This document shows, piece after piece, positions 1 to 64,000 of a DNA stretch of 64,000 nt (positions within the stretch are counted from its first letter, which is position 1; each line of letters opens with the position of its first letter). Where the stretch lies: NCBI GenBank assembly GCA_903813345.2, contig CAIIXF020000009.1, forward strand, positions 20,919,759 to 20,983,758, given 5' to 3'. The notes below the pieces were generated by a model, which was not told the DNA's origin, made no database searches, and worked only from the letters and a program-made list of their open reading frames with translations. Origin of the DNA: Owenia fusiformis (Eukaryota > Annelida > Polychaeta > Sabellida > Oweniidae). The position numbers and the translations under genes were made by a program.

Positions 1-30
1 AACATTCAAATTATATTTTCAAATATATAA

Positions 31-160
31 GGGTTATGTACTGAGAGGGTTTGGATATAAGGTATATCCTGAGGGATATATTAATATCTCCCCGAGGGAT
101 CGAATGGACTTAATATTTCCCGAGGGATATACACTATATCCAAAACCGACCGTACATAAC
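31..160. repeat. short hairpin repeat, GTTATGTAC family, copy 1
   Basis: The stretch begins with ggttatgtactg and ends with the complement cgtacataac, and its inner arms (ggtatatcctgaggga / cccgagggatatac) also pair. A related hairpin lies at 1077-1215 and a single-armed relative at 51595-51665. It looks like a non-autonomous MITE and has no coding potential. Confidence 0.7.
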
Positions 161-375
161 TGATGTATCTCATACTTTCGAGTTGGTTTTGGGTTCCGCC
201 TTTTTCAAATGACAAGATAGGCCTATACTGTAAAAGCACAATTTATATATAACATTTTCGTAATATTCCTTTAGTTCAATACAATGAAATTGTAACATTT
301 AAACTTAAACATTTTAAAAAGCGGGAGCGGGATGGATTTATCATATCTGCCCGCATTTGGCCTGGAGCGGGACAT

Positions 376-860
376 TATAGGAATATCCTATGGTTTTGAA
401 AAAATATCATTTATATCCATGAGTGGATATTGATATCTTCATGAGTGAGCGCAGCGAATGAGTGAAGATATTAGTATCCACGAGTGGATATAATTGCTAT
501 TTTTGAAAAACCATAGGATTGTCCGTTTATCCCATGGTAAATTATCATCAGCGAAAAAAAGTTGAAAAATATGATTTGAGAAAAAATTTAATTTTTTGAA
601 AATAATTAAAAAGTGTAAAAAGAATTTTTTTGAAAAAATTCGAAACGATCGAATATCACTTTTCAAACCATCGAATATCACTGTTCAAACCATCGAATAT
701 CACTTTTTAAGACGTGATATTCGATAGTTTAAAAGTGATATTCGATGGTTTGTGATTTTTTTGCTAAAATATGATATCTTGATCCACATATCAAATATAT
801 CTTCGTGTGATATTCGATCTATATCCTTGCAACCATGGGATAAATACAATATATCCGGCC
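376..860. mobile_element. hairpin-rich MITE with GAATATCAC iterations, copy 1 (truncated)
   Basis: It starts with tataggaatatcctatgg, followed by a palindrome around gagtgagcgcagcgaatgag and then by several inverted and direct copies of 'catcgaatatcac'. The same sequence occurs in reverse orientation at 59019-59827, where both ends carry the cataggatattcc motif. Here the distal end is lost near 860. Short ORFs in the region are chance. Confidence 0.75.
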
Positions 861-1076
861 CTCTCCTCAGATATGATATATATTCCCGGGTGATATCTCC
901 CCCAAACCCACTCAAGTATGAGATACACTTGTGTATTTCATACCTACTGAGGAAACTTAAAAAACACTTTATAACACCAAGAAAATGCGTATCTTAAGTA
1001 TATTTTTGAATTTTGGAACTTTATAAGGTATATGACGTACCTAGAACATCAGTACATGTAGGTATGAAATGCATCT

Positions 1077-1215
1077 GTTATGTACGGTCGGTTTTGGATA
1101 CAGGGTTTATCCCTCGGGAAATATGTGTATATCCTTCGGACCCCTGCAGTCCCTCGGGATATACACATATTTCCCTTGGGATAAAACCTGTATCCAAAAC
1201 CTCCCAGTACATAAC
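1077..1215. repeat. short hairpin repeat, GTTATGTAC family, copy 2
   Basis: This is a nearly perfect palindrome of about 139 bp: gttatgtacggtcggttttg at the left and the complementary aaaacctcccagtacataac at the right, with ccctgcag at the centre. It lies about 85 bp upstream of the first visible exon of the EF-hand gene. Confidence 0.8.
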
Positions 1216-1300
1216 CCTTATATATCTCACGAGCGTTTGTTTGTATCATAAATTGTTCAACGGAAGGGGGTGGTACTAGTTTTTTGTTCTTATTTTGCAG

Positions 1301-3989
1301 CCTCTTTACAACGTTTCCGGCGCCCAGTACCTTGGTAAGTGAAATATAAATCATATTAAATTAATTATAAACAGTTTCGTTGACGATTACTACACCATAC
1401 GACAATGCTAATGAGGAACTCATGTGTCTATAACCATTTAGAATAAATTGTACCAACTGCAGGGTGTGTAGCGCATTCATTTCTAATATAAGTGTTCGAT
1501 ATTGTTGTAGTATGTATGTTCTCAGCTCTCAGTTCTCGGACAATGGTTTTCTAGGTATCCTAAGTTACGATCCTTCCAAAAACGGACCCCAGGTAGATAA
1601 CAATGCATACATAATTTGATTTTATCTTTAGGTTTGTTGAAATTCTTCAACAGCTACCAGAGGAACAACGTGCTTGGCAAGCAGGAGTTGAGAGCCATCC
1701 TCAGTCGTAGAGATATCTTCCCAACTGATGGCGAGCTTCAACAGATGATTGACTCCATCAGCGTTGAATGTAAGTACGAATTTTAATAGAAGGTTTTGTA
1801 TTACTTGAACTCTCGTGGCTTACTCCTTGATAGAACTTGGATTTGTATGCGGCAGTGGAGTATATTAGTGTATCATATTTCTGTTTAGAATGTTTACGGG
1901 TATTGTCAATTGGTTTACTGGCATTGTTAATTGGCTTTGGTAGTTTTTCTTGGGATCAATTCGAAAATGTTTATAGTTGTCTCTTCATTGATCTCTCTGA
2001 CTTGCTCCAATTATCGAAATACTAATTAAACTTTTCCATGGTTGCAGGGTGGCATCTTTATGTTTGGAAATATGGTCCGTGGTTGTCTTGGTTGATTGCC
2101 ATGGTACACGTAATTTTCTATATACCCTATACCGAAATAAAGATCATATATGTTTTGGTCTGTGAGTGTCAGCTTGACCACATGAGCTAATTAAGTACTT
2201 CTTCATATTTTTCAGCGTCTGGTATCAGTTTCCAAGCGTTCGCTGACTACATCAGCGAATACCCAGGACTCCGTGACGCAGACAAGGACTTCTCTGCCGC
2301 TTTTAACATCTTTGACCGTTCTGGCACAGGAGAGCTTTCCCGTGAAGACCTCGGCTTCGTCATTGGAAAGATGGGCCAGAAAGGCACCGACGTGGATGCA
2401 ATCCTCGAAGCCTGTGACAAAAATAAAGACGGAAAGATCCAATATGATGGTGAGTACGTTTTACACGGGTTATTTCATGAGAGGGATCGTATATGAGTTT
2501 AAATCCGATCATGGTAAGTATATATCATGTATATGGCATATCGAAGGGATAAATGAATATCATAGTTGCCGAGTTTTCAGTATCTGGAGTGGGCATATGT
2601 CCTATGCCCTCAGATTTCAAAAGCCTCCTTCAATTTCTATTTTAAAAAGATACTTTCTTTTGAGATTTTTCCAAATAGGTTATCAATGTTTGTTTATTAG
2701 TTAAGTTGCAGTAAATGTCATGCCAGTGACAAGTTATTTAAAATTATAAATGTCATTGTTATCTAACATTTTATGTAGATCATTTTTGTTTGATGCAAAG
2801 TGCAATGAAAAACAGCTGAAGTGCAATCTATTAGAGTAACATTACTGGTGACCGAGTTCCAATTTTCGTGACACGAGCATGTATTTCTTTGGTAATAAGA
2901 TAAAGTATTAACAATGGCAAAGTATTTTCAATGAAACTGTTAGACTGGAAACAAAATTAATCAGCGTGAAACATTTCTCATTGAAACATGTAGGACCGGT
3001 TTTGGCATCTTGATTCCAAGAGACTACACTACGTACCATTTGCCCCTTGGGAACAAACGCGTTAAGACTTTATTATACCTATTATATATTCAATGCTTTA
3101 TTGTACTAAAAATCCCGTTCGGGTAAGTGTACAGCAAATAAACATGATAAAATAAAACTATACATAAAATTACAATAACATACAATCAAATTTTAGATAT
3201 ATACCAATCACTACTATTAGCCTACATGTATATTTTTATATTGTTGTATGGATTTATAGTTGTACCCACTACAGTGATATAAATCATTGAACTTTGATTC
3301 ATCCTTTTAGGAATTACTGACCCATTTTTCCATTCTATTTCTTAATGAAAACAGCGATGTTCATTTTATTTCATTGTTGCTGCTGCAAACTCCTTTCAGA
3401 CAATGGTACACTCCTCACCATCCCAGTGAATGTAATATAAATGCAAGATGTCATTGGGTAAACACTTTAGAAATTTTATAAAGGTATTTTTCAAAGGTGA
3501 TACACATGTTACCCTCAGCATAAAACATATAATAAGCCTTTTCTTCGGGAGTCAATGCAGTTAGAATTGGGCTACTAGTTAGCAATTTGATTTGGATATC
3601 TGATTGTTTGACATTTCATGACATCATGTATCATACAGTTTGGATCATAAATAAATGAGTAGTCGATTTTCTATCACCATTTCCAAACCATAGTGATTTG
3701 AGAGCCCATAGTTTCCAATATTTTCTAGATACAAATCACCTAAAAAGACCAGTCTCGGTTTGGAGAACGAGGTTCTTTAGTCTCCTGCACGACTTATCCT
3801 TTGTATATTTTACATTTTGTATACTTTCGTACACTGATGTATGGCCTCCACAGATCCATGATTCATTTATTTATGGTCCAAACTGTACTAATGTAGTCTC
3901 GGGTGCCTTATCGACTAAACTATAGTGAATACTAAATCGTATTTTATGTATTTCCAGAGTTCATCGAGGTAATGAAGAAACAAATTTAG
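1301..3989 (+). CDS. calmodulin-like EF-hand protein (5' end missing)
   Basis: Four exons join in frame: 1301-1334, 1632-1769, 2216-2449 and 3958-3989, all with GT donors and AG acceptors. They give 145 residues plus a stop, against about 149 for calmodulin, so only a few N-terminal residues are missing; they probably lie in an unlocated upstream exon ending in phase 0. Four EF-hand units are visible. The first (around KFFNSYQRNNVLGKQEL) and second (around SISVESSGISFQAF) have lost most calcium ligands. The third loop, DRSGTGELSRED, is near-canonical with Asp at position 12. The fourth, DKNKDGKIQYDE, is canonical and is split by the last intron. This pattern, N-lobe dead and C-lobe active, resembles calmodulin-like proteins, troponin C or myosin light chains; which one cannot be decided here. 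Intron 3 holds a 254-bp MITE. Confidence 0.9.
3634..3887. repeat. MITE with TACAGTTTGGA(T/C)CATAAATAAATGA ends
   Basis: Left end tacagtttggatcataaata pairs with right end tttatggtccaaactgta. It sits in the last intron of the EF-hand gene. A partial copy in opposite orientation is at about 41735-41838, inside fucosidase A intron 1, and shares the inner stretch 'gtagtcgattttc...ccaaaccat'. Confidence 0.75.
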
Positions 3990-4793
3990 ATGCACTGATG
4001 TTAGACTTGGAACGCTTAAACAACATATACTATATTTGACATTTATCTTCCGGAATGGACAGTTTCTAAAAGGACAATATATTAAGATAAAAAGAAATGG
4101 TTCAAACTTCACGAGTATAATGAAATTATGTTATGTTATAGACACTCTTCTGAACTCTATCATGGTTTCAATTACTTAGTTTAAAAATGGTACCTGTTAC
4201 ACTGCTGGGTTGAGTCTAACGAAGCATTTTTGTAACGAAGGTTAGCGAAAAAATTGTGTCCACACTGGCTTTTTCCAACCCTAACGAAGCAATTATTTGG
4301 TGTTACACTGCACTTAAAATGCTTCGTTGCGCGTGCGCATTACTCATCTGCCCCATCCACTTATTATGATTAATATTTTTATTCTTTTGATATAAACCAT
4401 TGATCAAACTCAAAAATCTAATTTTTAATCTTTATTTTAACAAGTCAGCACAGAAAAAGACTAGTTCAAAATTCTCGGGAAAATAAAACAAGATGAATGT
4501 GATCATTCCGTACACATGTCCATACATTTTTCCTATCATTTCGATTTTTATATATTTCAGCTGTCAATACGATTACAAGTATTATTTTCATTTTTTATCA
4601 TTTCCTTTGGAAAACATATGGAATAAAAATAGGCCTATGTTAATTACTAGGAGGAATTGGATTTGGGGTTTATACAGACGACTAGTATGTAATATCGTAT
4701 AAAAACGTTCAATTTCCAAATGGACTTCTCAGTTATATTTCAAATAGTGTAGCCATTACTAAAATATCTCGGTGATCGGCTGGTGGTTTAACT

Positions 4794-5201
4794 CACGCGG
4801 TCCTAACTTCGATCGTTAATTTGAATTTTCGACCTACCAGATGCTTGAAAATCAAGGATTGCGAGTCTCATACTGCACCGTTTTTCTTCAAACCTATACC
4901 ATTAAAAGCAAAACAAAATTGCCTTTCTGTCGGTGCATTACTTTATTGTAAAGAGTCCCTCGTTCTAGCAGCGTTTTGGTCCCCAGCTGTTAGAAGGCCT
5001 TCTTACAGCTGGGGACCAAAATGCCGCTGGAAGTAGGGACTCTGTTTCAGAGAATAATGTACCATCAGAAAGGGATTTTTGTTATGCTTTGCATGGAACA
5101 AGTTTGAAGAAAAATGGTGCAGTATGAGACTCGTAATCCTTGATTTTCAAACATCCGGTAGGTCAAAAATTCAAATTAACGGTCGAAGTTAGGACCGCGT
5201 G
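4794..5201. repeat. palindromic MITE, CACGCGGTCCTAACTTCG family, copy 1
   Basis: Arms cacgcggtcctaacttcgat and ...cgaagttaggaccgcgtg are complementary, and the pairing continues inward through 'aatcaaggatt' and 'tactgcaccgtttttcttca'. A second copy is at 51070-51440. It is inserted in the left arm of the larger foldback element. Confidence 0.85.
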
Positions 5202-5737
5202 TAACTACTATTTCATGACCAATTCATTTTAATATGAATATTACCCGTCTCGCCAATACTCCATGCATATTTGAGTGAGTTTGAATTCGAAAATGGCGCA
5301 AATAGGAAGAAACTTGAATATCACTTGTAAGCATCGTCTTACGACACATCAATAGTGTTTGGGGCTGGCCTAAAACATGCAGCCTCTCTGTGGCAAATAT
5401 CTGTCGACAAGAAACAATTCAAGTTGGCCACCGTTCCTTGTCCGCAGGTTTTACTGTATTTGTATACGGAAGTTTTGAAACGTAATTAATTCAATATATT
5501 TCAACATGAAGTTTAAATTCAATTACAATTTAAATTAGTCGAAGAATAAAATAATGGAACGACTAGTACAAGTACACGTATTTCAATGGGGCGATAGCCA
5601 GTTGAATACGATTTCTGAAGAGAGACATTTTCGAATCAATCAAATCGGCTATATTCCCTGATGTGATTCACCGGCCGGGTTCACCGGGAAGCAATTGTAT
5701 CAGTATCATGGTATTAATATTTTAGAATTACATTCAA

Positions 5738-6255
5738 CACTGTTCCACAACTGGATGACTCTAACTGCAGTTAGCTTCATTCAAGATGGTTGCCGAGATT
5801 CTTTCGTTTTCGATTAACCTCCGATTTCAGCTAAACTAAGTTAAATCTTGATTCCAAAAGTTTCGCCATGCAAATTAATAAAACTATGATTGTATTCAAC
5901 CACAAATGAATGCTCTAACACCCATAATATTAGAGAATTTTAAAGAAAACGACTTCACTTAGAATGACTCTAACTGAAGTTGATGATATACGCCATCATG
6001 ACGTCATCATCAACTTCAGTTAGAGTCATTCTAAGTGAAGCCGTTTTCTTTAAAATTCTCCAATATCGCGGTTGTTTGAGCATTTATTTGTGGCTATTTA
6101 CCATCGTAGCTTTATTAATTTGCATGGCGAAACATTTGGAATCCAGATTCAACTTATTTTAGCCGAAATCGGAGGTTTATCGAAAACGAAATGATCTCGG
6201 CAACCATCTTGAATGAAGCTAACTGCAGTTAGAGTCATCCAGTTGTGGAACAGTG
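5738..6255. repeat. near-perfect 518-bp palindrome
   Basis: The whole interval folds on itself. The left end cactgttccacaactggatg pairs with the right end catccagttgtggaacagtg, and the axis is near 5997 (catcatgacgtcatcatca). It forms the core of the foldback element around it. Confidence 0.9.
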
Positions 6256-6948
6256 ATTCAAGGTATAATTATTCGAGGCGCAAGAAAAAATTATATTAAA
6301 CATGTATGCCACAACTTTCTATTTCGTTTAAGCATATCTTATGTAATTTCAAAAGTTTACCCTTCCACACTTGAGACGGAGTTTTCCGAAAGAGGGACAT
6401 TTAAATATTCTAGGTTTATTCTCTATAGATCAGATAAACGTTTCAAAACTATATACGGTAAAACCTGCGTTTTTAGTTTAATACTTTTTGTCATATCAAT
6501 GCGAGGAAAGGCAGGGAATCGAATGAAATGCTACGAAAGACGGTAAATCACATTTGTACGTGGCGTTTAGGGCTTGAGTTAGCGTCAATCAGTGACGCAA
6601 ATAGGTAATTATTTTAATCAAAACGAAGCATTATAATAATACGTACTTAAAAACATGTTCTTTCCTCGCGATTCGTCTCATTTAATACAAAATGATGAAT
6701 GTTATCTTTATTACGCGCATGCGCAAACCGCCAACTAAGCATTTTCTAACGAAGCTACCTGTTACACAGGCCAAAAAAGCTTCGTTGGGAGCTAACCTTC
6801 GTTGAATTTTCTACTCAATTGCTTCGTTATCAACTAAGCTTTTCCAACGAAGGCGGAGGTGTTACACTGGCCCAAAATTGCTTCGTTACGAAGCTTTTTG
6901 TCAAATTGCTTCGTAACGAAGCATTTCAACTGGCCTGTGTAACAGGGG

Positions 6949-8269
6949 TCAATGACACGTACATTATGATGCTTGTTTTGTTAAATAAAAGCTATTTTAC
7001 TTGTAATTCCTGGTGATGTTTAACTACTTAAGATAGTGGAAGGCGACGAGGCGAGTTGATAAACGGTTTGAAATGTCACAATGCAGGCTTTAGCCAAGGG
7101 GTTCAACTCAAATTCCAGGAGGGGTTCATATTTGACCATTTTGGTCCAAAATTACTTGAAAAGTGCTCAAAATGGTAAAAAACAGCATGTTTACGAAAGA
7201 AAATATTTGGCTACGGGCCTGCAATGTTACAATATCTTTGACTCTTGAAATGAAAAATATTGTAAATTAGAAATGTGTTTGGTTTATTTTTCGTGACAAA
7301 TCTATCAAAAAATATTTGAAAAATCTCCATTCATTAAAAGAGGACACTGAAATCGAGGAAATCCATGGTAAACTAGAAAATATTCCATATACGAGCATAT
7401 AGTATAAGGGCAACGGTGTATTCTAAGGTAAGCTATCGAGAAAATAAGATTATACAAATAATTGTCTATTTATACTACAACATTTATCAATTCTTTTTCA
7501 ATACTCATGGTACATGTATATCTAAATACCTCTCTTATTCGAACAGCTCTTATGTGAACACTTTAAGCGGTCCTAATTGTTACCCTATTCACATATCAAG
7601 AAACCTTGAAATCGGAACACCTACTAATCTGAAAACTGAGTAGTGACTGTATGTCTCAGTGGTGTTTGGATTAGACAGATTTTACAATGATATAGAAAAT
7701 GTATTCATTTTAGTTCAGTATTTATTTTGGATTTACCATTTAAATAATATGTATCAAGTAGCTAGCATAATAGTTCTGAATGCCATCTATACGCGTAATG
7801 AATCGTAAATATATTTGAGTTACAATAGCAAACGTTTGAGTTAATACAATATATACAGAATATCAGATCATTTTGAGTGATCATTTTCATCGATGAGTTG
7901 CAATTTGGCGAGTGAGCGAAATGAATGTTGATATGATATCTACGAGGCAATACAATAATATCACGAGAAATGATCTGATATTAGGTTCATTCCATGACTA
8001 TAATCAAAGAATTAAAATCAAAAATTCAAATTCGTTTATCATATTAAATTTTAGCCATTCTGGCATAAGGAATGTATTTTGAGATATAACTTGCACGGTA
8101 GCTAAAATCCCGCTACAATATCAAAAAATAAGTGCTAATCGTTGTAGCCAATTTAGCCTATTTGGCGGACAATGTTGGCTATATAGGTACGTCTAATAAG
8201 CATTCCCATGATATATCTCTCTCGAAGCAACAATAGTTACCATGGAAATGGATACATATTGGTACTCGA
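6949..8269. other. intergenic, no gene recognised
   Basis: The interval between the foldback element and the opsin stop codon is AT-rich. It contains a fragment related to the 'aaaagtgctcaaaatggt' repeat (about 7095-7180) that is duplicated at 42385-42665, and small palindromes around 7850-7980. Short ORFs have no coding character that I can see. Confidence 0.6.
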
Positions 8270-11200
8270 TCAATCGTCTTTGACGTGATTAGATGACGCC
8301 AGTCCGACCAGAGATGCAGCCGCTGTACGGAACCGTCCACTTGAAGCCACATACAGTACGGGGTAACCGGGAGATAGTCCCTTGGCGAAGAAGATCGACA
8401 GTTGGGACAATCCAGATGCCTCTACGACACTCGTAGGAATAGCCAACGGAATGAACACCAGCACGGCGAAAGGCAACCACTGGACCAAGCAGAAAAAACA
8501 TTGCCACTTGCTTATCTGGAAAAAATATGTTCCTATGATTGCACTCGTATGTAAAGCTCCAAGTGTTCTTGGCTACCCAAGTAATCCGATTCTTGTCGAA
8601 GTTGGGCTAGAGTCAGAACACTTGGGTAGCCCAGAACACTTGGGCTCTCACATACACGCACCTATGTACATGGGTTGTGATTCTGTCAATATTAGCGGAA
8701 TACAGTATACCAGATGCACATATAATATTAATTTCGTCTAGTTCTTATCTCGCAGTTATAGACGTGACAAAATTATGAATCTGGTGATGGTATCCTTTTC
8801 AATAAATCATGCTCCAAATAATTATAGTGATTAATCATGTAAATAATGTATCTAATATCTCCAATATCGACAAACATGATTCAATTAAGGATGTGAGAGT
8901 ATCGAGAAATTAGTGTAAAATGTTGAAATCAATCTTTTTAAAAATCATACCAATGTTTTTCCGATATTGAAATATAAAATGTTATTTAAGATTTCTTATG
9001 CAGGATCACCATAAAAATAGAAAACGTCAAAAGGTTATTCTAAAATGTACCCACGTCGGACTTTTTAGAAAAAAATTACATGGGATGATTTGAGAAAAAA
9101 TATTTTAAATTGTGACAATTATTCACAACTCGTCTATATCGCTTCTTCCTTTAAAAACAGCCATTCATAAACTGATTTGCGTTTTCTTGATAACATTACT
9201 CGAGAAATGAAGATCTAAAACAGATATAACTCAATACGCAATACGGTAGCTTCCAGAAAGATTTTTTTAATGAATTATACAGTTTGAAAAATTACATTTT
9301 CTACTTCTGTTGTCTTTCCTGTTGCATATAAGATCATTTTATCTTCATCAATGTAGATCCTAAAATTATCATGTACAATTCATCTTAATAAATATTTTAC
9401 CCAATAGCAGTCTGATTTCACTCGATATATAAGCTATTGAGCCTAAAAGCAGGGAGCAGGTAAAATTATCATACTAAAATGTACAGGGTGAACCAAAAAA
9501 AGGTAACCCAAACTAATGTTGATAACTCAGACATTCAGCATCGGTCTAAACGTCATATTTGGCACAATCTATGCATGTATGTGCAATGTTCTTTCTTTCT
9601 ACTAAGTATTATTGGTGTATTCCATGATCCAAATGGTCGCGATTTTATAGTCATTTTACAAAACATGCCTCATCTCTTCTCTGGTGTAATAGCTCTCATC
9701 TTCCTTCTAATCTCTCGTCTCAGTGCTGGGTGATTGAGTTATTTCAAATATTTGTTGATGTCATGGTTTATCATGATGCTCATTCCATAACCAAATAGAA
9801 GATACACTGTTTCGTCTAGTGTAGAATGTTTTAATCATATATGAGTAAATATATGAATGTTTAAAATATTATAATGATATTTTTATATTGTATTTGCATA
9901 CCTTTATGAGTTGACTTTCAGTAAACCAACCCTCATCCTTACTGTCCTCTGCGGCATGGCATTTACTCAGTGCACCAAACGTTGCTGCAAGGGGAACAGC
10001 AAATCCGAAACAACTGATCGCCAATATGTATGACCAGTGAATGCTACTCTGCTCTTTCCAGTCTAATATGCAATCATTGGCGGAACTTTGCAGTGTATAT
10101 CTGGAGTAAATATACAGAAACATGTATTTTAAGGAGTCAAAATGCGATTAAAAGTTAAATTGTCATTCAGTTTGGTTATTTTATTGGCTTCTTGCAGATT
10201 TAACATCTCCCAAGACAAAAATTCCACCATTCTGTCATCTTCATCAGTCTGATCTTTGTCAGTCTTATGCATGTTTAAGTATGTACTCATATTTATCCCA
10301 TACTTGGACGTGTTATAGGTACATAAAGCCGGTTTGTAAAAACTTATATTTTCATCAGCGGGCAGATATAGCTTTACGTCCCGCTCAGAGCGGGCAGATA
10401 TAGTATATCTGCCCGCTACGTCATAATCGCCGCTCGCATATTTGTTCATAATTTGTAACGTTCGCGTAATGACTTTTAAAGACAATGGAGAAAACATAGA
10501 CAATCGGGATCTGTTTGATGGTTTAAAAAAAGAGAAGGAGTATCCACTTAATCAATCAAAAATTCGAGAAAATAAATCTGGGAATATTTGAGAGAACAGG
10601 AAAATCCGCCGACGGCCAAGAAAACAAAACTGGACATGAATATTCTAAAATATTTCCACGATTGAACAATGTGAACCAGATGACCAAGATTGGTATGGGA
10701 TAAACATATTATCCTATAGTCGGTTCGGGATATTGGGATTATCCCTTGGCCAATATAGTATATTTTCCCTTGGGACCTGCGGCCCTCGGGCAAATATATT
10801 ATATTGGCCTCGGGATAATCCCAATATCCTGAACCTCATATAGGATAATCTCTATATACACTACGCAGTACCAACTCAGTACACTCAGGGCTTCTCAAAC
10901 ATTTTCGTATACGTATTCCTGGGCCCCATGGCCAGATTCTGTGAATGATCCCCTTGGTCTTGGAGAGGCCGACATACCTGCTGCATCCCATGAGGGGAAG
11001 GCATGACCAGAACCCGGCAGCGAACCAACATAGCGATGTGAACAGGTAGTACGCCACGCCACTGGGACACATTCCTGCAAATTAAAATATAACACGTCAC
11101 GCACGATCAGCAGTAATTTTGTCAGTCGTAATCAAGGTGATTCAGTGATATAACAAAAATCAGAAAAAGGTTAACGGAAAGAGTCATTGTATCTCCTGTC

Positions 11201-12591
11201 CCTCCTTCTATCTAAAATAATCTTTCATCAGAATTTTTGCATCGATTTTACGCCTAACCATCGACAACGTACAGTGACAAAATATATTAGTGTAAACTTT
11301 AGCTGTACGTTGTCATGATGTTATGTTTTTCCAGGTAATTCCAGGACAATGTACAGCTAAAGTGTACACCCGTATGTTTTGTCACTGTACGTTATCGATG
11401 ATTAGGCGTGCTCAATCCCAGAAAGGATAGTATTTGGTAATGTAAATAAATGCCATATTTTGGCCTGCCAGTGGTTTTGTAAGAATCATACCAACCCTTA
11501 AAGACAACGTATCTCTCTCCAGCAAGCATTGCAACTGCATATATGACCATCATGCCTGTCAGCATCCCATAGAAACCTTGAATCTGGCATACGATATCGT
11601 TGAATCCCCAGCTAATGAGAAAACAAAATAACAGTTTTGGTAAATATCGTTTATCATTTTTTACATAATTGTGCAATCTTATACACTCTGCAATAATTCA
11701 TTAAATGTTATATAAATGAATGAATATATATTTGTATAAAATATCCGCCTCTTTTAGTAATCGCTCATTGGGGGAAAATGAAAAAAATAGGATTTTGGGA
11801 ATACATCAACGTATTCACTAATATAAAAGTTCCCTCTATATTTAGATTGGAAGGGAGATAGTATATGAATAAACTATGGGCACACGTCTAAAGATACACT
11901 TCTAAATATCTATGTGTACACTTCTTGAATTAATCTTCTTTAATCAAATTAAAAGAACAACAGAAAAAGTCCATTGTGCATCTACCATACAAATATGCAT
12001 TGATATACCTTCAAGTATATTACCTTCCGGAAAAAGATGCCAATCCAGGTAATACACACGACAGTGAGACGCCGAAACTAGCAAGTAAAAGGTTAACATG
12101 GGGAATGTTCTTTGTGCCTGGTTGAGGTTGAAAGTATGTGAATGTTGCCAGGGCCAACCCGTTCAGCACCACGCCCAATATTCCTGCAAAGAATATGACT
12201 TGCCATTCGTTTATGATTTTTTTGTTTGGTGTTAGTTAGCTTGTCAAACATTCAACATACCATTGGAACATCACCTTCACAGGGCTGTTATACTAAAACT
12301 AAGATCTAACCTTCATTGACTGAGAAATATAAACGCATTGAACTTTAATGATTGACAACGAAATATTTCAAACAAATAAACGACCAACCACAGACCAAAA
12401 AATATTGCTTCTTCACATGGTACTACATTTAATGGATCACGCAATGCTTTGTTTTTATGTTCTGTTTATTCAAAGCAAGCTCAAAGTGGTTGATTTACAC
12501 TAAACCTTAACAAGTTAACACTTTGCTAATTCAGATACATACCAAAGATGGAATAAACTAATCCCAAAGCTGCTGTACTTAATCCAGACAT
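8270..12591 (-). CDS. opsin, RGR/peropsin-like (288 aa)
   Basis: Six exons join in frame: 12591-12543, 12183-12024, 11611-11496, 11074-10978, 10100-9902 and 8515-8270, total 867 nt, close to vertebrate RGR (about 291-295 aa). Landmarks: LNG in TM1 (N24), Cys78 at the start of TM3, GERY at 101-104 ending TM3, a TM4 ending FWSCLPLMGCSRY like RGR, Cys151 in loop 2 followed by ILDW (expected disulfide to Cys78), KWQCFFCLVQWLPF in TM6 and the retinal-binding lysine K252 in FFAKG. TM7 has YPVLY in place of NPxxY. Counting from C78 and C151, rhodopsin positions 113 and 181 are both Gln. The predicted role is binding retinal as a photopigment or photoisomerase. Intron 3 uses a weak donor (gttggt). 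The N-terminus is very short; an upstream exon splicing near 12612 is possible. Confidence 0.92.
8546..8656. repeat. hairpin repeat with CCCAAGTGTTCTG motifs, copy 1
   Basis: Arms 'gtatgtaaagctccaagtgt' and 'acttgggctctcacatac' pair. Related copies are at 14562-14700 and 15446-15528. This one is 31 nt from the acceptor of the last opsin exon. Confidence 0.75.
10708..10849. repeat. 142-bp palindrome in opsin intron 4
   Basis: attatcctatagtcggttc at the left pairs with gaacctcatataggataat at the right, with the axis near cctgcggccctc. The style (cccttggga/cctcggga inner arms) resembles the hairpins at 31-160 and 1077-1215 but the ends differ. Confidence 0.85.
11251..11408. repeat. 158-bp palindrome in opsin intron 3
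   Basis: cgcctaaccatcgacaacgt pairs with tgtacgttatcgatgattaggcg, and the arm continues through 'acagtgacaaaat'. It fills over a third of the intron, whose weak donor lies 87 nt away. Confidence 0.85.
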
Positions 12592-13997
12592 TGTCACCTC
12601 GACAACACTTCCTAACCCTGATATTAATGTACAGGAATTTATGAAAACGTCCTCTCCTTATAGTCTATTACGTTTGCGTCGATGTAATATTTCGTATAAC
12701 CATTTCTATCGCTATGGATAATAATTATCTCAGCGTCCACATATAAAGTGCCGACATTTAGAACGCAAAGGATAATTGACTTGATTAAAGGGGCGACAAA
12801 GAACAGAGACAGTTGAGAGTAATGTTTAATCACAGCATTTCTTGCCACCCTTATTTTCTTTAAGTCCAAGAAAATGTTGAATTAATATTTGAAAAAGTAA
12901 TCGTCTCTGATAAGTTTGAAGATTTCCACATTTTTACGTCTTCAATAACGACAGAGCTTCATTATTAATCTCAATTTTTCTTTCGCGGGTGTTTTTAGTG
13001 GTATGCTTTCTAAACGATTGCCTCTAGCATTCTATACACGTTCTACGTTGCTGCCACTTTAACTATAATATATGAAAAATGTAATCAAAGATATAATTAG
13101 CCATACGTGAGCAAACATTGCATGTATATTTGCAAGTATCCAACCAATTTCAGTCACGTCTTAGTTCGTAAACTTCTTCCATTATTAGAGGTGTAATAAA
13201 CATACAATGATAAGCATCCAATCTTTATCATGAATTCATGATTGTTATATATTCCAATTACGTTATGGGGCTGGATACTGTTATCAAATTGCTACTAACA
13301 AGTCATGGTCACGTGTTTCTTAGTCTTGCTTCAAGACCCTGGACTATCTACTTTAACAACGTGTGTCACGAGGGCTTGAGCAAGATTATTTCCTCATACC
13401 TTGATGCATCTTGGTGCAAACTTGAGTTAGAGAACATGTTAAACGTCAGCAGGTTTGCGCTAAGACGTATTACCGAAATCCTACAAGATACATCTGTGGC
13501 CATCTGTGGAAAGTATTTCCTTCCACTCGCCGTTTTTTTTGGTTTATTATTGAGGCCAATATTTGCAATGCAACTTCCATTTCTAATAGGAATAAATAGT
13601 ACCGTGGGTACTGGGGTCACATGGTGTTGCTCTAAAGTGAATGATGGCTAAAATTGCAGAAAATAAAAAAAATTGATATCATTTTGTGCCGATTTTTTGT
13701 AAAAAACAGAGGTTTTAAGGTAAATGGTCCAAAGGTGGATTTCGCGCGACAGATGGACAAATCAATGTTAACTAAAATGACTGAAAATAAAAGAACGGAT
13801 TTAATTTTTTGCCCACTTTTGTCACAAAATTATTTCAAACAACTACTTTTTACAGTGACATGGCCTTTTACAATGCAGGACACCTGAAATTACTTGTAAA
13901 GCTAGGAAATAGGCAAAAAGTGAATTACGCGAGAAAAAATGGCGACCATTTTGAAAACAGGCGAGCTTTTGAACCATGGGCCATAGGGGAGTTTCTG

Positions 13998-14061
13998 ACG
14001 GACGGGCAGACGGGAAGACAGACAAACGGACAGACGGACAGACAGACAGACAGACGGACAA
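13998..14061. repeat. CAGACGGA/CAGA microsatellite
   Basis: Tandem gacagacggacagacagaca units. It is preceded by 'gaaaatggcgaccattttga'-like sequence, which looks like the 3' tail of a dispersed repeat. Confidence 0.85.
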
Positions 14062-14561
14062 GTGAGTGATTGCAATAGCTCACCATGTGAGCTAACAACA
14101 GAATCCCTGTATATAAAATGGGCGTAAATGGAACCCTAGAATGAAGGGATCAAAATATTTATTTTAGAATGTCATATTAGTCTAGATGCCAAAAATCTAA
14201 AAGTATATATTTGGGTGAACTTTCGGACCCATTACTGATTTCAGTGACTTGACTATAAAATAACTTAAATTTGCTTTGATTATTATCTTTTGTTTAGGGT
14301 TTTCTTTGGTAAGAGAATCAATTGTGATAAACTCTGCCATAACGACACTAACACATGTAATACCTTTTATAATGGAATGGGAACGTCTAATTTTTGTAAA
14401 GGAAAGAATTATAATATTGAAAGATAATTTATCATTATTTTCAAGTTGGGTCTACCTTTCAAAAGGTGTGAATAGATTTCCATAAATGGGCAAAACAATT
14501 CCCCGCGCAATATTATTCTTCGCGGTACCCTCCCTTGAGATTTTCACACTTTATAAAACAA

Positions 14562-14700
14562 GTGAACTCGGAATACTTGGATTGTCAGAATAGTTGGATT
14601 TCCACATACGTCTGTGAAGCTCCAAGTGTTCTGGGCTACCCAAGTATTCCGACTCTTGCCGAAGTATTCTGACTTGGCCCAAGTATTCTGGGTTTACCTA
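14562..14700. repeat. CCCAAGTGTTCTG hairpin repeat, copy 2
   Basis: It contains 'gaagctccaagtgttctggg' and several 'caagtattctg' units; related to 8546-8656 and 15446-15528. Confidence 0.65.
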
Positions 14701-14968
14701 TTTTATCAAATACACTCGATACGGTGATTTTCAATTTCTGATATCCATTTTAGGTTTCTACAGAGACGACTGTTGAAATTAAGCTACTGAAACCACTTAT
14801 AATGTGGCTGCCTCGTTCACAAAGGGCTTTCCATTTATTCATATAAACTAACAGGGTACCCATCGGGGAATGTAAAATCCCCGGTTGTTCGACTTTTGCA
14901 CCATGGGACACTCCTGAGCAATAGAATATTTAGACAGAATATATCAATATAATTAGGCTGGGTCTCAA

Positions 14969-15235
14969 CAGGGGCGGATCTAGACACCAACAAGGGGGGG
15001 GCCCAAATTTCAGGTCAGAGAAAAAATTTTGGGCCCCTAAAATCCAAAAGTGGGCCCAAATTTTGAAAATTTGAGGCCCATTTTCTTCAAAATTTGGCCT
15101 GAAATTAAAAAACAAGGCCTTAAAAGGCCCAGTAATGACCAAAAAGGCCCACTTTTTGGGGCCTGAAGGCCTTGTTTGGCCCAAAAAAAAATTTGGCCGG
15201 GCCCCCAGCCCCCCCCCCCCCCTAATCCGCCAGTG
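14969..15235. repeat. MITE with GGGGCGGAT ends and G/C runs
   Basis: Left end aggggcggatctag, right end cccctaatccgccagtg, with G-rich tract at the left and a C run at the right. Internal sequence is many variants of 'ggcccaaattttg'. Gly-rich frames over it are chance. Confidence 0.7.
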
Positions 15236-15445
15236 CTCAATTTCAGGAACATACCTCATATTTGGAAATGGGCCTTTAGAAAAATGGGCCTAGATTTAAA
15301 AATTGGGTCCATATTTTTAAAAATTGGGTCAAAACTCTCAACGAGCCAACATTTTAGGACTCTCTTTTTTCATCCTAGCATTTTTCCAGCAACATTTTAT
15401 TTTTTGAACCATCTCTTGTGAATTATGAGATATGATAAAATAAGC

Positions 15446-15528
15446 GATCTCGGAACACTTGGGTTGTCAGAACAGTTGGGCAAGAGTCCGAACACTTGGG
15501 TAGCCCAGAACAGTTGGGCTTCCACATA
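15446..15528. repeat. CCCAAGTGTTCTG repeat, copy 3
   Basis: It carries 'gaacacttgggttgtcagaa' and 'gaacacttgggtagcccaga', in the orientation opposite to part of copy 2, and ends with the same 'cttccacatacgtc' as copy 2. Confidence 0.65.
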
Positions 15529-15747
15529 CGTCCTACACTTCCAAAGATCGTATTTTGTAGCAATATAACGTTCGACAGCATTTATAGGAAGGCTTCTTAT
15601 AAATATCCGATAGTCTATAACGACTAAAACATTTTTTCTCTATGTGACTCTGAACTGGCTTTAAACAGGATTCCTTGGATGATTCATTACGCCATTACAC
15701 GGACTGAAAGCGGCTTTTTCAGGCCTCCTAGACTTACATCAACCCAA

Positions 15748-15883
15748 ACATCAGTTCTGCACTCGAACCACGATTCTCACATCGCGGACTTAAAATCTTT
15801 AGTCGCACACCACTATTTCCTCGCTCCCGAACATATTTCTCCACTCGCGAGCAAGGAATGTAGTTCGCGACGTCAGAACTGAT
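15748..15883. repeat. 136-bp hairpin with CATCAGTTCTG ends
   Basis: acatcagttctgcactcg at the left and gcgacgtcagaactgatg at the right are complementary; inner parts pair weakly around gctcgcgagc-like sequence. Probably a MITE. Confidence 0.65.
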
Positions 15884-16274
15884 GTTCGTGTTCATGCACC
15901 ACTCTTCATCAAAATTAGACGTTACCAACTTACCACCCTGTTCGTAGGCTTATGTTACATATTAATACCTCTTATATCCCGTGTCTTTAAATAATGTACA
16001 TTTTGAAATTTCACTATAAATTCATTTTAACAATATTAAGGCTGGTGCTCGAGAGAAAGTACTAAAAGTCCTAGGTGGTTATGACACAGCAACCGAAAAC
16101 TTGTTAATAAATCAAGATGATGGAGATAATTACCTGCGGTTTAGGAAAGCACTATGGTTATTTTGATATTGCAAAGTCTAATTTCTAATTATTGTACAAT
16201 TTTCACGTTGCTAGACATGTGTGCAATGTCTTTCGAGATGCACCTCAATATAAAAAGACGTTCTATGAGTATAA

Positions 16275-16280
16275 TTTATT
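16275..16280 (-). promoter_or_regulatory. candidate polyadenylation signal of fucosidase B
   Basis: The complement of tttatt gives AATAAA about 120 nt after the stop codon. It is the first canonical signal downstream that I see. Confidence 0.5.
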
Positions 16281-16401
16281 GATAGTTCGAAAACAGAAAC
16301 ACGTGATCAGATGAGTATCATCGGATCGGGAAATATGACGATACATTGGGAATATATATAGAAGCACCATAACACACAACATTTGCATCACATGTGTTTG
16401 C

Positions 16402-19400
16402 TCATTTTAGTCCATCTAGACGGAACACCCAAGCCCATTCACATGGCATCTCATTGACAGTAATAGGAGGGATCTCTATGAATATACCACCCTTGGAGCT
16501 TGCGTGCCAGTTTAGAGCGAGATGGAGTCCCAATAGTGACACGTTTAGTTGATCTGTAGGTGTTACGCCACCTAGTTCTAGTGTGTTGCCCATGGGCCAC
16601 TGTAGGGTGATAGCGTATACACTGGTTCCACTTTGTGTCTTGCGCATGGTATACCTGATAACATGAAATGCAGTTTGTGAAGAGAAAGGAACTACGCTTC
16701 GAAAGCAATATATCCTTTGTAATTTCGCAATTCTATAAGTTACCTTCTGCCCATCTATGACCTATGGGGCGGGCCCCTGTGTGTTGAATTAAGACGTATC
16801 GATTGGATGAATGGGAGTTAAAGAGAAGGCTTAACTGTCATTTTGCCCAAACTAACCAGATGTCCTTTGTGACGGTGTCGTTCTGATGAATCCATGGCTT
16901 GGTTTTAAATATGGCTTCACCATTGACAACGAGCCACTTCCCCATGTCTCTCAGACGTTCCTCATAGATTGGCATGATGCGTCCGTCATAGGTGGGCGCC
17001 ACATTCATCAACAGATTACCACCGCAACTGTAAGAGGCGATACTGATTAGGAGGTTATATGTCTTGTACGTGAACGTGTAATATTATGGACCCCATGGAT
17101 AATTGTCCTCCAGTCGGTTCTTTTTACCAATGAACTAATACAATAATTTTCCTTTATACCTTAACGGGCAAGTGATTACGTTCACGCACACGATTTATCA
17201 AAAACGTGTAACTTAACCTCCCTATTGATTAAGGTAGACGCGGGATGTGAAATCGGTATCAAGATGTTTGTCATGCGAAGGTGCAGCCGAGTGATCGAGA
17301 GAAAGGCGAAGTGATAGTCTGGTGGGTGGTTGACCAAATCAATGAGTAAGACCAAATGAGTGAGATGTCAATAAATGATACAAAGATGTAATAGATAGCT
17401 GATTGTTGTGAATGGTGAGGTCTGTTTGTATTGAGGCCCCAACAGTGTCACGATTTAAGAGTATTTCCCTTCCATAAGTGTAACAGTAAAACCCGATTTG
17501 AAGGATGATGTGAGTTGACAATGCGCAATTTCTATCAAAGGTTGCTAGAAGCTTTGTTCTTTAGACTGTGAAAACAAATTACTTATAAAAATGGTAGATT
17601 CACTGAGTAACCCAAAAGGATTGAAATGAAATATAAAATGGGCACATAATCTTATTCCTTGCATTACCTGACTGTTTCTACAAGTTCTGTGATAAGTTCA
17701 TGAGTGGAGAGATAATCTGCGAGTCCAGAGTTCCTCCTATATCCCCAGCTAGCCTTGTCTATTGTCATACAGTTCTCCCATTTGTGTTTCTGAAGCACCC
17801 CTAAAATAAGCAAACTCTGGATTTTTGTAAGATATAACACACCAGCTGGGGTTCATACAATTCTCCCACAACTCTCAATGTACATTTGAGTACGAATCGG
17901 AGAAGAAAACCATGCAGTGTTTGCTTTGCGATTCACTCAGAATATTTTGATTTCTTTATTGTATACGATACATAATTAAAAGTATGATATAGAGTTTAAT
18001 AAAAAAAATTATAGAGAATGATATGAAAACGGCTAGGTGGAGAAATATTCTAACCAATAGTGCGGTAAACTGTTTCGAGCTTGAATTGTCTCCATTACAT
18101 ACTGTATACTACATTGTATATTGTAATTTTTGATGATGGTGGAACAAATTAATAAAGGAAGGGGGCAATTTTCCCCATGGGTTGTATTCTAATCATTAAT
18201 AGTATAAACGCACTGCATCAATCATTGAGAGTTCATGTGTAAAATTGGCATAATGTTAGATATTGTGGTAGTATATTGCCACAAGGAAATGCTATCGTCT
18301 CTCTGATAGCAGGGGGTCCGCGCATTATACCGAAACCCATTATACCGACACGCACGAGGTGAAAGTCTACCCGTGTATATACAACCTACCGCCGAGCAAG
18401 ACACGCATATACCGCCTATCAAATGTTTGGTTAACTACATCTCATATAGTCGGGTTTGAATAGGAGATAAGTTCACAGAATATTTCAAAAATATATAGAA
18501 GCAATCTTAAGGTGGATTTCAAAACTTCATACCATTCTTTTGAAAACCTGAAGTGGCACCAAGCAATCCATTGACTTTTTCACCAAAAATCCAAGATGGC
18601 CGCCACAATGTATCGAAAAATCATAAAAATTGACTAAAGTTGTAATTTGATAAGTCAAAATAGTTGTATACTGATCAAACATGACTAATAATAGTACCTA
18701 TTAGTTGTTCATATGCATTTAAATTCATTGGATCATTTTTGTATGAAAACTGGAGTCCCACAAGGCTCAATTTTATGTCCGCTACTTTTTTTGTCTAATG
18801 ATTTGCATTGACCATGGCATTTGCACATAGCAGTGGATACTTATCCATTTTTGTAATGTGTGTACCCAGGGCCACATTTCACCTTGCACCCATACTTGAC
18901 CAATGCTTGGCATGCCTTGGCTGCTTGAGGAAGGGATGTCAATAGTGGCACCAGTAGAGACATGTCATACTTCCAGCCCCATGTTGTGAACTCCTTTACC
19001 AATTTTAGATGGAGATTGTACAGTTGCCCTCAAACAATACCACCTTGGTTAGCAAGTTCTTAAGATTTTCTGAGCAAGGCCTCCTTTTGTTGGTGGTATT
19101 CTACTATATGGCCATCACAGAACATTCGTGCTGTATTGATATCTATCTGGTTGCTGGTTCGATCATATAATAGAACACAATAAAGTTTTCTAGGGACTGA
19201 ATGGCCTGAACTGACAGAGCAAGGTTTGTTCTAACCATTTGTACCACTTGTTAAAAAGCTGGAGTAACTTCAATGAGCACATTCCATAGCTTGAGGCAGA
19301 TTTTTTGCTATGGCCAAAGAATGGTGAAGCTAATATAATATAATTTAATACCTGTAATTTTTGAGAGGTCCGAAGGCAATCCAGATTGACACTTATTGCG

Positions 19401-22400
19401 CCCTTAAATGCTGCAGCCATGGCAAGAGCAACTACATCAGTATCTCAACTTCTGATTGTGAAGTCTTTTACCCTCTGAGGTCAAGTTTTATATGAACAAA
19501 GAGTCTCGTGTCAGTTTCTTCATGAGTACAAGGTCCAATCATTGCTGTATCTGGCGATTGATGAAAGCACTGAATAGATTCTCCAATAGAAGTTATCATT
19601 TGCTTGTCATTTACATCAAACTCAGACATAGAATTGGCCAGGAATGCAAACAGCCTAGTCTTGTTCCGTTGATTGTTAGAAAAGCTGGGCAATCCTTAGC
19701 CATCGCATTCTCTGCATAAACTATCCTTCTAGCACCAGTGCCATGATGAATCTTTGTTAGGGACTTCTCACTGTTTTGTAGGTAAACATTCCAGACAACA
19801 TCTAGGAACACCTTCCATAAGCTACCTTTACTTTGGATGACAGGACCAGTTTCTAGACATTTAAGTAAGTCTGTCGTAGGTCACATGGCTCTGTGCTTAG
19901 CTAGGGATGACGGGATGCCAATCAAGACACGTTGACATGTCGGAGTTTTTCAAACATGAAAAACATGAGTTCCGGCCATCCTTAGCTAAGCACGGAGCCA
20001 TGAGACCTACAAAGAAGCAGACTTACTTAAATGTTGAGAAGCTAAGCCAGATGGATCTGAAGTATTGGAAAAAACCTGCAGATGCAATTTTAATAGATGG
20101 AACCCTTCTGGTCTATGTGATGCGTCCTGGTGTGGCTACCAACTTCCAAGAATATGTCTCATCCCAAGTTAAGGCAGCTTATGGAAGGTGTTTCAAGATT
20201 AGATGCTATCTGGGATGTCTACCAACAAAACAGTGGGAAGTCCCTGACAAGGATTCATTGTGGCACTGGATGGTTTATGCAGAGAATCCGATGCCCAAGA
20301 ATTGGCTAGGCTTTCTAAGAAATGGCCAGAACAAGACTGAGCTGTTAGCATTCCTGGCCAACTCTATTTTTGAGGTTGATGTAAATGACAAGCAAATGAT
20401 AACTACTATTGTGGAATCTGTTCAGTGATTTCCTCACTTGCCAGATACAGCAATGATTGAACCTTGTACTCATGAAGAAGTTGACACTAGACTCTTTGTT
20501 CATGTAAAACAGATGACCTCAGAGGGAAAAAAAGACTTCATAATCAGAAGTGGAGATACTGATGTAGTTGTTCTTGCCATGGCTGCAGCATTAGTCCACA
20601 GAGTGGCGGAGTCAAGGTAACCTATATCGTTTGGTCCCGGGTTTGATTCTCGGTTCAGACAAGTTTGTTTGTGCGTCATGTAATTCTGGGTGTTTGACTG
20701 AGTGGTTCACGACTCGTATAAAAGGCTGTGGTGTGTACCTTTATGTCTGTGTACCTGTGCACACAAAAGAACACAGGGCTCCTCCAAGGAGGGGTTTCTG
20801 GCTCTGTCTTCGAGTGTAAAATATGTAAAGTACGGAATATACCAATGAGGTATTGCTCGCCAAATATGGCGGTAACCAAGATATAATAATAATTATTAGG
20901 GCCCAATAAGTGTCAATGTGGATTGCCTTCGAACCCCTCAAAAATTACAGATATTAAATTATATTAACTGCATCATTCTTTGGCCATAGCAAAGGATCTG
21001 CCTTCAAGCTATGGAATGTGTTCAAGGAAGTTACTCCAGCTTTTCTACAAAAGAGTGGCACAAATGCTTACAACAAACCTGGTTTTGTAAATTCAGACCA
21101 TTCAGTCCCTAGACTGTTTTACTGTTCTATTATATGATCGAACCAGCAACCAGATAGATATCAATGCAGCACGAAGGCTAATGTTCTGTGACGGCCATAC
21201 AGTCATTGACAGAATACCACCAACAAAAGGAGGCCTTGCTAAGAAAATCTTAAGAACTTGCTGACCAAGGTGGTATTGTTTGGGGGCAACTGTACAATCT
21301 CCATCTAAAATTGGTATAGGAGTTCACAACATGGGGCTGGAAGTATGACATGTCTCTATTGGTGCCACTATTAACATCCCTTCCTCAAGCAGCCAAGGCA
21401 TGCCAAGCATTGGTCAAGTATTGGTGCAAGGTGAAATGTGGTCCTGGGTGCTTACATTTCAAAAATGGATAAGTATCCACTGCTATGTGCAAATGCCATG
21501 GTCAATGCAAGTCATTAGACAAAAAAGTAGCGGACATAAAATTGAGCCTTGTGGGACTCCAGTTTTCATACAAAAATGATCCAGTGACTTTAACTGCATA
21601 TGAACATCTAATAGGTACTATTATTAGTCATGTTTGATCAGTATACAACTATTTTGACTTATTAAATTACAACTTTAGTCAATTTTTATGATTTTTCAAT
21701 ACATCATGGCGGCCATCTTGGATTTTTGGCGAAAAAGTCAATGGATTGCTTGGTGCCACTTCAGGTTTTCAAAAGAATGGTATGAAGTTTTGAAATCCAC
21801 CTTAAAATTGCTTCTATATATTTTTGAAATATTTTCACCTAAATATTCCTGACTAATAGGAAAATGGACAATACAGTGTGTCCCCAAAAAAAAGGAAACC
21901 AGCAATAGATTGCTTATTTCTCAGATATGAATAATAATAGGAAATTTTCACAGCTACCATCTGATAGGTTATATTGTCCTCTTTCTTATGATACCAAAGT
22001 TGTCTATTTTCCTTCACGGATGACTGAGTTCTAAGGGATTTAAGTGACCATGTCAGAAAAGTGTTTGTACCACTTTCAGCCAAGTCAATTTCACCATCAT
22101 AACAAAGTGATAAGTAACAACAAACATCAGGATATCACTCTTTTACTCATTTATTTTAATTAAAATTAAACATATCATATTTAACACCCCTTTTAAATCC
22201 CAATGTCCATTCAAAGTTGTTTTAGCCCCAGTGTCCTTCAACATGACCCCCATTCCTTTCAATGCAAATGTCTGCCCTTGATCTCATCGCACGTACTGCA
22301 TCCCTGATGATGATGAAACGCAACCTAAGAGGAATTCGGATGGTTCAATAAGATGTACTGTATCATATAGAAAATCTAGCCACACAGATCAGTATTTAAA

Positions 22401-25400
22401 CTTTCAATCACACCATCCTCTTGAACACAAAATGTCGGTAATTTCTACGTTAATAGGAAGAGCAAAATAGCATTAGAAACATGCAGTTATCCAAAATGGA
22501 CTATTAAAAAGACGCAGGAACTTTTTGAACGTAAAGCAGATACAAACAAGGACAAGACAGAAATAAAAAAGGTAGTAACCATACCCCATGTGAAAAATGT
22601 ATCAGAGCAAATTAGAATAATAATGAAGAAAAAAGATAAAGTGGTAATTTTGCCTAATCATTTAATTTGCCTATTTCCTAATTTTTGCCTGGATCGGAAA
22701 ATTAAATGTCGGAAATATTGTCTTTATAATGTTATCCAATGGGAGGTTTCATCTCATTAGGAAAATTAAAATTAGGAAAATGATGAAATTTGACCATTCG
22801 GAAAATTAACCACTCGGATTAAATACCACTTATACAGTATCTAAGTAGCCTTTAAACCTATGCATGCAAACACTTCGAAATATTTTCATTCATCCTAAAG
22901 ATAATGTCAAACAGGATCGCATTTAGCGAACGTGGTATATCAAGTTCCATGCAGCAATAGTAATAAAAGTTACATAGGAGAAACAAGTAGACCTCTTGGT
23001 ACTCGCATCAATGAACACAAAACAGAAGCAGATGAGAAAAAGAGTCACTACACTAGAAACAAAAAAAGATTCTTTTAACAGCTTTAATAAATCAGCGATT
23101 ACAGATCATATTCTCCAAGTAAACCACGAAATTGATTGGAACAAATATAAAATAGTTAGCACAGAAAGAAACAGAAACAATAGGTTGATAAGAAAAGCCA
23201 TTCACATTTGAAAACATAAAAACGTCAATGGAGACATGGGCAACTTCAATCTAGATCGCTTGTGGGATGAAGTTATATTGCCATAGCAATTAAGTATTTT
23301 TTGACGTTGTTAAGGTTTAATGGCGTAATAGTAGATTTACCTGTATTCATTTCAACTGTTTTCAATTTAAATTTAGTGATCATGGATGCAGTTTGCATTC
23401 GAAACGTCTAAAACAAAAAAAATTGTAATAAAGTCTGTGACATTGAACACTTATAAATGGATTTATGTGCTGTTTGGAGCCTATAATTGAGATGAATGAA
23501 AAGTGCAATTCCACATATGGGCCAATTACGATAATTGATATTTCAAAAAATACAAAATTCGAAAATTAAAATATTCATATGACGATGGATTTTTCTTGAA
23601 TTGCAAAGGAAACACATTATATTTTATAAATTCGTAAGCGGCATCATTGGAACTATATTGGCATTTCGTAACCTGAGCAATTTTCAAAGGAATAAAAAAT
23701 TAACATATTTTCGATAATCGTTCAATAAGTCTGGTTTAATTTCAAATAAGATATTATTTATCACATTTGTGTGTGTCAGACAAACAATACACATGTTTCA
23801 TTGGATATTGAATTGTAAAAATAAAAATGTAAATAGAGTCAACGTTATCGTTTGAAATTATTAGCCAGAAATTATTTTGAACGACCCCTATGTCAAAAGG
23901 GATAATTTTTTTTTAAGTTTCAAAGCCCACTTTGAAACTGAAGTACAGTTCCTTAATAGGTCGTTCAGTTTTCTTGTTTTTGTTCTACACAACACTTGTA
24001 TTTAATCCCGGGTATTTAATAGCCACACGTAATTATTAATAAGCGTAATCAGATTATTTAAAGCGTCGAAATAGCTTATTTTCCTCGACGTATCTACACA
24101 AACCTATTCACTTACCGTTATATAGAGCGACCTAGATGCGCCAATAATATTATTTTCACTCATCGGCTTTAGTGGCCCGCAATACCTTTTATTTCATTCA
24201 TTTGAGACGCAATTGATATATTGGCAACAAATAAAATGTTCTGAATGATTCTTCTTCATTTTGGAATGTTTCTCCTACCCGATATTCAAAGATGTGTCTT
24301 AAATATTATACTTTACATTGATCACGATCTTGTACTTTCTGTCTTTACGACTCCCGTTCACATTTGCTGTTGATTTGAGTTGTTGATTGCATTGCCTTCA
24401 ATTCAACTTCAATTCCAACTAAATCCGATTAATCAATTAAGAAATGTAATATCATGTTTATCCAAGCAAATAATTGTAACAACTACATTATTTTTTAGCA
24501 GTTTTGACACCTAAGCAGGGTAGCCTAGTGGCGTAGACTGAGGCTACTTTGCGGTTGAACGTCGTGGGATACGGAGGTCCCGCGTTCGAGCCCCAGGTAC
24601 AGAGTTGTTGATCATTGTCACTACGGACACCCGGTCCGAAGGTCCAACCGTTTACTGGCCCTTGGCTTGGGTTGGTTCTCTGGCCGCTCTTGCCGGAGAC
24701 AGATTGTGAGACTGTGGTTGGTTCCTCCACTAACGTGCTTTAGTAAACTCCGGGAGTCATATAGTATGGTAGCGGGCCCCCACCAAGGGCAGTAGTGGAA
24801 CGACGCAAATCGGTCCCAGTATGGTTGCCTTGCAACTGAAGAGACTCGAGGAAATCATGCCATTCGCAGTGACCCAGAAAAGACTTTTGCTTCTTAATTT
24901 GACGTTTTAGTTCATTTATTTACATACTTTATTCATATAACTTTCCAGGCAGTTATGATTTTTATTGGTCAAATGAATGAACGAGACATCTAGATACTAT
25001 TAAATACATCTAGTATCAAAACCATAATTCGATTTGTCGGACATATATAAAATAACACTTGAAAACACAACACACATAGCTGCAATATCCGTAGCATTTG
25101 GCACAGTCGGTTCCCACGCTCTATCATTTTGTACGGTCATCATAAGATAAGGAGGTACGGTTTATTAGACCATGGGCTTTCAACAGAGTCAATAAATTGG
25201 CATGGATACTTTGAAAAATTAGGTAGCAACAAAGGGAAACACCGGAAATAATCCAGAAATGTTCACACCATTGTTTTCGTTAGTTATGGCAAGGCCCCGG
25301 AGGAAAAACAGCATTCGTGGGTAGCTTAATTTTTGTACCAATTAGAGCCATGCCTTTAACTCAACCAAGAACCGTGGGGCAAAATCCCTCTGGGTCCCAA

Positions 25401-28400
25401 TTCAATTGAGAATCAATTCAAATCAAAATCAAATTGGTCAGATGACCTGCTAAGCCATGGGCTTTCAATTAGAAACATATGTATTCAATGTTTAAAATAA
25501 TGAAACTGAAATATTTGGCAAAATAATTGATATTTCGTGAGTGGGAATGAAAACTGATGATAGAAATAATATCAGTAGCCAAAAACTGTATAGCAATTTA
25601 AACATGGAAATGATGCCAATTTAGAAGTATTTTATATGAAAAAAATGTTTGTCAAATGGTTAGAAGATGAAATAACTTCAGAATTAATGGGATCATTGAG
25701 GCACACATTGATAAAATCACACTTGGATTTGGAAAAATTTAAAGTAAAACAAATAATCAAACATAAATAAAAGAATTATGACTTTATCCTCTATGAAATA
25801 CAGAAATTGATGGTTAATTGGAATTAAGTTTGTTGAGACGACCCCTCAATCCGAAACGCCTAGCATCAGTTAAAAAATTTCTGGCCGCAACTGAGATGTA
25901 AAGATGTTCAAAGATTTTAAATTAAGCTTTATCTGAAAATATGTCTTTGCGAGATAAACTTTTAATTGAATATGAATATATAAAAAACTGATTAACATCC
26001 AGTCTCATATTAAAAAGTTTAAAGTTAAAATATTGTGGAAGTAAATAAAAATGAATTTTTAAGTTTGCAAGACTTGTCTGTTCAATTAAAAAAATCATTT
26101 ATAATTTGAACCAAGGTGTATGGTAAAGTAATATTTAAACTATCTATTTTATGCTCGTACAGTAGAATTTCTCTTGGCTTTTCAACATAGCACCATACGA
26201 GGGTTGTCCCATAAGTCTTGAAATTTTTATTCTAATTCAAAAAGATTTTGATGAATTTGGCTGAAAATTGGTATATATCAAGATCAATCAATTATCTTCA
26301 ACATGTGATAGTTTCATAACAAAATTATGAACTTGAGTAACTATTATGGTTGCTATGGTAACCGGGGGAGTCGGGGGGTGGGGCAGTAATGAAATATAGT
26401 AAAAATGTAAAATGGAGCCGTGGGAGTATTAAGGATTTTAAAGGATGGTATGTATCTTAAATTGTGAATCACCTGTCAAGATTGACAAAAACACTGTATT
26501 CTTGGTAAAATCTTATGAAATACCTCTGTGATGTCATAATAAACTAGCACAATTGCTCAATTTTGGTACAGAGCCACAGCATTTTGAAAATCAAAATGGC
26601 AGGGATTTTGTCACCAGATGTTAAATCTTTGCGTGCAGTTGTGCAATACCACGCCTCCTTAAGGCATACACCTACACAAACAAGAACAGCCATGGAAAAA
26701 GTATATAGACAGTAAACTCCAAGTGCACCTACAGTATGGAGGTGATAGAAGAAGTTAAAAACTGGAGATACCAGCCTGGAAGATCCTCCTAGAAGTGGAA
26801 GGCCAAAATCCAGTGACAATCTCATATCACATATTGCAGATAGAGTAGGCCTATAAGGGCTGAAATGAGAACTACTCAGTGTAGGAAGATCGCTTAGACT
26901 TTGATATTAGTAAGAGTACTGCTCACAGAGTGATGAAGAAAGACCTTTGGATGTCAAAGGTAGCCCCTAGATTCATTCCACATATTCTGACAGAGGAGCA
27001 GAAAAGGCAACGTGTTGAGCTGAGCCAGGGGTTCCCAAATCCTTAATTTTTACGTCATATTTGTATTTTTATCCTGTTTTCTGCCCCGGGTACCCCCAAC
27101 ATTCCATTTTTAATCATCTGTAACATTACCAAATGATCTTATTATGCTATGAAACTTACAGAGATAGTAGAAATATATCTACGTTACAAAATGTGAAATT
27201 TTAATCATTGTATCTCAAATATTCTATGAATAAGAATAAAAATTTCAAGACTTATGGGACAACCCTCGTATTTGACTTTTCAGGCTCCACTTTTATTATT
27301 CTATGCCTATATAATGTTACTGTGCACTATCATACATGTACATAATCATGTGTCTACATGACGTTTTGAAAGAGTATAGAGCTAGATTCAAAGCACTGTT
27401 CTTGCGGGTTTCAAATGAAAATATGGAAAACGCGCGAGTATGAGGACTTCAACTTTTTATGTCTACACTGACAATTGAACTTGAAATTCCCGCTGTACTG
27501 AAAAGATATAGTCCCACGCGGAAGTGCACGTCATAAAACTGATGGGTGAAGGCAATGTGCCCGTACTACTGGCAAGGATTTCGGTGCAACGCGCATCGGT
27601 AGGCCTATATGTTGGTTTTCGGCACAATGCGCGTCGGTATAATGCTTTCGGTATAATACGCGTCGGTAAAATGAGGTGATAGCAACATCTTGAATTCGCA
27701 AGCTCGGTTTTCACTGCATTCCGACCGACGGGAGCCGAGTGTGAACGAATATGTCTACCAATCCGAGTCTCATTGATGAAGTGACCATACGGTTATGGTG
27801 ACATAGCGGGTCGCCGTGATATAATTATACCCGAAAGAAAAGAACTCTTTGATAGGCCTAAACATCCTAAGACTCTAATTCCTGTTTAGACTGATGATTA
27901 GTTAGAACAAAATTGTCTTGAAGAAAAATGATGTTTTGGCGTAATGCTGATTAATTTGAGTGTGGCATGATTAGATTGACGGTGTTTGTGTTTATTAGGG
28001 AGTTGAGGCTTGCAATGTTTTTCACAACCTAAACGTGAACGAAAAATGTCTAAGCAATGCATTTGTATGGGCGATTGGTCATACGTATACGATTTTATAT
28101 GCAAGCTTAAACTCCCTATTTTCAGTTCTGTATTGGGGCATTATACACTAGGCTTCTTGAAATATAGAGCAAAATTGTTAATTCAAATTTACAAGGTATT
28201 AGTAGGTGGAATTACACCTACGATGTAAAAGCGCTTTTTAAAATCCTATCGGGTTTCGACCCGCCTTTAGAGTCAGGTGTAATGACGATCGCGGATTTAG
28301 AAAAGCGCTTTTGTAATCCTCCCAGACCCCTAGTCATTAAAAACCGCTTTCACACCCAAAGGCGGTTTAACGTGTAGGTGTAATACCGATTTTTTTTCAA

Positions 28401-31400
28401 GGCGCTTTAACTCGATTTTACACTGAACGAAAACTATATTTGCGCATGAGCATCAAGCATGTTATTGATTTCCGGTGTGGAGGAAACTTCAAAAAACAAA
28501 ATTCAAATATTGTGCAAAACTCAATCAAATCACCAAAATGTCGAAACAAAGTAGAATTTATTGGGACCACGTCAATACTGAGCGTATGCTTTCGAAATTT
28601 GTAAATAGAATAACCGTAAATTAAATAAATAATATAATACTATTGACGACGGATATTGATGATTCAGCATCCCGAACAGAAGAAAGTAGCTAATATTTTG
28701 AGCACCATAGTATTATTGAATAGCTCTTCTCGATCACTTTGACGCTCACTGGGCCAAAAATCTAAAGTCTTATATGTATACGCCCATGGGCGTATAAAAA
28801 ATGATAAAATAACGGACAATATTACCCCTTCTTTCAGTTATACGCCCAGGGCTTATATACGAGAAATTCCGGTACTATTGTAGATTGGGGAAGGCGAGGG
28901 GAGGGGATGATTGAATAGTTGAAATTACCTCTCTACAATGAAGTCAAAAAAATGACGAGATCTTTGTCTTGTCCACATCGTTCGTTCCTGACCCATATTA
29001 CCAAGGATGCCAAACAGCCCCAACAAAAGTACCATCTTCATTTTACTGGATCTCTCTTGGATCTCTCCTAACGACCGAGCTTCTCTCTTTGCGCGCTCGT
29101 GCATTGTTTTCCATGCTTTCTTTAGCACATATTTGTTAACGCCAGAGGTAGATTGAATACGATTTAAGAAAAAAGGAACATACAGTATCGGATCATTTTG
29201 AATCTCCAGAGATGGCGCTACGGTTCAAAGTGTATATCTAAATAGCAGATTTTGATGCAAATGCGATGGTTGATGGCAAATTTTTGTCTTAAATCAGTCT
29301 AAAAGCGCTTTAGAAAAATCAAGTGTAATCACGAAAAGTTGTCTTCAAGGCGCTTTTAAAATTCTGGTGTAATCAGGATTGCGGTTTTCTAGCCTACGTT
29401 ACCCAAAACGCCTTGAAAACGCCTTTAGCCATGAAATAGGTGTAATTCCACTAAGTGTCGTAATTGTATTCTCTCGGTATTAAGATTGCTTTTTCAGAGT
29501 GAGTATTGTGTTTCTTATTCATTTCCTCTTTGGGTTCGTCTAATATCGAAATAACCGGCGTTTAATTTGATACCTGAAACGTATCACTTGCACGGCATCA
29601 AAGGCAATTCATAATTAATATCCACAAGAACGATAAACATCATTCTGACACTCATAGCATCTCTCTCTCTGTTGCATCGCAGCAGCATAGAGATGGAGAG
29701 GGCGTGGCTTACCACGATGGATAAACATGCAGAAGATAAAGGATAGTTGAGCTTCAATGTGATAAACAATAATGAATATTATTAAGTATATTGTCTTTTC
29801 TTTGAAAACGCAGGTTCAGTTATTTTGACGCCATTTCTTGTTTCATTGCGGTCGGTTACACATGGAAGGATAAACTACACACAATATTATTCAGGAGTTA
29901 ACCTTCAGTGTTTTCTCTCTATTAACTTTAATTCCCTGTGCAGTATTCTACTGGCATGAGTTGTACATACCTTAAGTTTGCTGTGATTTTCTCTATGGCT
30001 TACTTACTATGGCTGAACTCAACGGTAAATTAATCTAAGGTTCCTGCATTACCTGCGTTGTGCCCACAACCATGTTGTGGTCTCTGCACGGAACTGCAAA
30101 GTCGGGTGATAGCCGGATACCCCCCCCCCTTCAAGCCACACTGCAGCGTCCCATTTACCTGGGTTGTACCTTCATTAAAGCCACTGCAGTGACCCACTCG
30201 AATCACTTAGGTTGTAACTGCATTAAGGACACTGCATTGTCCCACTCACCTGGGTTGTACCTACATTAAAGCCACTGCAGCGTCCAACTAACCTGGGTTG
30301 TACCTACATTAACGCCACTGCGGCGTCCCGCTAACCTGAGTTGTACCTACATTAACGCCACTGCAGTGTCCCACTCACCTGGGTTGTATCTATCCGAGCA
30401 GGTGTAGAAGTCTCCGTGTTTACAGGAACATCCTGATCCCCAACGGTCATTTGTGACAACAGTGTCTTTAACAGGACTAAAATCAAATCAATACTAGTAT
30501 ACGGCTGTTATGGAGATTCAATGGCAGAACATGACGAATGTATTTTCAAAGTGTGTAGAAACTCTGATTGCAGTGGCTCATTGATTAAAAGAGAACAATG
30601 GAGAAGGGGAGTTCAACATGAGTTGTATTCCATTCCCGATTCCATTTGATGAGACTCGACCTAATACTATGCCAATCAGTGTACTCTTCGTTTCCCTCTT
30701 GCTTCAGAAACGCTTCGATCGTATTTTAGGAGATATTTCGGGATACTTTCTACACGGAGTACCTTTCATTGTAAAGCCACGCAATGAAGTCTGTAGAATT
30801 CCAGTACCAATCCTTGGCCTCCCAATCACCATCTGACCAGATAACATCTGGTTTGTAGGCATTAACAATCTCTATCAACTCGGGTAAAGTCTTTTCCTTT
30901 GGAATGAAAATTAAGTCCAATGTAGTTGAATATGTAGACGTTTTCACTATTAATGTACCTCTGAGATTGAATTTTTCGAGAATTGTTTACTTTACTGTAG
31001 GCTTATTAAATGAACAAGCAGAGGACCAAAAATGATAGACCCTCTTACTATAAACAGCTTCAAAGCGTTTTTCCCAATATTTTCCAATGTCTATATATAG
31101 TCTTTTTATCATAAATGGTAGAGCTGATGGGAAGGGGTTTCGACCAGTGGTGGAGCTGCCGGGAAGTAAATTCCAACTAAAGATAAAGCCAGTGCCGGGC
31201 AGCGAGGTCAGACCCTTAGTGGAGCTACATGGAAGGGAGTTAAAATCCATGGTGGAACTACCAGGTAGCGATTTACAACCGCTGAGAAGTTGCTTACCAT
31301 GACAAACTTGTTCGTTTGGAACTTGTTAGCTTTGTCCTGAAGGTAGAGAGGATGAAACCATTCAAATAGAGAGTGGTAGAGACCAAAGTGGGTGTTGGTG

Positions 31401-32367
31401 CGACTACGGATGGCACTTGCAAGATCACCTAAAATTGATTGTAGCAATAAACCGCCAATCATATAAGATTAGCAGAGTAAAGGGGTGGCAAATTTGAGCT
31501 TTGATATTTGATAATACCAACTGTACAATTATGACATTGATTGTATTAATGCTGCTGGCAATGATATGGATGTTGTACTTGACGTCTATGTGTTACTGGT
31601 AATTCTGATCAAATTCTGATTCTAACCAAAGTTTGATAAGGTGGGTACTGTATCGGACACAGCGCTGTTCAATTCTTATAAACATTTTAGTTAAGAGTAC
31701 CTATAAGGTCCCTATGAGGTCCAACATCCAGAGAATTCCAGTTGAAGGAAACGTTGGAGGGCCAGTGTGTGAATCCCTCGTGGTGCTTGCTGCTGAGAAC
31801 GATGTACCTGTAAAATATAAAAACATGTAATAGGTATGAATATCTCGTTATAGTTCCACTAAGAACAATTGAACTCTTATCCTAATGCGTTTTGAAGAAT
31901 ATTGAGAAGACTATTACAAAAAACATTCTCTCAATTGTATTTTGCTTATTTTCAGGTTTCATTCTCTCAATTATTCTTTCAAACACTTACCTTGCTCCTG
32001 ATTCATTGAACATATCAGCCCATAACTCTGGATCATAGAACTCCGCTGTGAACATTGGAGCAAAGTCGGCGTATTCAAACCCAGGAGGGTAGTTAGCTTT
32101 CATGAAGTCAACGTAAGCTTGGGCATGTCTCCCCTTCCAATTCCACCAGAACCATTCCGACCCAAAACTAGGTACTGAATAGACACCCCAATTGATGAAA
32201 ATACCAAACTTTGCCTCGTCATACCAGGTCGGTATAGGCCTACTGTCCAAGGACTCCCATGTTGGGGAGTAGTGAATACATTGACACGTGAAGCCGAGGA
32301 TGCTCCATATGATGAAAATGTTCCTTATGTTTATGTGCCAAACTGATTCCATTGTCATTTCATACAA
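16402..32367 (-). CDS. alpha-L-fucosidase B (GH29), 467 aa
   Basis: Eight exons join in frame: 32367-31991, 31807-31701, 31428-31298, 30896-30763, 30476-30379, 17800-17668, 17027-16857 and 16654-16402. The total is 1404 nt, matching the usual ~466 aa of animal lysosomal or secreted fucosidases. A hydrophobic N-terminus ([11 protein letters not shown]) suggests a signal peptide; starts at M1, M4 or M6 are possible. GH29 landmarks: [30 protein letters not shown] in exon 2, nucleophile motif [16 protein letters not shown] in exon 4 (Asp227 from M1), NDRWGSG in exon 5, SWGYRR in exon 6, [11 protein letters not shown] in exon 7 and the C-terminal beta-domain in exon 8. The enzyme would remove alpha-L-fucose from glycans. 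Oddity: the conserved FIHWG histidine is Asn. Intron 5 is 12.6 kb and full of transposons; unassigned parts (17801-18475, 23290-24510, 24890-26190, 29455-30130) are AT-rich without genes I can support. Confidence 0.95.
19907..20620 (+). pseudogene. transposon-associated ORF with CTHEE-DTRLFVH and GDTDVVVLA motifs, broken
   Basis: One frame runs 19907-20428 (173 aa) and, after a stop, another continues 20438-20620. Motifs: [53 protein letters not shown], and [18 protein letters not shown]. From memory, these occur in a widespread unnamed repetitive protein of cnidarians and molluscs; the TDVVVLA stretch suggests a PIN/FEN-like nuclease fold, which is inference. The inverted partner on - lies at 19811-19468. 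A stop codon, and a SINE insertion at its end, make it non-functional. Confidence 0.6.
20594..20898. mobile_element. tRNA-related SINE inserted in the inverted duplication
   Basis: Comparison with the left arm shows that about 305 bp are extra here: gcagcatta is followed by the insert and then by gggcccaataag, continuous in the other arm. The head has a B-box-like gggtttgattctc, and the tail is taataataattatta. It is flanked by 'atta' on both sides. Confidence 0.7.
21872..22345 (-). mobile_element. Tc1/mariner-like fragment (transposase C-terminus)
   Basis: It begins with tacagtgtgtccccaaaaaa (a transposon-end type sequence). On - it encodes [19 protein letters not shown] followed by HVEG and a stop, resembling the C-terminal 'CI..GGHFE' end of mariner-group transposases. 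Most of the transposase is missing. A short similar end lies at 9478-9510 (acagggtgaaccaaaaaaag). Confidence 0.55.
22390..23286 (+). pseudogene. Penelope-like retroelement fragment: RT tail and GIY-YIG endonuclease
   Basis: [19 protein letters not shown] and, after breaks, [11 protein letters not shown] match the C-terminal end of Penelope-like reverse transcriptases. Then [30 protein letters not shown] and [20 protein letters not shown] give the GIY-YIG domain. A one-base frameshift occurs in the run of A before [16 protein letters not shown], and the frame ends WDEVILP-stop. A hairpin insert (about 22640-22815) interrupts the middle. It is a decayed copy in fucosidase B intron 5. Confidence 0.8.
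24514..24890 (+). mobile_element. tRNA-derived SINE
   Basis: An A box (gtagcctagtggcg) and a B box (gcgttcgagcccc) lie at tRNA spacing near 24521 and 24591, followed by about 290 bp of non-tRNA body ending near 'gcagtgacccag'. There is no intact tRNA cloverleaf, so it is not a working tRNA gene. The 80-aa antisense frame over it is chance. Confidence 0.8.
26196..27270 (+). mobile_element. deleted mariner-like transposon with intact terminal inverted repeats
   Basis: The ends tacgagggttgtcccataag and cttatgggacaaccctcgta are perfect inverted repeats and pairing continues through 'tcttgaaatttttattct'. The TA at each edge fits a TA target duplication. Inside, in the + direction, are [18 protein letters not shown] and later [16 protein letters not shown], typical of mariner transposases. 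Stops, frameshifts and an internal deletion (about 1.08 kb in total, and the catalytic part missing) make it inactive. Confidence 0.88.
27996..28118. repeat. 123-bp MITE TAGGGAGTT...AACTCCCTA, copy 1
   Basis: Ends tagggagttgaggcttgca and tgcaagcttaaactccctat pair. A copy in the opposite orientation lies at 62369-62489, in intron 1 of the BRI3 gene; both carry 'tatgggcgattggtcata' or its complement. Confidence 0.85.
28202..29453. mobile_element. 1.25 kb element with GTGGAATTACACCT ends and AAGCGCTTTT iterations
   Basis: gtaggtggaattacaccta at the left and taggtgtaattccac at the right are inverted. Both subterminal zones (28225-28420 and 29300-29440) repeat 'aaagcgctttt' and 'ggtgtaat'. On -, 29128-28925 encodes a basic 67-aa frame with [20 protein letters not shown] ending at a good donor (aggtaatt), vaguely like the start of a PIF/Harbinger nuclease; that is weak. 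The inner part is probably non-autonomous. Confidence 0.7.
30133..30391. repeat. 43-bp minisatellite that includes the exon 5 donor of fucosidase B
   Basis: About six units of 43 bp run from intron 5 into the end of exon 5. The unit contains acctgggttgtacctacatt and gccactgcagtgtccca. On -, each unit carries CCCAG|GT(G/T)AGT, i.e. the last codons of exon 5 (AACCCAG) plus its splice donor. The true donor is at 30379/30378, the rightmost unit. Upstream units have diverged. Confidence 0.85.
31110..31285. repeat. minisatellite in fucosidase B intron 3
   Basis: Diverged units of about 45 bp with 'gtggagct(a/g)c(c/a)(g/t)ggaa' recur at 31149, 31218 and 31252. They are non-coding and end just before the exon 3 donor at 31298. 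Confidence 0.6.
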
Positions 32368-34972
32368 ATAGGACCTAGGTTATTGTATTTTGTAGTTGTT
32401 CAAATCACATGATTGTTATTGCTTTGAATTGTCATTTAAACAAACCACGTTCATTGTGATATCATCGTGATCATATCTAACAAAGACATCAGAATTCCAC
32501 TTCTATCAGCACTTTATGTTTGAATATCCTGTTGACCTTCATTTAATGCAGGAGGTGTGTGCTGATAACACTGAGCATTGTTTTCATAAATATTGTTGGC
32601 CTGACAATATTGTTATTGCTGGTAGAGATATACATCGACTATGAAGTGTTATTTGAATGAGAATTGAAGTGTAGATCGTTAGTGGAATCATTTGGAGTAA
32701 GGCCGGTGTGAAAGAAATTATGGTCCCCTGGGGATTATGGTCCCCTTTCTAAACGGCCCTTACTGGTCCTGATTGTGTATAAGATAATAAGAGAGAGTTG
32801 TATTTAGGTCACCATATAAATCAATGGAGAGTAGGAACATAATTTGATAGGACCTCCTACCCTTTTACACCTGAATACAAAAATGGAGAAAATTAAAGGA
32901 TTACTGGGAGGATTGGAACAGGAGGAACGAGTTTTGGATAGACGTAATGGAAAATAAAATAAAAGGAAGATAAGAGGAGCTTGGGGAGTTTGGCTAAGTA
33001 AGAAGATTGAGGAGACTAGGATCAAATCGAGTTGAGAGGTTTCACCCTTGGGAAACAAAGGAATACAAGCGTTAATATTTAAAATGTCACCATCTACCAT
33101 TTGTAACAGACGCCGACCGTCGGACACCTTCCACAAATAAAAAGTTGAAACTTATAACAATATGTCGCCACTTCACATGGCGGTGACATTAATAACTGAC
33201 GTGGCTAGTTAACTGCGTCATCTCCTTAATCAACAATCCAAACCGTCATTTATTGAATCATCGTTTCTGTTCAAATCATACTGATGATCATGTAGTAATA
33301 TTAATTTATATAATTAAAACATAAAATTGATCTGTTAATTTTATGAAATACTCACTCGGCATGCTCATGCAGTGTCACGAGGAATGCAACAAATGTCCCC
33401 GTTACCTTGACTTCACATCATACGTTGACGTTAATGATTAGGTTAACTGATATTAAGTATTATGAACAAAACTTGTGTAATAAAACGTGTTTGCAATGTT
33501 CATCATGACTTTCAATAATTTGTGAAACGGATTTCATTTAACACTTTGATTACCTTATCTCGTTACTTCTCTTTCAGCTTCTAACATGAAGTACACGTAA
33601 AGTCATCCTAACCTATTACAACATTATTTATCTGTATCTGTTTTTAGAAAGTTGAACAAAATATCATTGTGTACGTTTAAAGTGATTTATTGATGTGAAA
33701 ATCTAATAGCATAATATCAGAAAATACAACATGTTTGAATTATAGCCATCATTTAATGCATGATTAATTTGGCACTACTTCGACATTTTGCATATTGCAA
33801 ACAAAGGAATCTATTTCTATTTAAAGTGGCATTTTCATGTTTTTGCAAGGGTTAGAATGGCACAGACATTGCATTTGCATTAATACATGAAAGGAACCCT
33901 ATGCTTAACATTTAAGGAAAGTCACAATTGGCATATATTTATGATAAACACCCTTGAATAAACATCGTCAAACTAGTGACAAATGTTTTTACAGATATTG
34001 GCCCGGTTCTCCAAATTAAAACGCTTGTCAAATTACACACAAATACAATATGCATTATTCATGTTCTGTGCAGCAACTCAAACATGTTGTACCTTGAATT
34101 TCATCATAATGGAATGTTTATTTATTAACTGCAATTTATTTGCACACAGATTATATGCATAGGGACTAGGTAGACAGAATGATGGAAGGGGATATGTCTG
34201 CATATTTTATTTTTTAAGTAGACACATTTCTCCAAAAGTAGTTTCGTTGTGTACCTTACACTGAACGAAATGCTAGGAGATTGTAGAGAGAGTACTAGTC
34301 TCAGAGCTGGCATTCTGATACTCAGACCATCTCTGCTATGCACAAGAAGGACACTGAGAGAAGGCTGTGATATCTCACGATGCAGAGCTGGCATCTTTCT
34401 GTCAACATTGGGACTATGCATATATACGACGTATACAGTCTGGTGCACTGTATGAGTATCTTTGGTAACATTGTACTACATAACCATGACATAACACTGC
34501 AAGAAGTATGAACATGTAAACTTTACATTCTACCGCAAGGTACAGAAAACAGTACAGTGACCCAATATGATAATATCAAGATGCTAAATGCCTGACTACA
34601 TAATATAGAAGGATGGTATATTTTGAGAATATTTTATATTTTTATGTTATTATCCTGCAATAGTAAATGTACTACTCTAAATAGAAAAAATACTGTATAC
34701 AGGTATATATACATCGTTCAGCTGCTTGAGTGTTTGAGATACATTTGATAGTTTTAATTAAAAATATTCTAAAAATAATGTACAGAAATATTTGCAAAAA
34801 ACAACATTTAATCTAATTTCCATTGCAAGAGTATATAGTACTATATATTGGTTTACTTTAAGTTAAACTCTGAAAATTACTTCATTGTTGGTGTTCAAAT
34901 TGCAATACGCAGAAATGAATGAAGAGCAAATGAGCAAAAGTTGTTGCACTTAAAGAATGCTAAACCTTTGAC
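32368..34972. other. intergenic between fucosidases A and B
   Basis: The 2.6 kb between the stop of A and the start of B holds a copy of the GTCACCAC repeat (33060-33190) and AT-rich sequence with no exon-like frames. Candidate signals for the 3' end of A are ATTAAA on - near 34806 and AATAAA near 34117. The promoter of B should lie here; no clear TATA element was found. Confidence 0.5.
33060..33190. repeat. GTCACCAC repeat family, copy 1
   Basis: It contains aatgtcaccatctaccattt, 'gtaacagacgcc' and, at the end, 'aacaatatgtcgccacttca' with 'ggcggtgacat'. Relatives are at 35283-35400, 36238-36420 and 63525-63645. Confidence 0.75.
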
Positions 34973-37900
34973 TTATACTAGTCCATCAAGACGGAATACC
35001 CATGCCCATTGACAGGGCATTTGGTTGGCAGGAATGGGGGGAATTTCAACCACAATTCCACCACCTGTTCTCTTGTGCCAGTTAAATGTCCCTGCATAGC
35101 CAAGAAGGGAGACTTTGAGGTTATCGTTGGGTGTAACTGCTCCTAGCTCCAAACTGTTGGTCATAGGCCACTGCAGGTTAATAGAATACACGCTCGTTCC
35201 AGTTTCAGACTTGCCCATTGTGTACCTTAAACAGAGTAGTACTAGTAGTTACCTCAGTTGCATAATGCATCTTAGTGAGGATTGTAAAATAAAAACAAGG
35301 CATTAACATGCAAAATGTCACCACATGCCATTTGTTACAAATGCCAAACACCAACCATCAAATGCCAAACACCAACCATCTAACATAATTGGGTGTCATC
35401 ATCAGAAGTGGTGTAATAATTACATGATGATAATAACGAATGTTTCATAACGTATGTTTCAGAGATAACACATAAAACAGATAAATAAAACATGGCAAAC
35501 GTTGTATTTGCATCATGTTACAGATTACAGATTTTTAGCATCTTTGTTAAAGAAGAGTATCTTTCTGTATGATATCATAATGGTACCTACCACACGCCCT
35601 TTGTTACAGTATCATTCTGATGTGCCCATGGTTTTGACTTAAAGATAGACTGGCCATTCACATTAAGCCACTGTCCAACATCTTTAAGACGTTCTTCGAA
35701 GATAGGCACGATTCTTCCATCATGCGTTGGTCCAACATTCATCAGCAAATTACCTCCACAACTAGAAATAAACAATAACTTGGACATGTACTGCAAATTA
35801 ACTTTCTGAATTTCATATTGAATTTAAATCATTTGAGACATTTGATTCACTTACATTGGTTCAATAGAGCAGGCCACATCAGTTCAAGAAAAAGCAATAT
35901 TAACGATCCTAACATTACCTGACTGTTTCTACAAGTTCTGTGATAAGTTCCTGAGTGGAGAGATAATCAGCAAGTCCAGAGTTCCTCCTGTATCCCCAGC
36001 TAGCCTTGTCTATTGTCATACAGTTCTCCCACTTGTGCTTTTGGAGAACTCCTAAAATAATACATGAAGTGACTATTTAATACATAACTAGACATATAAC
36101 TCACATATTTGACTCTGTTTCAGAGGAGAATGACCAGTTATCAGGATTTATTACTGAGTGCAACAAATAAATAATTCTACAAAGATTAGTACATGTACTA
36201 CTAAACACTGATTTGTGTCAGTGACACATTCAAGAAGCCATTAATGTGCAAAATGTTACCACCTGCCATTCGTTACAGATGCCATTTGTTACAGACCCCA
36301 TATAACAGACGCCATTTTGTACAGACACAGGGATACAGACGCCAAATGCCATCCACAAAAAAGTTTGAGACAATAACAATATGTCACTACTTGGGGTGGT
36401 GACATAAAAATTAATATTCAGTGGTATTTAAAGATCTATTTGCATACAACATGTACAAAAGTATATACAAGGAAACACAGATTGAGTAAAGCAAAACACT
36501 TTAAGTTAGTCAAGCCTTTTTGATGTGTACAACCAAAGAAATCCAAATATTTGGCATGTTGATAAAATTAATACAGACATTTCGCAATCATGGAAGCACA
36601 TATGAACTCCCTATTAACTCGTAATACAATACTAACCTGGGTTATACCTATCGGAACATGTGTAGTAGCCGCCATGCTTACATGCAGTACCAGAGCCCCA
36701 TCTATCATTTGTCACTACTGTGTCCTTCACTGGGCTAAAAATGTACAACAAAAAATCATGTCATGTTGCATCACTTTTAATACTGTAACCCACCTTTATT
36801 TTGTTCACATTTTTTTCAAAATTCAAATACAGATTTGCATTATTTTATGCACAGCGAGTTGTAGATAGCGAGTTCAATTTCATGGATATCAGTCAACGTC
36901 TTGTACACATCTTGAGTTTGTTGTCTATGTTAATGTCATTGACCTGACCTGACCTTCTTTGTATTCGGTACCCAAATTGAAAAGCAAATTGTTGATAAAA
37001 GTTCGACTAGTAGTAAAACATATACAACGAAATACAACAAAATAAAGTTGGCTTACAACATTTTACAAATATTATTTTAGATTTTCTAAAAAATGTAAGA
37101 GTTGATTTTATTTTCATTATTATATCATCAAATCATATTTTTCTAAATCATCATTAGACAAGTTGAATATAAAGAATTGTTATGTTCAAGGTAACCCAAA
37201 AATAGACTCAGACTAAACCTGCACATCGCCCTAGAGTGCAAACTTGGGTTGTTCTGGGTCAATTGTAAAATTCTGAGCTAATATGAAATAATATATGATG
37301 ATGAATAAATAGGGCAAATCTTGTGCACAATGACAATAAATGTGTCATTCAGATGATTGTTCCTTCAATTGCTGGGATTGTCGCTGACAATTTGCAGCCT
37401 ATATATGCATATTAAAAATTATTTGACAGTGTTTGTGGCCCATATTTTTGGATTCTTTTCAAGACAAGCACACAAACAATCAAAATGAGGAGTTTGCACA
37501 ATAAATGTCTCATTTCAAGATATCATGACAAATAAATATAGTTTATCATGATGATTAATAACGAAATGTTAACTTGTTACACAAAGATTGGACATAAAAC
37601 ATGTGAAAAATCAAATAATTCAATGTACACTTTTTGGGTCACCCTCTAATCAAAGGTTATAACTCTAGTATGTTACAAGTTCAAATCACATCATTAATAA
37701 AATAAAGCCAAGTAATATTTCAACTTAAATTGTTATCCCGCCAGATAGTGGAGGCATTATTTAAAGGTTTTAGCTGGAGCTTCATTGCTGACATTTACAA
37801 AAGACAAACAAAAAACTTAATGTACTTTTATACCTGAAATATTATGTATGAAGATGGAGTTACTGGGATAAAAACATTGATACCATGATGCAACTTAAAT

Positions 37901-40900
37901 CTTCTTGAAATGATGAATAGAATACTTTCTTTTACTCCTTTTAATTGATACTTCGTGTCACCCAGATTCCCTCAATTAGGGTGCAGAGGGTATAGTAGCA
38001 TGATAACTATTTTGAGCATACATTAAGATACATTTAGCACCGCAGCATTGAAAATATGAAAGCACATATTAAGCTTTCCTCTAAGGTAGCAGCAAAAGAT
38101 AGAATGTGTTATGGAACCAATGTTTACAAGACCTTACAATCCCAAAGTTAACAGCTGACAAAATATTTACGATACTGTACTCCCACTAATATTTGACGCC
38201 ATTTTATTTTGGTTTTTGAAATTTTGTGGATATTATGTTTCGCTAATTTTTAGCATGCGATACCATGCTTTCCACTTCAAAATCAGCCATGATTACCCTT
38301 CATCCAGAGCAATTTTGTGAGAATGTTCATTTAATTATGATCTTCCAGAATCAGAATGTAAGAATACGGTAACCTCCCAACCTTTTATCGCCCAATACTT
38401 GCCGAAACTATCATCAACATTGAGTGAAATAAATTCCCAGGAATTTCAAGACTATTATATTTCGCGAATCTTCCAAAACTCGCGAAAAACGCAAAATATA
38501 GTAGTACGCGAAAATTATGGGGAGTACAGTAACTGATCAAATATGGAGGTTCATGACAACTTAGAATGCAGAAATGTTAAAATGCATTTGATTTGAATTT
38601 CTCAGAAAATATGGTCAGGACTATTGGCATTTCAGAATAGAATTGGCACCGAATAAGGAATGCTGCATCAGAGCAAAAACCAGAATATAATTTAAGGGAA
38701 CAAATGGACCAGGACAACAGCACATCATTTATAAATCTCCATATTGAGGTTAAGTTCTTCAATTCTGACAGGTGGAAAATCTTTCTGATGATGCATCTTA
38801 CATTTTCAACAGTTCATTAATATTACTATATGTATTTCCCCATTCAGATTTCCAAACCCAATTCCACTATCATGCTCAACTGTATAACTCAGTGTACCTT
38901 TCATTATAAAGCCACGCAATGAAGTCTGTAGAGTTCCAGTACCAATCTTTTGCCTCCCAATCACCATCTGACCAGATAACATCTGGTTTGTAGGCATTAA
39001 CAATCTCCATCAACTCAGGGAGAGTTTTATCCTAGGATTAAATCAAAAACAACCAAAACGTAAGCCCAATAATGTGATGTACCTGTCATTGTAAAGCCAA
39101 GCGAGGAATTTGGTAGAGTTCCAGTACCAATCTGGGCCTGCGTCTCCGTCAGACCATACAACCTCTGGCTTGTATGTGTTCACGATCTCATAGAGTTCCA
39201 TCAGAGTTTTATCCTGAGAAACACAAAGAAACTGACATACCTGTCTTCGGCTCTTCATTTCTACCCCATCCTAATATTTCACACTTAGAATATAAAATTT
39301 GGAAACTGGGCTAGAAGCCATCTTCGTTCACTCGGCTCCCGTTGGTCACAGTGAAGACCGAGTAGGCGAAGATGGCTAGCAAGACATTTTCTTGAGGGTG
39401 GCTACGACAATCAATGCACTAGAACTCCCATGTGAATGAATCATTGGATCTTGGGAGGCATAACCCAAAATCTAAGCATTCACATACTCAAAGGCTTCAG
39501 CCAGAGCTTTATGCAGAGATGCAACAGGAAGATGGCAAAGCTAAAGATATTGCACATAATACCTCAGTCACATCTGCTTAAATGGCATTAAGGGGTGACA
39601 TTTCAGCAACTGCTGATGTTATGTGGCCACTGCAAGTATTTCTTGATTTCAGGGAACTATGGCAACCAGAAAGCAAATGTGACTGAGACATACATGTAAG
39701 CCTTGGTGTAGGTTTAATTGAATTGAAAAATCATAAAAATAGCAGCTCTGTGTCAACAGCTACAAACACACTCAAGGGAGGGAACATTAAATCTATTGAG
39801 TGACAACCATTTTGTAAGTGATTTAATTTGAAATACAACAATTTCCGAAAATGTGAACTCAAGCAAAAAAATGTTTCCCTTTCATATTCATCCTCCTAAG
39901 CAGGTATCCAGAATCCGTACCTCATTCTTCCCCCTGCTATAACCAATTTGGAAGCGCCCGATTAAACTGAATCACGTGATCTAATTATGACAATGACTTA
40001 TACATAATTTCTGTGGCAGTATTGCGACGGCCAATCAGATTACGAGTTCTTAATTGGGGAGGGGGTAAAAAGAAAGTATATATTCTGGATTTTGAAGCCC
40101 TGTGATCAGAGGATGTTTCATGTTTAGCCAGAATATTTGTGATTGATGCAGTTCATGTCTCTCAAAATTTAAATGTTCCACCCCTAAACTACTTCCATAA
40201 CCTCAGTTAACAGTGTCAAGATATAGGGAGAGAAAATATTCTAGCATAGTAAGAGCATCATGACATGTATAACCTCAGTACCTATCATTGTATAGCCAGG
40301 CAAGGAAGTTAGTGGAATTCCAATACCAGTCTGGACCTTTTGATCCATCAGACCACACAACATCTGGCTTGTAAGTGTTCACTATCTCAACCAATTCTGG
40401 GAGAGTTTTTTCCTTGTAATATCAACCAATGTTTATTCAGTGAAGATTGTTAATCATCAAGGGGGTAGCTACACCTATATACTTGTGCATACCCGAGTAT
40501 TTGAAAACAATTTTGGTCAGGTATTTTCAGATTCAGTTATATCAGAAACACTCAGATTGCATCACACCGTATCAAAATAAATGTACATGTGATAAAACTT
40601 TTCAAAGATTTGTTGGCTTTCCATTCCACTGAGATCGTAAACTCTGAATATAACACTTCGTCAATGATCATGAAATAAGGTGCTAGGTGTTATGTCACAT
40701 AACAATGGAAGGTTTTTCAAAATAAATCATTATTATCAACGTACTGAGAATTTATACTGAGTAAATATATTTCTTTTGACTTACCATGACAAACTTGTTG
40801 GTCTGAAATTTGTTAGCTTTGTCCTGAAGGTAGAGAGGATGGAACCATTCAAATAGAGAGTGGTAGAGACCAAAGTGGATGTTGGTACGGCTACGGATGG

Positions 40901-43900
40901 CAGTTGCAAGATCTCCTGTAAACATCAAAAAGTAAAATATCACAGAAAGTGGGTGCGTTTTGCCTAACAAGTGCTAATAATTAATACAGAAAAAAGCATT
41001 CAGTTATATATCTTTCAACTTATTTACTGTCAACTAATAAGGCTGTTCACTTGCCTACAAGATCTCTGTGGGGTCCATTGTCATAGGCATTCCAGTTCCA
41101 GGAGACCTTGGAGGGCCAGTTGGTGAAACCCTCATGATGTTTGCTTGTCAAGACAATGTACCTGAAACATTATTTATGCAATTATTTATTTCATCGAACA
41201 TCACCTGGTAAAGTTGAATCTTCCTTATTTTTGTAAAGCCTTCACAGAGAAAAATACTGAACCTAGTGAGGTAAGGCCTGATACCTTAGAGAAGATGATA
41301 ATGCATCATGGGCAATATTATCATAAGTGAGTGAAAAATTCAGAAGAGAAAGCAAGGTAAATAAAGTAACCAGATACTATATCTAGTATTACATGTAACC
41401 ATATTGGATGAAGATAAACACATTCAGCTCGTACATTGTATGACATCAATTGCTGTATTAAACCATGGGCCCATGATTATACTTAATCACCAAAATGAAC
41501 ATACATGTAGTTTTGAGGAAGGATTTTTATATACTGTACATTTTTTAAAGTATTAACACACATGGTTTCATAGCCGACTTTGACAATAGAAACGAGGATC
41601 GGAAGCTACATTTTTGAATCATGGATTTGCTGAAATGAGAATTTGCCATGTTAAAAATAAGAGAATTTTCAAGAGGGCATACATCGGTGGTTGAGAGTAT
41701 ACAGAATGTAAAATATACAACTTTTATGGAATATGTATCTAAACATTATTGGAAACTATGGGTTTTCAAGCCACCATGGTTTGGAAAAAGTGAAAATCGA
41801 CTACTCGATCATTTTATTTATGGTCCAAACTGTACCTACTGAGGCCAGATGAAGATTGTGTTGCCCTGATAGACCCGTGGTGTAGCCAGCACTGCATCAA
41901 ATGTGGAATTTCTAGTAATTTCTAGACGTGCTTAGTCGGTCTAGGAACTCCGTGTATCTAGAGATTTCTAGGCGTGCTTAGACGTGCTTAGAGCTGGCGT
42001 GGACAGAGCGTGACCAGAGTCTAGAAATCTCTAAGCACGCCGTGGTTAGACACAAGACAAAATTAGTCGTTATTAAATTGCCATGTGAGATTTTGCGCTA
42101 TATATGGAAACATTTAAATCATAATTTAACGCACGTGTTAATATTTCGTGTTTTGCTTTAGCTAAATACGGGATATCAAATCAAAAAGAGTATGTTTTCA
42201 CTTTATATCCGACTTGAGTCACGAAAAGTACATCGCAACATGGCTTCTTAATTGTAAACTTGTTATAAATTAAGAAGGTCTGTTTAAATGGGTATTTCCA
42301 CTAATCAACGCCCATTATTTCGCATTGACAAGTACCAGGGCCGAATCCAGCATTTGCTAATATTAGGGGATGACTTTTGAATTATTCCAGGGGTGAGGTC
42401 ACATTTGATATTTGCTCAAAAATTACACGAAAACTGCTCAAAATGGTGAGAGAATTATTGGCCAGGGGATACAGTATTATTTTAAACCAGACATCTCTGT
42501 CGGCGAGGGGGGGGGGCTAACTTATTCCAGGGGTGGGGTCAAATTTGATATTTGTTCAAAATCACACGAAAACTGTTCAAAATGGTGAAAGAATAATTGG
42601 CCGGTGGATGCAGTATTATTTTAAACAATACATTACTGTCGGCGAAGGGGAGGGGGGCTAAACATAATCTTGTCATAAACAACTACTGATTTATATATAT
42701 GAACGGATATTTGTAAATTTGGTTTAAAAAGAAACCGAATAATAGGGTAAAAATGAGGGAGACACAGACGTCACAACAGTGCACTAAGCTGAGACAGAAT
42801 GAGAATCATATGTCTGGACTCGCAAGATTTTCATAAACATATTTGTTGATTGCTCGCGAAAACAAAAACAAATTTCAGGGTTCATTGGCATCACACAATA
42901 TTTGCAAAATGGGGGAGAGCATTTTCCCAGCTTTAACTATCAGATTCAGTAGCACCCTGCCCTTGATATATTAATACATAGTTTTCTTGTACCCCTTTTC
43001 AAAAATACAACGAACTAAATACATAGTAATAATGATCTTGAAATTGATTTCTTTGATCTGTAATCTAGATCACACAATAACTAATTAACTGTTTGATTGC
43101 GTTTTTGCTTCTTCAAAGACGGGATATCCCAAAATTACCTTGATTATAGCATGGGCTTTCAAGAGAGTCCACGATTGCAGTCTACATTGGTCTATAGGCT
43201 ATTTTTAATTCCTCGTTATTTTAGTTGTGTATCTCTGAATCCCGGCTCTGATTATCATATACAATTTACTTTAACCAATTTTACCAGTTTTTTGAACTTC
43301 AAAACTGTCACATACATATTGGTGGTCCCTAATCATATTAGGACCAATAACAAATAACATAATTCAACTGGAAAACATACAATACAGGGTGATCAGTAAG
43401 TTATGGGAATTTATCTGTCATTTCATTATTTTTCCACAAAATCACTTGAAATTTTCAAGGTGAATGGGGAATGTAATTTTGGGTTGGATAAAGCAGTTTC
43501 ATTGTCATATGATATCACAGTGGATAGTTATTGTTACTATAGCAACATGACAAATGGCATAGCGGGTCAAGCAAAATTTGAATTCATTTTTATTTTACTC
43601 GAACCAAAAGTATGGTTGATCAATACATATTTGGAGGACATATTTCTGTAATTTTTCTATTTTTTCTAATATTTCTAACTTTAGTCTCTAAAGTAACATC
43701 TGAATTGCGATATAAGAGTGTACTTTGCTCTATTTTCTTAACATTCGTCAGACTCTCAAAGTAAAAAATCATGACTCAAAATAGCGGGAAGTTATCTTCC
43801 ATTATGACTATGCTCCTTCCCACTCCCAAACTGCCCATACTACTCTTGAATTCGGGTTCACAGTTGGGTTATAATGAAAACACGCGCTACGCGCTAACGC

Positions 43901-46900
43901 GCCACGCGCCAATGCGCTAATAGAAAATGATCCTTCCCCCACGATGTGTGCGCATGTTTTAAGCGCATGTTTATGATTGGTCTATACCCTTGGCCCAGGT
44001 ACATGTATAATTAGGGTTATGACTCCCTGGGAACTTGTCAAAACATTGACACTTCAAAGACTGTATAAATCACCGCTAACCTGTCAATCAGACTTTGATG
44101 TGAACTTTGCGGCCGCAGGAAATAAACAAAGCCTCTCGAAAATTACACTTTTCAAGTTACGATTTCTCTAAAAATATAAGACCAATTAAGATGTTCTTCA
44201 CACCGTTAAAAAACAGAATTCAACTTCAATTTAGGAAATAATTTCAAAACTAAATGAACGTGTACTTTTCTCTGTATTTGACCTGAAAGAACATGAGTAA
44301 CTTAGAATTAATAAATATTTACGGCCAATTACCGGACAATGATAAAACACGCTGGTGGTCGGGGTTACATTACTTTTTAAATCGTCTCTTATTTAAAACT
44401 TTAATTCCAAATGAAACACAATCCTGTTTTCAACAATATTCCTGGTAAAATAAAAATAGGTAATGCAATTCACTGGGACTGACGTAATTCAAAACTTTTT
44501 AAATCTAAAATCAAATTGAGAAAAACGAAAGCAAACTTGAAAGGGGGGTTCATAGGGGTCTTGGAAATCCATATACACTATTTTTCACAAGCCCCTCAGT
44601 CTTATACCATTTTCAGCATTTTTCACCCCTTTTACATGTATAACATACAGTGTATGCAATATTTTTCACATCTCCCTATATAGACGGTGAACCAACACGA
44701 TCCTCAGAGACCCAGAGGGTGCATGAATGCACCTACTCCCTATAGTACTATATTTTACAAAAAGGTCGGGTAAATAATATATCTGTATGATAATTTTGAA
44801 ATTACCGTTGAGAAAAGTTTGGATAATATTCAGAAGGAAATAACATAATGCAAGAATCCACGTAGTACCAAATGTATAATCATACGGCAAATAGGCAGTA
44901 CACAGCCCCGAAGCAAGGGGGGTTCGGAGGGTGACTTTGGAATTTTTGAAAAAGTGACCCCCCCCCCTGGGAAATCCTGGTTACTGTCCTGGCATATGGC
45001 ATATAGAGACTACTATATAGAGATCTGGATTACCCCCATAAATTTTTCAAATCACCCCCACAACCAGGCCCGTAGCCAGAGGGGGAGCTGGGGGAGCGGA
45101 GCTCCCCCTCTGGCCAGAGATTCTTTCATGATTATTAGCCAAAATTGTGAAAAAGCTTCCCCTGGAAAAAAGCTGGCTACGGGCAAGCCCCCTCAACTAC
45201 TTGTGTATTGAAATCCCAAATTTATGGGGATAAGCTGGATCTGCAGTATTCGTTCAAACTGCCTTTAAATTTCATAATAGGCTTCTTTAATTCTTTTAAA
45301 ACATATGTTTATTTAACTTATACGATGCCATATACGATAAATGTTGCCCCCTCTTATGCGGCCATACACAATAGATTTTCACCCTCCTCTTATACGATAA
45401 CCCTATACACCCCCCCCCCCCCCCATGAAAGCGAAAGAGAGTAACCGGGCACGAAAAGAAAAATGGAAAAATATAAATGCGACGCCTGAATTATCCCACC
45501 GTTTGGTAAGTCATGTGAGATATAACTTCAAATACAAAGAGTAAAGATATATAAAACATCCATGACTTGATATTAAGAGGTAACATGCGACAAATAAACA
45601 TTATATTAAGTCATTAGTCAAGTAGTCTGGCCCCCGGCTCAGATTTCGAAACGGGATTTTTCTCGCCGATGGATGGACCCAAATAATGCAATGAAATAGG
45701 GAGCATATTCGCATATCTGCGACCATTCATCTTGTAAGGTGCTACTTTCTATATTCCTTTTAAATCAGATAAAACACACTGACAATCGATAATCTTTGCA
45801 CAGTTAACGATCAAACATTGGGCTTCTTCATACTTCTGCTTTCTGATGAGCCACCTAATCTCGTCACTCACTCGATTTTTATACATGTTCCCGGGCCTGT
45901 GGGAACGATCATTCTGAACAGTGCGTTAGTGCGCTAGCGCGTTAGCGCGTAGCGCGTGTTTTCATTATAACCTCACAGTTGTTAAATCCCCATATTAACC
46001 ATATAATATTTACTACATGAAGCATCACTAGGCTTCACAAAATTTCGGTGTTGATGCATCATATGGGAACTCATAAGTTTGATTCCTATAAGGGACTGAT
46101 TACAACAGCTTGAGCAAATCTTCAAGGTATACCAAAGCGTCTTTATGGACTAGGTTTGTCAACAACGCATGTGCGTCCAGGCTAATGGAAAGATTTATAA
46201 ATGAAATGATTCTCTCAGGAATGAAGAATACTTCTGAATAAATGACTTCAACAGCATTGTTCTGCCTCTAGTACAAATGGTTTGAAGCAATCATCCAGGC
46301 AAGATGAATATATTTTGCAGGAAACTTTCAGATTAACATCAGTCAAAATTTCCTGACCCGCGAACCACTTTTACATTTTTTATAATTACAATAAAATAAA
46401 TTGTAGAAGTGATATGTATATGAAGCTTTGTCTGTCAATTCAGAATTGTACAATGTACGTTTGTTGATAATTTCAGCCCAAATGGTTGAGAAATCTTGAA
46501 ATGGCAGACCAATTCCCAGAACTTAATGATCACCCTGTACATATTCATCATCTCATCTATAATTTCTCCGATTTGTATCTCTCGGTAATCTTTATGCCTT
46601 GAGCCACCCCCCCCCCCCCTTACAGATACTTTAGATACACTTTATTTTGACGCTACTTAATGTGACGAATTTGCTCAATTTCAATATTGCTGGCTATTTA
46701 ATTTGGCGAAATCAGGACTGAAGTTTAATTTTTGTCTATGTTTATGCATGGACTATCAAAAGATTCTCTTGAAAGCCCATGGTTTATGTCATTAGGACGG
46801 GTATTTACTAAGATATTTTCTGTATTTCTTTTGGGATAATGTATGACATGTTGATGACATGCTCAGTTGACAGGAAAAGGGGCCCCAGAAGATTAATTTC

Positions 46901-49900
46901 TAAAGTGCATTTGACAAAATTCCACACAGAAATCTGACTGATTTTAATTTGGCGGATTTTCTGACTCCGTCAATCCGTCTAATTAAAACGGGGGCCAAAT
47001 TAAGTGTATTAAGTTATATCAATATTATTTTGTATCTATCTGACATTATAATTTCGAAAAGAGATTCTCCCGGGGACATTCGGGATTTCGAACATAATAA
47101 ACTAATTTGAAATTGAATCTGAAATTCTGTCAGAATGGAATACGTGGACCTGGTTACATGGTTTATCTTATTCTAAATGGACAAATAAGATCGCAGGGGC
47201 AGGAAACTCCCCCGTACATGTAGTTGACATTTTGATCATATAAAAGGCATTTGCATTAATCCTTTTGATAACTTTCTTTCGTAGTTGGTCTCTTGACCCG
47301 AAACATTCTGGCTACAACAATACAATTGAGTTTTAGAGAAAAATTGTGACTAACCACCCTAAGAGGAACGTTGGAGCTTTTTAGGACCACATTAAGCCCC
47401 TACTTTAACTAACATCCTAACCCATGTTAAAGCCAAGCTTTTCCAGGATATCTTCAATCAATCCTCAACCCCTGTTAAATACCCATTTTACAGGGTGTCT
47501 ACACCGGGGCCTACCCCCTAAGGCCTTCACCCTCGTTAAAATCCTACTTTTGAAGGTAACATACCCTTCAACCTCCCTTCAAAACCCTACTTGTACAGGG
47601 TACCTACCCCTAAATCCCATGTTAAAGCCCTTATATTTGCCGGGTACATACATTCCCCCTCCCTCTCAAGCCGTACTTTTGCTGTTCCCCACAGCTGAAT
47701 TCATTTGTGAACTATTATTTTGAATGAATTAAAATGACGTAAGCGAAGTGTAAAATTCTATCAAAAGACGAATTGTTGTTTGAATACTTTGCGAGGAAAT
47801 CAATATTGATATACCGTATTGAAGTCATAAACAACAGCTTCGAGATGTCAGCCCGAAGACTATCTCCCGGTTGTCATGTTTATCTAGGAAACTGCTGATT
47901 GTAATCATAATAGGTACCCTGCATAATAGGACGCACGGCAAAAAATGTGTATCAAAATCCGTTGAAACCTGCTTAAAGGTAATACATTTGTATTATCAAA
48001 AATACAATCTCGTTCTGACCATCGTGAATCCTGAACATTGAACATTCCAAAAAGGGCATATTTTGTATTCACCTTGAGATAATGTACATGTAACTGTGTC
48101 TGTGTCTGTGATCTTCAGTCAGTGACAGTTGTAGAGACTAGTTGCAACTTTAAAAAGAAAAAAAATTAAAAAGAAAAAAAGACACTGTAGTTGCAACTGG
48201 TGATGTTTTCCATGGAAAGCCGTGAGCACGCTTTGCAAACTATCTCTGGACTCTCTCTCTCTGGCCGGCAGAGGGGGGGGGGGAGTTACGATGAGTGCGA
48301 AGGCACCCCCCCCCCCAAAAAAAAAGCTTATAAAACATAACCATTACATAGAAGAAAAGAGCTTTCAATTTTTTTATTTGAAGTTTCAATCTAATTTTTG
48401 AAGAATTTTGAAAGATGCATCAATTTTTGTAAAATTCAAAATAAATCTTAACATTTTTTGGGCTCACTTAATAAGTTATGCCACGATCGCACATCATGAC
48501 ATCGCATTTCTTCTCAGTCCTGAGATGATGTTTCAGGTGAAACAGAAAGATGCTATGAGTATCAGAATGGGATCGCACCACATTGGGAGTAGTTTCCAGA
48601 AAGATTAGAATAGGGTGGATGGGGTAGCCTTGCCCAAGTCGGTATCTTTTTCCTATCTTGATTTCTATTATTCAAGATAAGATAAGCGGGCAGATAAGTA
48701 AAAAATACCGACTTGGAAAAGGCAAGAAGGTATCCCGGCATAAATAATGTCAGATCAACATCCTAGATATAGTGATATCTGAACACCCCCTCCCCCATAT
48801 AACGGCCCTGAGATTCAAAGAGCTCTTTGAAAGTGTCCAAAAATGATGAAAACTGCATGTGATTGAAATTTTGGCCAGTCATATGTAAGAGTTCCAGCCC
48901 CCCCCTCCCCCCCCATCTACCCTTGGCTCTTACCATGGACATGGATGAAATTTAGGGGTCATTTTCAAATGCCCGATTACAAGATTACACTGATTTATTT
49001 CCGCCCTTACATAACAGTGTTGTTGGTGGGCAGAGGAAATCGAGTATGTATTGATCTAGTTAATTAGTGATTACAGATAGATTAAAGGAAAAGTGACTTG
49101 AAAGTGACTTTAAAGTGAATTCTCAAAATTGAGAATTCTGATTGTAATCAAAACTATATGAATTGACACTAATCGCACGGACATGGACTAGTATTTTGAA
49201 TCATTTCATATCCTATCCAACAGCAAGTGAAATCAAATGATCAAGCTACATTATCTATTGAAACTTAAAGGGGGGCCCTTAAATTGCAATTTTTTTTAGT
49301 TTTTGAGGCGTACTTGTGGCCACTTGTGTAATCATTAGAGTTTTTAATGGTCATTTTGACTATATATAATTGTTAAGTTTTGAGCGCAGTTTTGGTCTAT
49401 ATGCTTATAATAGAAAACTTTAAGGAGATGATTTGGTCTACGCTACCCTTTGCATTCGTTTGACTTCACTTCTTAAATGAGAGCTTCGTCTTCGTAGTTT
49501 AACTAGACTCTGCATGCAGGGTAGGTCTACGCCATAACAAAACCTTTAAAAAGAGGCATACTATTGGTCTAGACCAGAAAGTAAGGCGTATTAGAGGTCT
49601 ACTTTTAGAGCCCAATCTAGAAAATAAAAGATGGAATCATTACCCCCCCCCATACATTCACTATAATTAAGTCGTTGGTGAGTTCGGATGTTTTTCAAGT
49701 TTAAGTTAATGCTCAATCCAGATAGCATCTTCTTTATAATAAAAATAAAAAGTACTATTATGTAGATATATATCTCCGATATCTATACATTTCCTGTAAG
49801 AATGTGGTAACGAAAATGGTGCAACAAGACCTGGGCCTAAGACATGTTTGAAACGGGTAAACATTGCAATCGGTATGTTTCAAGGAGGCCTCTGGGGGAA

Positions 49901-52900
49901 TGACGACCCATGAAACCTAGAACCTAGAAAATCATGTTTATAAATTATAGATCAATATATAATATTTTCAGGCCCGTAGCCAGGATTTACCGGGGTAGCG
50001 GTTTTACCATGGGGGGGGGGGGTTGCCAAGGGAGTTGGGGGGGGGCTTTTTTGACTGTTTTGGCATCATTTGGCCTGGAGGGGGAGCGGCCGCTCCCTCC
50101 GCTCCCCTTGGCTACGGGCCTTAATTTGGAAAGCAGTTAAAATGTCGTCGTTTTGTGAAGAGGGGATGGGTGATTAGCAGCATTAGAAGTCGAACGAATG
50201 CAAAGGGTAGCCATAGACTATTAAGACCCTGTAATTATGATAAATCATGTCATCTTATACATTGGTACACTTACAAAATAAGGAAATAAATTGTTCAATC
50301 AATCAATTACTTTTTGCTATCATCTAATGACGCTAGAGAACAAAATAATACATTTGTCTCCGGAATTACTGGAAGTTTTAATAACATGTACAATTTCCTG
50401 GGAACGATAGATGTACATGTGCAATGTCCGAATAAATGATTGTGGCAAAGATTGCGATTTGCTAGATTCTGATTTTGGAATTTCTTTGATCAAATTGTAC
50501 CACACACGCAATGTCAGAAGTGAGATTGAATGTCCAAATAGAATAGTAAGAGCCCGACTAAGAGATGCCATTCCATTTTCTTGACGGGAGATTTATCGCT
50601 CAATCCCACACTAGACATTTAATGTTAAATAACAGTGAGATCTAAAATTCATATCTTAAAATCTAAAATCGAGTTTAGTCGGAGATTATAATTTCATTGG
50701 TAAAATGCAATCAGAAAGAACCTTTAGTAATAGTTGTTTATTTTAATGAGAGATTCATAAATTGGAACTTAAGTTGTAGCCACCATCTGTGAAGATTGCT
50801 GGGTCTAACACCTTAGTAGAGTATACCCCCTCCCAAATCACAACCACAGTGATCTTCACTGGACATTATAAACATGAGCGAATAGGGGGAGGGGGGAACT
50901 TGGATTACGTCCTTTAGAATGTAGGTTTAGAAAACTGCAATAGATGCCATTTTTCATGATAGGGGGGTTATGAAGGAGCTTGTTCGTGAACGTGCAGAAT
51001 TTTGGTCCTCTTGGAATAAGTTCTGCCTTTCGTAGTATTATTTGTCCGATTACTAGTAAGTATAAACACAAGGTGCCAACTCCGACCGTTAATTTGAATT
51101 TTATACCTACACCTGTTTGGAAATCAAGGATTGTGAATCAATATACTGCACCGTTTTTCTTCAAATTTGTTCCATTAAAAGAAAACAAATTTTTCTGATG
51201 GTTACATTATACTGTTATACAGACTGAGAGTCCCTCCTTTTAGCGGCGTTTGGGTCCCCAGCTGTGAGAAGCGCTTCACACAGCTTGGGACCGGCCCCGA
51301 CAGCAATGCACCGACAGAGAGGCATTTTTGTTTTGCTTTTAATGGAACAAAAACGGTACATTATGAGACTCATAATCCTTGATTTTTAAACACATGGTAG
51401 GTTTGAAATTCAAACTAACGGTCGTAGTTAGGACTCTGTGATAAATGTTTAAGGCCCGGGGTTTAAGGGATATTGAATTATTAGGGGCCCTGGAGAAACC
51501 AATGTGGAGGGGTCATAATATTACAAGTTCACGTGCACTTTGTCTCTAAAACGTGTAGCTTAACTCCTCTCAAATGATAAACTTAATACATAGGGGTTAT
51601 GCACTGGAATGTTTTGGACATAGGGAATATTCTGAGGGATATTAATACAATATATCTTCCCGAGACTTCCCGCGTGTTAATGTCCTGTTTAAAAAACAAT
51701 AGGCGTTACCAAGTGGGGGGGGGGGTACGATGGGTGCGATAACCAATAAAAAAAATAGAACCATGAGATAGAAGAAGAAAAGGGTAAAATGCTTTTTATT
51801 TTGAGCCTCTAGCTCAATTTTGAAAGAAGTTGCATCAATATTTGTAAAATTCAAAATAAATTTATTGGCCTGTATTAGCCACAATGGTACAACCCTGACT
51901 GATAACCGAAATTCGTTTTGGCATCACCCCCCCCCCCCCCCCCGACTGAAAGCTGGCATGATTGTACCTTTTGGGATTCGATCAACATGAGTTCTTCTGG
52001 GAAAATGAGGAGTCTTCAATGGTGCATCGACATAACATGGACTGGTGAAATACATGATGGTATCCCGATGCTAAGTCATTGGAATGGTCAATGGTGTATT
52101 TGAAAAGTGCTCACAATGGTGAAAGCTGCACGCTTTTGAAAGATCTAGACTTTTTGGCCGCGGGGGGGGGGGGGGGGTGACGTGCACCAACCCTTCCAAA
52201 GGGACACGATACATTTTTCGAGGGCTTAGAGAGCCAGAGGTTAATATCATGTTGTCACAGGGTATAAAGCCATAGGCTATATTCAGTTCCGATCATGATA
52301 TTCCTAACTCTCTTCAATGAAATCTGAAGTTCGAAGTCCATATCTAAACTTTGTTTGATGAAACAAAACCAGAAGTCTTAAGTCTATCATAAGTCTACAA
52401 AATATCCGAATGACTTAACTAATGACATTTTGAAATATAAAATTTTATTGAATAATATAAACACACCAGCATCAAAAAAATCAACAAAACAATATAACAG
52501 CGACCAAACAAAATCGCTATGACTTTACTGTGTCAGAGCATGATGATGAAATTACCATTCGCCTGTGTTTGATAGGCTCAAACAGAGCTTCATACTCTTT
52601 TCGTTTCAAAATCTCTTAATTTTCAAATGGGAGACGAATTCAATTTTTGTTTTGAGGTGAATGCGATTTTTGTGAGAGGGATTGGTCAGGACAATGACGA
52701 TTTTTCTTTTCGAGCGATGGACGATGGACGGTAAACACAATATCGCGTCTTCATTACGTACCCCTTCCATTAGATTGGCAATCGTGTGTTTTCATTTCGA
52801 AGCATATCAATATTCTAATTCTTTCCTCAATTGCAAAGCTAGATCTAGTAGTTCAGTTATTTGTGACATTTGACGAATTTATCTAAATCGCCAATCATAA

Positions 52901-54924
52901 TCAGGCTTTGATTAGATAGGTGGCCGAAAAGGGGATCCTGTTACTAATTTTATGTGGGGGGGGTGTATGTAATATTGACCACCGTCCAAACAATTATTTC
53001 CCGCACTATAGGAGAGAAGTACTCTAAAAAGGGTTTCAAAAAACTATTTTGAATCATCGTTCTGTAATTGTGCAATGGAGTTTTTGTTTTTAGAGTAACG
53101 TACACTGTATTTTAATTCTTGTTTGCTTAATAAGATTAATTTCAATATGATTCGCAAGTACTAGTATGATCACTGCATCAAATGTGGAATTTCTTGCAAT
53201 TTCTAGACGTAGGATGGTCTAGAAACTCCGCGTATCTACGGGGAGAGGCAACTTAAATGAATATGCTTATTGCGTCCATAGGCGAAGCGAGGGGGGTGCA
53301 ATAAAAATAAAACCACGAGAAAGAAAAAGCTCAATTTTGAAGAAATGTTTGTAAAATTCAAAATAAATCTTATTTTCATGGCTTGTTTATGCAACAATCG
53401 CAACCCTGTGACTGAAAACCGAAAAGCTTTTGGCGATCGCACCCCCATCCTGAATGAAAGCTGGCTTCGCCCCTGCCCTATATCAATTAGTAATGATACA
53501 TTGCATACACAATATGAACACATAGTTTTTTCATCCATTTGGTCAGACGCACAATAATAATACTATTCTTGTATCTTGCTTGATACCCGGGGCTTGATGT
53601 AACAACTTGATAGATGCCCGGGAAAAAATATTTTTACTAGTTATCAGTACAGCTTGTTTGGTATTTTACAACCTTTAAACAGTACGTGATTTATTATTCA
53701 ATCATATATGTAAAACGTCATGGTATACGTGAACAGTTTGTTTTACAAAATAATAAATAAAATAGATAAAAGGTAAAAAGAAATCAGTATATTTCAGTGA
53801 AAATATGTCTAAATTATGAATGTTGATCATAATTGCTTATAACAATATACATTCATCTGATTCGATAATTACTTTATTCTAGATTTCAATCATTAGTCTC
53901 AAGGCGTGCCAAGACTTTTTGTCACACTCTAAGCACGTCTTTGCACTGCGTGTGCTTAGACGTGCCTAGAGATGTCTAGAGTTGGTTTCATCGCGTACCT
54001 AGACGTGTCAAAACTAGTCACGCCTAAGCACCCGGCGTGCTTAGACTTAGTTTCTAGACGTGCTTAGTCTAGAAATTCCATTTTTCACGCAGTGCAGGGG
54101 GAACACTGGGATCGGCTGATGCACTGCAGCACAAGTTTTCTACATAAGGCTAAGACTGAGCTCAGATATATAAATAAACTGCAGAGGCGCATTAATGCAC
54201 CTACATGTACAGTGTAAGACTTGTCTTATATTACTCGAGTCTCTAGCCAGTGCACAGTGGTCCACATGCCATTTTCTAGACAAGTAATTTGGCTAGAGAC
54301 TCGAGTAAGTCTTATACAGTACATTGTACATTGTACAGTAAGACTGGCTGAGAAAATACTAGTCATATAAATCCGACCATTGTATGCTGTTCTTCGATAT
54401 TCCTTGTTCTTATTTGGATATTTATTTTTTATCATTTTCTTTGCATACACGGTCTCGTATGCAAGAAAATAAGAAAAAATAAATATCCAAATCAGAAAAA
54501 ATAACAACAAATAACATCATACGAGGGTCAGATTTATATGACTAAGAAAATACATGCATACTCACTGAGCTCCTGATGCTTTGAAGATGTCTGCCCATTG
54601 ATTTGGGTCATAAAATTCAGCTGTAAACTTGGGAGCAAAGTCTGCATATGTGAAGTTTGGTGGATAATTCTTTTTCATGAAATCGATATATGCCTGACTC
54701 TTTGCTCCCTGCCAATTCCACCAAAACCATTCTGAGCCGAAACTTGGAACCGAAAACACACCCCAGTGGATGAAAATACCAAATTTTGCCTCGTCGTACC
54801 AAGTAGGTAAAGGACGGGCATCTAAAGACGCCCAAGTCGGATCATATTTAGCAGCACTGCACGCCGTTATGGTAATAAAAACAAAAACAAAAGCACAAAA
54901 CATTGTTTTGCTTCCGTCCTCCAT
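34973..54924 (-). CDS. alpha-L-fucosidase A (GH29), with three alternative copies of exon 4
   Basis: Exons: 54924-54566, 41161-41055, 40915-40785, then one of three exon 4 copies (40412-40282, 39213-39083 or 39031-38898), 36734-36637, 36051-35919, 35761-35591 and 35225-34973. All exon phases and most lengths equal those of gene B, so the two are tandem duplicates. The product is 460 or 461 aa. The N-terminus [18 protein letters not shown] is a likely signal peptide. Motifs: [36 protein letters not shown] (nucleophile Asp221), [24 protein letters not shown] and a C-terminal beta-domain. It should be a secreted or lysosomal exo-fucosidase. Intron 1 is 13.4 kb, packed with nested repeats. The intron after exon 2 begins with GC (gcaagt). 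Inside the gene, 36738-38170 and 41170-41880 show no further exons. Confidence 0.95.
35283..35400. repeat. GTCACCAC repeat family, copy 2 (partial)
   Basis: aatgtcaccacatgccatttgttacaaatg followed by a direct repeat of 'atgccaaacaccaaccatc'. It lies in the last intron of fucosidase A. Confidence 0.7.
36238..36420. repeat. GTCACCAC repeat family, copy 3
   Basis: aatgttaccacctgccattc, 'gttacagatgcc' repeated, and the end 'aacaatatgtcactacttgg' with 'ggtggtgaca'. It lies in the intron between exons 5 and 6 of fucosidase A. Confidence 0.75.
38173..38532. repeat. 360-bp MITE with TACTGTACTCCC ends
   Basis: tactgtactcccactaatat at the left and attatggggagtacagta at the right are inverted. Inner arms contain 'tttcgc' motifs. 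It lies in the intron after the alternative exon 4 cluster of fucosidase A. Confidence 0.8.
38898..39031 (-). other. fucosidase A alternative exon 4, copy 3
   Basis: 134 nt, acceptor aatcctag, donor aggtacac. It encodes [17 protein letters not shown], then [18 protein letters not shown] and DFIAWLYNE. It differs from exon 4 of gene B at about 10 of 134 nt, far less than from its own neighbours. Its one-codon-longer tip (GDWEAK) is the form also found in gene B and resembles that of vertebrate FUCA1. Confidence 0.93.
39083..39213 (-). other. fucosidase A alternative exon 4, copy 2
   Basis: 131 nt, acceptor tttctcag, donor aggtacat. It encodes [17 protein letters not shown], then [17 protein letters not shown] and KFLAWLYND. 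It differs from copy 1 at 7 of 43 residues. It lies 1069-1 = 1068 nt after copy 1 in the direction of transcription and only 51 nt before copy 3. Confidence 0.93.
39310..39380. repeat. 71-bp hairpin between alternative exons
   Basis: gctagaagccatcttcgttc pairs with gcgaagatggctagc, and cactcgg pairs with ccgagta. It lies about 97 nt upstream of alternative exon 4 copy 2 in the transcribed direction, where it could influence acceptor use. Confidence 0.75.
40282..40412 (-). other. fucosidase A alternative exon 4, copy 1
   Basis: 131 nt, acceptor attacaag, donor aggtactg. It encodes [17 protein letters not shown], then [17 protein letters not shown] and NFLAWLYND, starting in phase 0 and ending in phase 2. 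The residue after WSDG is Ser, where the other copies have Asp. The acceptor (AAG) is weaker than those of copies 2 and 3 (CAG/TAG). Confidence 0.92.
41890..42050. repeat. CTAGACGTGCTTAG repeat, short copy
   Basis: It begins cactgcatcaaatgtggaat and contains five or so variants of ctagacgtgcttag in both orientations. The same start is found at 53171. Confidence 0.75.
42385..42665. repeat. two tandem copies of a ~135-bp unit
   Basis: Each unit runs from 'ttattccaggggtg' through 'cacgaaaactg(c/t)tcaaaatggt' and 'cagtattattttaaa' to a G-run. Related fragments occur at 7095-7180 and 52085-52170. Confidence 0.75.
43867..45972. mobile_element. innermost element with 35-bp perfect inverted repeats of ACGCGCT units
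   Basis: The first 35 bases (ggttataatgaaaacacgcg, then ctacgcgctaacgcg) are the exact complement of the last 35. Both ends continue with more imperfect 'gcgc(t/c)aa' units. It is flanked on both sides by the same nine bases, tcacagttg (43858-43866 and 45973-45981), a target duplication of the length made by Mutator-like elements. The 2106-bp interior has no transposase I recognise and includes a 'gtagccag' MITE. Confidence 0.9.
45066..45185. repeat. MITE AGGCCCGTAGCCAG, copy 1
   Basis: Ends aggcccgtagccagaggggg and agctggctacgggc are inverted, with an inner 'gggggagc...gctccccc' stem. A second copy is at 49971-50120. Confidence 0.85.
47400..47690. repeat. degenerate minisatellite, ~60-bp unit
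   Basis: Diverged units around 'cc(c/t)(a/c)tgttaaagccc' and 'ttttacagggt(a/g)(c/t)ctacccc' repeat four to five times. The proline-rich 99-aa frame over it is a translation of the repeat. It lies in fucosidase A intron 1. Confidence 0.7.
48255..48510. repeat. G-run repeat family (AAAATTCAAAATAAATCTTA), copy 1
   Basis: A G run, 'ttacgatg(a)gtgcg', then 'accattacatagaagaaaag', 'tttgtaaaattcaaaataaa'. The same order is at 51705-51935 and 53270-53480. The C-run end seen in the 51.7 kb copy is missing here. Confidence 0.75.
48606..48737. repeat. hairpin repeat, CCCAAGTCGGTAT arms
   Basis: ggtagccttgcccaagtcgg pairs imperfectly with ccgacttggaaaaggcaag...ggtatccc, and the centre pairs 'tatcttgatt'/'attcaagata'. 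Non-coding. Confidence 0.65.
49434..50212. repeat. inverted-repeat element carrying a nested MITE
   Basis: ctaccctttgcattcgtttg at the left is matched by the complement cgaacgaatgcaaagggtag near 50190-50212. The MITE 49971-50120 is inserted within it. Confidence 0.6.
49971..50120. repeat. MITE AGGCCCGTAGCCAG, copy 2
   Basis: ggcccgtagccaggatttac and cccttggctacgggcc are inverted ends, with G-runs inside. Same family as 45066-45185. Confidence 0.85.
51070..51440. repeat. palindromic MITE, copy 2 of the 4794-5201 family
   Basis: It shares gaccgttaatttgaatttta, 'aatcaaggattgtga', 'tactgcaccgtttttcttca' and 'ggtcgtagttaggac' with 4794-5201, in the same order. Confidence 0.85.
51705..51935. repeat. 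G-run repeat family, copy 2
   Basis: It starts with ccaagtgggggggggggtac and ends with a C run before 'gactgaaagctggcat'. The inner 'accatgagatagaagaagaa' and 'tttgtaaaattcaaaataaa' match the other copies. Confidence 0.75.
53171..54095. mobile_element. 0.9 kb element with CACTGCATCAAATGTGGAA ends and ACGTGCTTAG clusters
   Basis: cactgcatcaaatgtggaat at the left pairs with attccatttttcacgcagtg at the right; both sides carry 'atttctagacgt' and the right side about ten 'cgtgcttaga'/'tctaagcacg' units (53900-54075). A G-run family repeat (53270-53480) is inserted near the left end. Confidence 0.75.
53270..53480. repeat. G-run repeat family, copy 3
   Basis: cgaagcgaggggggtgcaat, 'accacgagaaagaaaaagct', 'gtaaaattcaaaataaatct' and, at the end, 'aatgaaagctggcttcgccc', whose last bases pair with the start. 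Confidence 0.75.
54358..54544. repeat. 187-bp hairpin next to the exon 1 donor of fucosidase A
   Basis: actagtcatataaatccgac pairs with gtcagatttatatgact, and further in 'cttatttggatatttatttt' pairs with 'aaaataaatatccaaat'. Its edge is about 20 nt from the donor at 54565. A second hairpin (ttactcgagtctctagcca / tggctagagactcgagtaa) lies at 54231-54307. Confidence 0.8.
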
Positions 54925-55492
54925 CTTGGCTTGATCATATGACAGTCACGTGACTGTCAAGTTTTCACTATATGTCAAACTATAAGTATACTGAAATATA
55001 TTAAAATCTATTGAATAGTTGCACATGTCTACTGTCCAGCATGTATTTTTAAAATATCAAATTTATATAAATTATATATATCATTTGAAAAGTGCTGATT
55101 TTTTTTACTTAAAATTACAATTTTACCCATATTATAATTACATCGATTCATCTATTAGTTTGACATACATCCCATCAAAATATTGTCAGGTGATGAATTT
55201 TGAAATCTTACATTTCCTTAGTTTTTAATACAATTTATGACTTTGGATGAGTATTTTGTATCTTTATAACATAAGTTTAATACTTTATTTACATTATATA
55301 CAATTTAAATCATGTCACATAGTCTGTTTGCTTGTCTCACTTGAGTTGGAAAAAGTTGAATTTTTTTAGTTTTCTTCACATTCTTCCAGATTCTTTTGAA
55401 GTAGGATCAGTATTACTTAGTTTGCACAAAATTATCTCCTGGTCCCCGTAATTCACATTCTTCCAGATTCTTTTGAAGTAGGATCAGTATTA

Positions 55493-58400
55493 TGTATCAG
55501 ATGCTGGCACAGTTTTGCCGGAAGTTTGCAAGAAGTAACTTTTGGCAATGCAGTGTGTTAGAGTAACCCAGTAGGTGTAAGAAAATATAAGGTGATGGCC
55601 TTTAAAGTGGTAAAAACAATTTTCACGGCCGAATTGGACTTCAATTCCTGCGATTTCAGGGGGTACTATAAGACTATTTCATAACATAAAGGATATAGTC
55701 TAGTTGCTATTGTTCTGCTTTCTACAGCACACATTGCTAGTCCAAAGATGAATAATATCCTAAAGTTATAGGCCGATATCTGTATTAGTCTCAGAAATAT
55801 TGCAATTAATAGGAAAAAATACGCAATTTTAGTCATTTTTAAGTCTCACGTATCTTATATTTGTAGCTTCCAGCAAAAGATGGCAGCTTAAATAGCTCAA
55901 AATTGTTTTCTAAAAACTAATTCAAGCTTTGTTTGATCTTGTAATACAATTATAATAATGATAATGTACTATTTATGATTTTTAATATGACTTTATAGTA
56001 CCCTACCCCTGGAAAGTGGGCGTGGTCAATGTTATCATTTTGCAGCATACAATTAAAAACTTATATTGATAGAAAGCAAATCAATGCATTTTTAACATTT
56101 TCACTTGTTACTTGACATTGTAATTCATTCATTACTAAAATATAGGACTCTACATATTTTATATATACGTTTTCAATTTTGTACAATGTATCATGATGAA
56201 ATCTAATAGGCTGGTTCATTTTCAGTGTTCAGTAACGCATGAAATGTAAGTCACAGTGTTTCCAAATTACCTTTGCAATGAGAAAGTACCACAAAGACTA
56301 CATAATATGAGCAGTTTCAAGGTACTAATACTAATACTTACCGATCTATCGGCGTTCAAAAATAGAGAAAGCTGTCGTGAGTGTAGTTTTAACTAACTTT
56401 GAACTGAAACTGCTGCTTAATGAATATTTTTCTCAACATCTGCGACTTTTTTAGACCCCAAACATAAGATACCAAGACATAATGCTACCAAGTTCTGATA
56501 TTGGAAGTTTCAGAGCTCTAGATCAAATATTCACTTCTGCATGTACTTTTAAAAAGAGGCAAAAGGACAAAAAACCTGTCAGATATCGTGAAAAATATGA
56601 AAGATGCACTATTCAGAACAATTTATCTCTTAAATGTTACTTTTATTTGACATAATTTCTGATTCTGCCTCCAGTTAGTACCACCAAAAATACATATGAG
56701 AAGACTTAACGTCATAGTATGTGGAAGTACAGATCTATTGGCTTCTGAAAATGGGAAAAGCTGTAGCAAGTATGATTTTCACCAGTTTTTCATCTAAGAT
56801 TGCAACTTTCTGAATTTTCTTTTTACAAACTGCACAGTAAGACCAAAGACATTAAAGGAAACCTGGTCATTGTACCACCAATAATAGGTAAAATAAAAAT
56901 AATATTGGTAATATATACCAAGTGTTTACTTTAATTCCAAGGCATCTGAATTGATAAATAAATGAAATCAGTACTTTATTGTATCTTGGGACAAAATACA
57001 CTGTTTGACATCACAGTATCAAGTGAAAGTTGTTATATACAGCTATATATCACTTTAACTGACTTTACTCTTCAATTTGAAATATGCCTGGCCATTCTAA
57101 GAAAAATGCGACGGAGGGCAAAGAGGGTGCATGGTATAATTGGTAATTAAGCTCTTCTAGAGTTTAAAGCTCCCACAATTTTTAAAAACGAAATGGAGAA
57201 TAACATGTGAAAGTATAGGATGGACTAATTGTTCTAAGAAAGTTTTTGAAAGTAACATTGCATGAAGGCTTTGTATAAAAAACCTTCTACCCACGTACCC
57301 TCGTACCCACGTACGTGGGTCCTGACCCAGTCTTTAAAGAGTTAAATTTTTAAATGTTTAAAACATCATTCAATCTCAGTTTATCCTGAATTATAGATGA
57401 ATTTATGCATCCATATGCCTTTATTTATAGGTCTGACATCTCTCTAGTAAAATAAAATAAAGCCGGAATTGCATAAATGTTCATTATTTTTGAGCTATTT
57501 GATTTATGTTTTTGATATGTTGATCGGGCAGTCTTACCTGTATAACACATCAGTGCTGATTAGCAATCTCCTAGCCTTCGTTCAGTGCAATCCGTGCCTC
57601 CTGTTACCTCATGCAGATTGTAAATGTCCCGGGAAGTTTACCCTTGTCCAAAAGTTGACATCTTTTTAAAAATATATTTCTTAGAGTTTCCAACCAATTA
57701 AATTCACCACATTTTATTAGATGTTTATTTCAAATGTTATTAGAATTCATTCTTACGAATATTATACGTTATTAGCGTATGTTAGTCAAAGATTTGGTGC
57801 CGTTGTTGTCCATTGTATTCACGTTTTACGCGCAAAAAGCTAGAAACTACAAAGCTGAACTTTTATCATTCAAACCAGTTTTACATCAAATCATTGTCAA
57901 AATAAAACTCTACTCTTCATATTACCTAATTATGGATCAAACGGCCATGAATAATGTCGAAGTTTACAAAACCAAACTTACACTCCCCTGCATAAGTTTG
58001 GCAACTCTAACTTTTAATTCCATCTAAATGATTCACTGAACTAGTGCGCACAATTATCCTTAAATTGTGCCAAAAAGCGATTAAAAACGAATATAGCGAA
58101 TCCTTCTACTTTTCAAATATTTCGTTATTAGATTATTCATGTTATTTACCTAATTTTGTTGCATTCGTCTATTAGGCTTCCATTGCGGTGCAAGTAATTT
58201 CGATTTGCATTCTCCTGACTGGAGTACAAATGTAAGAAATGAGAGAAAGTAAATGTTTCCAAACCCTTTTCTTGCAACTTTGCAACTTTTCAAGTGTGAA
58301 CACAAGAAGGCAACAGTCGGACACGACGGACAGTGCTACTTGAACGGCAGATCTGCATGAGCTTTTACTACACGTGCATGACGCGTGAGATTCAAACTCA

Positions 58401-61400
58401 ATAAAACGTGGATCTGCGCATCGATCTTTGTAACGTTATTTAGATTGTCATAGATATAATTACACTTCATTTACTAGTATACAAAATTCTATATACATTA
58501 TGGTAAATTAAAAGGTATAGGACTATTAAAAGTATGACTGACAAAAATACTAAATATATGTGCTTGGTCGAATTTGCGCCAAGCAATAGATTGGTTGTAC
58601 ACTGTAAGACTGCCCGATCAACAAAAAATCGCTTCGATATATCAAAAACAACACTCAAATAGCTCAAATGAACATTATGCAATGCCGGCTTTATTTTATG
58701 ACGAGACAGATGTCCGATCTAGAAATAAAGGCATATGGGTACATAAATTCATCCATAATTAAGCATACATTGAGATTGAATAATGTTTTAAACATTTAAA
58801 AATTTAACTCTTTAAAGACTGGGTCAGGACCCACGTACGTGGGTACGAGGGTACGTGGGTAGGAGGATTTTATACAAAGCCTTGCATGAAATATTTAAGC
58901 AAGAGATATGTTCCAAAATGCTTTCAGGTAGAAATAAAGCTCCGTAATGTAAAAACAATGTATTCTCAGTATTCAATAATAACATTCTTTATAGGTTTTT
59001 TGGTCTTAAGCATATATATATAGGATATCCTATGATTTATGAGTGATATGATTTTTATCCACGAATGGATATGATCATCTGCACGAGCGAGCGTAGCGAG
59101 AGAGTGCAGATATCAATATCCATGAGTGATAATGACACTTAGCCTCGTTTTGAGTCTGAAGTAGCAAAAATCCATAAACCATCGCATACGGCGCCGTATG
59201 TCATGGCTAAAAAACCGTATGCTATGGTTAAGTGAAAATTTGTCAAAAATATCATATTTTACCACTGATTACAAAAATACCGTTTTTATTTTCACATGTT
59301 ATCCTATGAATATCATGCTAACTATGGAATAACAGTGATAATCCCATGGTTGCAAGGATATAGATCGAATATCACATGAAGATATATTTGATATGTGGAT
59401 CAAGTTATATTATTTTAGCAAAAAATTCACAAACCATCGAATATCACTTTTAAACTATCGAATATCACGTCTTAAAAAGTGATATTCGGTGGTTTGAAAA
59501 GTGATATCCCATGGTTTCGAATTTTTTCAAAAAAAAATTTCTTTTTACATTTTTTAATTATTTTCAAAAATATTTAAAAAAAATTTCAACATTTTTTCAC
59601 AATTTTTTTTCAATTATTTTTTCAAATTTTTTCTCGAATTATATTTTTCACATTTTTTCGCTGATGATGATTTCCCATGGGATAAATTTTTTTTTTCAAA
59701 AATATCAATTATATCCACTCATGGATACAAATATTTTCACTCACTCGCTGCGCTCACTCATGAAAATATCAATATCCACTCATGGATATAAATGATATTT
59801 TTTCAAAACCATAGGATATTCCTATATTATATCAATCCGGATGCTGAAGTCACTTAATAAATAATAACTAGATGTAACTCCTAGTAAGCACTTCAAGTTT
59901 CAGTTCTAAATAAAATACAGTTTAGTTAAAAAATTGTTAAGAATACATACATTTTTTCACAATCACAATTTCCCCATTTCTGACTGTATTTTGCATATTT
60001 TTAGGTGTCAATGGTTCAATGATTATTTGATATAACCTCCTGAAACTACTCTTATATATATTTGGTGGTACAGTGATATGGAATCCTGTCTTTTGGGGTC
60101 TCACGGAATTCTTGTTTTAGAGAAGAAAATCCTGAAAGCTGCAGTTTAATATTATGAATTATAGGTGAAAATTGCACTTGCTACACTGCTTCTCCCATTT
60201 TTAGATGCTAATAAATCTGTAACTACACTTACTATGACCTTAAGTCTACTCATATGTATTATTGGTATTACTAAGTAGAGGCAGAATCAGAAATTATGGG
60301 TAAATAAAAGTAAAATTTAAGAGATAAATTGTTCTGAATAGTGCATTTTGTCACATTTTTTCGCGATATCTGACTGCATTTTGTGTCTTTTGGTTTTTTT
60401 TAAGAGTCCATGCAGATATGAATACTTGATCTAGAGCTCTGAAATTTTCAATACCAGAATTTGGTAGCACTATGTCTTGATATCCTGTGTTTGGACTCTA
60501 ACCAAATCACAGTTGTTGAGAAAAAAATTCATAAGTAGCACTTTTAATTCAAAATTAGTTGAAACGGCACTCAAGACAGCTTTCCTCATTTTTGAAAGCC
60601 GATAGATCGGCAAGCATTTACACCATGATCTTCAATCTGGGCATACATATTCTTAATGGCACTATCTCATTGCCCAGATATTGTGGAAACATTGTGACTT
60701 ATATTCCATGTGATAGTAAGCACTGAAAATGGACTTGTTGCATTGTGGCGGACCCCATACAAAACAAACATAGGGGTAAGGGGGGGGGGTTTAAACGTTG
60801 ATCAGTTCTGCTATTTTTTGTGGCTTGGTCATATAGTAGATCATTTTGTCAAAAGGTAAGGGTGATCCGAGAAAAAGTTTGTAAATTGAAACAGTCTATT
60901 AGATTTCATTATGATACATTGTACAAAATTGAAATTGTATATATAAAATATGTAGAGTCCTATATTTTAATAATAAATGAATTACATTGTGAAGTAACAA
61001 GTGAAGATGTTTTATATGCATTGATTTGCTTTCTATCAATACAAGTTTTTAATTGTATGCTGCAAAATGATAAAATTGACCACGCCCACTTTCCAGGGGT
61101 AGGGTACTATAAAGTCATATTAAAAATCATAAATAGTTCATTATCATTATTAATTTGTATTACAATATCAAACAAAGCTTGAATTAGTTTTTAGAAAACA
61201 ATTTTGAGCTATTCAAGCTGCCATCTTTTGCTGGAAGCTACAAATATAAGATACGTGAGACTTAAAAATGACTAAAATTGCGTATTTTTTTCCTATTAAT
61301 TGCAATATTTCTGAGACTAATACAGATATCGGCCTATAACTTTAGGATATTATTCATCTTTGGACTAGTAATGTGTGCTGTAGAAAGCAGAACAATAGCA

Positions 61401-61607
61401 ACTATATCCTTTATGTTATGAAATAGTCTTATAGTATCCCCTGAAATCGCAGGAATTGAAGTCCAATTCGGCCGTGAAAATTGTTTTTACCATTTTAAAG
61501 GCCATCACCTTATATTTTCTTACACCTACTAGGTTACTCTAACATACTGCATTGCCAAAAGTTACTTCTTGCAAACTTCCGGCAAAACTGTGCCAGCATC
61601 TGATACA
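55493..61607. mobile_element. 6.1 kb imperfect palindrome
   Basis: tgtatcagatgctggcacag at 55493 is the complement of ctgtgccagcatctgataca ending at 61607, and the arms pair along about 2.1 kb: 'ggaagtttgcaagaagtaac', 'ccaaagatgaataatatcct', 'tggaaagtgggcgtggtcaa', 'acccacgtacgtgggtcctg' and 'gatcgggcagtcttac' all recur inverted. The loop is about 57540-58600 with no recognised gene. The right arm carries an 809-bp insertion (59019-59827). Just outside, a 'gcacaaaattatctcctggt' segment occurs in direct orientation on both sides (55424 and 61621). The 120-aa frame at 60820-61182 is in the right arm and is not recognised. Confidence 0.9.
59019..59827. mobile_element. hairpin-rich MITE with GAATATCAC iterations, copy 2 (complete)
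   Basis: Ends tataggatatcctatgattt and aaaaccataggatattcctat are inverted. It contains 'gagcgagcgtagcgag' and 'ctcactcgctgcgctcactc' stems and repeated 'catcgaatatcac'. It is inserted in the right arm of the 6.1 kb palindrome, after that palindrome formed. Opposite orientation to copy 1 at 376-860. Confidence 0.8.
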
Positions 61608-61848
61608 TTACTTAGTAAATGCACAAAATTATCTCCTGGTCCCCGTACCACATACACTCTGATTTTTCCAGATGTAGTTAATACAATGTAGATTAGATTG
61701 TTCAGTGGGGCTTCAATTATTCAAAATATGCCATAAGTTAATTCCTGAATCTAGTTCATGCATGTAACCATGCCCAATAACTTTTTCAGGTTTTATTGAA
61801 CAGCTGTGCAGACATCTACAAAAGACTTTGAATTCTTAGCCAGTGAGC

Positions 61849-63825
61849 ATGTCTAATGAAAGGTTGTTGCCGGAGAAGCCGCCAGAGTATACTGATGTAG
61901 CTGGAGGGTATGGAGCGCAACACTCTCAACCAGAACAGAAAGCAGGTACACTGTACTTTAAACTTTATGCGAAAATATTTTACCTGTTTATAAATATAGA
62001 ACAAGATCATTAAAGATGAAAGAATGTCTGATCAGGATAAGAATGCAAAGAATAAATGAAAATTGTAAACTTATCCTGATGAAGAAAGTAATGTAAAACC
62101 TCCAAATACCTGCGACCAGTCTACATACATGTTCAGATTAGCAGGTGTTCATATTTCAAGGTCTATAAACATGTAAATCAATGGAAATATGAGACAAATA
62201 TGAGACCAGGAAAAAGTGTTCACATTGAGAGGTGTTCGGATAAGAGAGCTGTTCAGATATACAGGTTTCACTGTATGATAGGGATATAGTGAATATGTCA
62301 GACCATTTTTATTTCTATATGTGCAGTAACTCAAATACAAGTAGACAAATCTGGGTAACATGAGATATTAGGGAGTTAAAGCTTGCATATAAATCGAAAC
62401 GCAAACCTATATGTATGACCAATCGCCCATACAAATGTATCGCTCACGTTTAGGTTGTGAAATACATTGCAAGCTTCTAAAACTCCCTATTGCTGATTTA
62501 ATGAACTGAAAATTCAAAGTAAAATGTCAAGGTTGCTGAGGATATAAAAATTTTTAAAACCTTCTTCACCTCAGGAGAAGAACTCAAAATTGTGAATTGC
62601 TGTATTGAAACATATTCTGAAAATTGATTTTATAAAACAGATGAACATGATAATACATGTACCCAAATGAAATGATATTTCAGGTGAAGGAGGCTACCAA
62701 ACACAACCACCAGCTGGTTCCATGCCATATCAGGGGGGCTACCCACCTCAGGAGGCCCCTGTCTATCCCAGCCAAGGAAATTACCCACCAATGGGTCAAA
62801 CATATCAGCAGACCACCACTGTGATCCATGGTCAACCACAGCCAACATATACTAATGTAGTGGTGGTAGGAGGATGCCCTGCTTGTAGGGTGAGTAGGAA
62901 TTATGGTAGATGAGCAAGTATGATTTAAAAATGAATAGTGTTGATTGCAGGATGGATATGGATGATTGCAATTGGTAAATATGAATGATTATGGGATGAG
63001 TAGGAATGATTGCAGAATGGATATGGATGATTGCAATTGGTTAATATGAATGATTGCGGTATGAATGAGAATGATTGGAGGTATATAAGCAGGAATGATT
63101 TCAAGATGGTTGTGAAATGTGAATGATTGCTGAATGAATTGGAATGATTGCATAGTGAGTAAATCAGGTAAGTATAAATAATAGTAAATCTGAATGATGA
63201 ATTAAGTAAGAATGAGAATAATAAGAATTTATTGTATTTAATGAGTTGAAAGAGGCAGAGTAGGAATGATTGTTACGGTTAAGTAGGAATGATTGCAAAG
63301 TAAAGATTGACTGCATAATGGAAAGAAATTATTGAGAGGAATGTGGACAATTTACTAAAATTATCTTTTAATTTACAATCAACCTGTATATAACCTCAAC
63401 AATATATTTCCTTTGACCTGAGGAAATTAAGTGGAATCAGTGTTATGATTGTCAGAAGTATCTAATAGGTCAACTTGTACATCATATTGTTTGCTCTTAG
63501 TGTTATTTCAAACCTGGTTATATTTATGTCACCACAAGTGGTGACATAGTGTTTTAGTCTCCAATTTCTTTGTGGACAGTGCAGCTGGCTGTGTTCAGTA
63601 TCTGTAACAAATGGCAGGTGGTGATATTTTGCACTTTAATGCCTTGTTTGACCAGATTTTGTTAACATGTATATTACATTCCACCTATTTCAGGTTGGGG
63701 TGTTGGAAGATGACTATACATGTCTTGGAGTGTGCTGTGCAATATTCTTCTTCCCTATTGGGTTGCTATGTTGTTTGGCCATGCGACAACGGAGATGTCC
63801 AAACTGTGGGGCCATCTTTGGATAA
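61849..63825 (+). CDS. BRI3: BRI3-like membrane protein (brain protein I3 homologue), 144 aa
   Basis: Three exons: 61849-61945, 62684-62889 and 63694-63825, 435 nt in total, GT-AG introns. The N-terminus [18 protein letters not shown] has a PPxY-type motif like human BRI3 (PPAY), a likely binding site for WW-domain ubiquitin ligases. A Pro/Gln/Tyr-rich stretch follows (residues 33-85), then [17 protein letters not shown], a membrane segment rich in Cys and Phe (about residues 111-131), and [13 protein letters not shown] at the end. The CPxCR...RRCPNCGA pattern is diagnostic of the family, small tail proteins of lysosomes and endosomes. Vertebrate BRI3 is about 125 aa; the extra length is in the Pro/Gln region. 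Introns contain a MITE and a minisatellite. Confidence 0.95.
62369..62489. repeat. MITE TAGGGAGTT...AACTCCCTA, copy 2
   Basis: tagggagttaaagcttgcat and gcaagcttctaaaactccct are inverted. It lies in BRI3 intron 1. Copy 1 is at 27996-28118. Confidence 0.85.
62925..63330. repeat. degenerate minisatellite in BRI3 intron 2
   Basis: Many copies of 'ggaatgattgcag' or 'ggatgattgca' at spacings of about 20-40 bp. Non-coding. Confidence 0.75.
63525..63645. repeat. GTCACCAC repeat family, copy 4
   Basis: tatgtcaccacaagtggtga, then 'tttctttgtggacagtgc' and 'gtaacaaatggcaggtggtg', 'aatgcc'. It is in reverse orientation to the copies at 33060 and 36238. It lies just before the last BRI3 exon. Confidence 0.75.
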
Positions 63826-64000
63826 ATGAAAGAACAAGCATCTATGATATATGAACCTATGTGTATATTTCCTTTAACTGTATACATTGTATTTAAATTC
63901 CATAAAAAAATCATTATTACCCGAGTATTAGACTAAATTATGAAGTAAAATGAAGGAACCTTATTGGAGGAAATTGAAAGGATGAGTCTTTGGACTAACG

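Follow-up and report, generated by a model that had tools for sequence, protein, structure and literature searches.

Can one fucosidase gene make several enzymes that differ in the very segment bearing the catalytic nucleophile? The question is raised by a locus of the annelid Owenia fusiformis, in which exon 4 of a GH29 alpha-L-fucosidase gene occurs in three versions side by side. Specificity in glycosidases mostly diversifies by gene duplication. Mutually exclusive exons are well known, also in enzymes, and what would be unusual here is that they concern the nucleophile segment of a GH29 enzyme and come in three versions. In human, 236 events of mutually exclusive tandem exons are given in the part of PMC9741552 drawn on here. 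The sequence-only reading that drew attention to the locus knew of no described splicing of a GH29 catalytic exon, and this held in searches of the open-licence literature, which returned no mutually exclusive exons for GH29, fucosidase or glycoside hydrolase, nor an exon-4 array in FUCA1. In the portion seen of one paper (PMC9265791), the spliced gene is vitellogenin, not a fucosidase.

We show herein that the three exons are intact, bear the marks of constraint on protein, and are arranged such that only one at a time keeps the reading frame. The window, that is, the whole stretch of DNA analyzed, comprises 64,000 nucleotides (C9:20919759-20983758) of a 498-Mb genome; unless a locus is named, positions are those of the window.

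Results

Gene A and its three fourth exons

Gene A, the exons of which were rebuilt from splice sites, encodes a FUCA1-type GH29 alpha-L-fucosidase and runs on the minus strand from 54903 to 34973. Exon 1 (54566..54903) specifies the signal peptide and the start of the GH29 domain; the ATG at 54903 was taken as the initiator, and a second in-frame ATG is present at 54924. Exon 2 (41055..41161) has a GC donor (41053-41054), exon 3 (40785..40915) ends in phase 0 at 40785, and exon 5 (36637..36734), which needs two upstream bases at its 36734 start, bears the Asp aligned to the human acid/base residue. Exons 6 (35919..36051) and 7 (35591..35761) follow, and exon 8 (34973..35225) encodes the C-terminal domain and the stop. 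Domain profiles PF01120 and PF16757 scored above their cut-offs in all three isoforms of gene A, with E values against PF01120 of 5.1e-138, 1.6e-137 and 1.5e-140. A palindrome, GTCACGTGAC, some 40 bp before the ATG at 54903 (54945-54954), has no other exact match in the window; we take it to resemble the CLEAR element of lysosomal genes.

The copies of exon 4, all on the minus strand, are 4a (40282..40412, 131 nt, reading ...ATTACAAG|GAAAAA...), 4b (39083..39213, 131 nt, ...TTTCTCAG|GATAAA...) and 4c (38898..39031, 134 nt, ...AATCCTAG|GATAAA...). Each has its own AG and GT sites, is entered in phase 0 and is left in phase 2. Coordinates, lengths, phases and motifs had all been given by the sequence-only reading and were recovered exactly when gene A was rebuilt. 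When 4a was compared with the window, 4b was matched at an E value of 4e-21 and 4c at 1e-18, values that exclude chance likeness; the only other convincing match was exon 4 of gene B, and the rest had E values above 0.7.

Transcripts of gene A with a single copy are open from ATG to stop, with 453 (4a), 453 (4b) or 454 (4c) amino acids. It had also been claimed that pairs of copies, or the skipping of all, shift the frame, and all five wrong combinations indeed stop early: after 201 amino acids upon skipping, 239 with 4a and 4b or with all three, and 242 with 4c joined to either 4a or 4b. The last exon junction follows 372-654 nt after these stops, a distance at which nonsense-mediated decay (NMD) is expected. 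Such frame logic arises of itself whenever an exon of a length indivisible by three is duplicated and is, alone, no proof of use; "obligately" exclusive use of the copies would be a deduction from the frame.

The three exons might instead be parts of several fucosidase genes that overlap in part, the more so as a tandem paralogue (gene B) adjoins gene A and the genome contains at least six GH29 loci. However, neither a profile search (E 0.001) nor tblastn (E 0.01) revealed a second set of GH29 exons 1-3 or 5-8 in the interval from 54566 to 34973. The copies thus have no second gene to serve, and we hold this arrangement to be highly improbable. An assembly artefact, in which haplotypes were collapsed or misjoined, is a general risk of which no specific sign was found; as the copies differ pairwise at 23-29% of bases, far above what is expected of haplotypes of one exon, it is scarcely credible.

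The nucleophile lies within the alternative segment

In human FUCA1, the nucleophile is Asp225, the acid/base residue Asp276 and a glycan site Asn236 (PMC9548408, in the part drawn on). Alignment to the human structure 7pls, counted from Asp225, places exon 4 at residues 204-247, and this numbering agrees with Trp223, Asn236, Asn273 and Asp276 as they are named in that part of the same source. Gene A has its family and architecture in common with the human enzyme (7pls/7pm4), and the equivalents of Asp225, Asp276 and Asn236 all align. The equivalent of Asp225 is encoded in the swapped exon (codons 40349-40347 in 4a, 39150-39148 in 4b and 38968-38966 in 4c), and that of Asp276 in the constant exon 5. 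Between WSDG and YW, the segment reads SKGPDW in 4a, DAGPDW in 4b and DWEAKDW in 4c, compared with EWECPDT in human; the loop after the nucleophile thus has seven residues in 4c, which is the human length, but is one residue shorter in 4a and 4b. The alignment bears out the earlier statement that the nucleophile sits inside the alternative segment, with differences in length and sequence just after it. That loop may touch the aglycone, and the likely effect of the swap is an altered fit of substrate or aglycone, as with coq-2 (see Discussion).

All three copies are constrained as protein

The copies were compared pairwise over 43 codons by Nei-Gojobori counts. Between 4a and 4b, differences amount to 17.4 at 26.0 synonymous sites and 12.6 at 103.0 non-synonymous ones (dS 1.68, dN 0.133), a ratio of 0.08 that, like any dN/dS value here, is rough because dS is saturated. 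In the comparisons of 4a and 4b with 4c, synonymous sites are beyond saturation, with dN values of 0.151 and 0.187, respectively. Amino-acid identity between copies is nevertheless 0.73-0.84. Neutral evolution was simulated 5000 times for each copy; with a branch length of 0.37 substitutions per site, a low value set by hand, mean identity dropped to 0.43-0.45, and values of 0.72 or higher were obtained in at most 0.06% of runs; a length of 0.84, half of the dS of 1.68, was also run.

Comparison with outside relatives points the same way. Identity to human FUCA1 is 0.70 for 4a, 0.66 for 4b, 0.67 for 4c and 0.67 for exon 4 of gene B. Against four further GH29 loci of the genome (L001, L002, L003 and L004, in that order), the values are 0.59, 0.55, 0.59 and 0.64 for 4a; 0.52, 0.52, 0.59 and 0.61 for 4b; 0.56, 0.51, 0.69 and 0.55 for 4c; and 0.58, 0.56, 0.69 and 0.55 for gene B. 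As these identities are similar, no copy stands out as decayed. WSDG or WTDG is kept in all eight exon 4 sequences of the six GH29 loci. The sequon aligned to human Asn236 is NST in 4a, 4b, 4c, gene B and L001, NAT in L003, and absent from L002 and L004. Premature stops or relaxed substitution in two of the copies, the outcome that would have spoken against the sequence-only reading, were sought within this one genome and did not appear.

Between 4c and exon 4 of gene B there are 10 differences, seven of them synonymous (P 0.0004 against neutrality), which are not assignable to one gene or the other. Since 4c has been homogenized with gene B (see below), its constraint inside gene A comes down to those 10 differences. 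Judged from these comparisons, each copy appears to be under purifying selection as protein, with a weaker case for 4c. The copies are old, as 4a and 4b are separated by a dS of 1.68 and both are saturated against 4c. Past constraint is no proof of present use.

Some copies might be recently dead or transient remnants, such as a 4c copied from gene B, too young to have decayed. The 92.5% identity of 4c to exon 4 of gene B, with only those 10 differences, fits such an origin, but 4a and 4b are old by their dS and both are saturated against 4c, the excess of synonymous changes between 4c and gene B argues against neutral drift, and splice sites and frames are intact throughout; this explanation is improbable.

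Probable homogenization with gene B is confined to certain exons

Gene B (16402..32358, minus strand) is a tandem paralogue of gene A with eight exons as modelled, and its single exon 4 (30763..30896, minus strand, 134 nt) is of the c type. Three pairs of exons stand out by their identity between the genes: exon 3 (40785-40915 in A, 31298-31428 in B; 92.4%), 4c and exon 4 (38898-39031 and 30763-30896), and exon 6 (35919-36051 and 17668-17800; 92.5%). Over these pairs, identity is 92.4-92.5% and dS 0.38-0.45, whereas exons 1, 2, 5, 7 and 8 are 70-76% identical and saturated at synonymous sites. When pooled, synonymous sites differ at 25 of 79 in the former set versus 168 of 201 in the latter (Fisher P 1.7e-16).

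High identity extends beyond the exon borders by about 20 bases at most, if at all. Because exon 5, which lies between 4c and exon 6, is unaffected, a single continuous conversion tract does not account for the pattern. A clustering of differences within exons, which conversion should also leave behind, reached nominal significance only in 4c (P 0.04), with P values of 0.37 for exon 3 and 0.23 for exon 6. Exon-limited ectopic gene conversion between A and B is the simplest account that the pattern suggests; conversion would be limited to exons because the introns of the two genes no longer match. Homogenization reached 4c, while 4a and 4b stayed distinct. In gene B, a 43-bp minisatellite of 5.8 copies (30139-30392) overlaps the last bases of exon 5 and repeats the region of its 5' splice site (CCCAG|GTGAGT-like) into the intron.

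Other GH29 loci and the origin of the copies

The GH29 loci of the genome, at least six in number, comprise genes A and B, L001 (C1), L002 (C2) and two intronless full-length genes, L003 (C161; 460-1836 of the locus) and L004 (C2:23.82 Mb; 455-1852). Within the DNA read, the five loci other than gene A have one exon 4 region each; that of L002 has a GC donor (5478-5479 of the locus). A tree of seven sequences, built from exons 1, 2, 5, 7 and 8, pairs A with B as sisters (support 93). In a tree of exon 4 with nine sequences and 45 columns, 4c joins exon 4 of gene B (70), and the three copies of gene A plus that of gene B are grouped with a support of 34. Amino-acid identity between 4a and 4c is 0.75, close to the 0.72 between the unconverted exons of A and B, and the split of 4a and 4b from 4c may therefore be about as old as that between the two genes. 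Whether copies were lost from B or gained in A can be read in either direction.

A short loop (WTDGDSGPYWYW) like that of 4a and 4b also occurs in L004, where it is part of a stand-alone intronless gene. As L004 falls outside A and B over exons 1, 2, 5, 7 and 8, where it groups with human FUCA1 (support 92), and as the placement of its exon 4 has a support of 34, the short loop may be convergent. The idea that L004 is a fossil cDNA of a transcript of the 4a or 4b type was dropped for the same two reasons.

How exclusive use might be enforced

The gap between the donor of 4b and the acceptor of 4c (39032..39082, minus strand) is 51 nt long, shorter than every other intron measured. Genes A and B otherwise have introns of 139-13404 nt, and eight introns of L001 and L002 span 99-822 nt, the shortest becoming 114 nt with the next acceptor, which gives a better frame fit. 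Between neighboring TCP-1 exon matches, 25 gaps span 163-7079 nt; these were picked by hand among 60 matches, two neighbors being taken as a pair if they adjoin in the profile or share no more than about 10 of its positions.

In vertebrates, the mutual exclusivity of OGDH exons 4a and 4b is enforced by a branch point that sits too near the preceding donor (25-41 nt in human); a donor-to-branch-point threshold of roughly 50 nt is discussed for that gene (both in the part of PMC7969005 drawn on). In gene A, a single motif resembling a branch point, CTTAC, occurs in the stretch 20-45 nt before 4c, and its candidate A is nucleotide 22 counted from the donor of 4b. With an intron of 51 nt and a candidate branch point 22 nt from the donor, joining of 4b to 4c is probably blocked sterically. 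The two systems differ, as far as that source describes OGDH, in that its distant branch points are mapped and lie in an intron of 118-131 nt (birds and mammals), whereas gene A has an intron of 51 nt in which a motif match marks the candidate branch point, and in that the OGDH swap alters calcium sensing, whereas that in gene A would concern the nucleophile segment. A distance below about 50 nt is found, by motif match, for 4b-4c, but not for 4a-4b, which are separated by 1068 nt (39214..40281, minus strand).

That longer intron contains a MITE-like foldback (39300-39390) with at least 40 matches genome-wide, itself included (40 of 206 candidates were scored); a role as a regulatory hairpin just upstream of 4b was considered and dropped, since the element is a dispersed repeat. 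An ungapped search within this species for intron-intron pairing of the Dscam-like docking/selector kind found none above control: in all six pairs of introns, the observed score was reached by 26-70 of 100 Markov-resampled controls.

The splice sites of 4a are poor. The polypyrimidine fraction of its acceptor is 0.45, tied lowest of 16 with that of gene A exon 2, and its donor score is -0.78, second-lowest of 16 by weights that were not trained. With both sites poor, 4a may need an activator or may be a minor copy. Donors of 4a, 4b, 4c and gene B exon 4 are all weak GTAC types.

These features lend some weight to a different explanation, namely that one copy (4b or 4c) makes nearly all of the enzyme and the others are rarely used or act as poison exons that adjust expression by way of NMD: 4a has the poor acceptor and very weak donor just described, the weak donors are common to all copies and to gene B, and double inclusion leads to an early stop. 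On the other hand, protein conservation is not needed in a poison exon, and the copies, with dN values of 0.13-0.19 at or near synonymous saturation, have kept the nucleophile and the NST sequon without decay. We regard this explanation as unlikely.

Discussion

On the basis of the observed anatomy, reading frames, constraint and spacing, we consider it fairly probable that gene A carries a three-way mutually exclusive exon 4 cluster, which swaps the segment around the equivalent of Asp225 together with the loop that follows, and the cluster is probably functional. All three exons would then be used, with each transcript including one copy and encoding a GH29 enzyme of the lysosomal type. Exclusivity of 4b and 4c would be steric, owing to their 51-nt spacing, and the remaining wrong combinations, as well as skipping, would shift the frame and be removed by NMD. 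With the acid/base Asp in constant exon 5, the isoforms would have the same catalytic chemistry, the difference among them being the loop next to the nucleophile. Of the mutually exclusive isoforms with altered specificity originally proposed, the anatomy, the frame and the swap of the nucleophile segment have stood, and the change in specificity is a prediction drawn from them.

The nearest parallel is coq-2, in which exons 6a and 6e are mutually exclusive in helminths, annelids and molluscs (PMC7434440, in the part drawn on). As that part has it, and as proposed for gene A, homologous exclusive exons remodel the substrate-binding core of an enzyme, and substrate or aglycone fit might be altered among the fucosidase isoforms in the same manner. 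The differences are that coq-2 has two such exons instead of three and encodes a membrane prenyltransferase, and that both splicing and the change of substrate have been demonstrated for it, whereas the case of gene A is built from sequence.

In the Owenia genome, a locus reached through a UbiA search (L025) has, among the plus-strand open reading frames listed, a tandem pair (2074-2280 and 5710-6069) that align at 47%. These bear Leu and Ser versus Phe and Ala, as reported for the a and e forms of coq-2, and are themselves not profile hits. They seem to be an exon pair of the coq-2 a/e type, which would point to the synthesis of rhodoquinone by the worm, and enzyme exons proven elsewhere to be exclusive would thus have the same appearance in this genome. 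To our knowledge, the swapped segment of coq-2 is not nucleophile-bearing.

If the cluster works as proposed, a glycoside hydrolase would join those enzymes, such as COQ-2, in which a substrate-binding region is changed by splicing. In an otherwise identical protein, a splice-swapped nucleophile segment would also serve as a natural experiment to learn how specificity depends on the loop that follows the nucleophile, and the comparison of genes A and B offers a clear candidate for exon-by-exon homogenization in an animal gene pair. A wider picture, which we put forward only tentatively and with more doubt than confidence, is that splicing yields three enzymes that prefer different fucosyl linkages or aglycones, and that catalytic exons in addition move between neighboring genes by exon-limited conversion. 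If this were true, active-site cassettes would form a shared, swappable set across neighboring genes.
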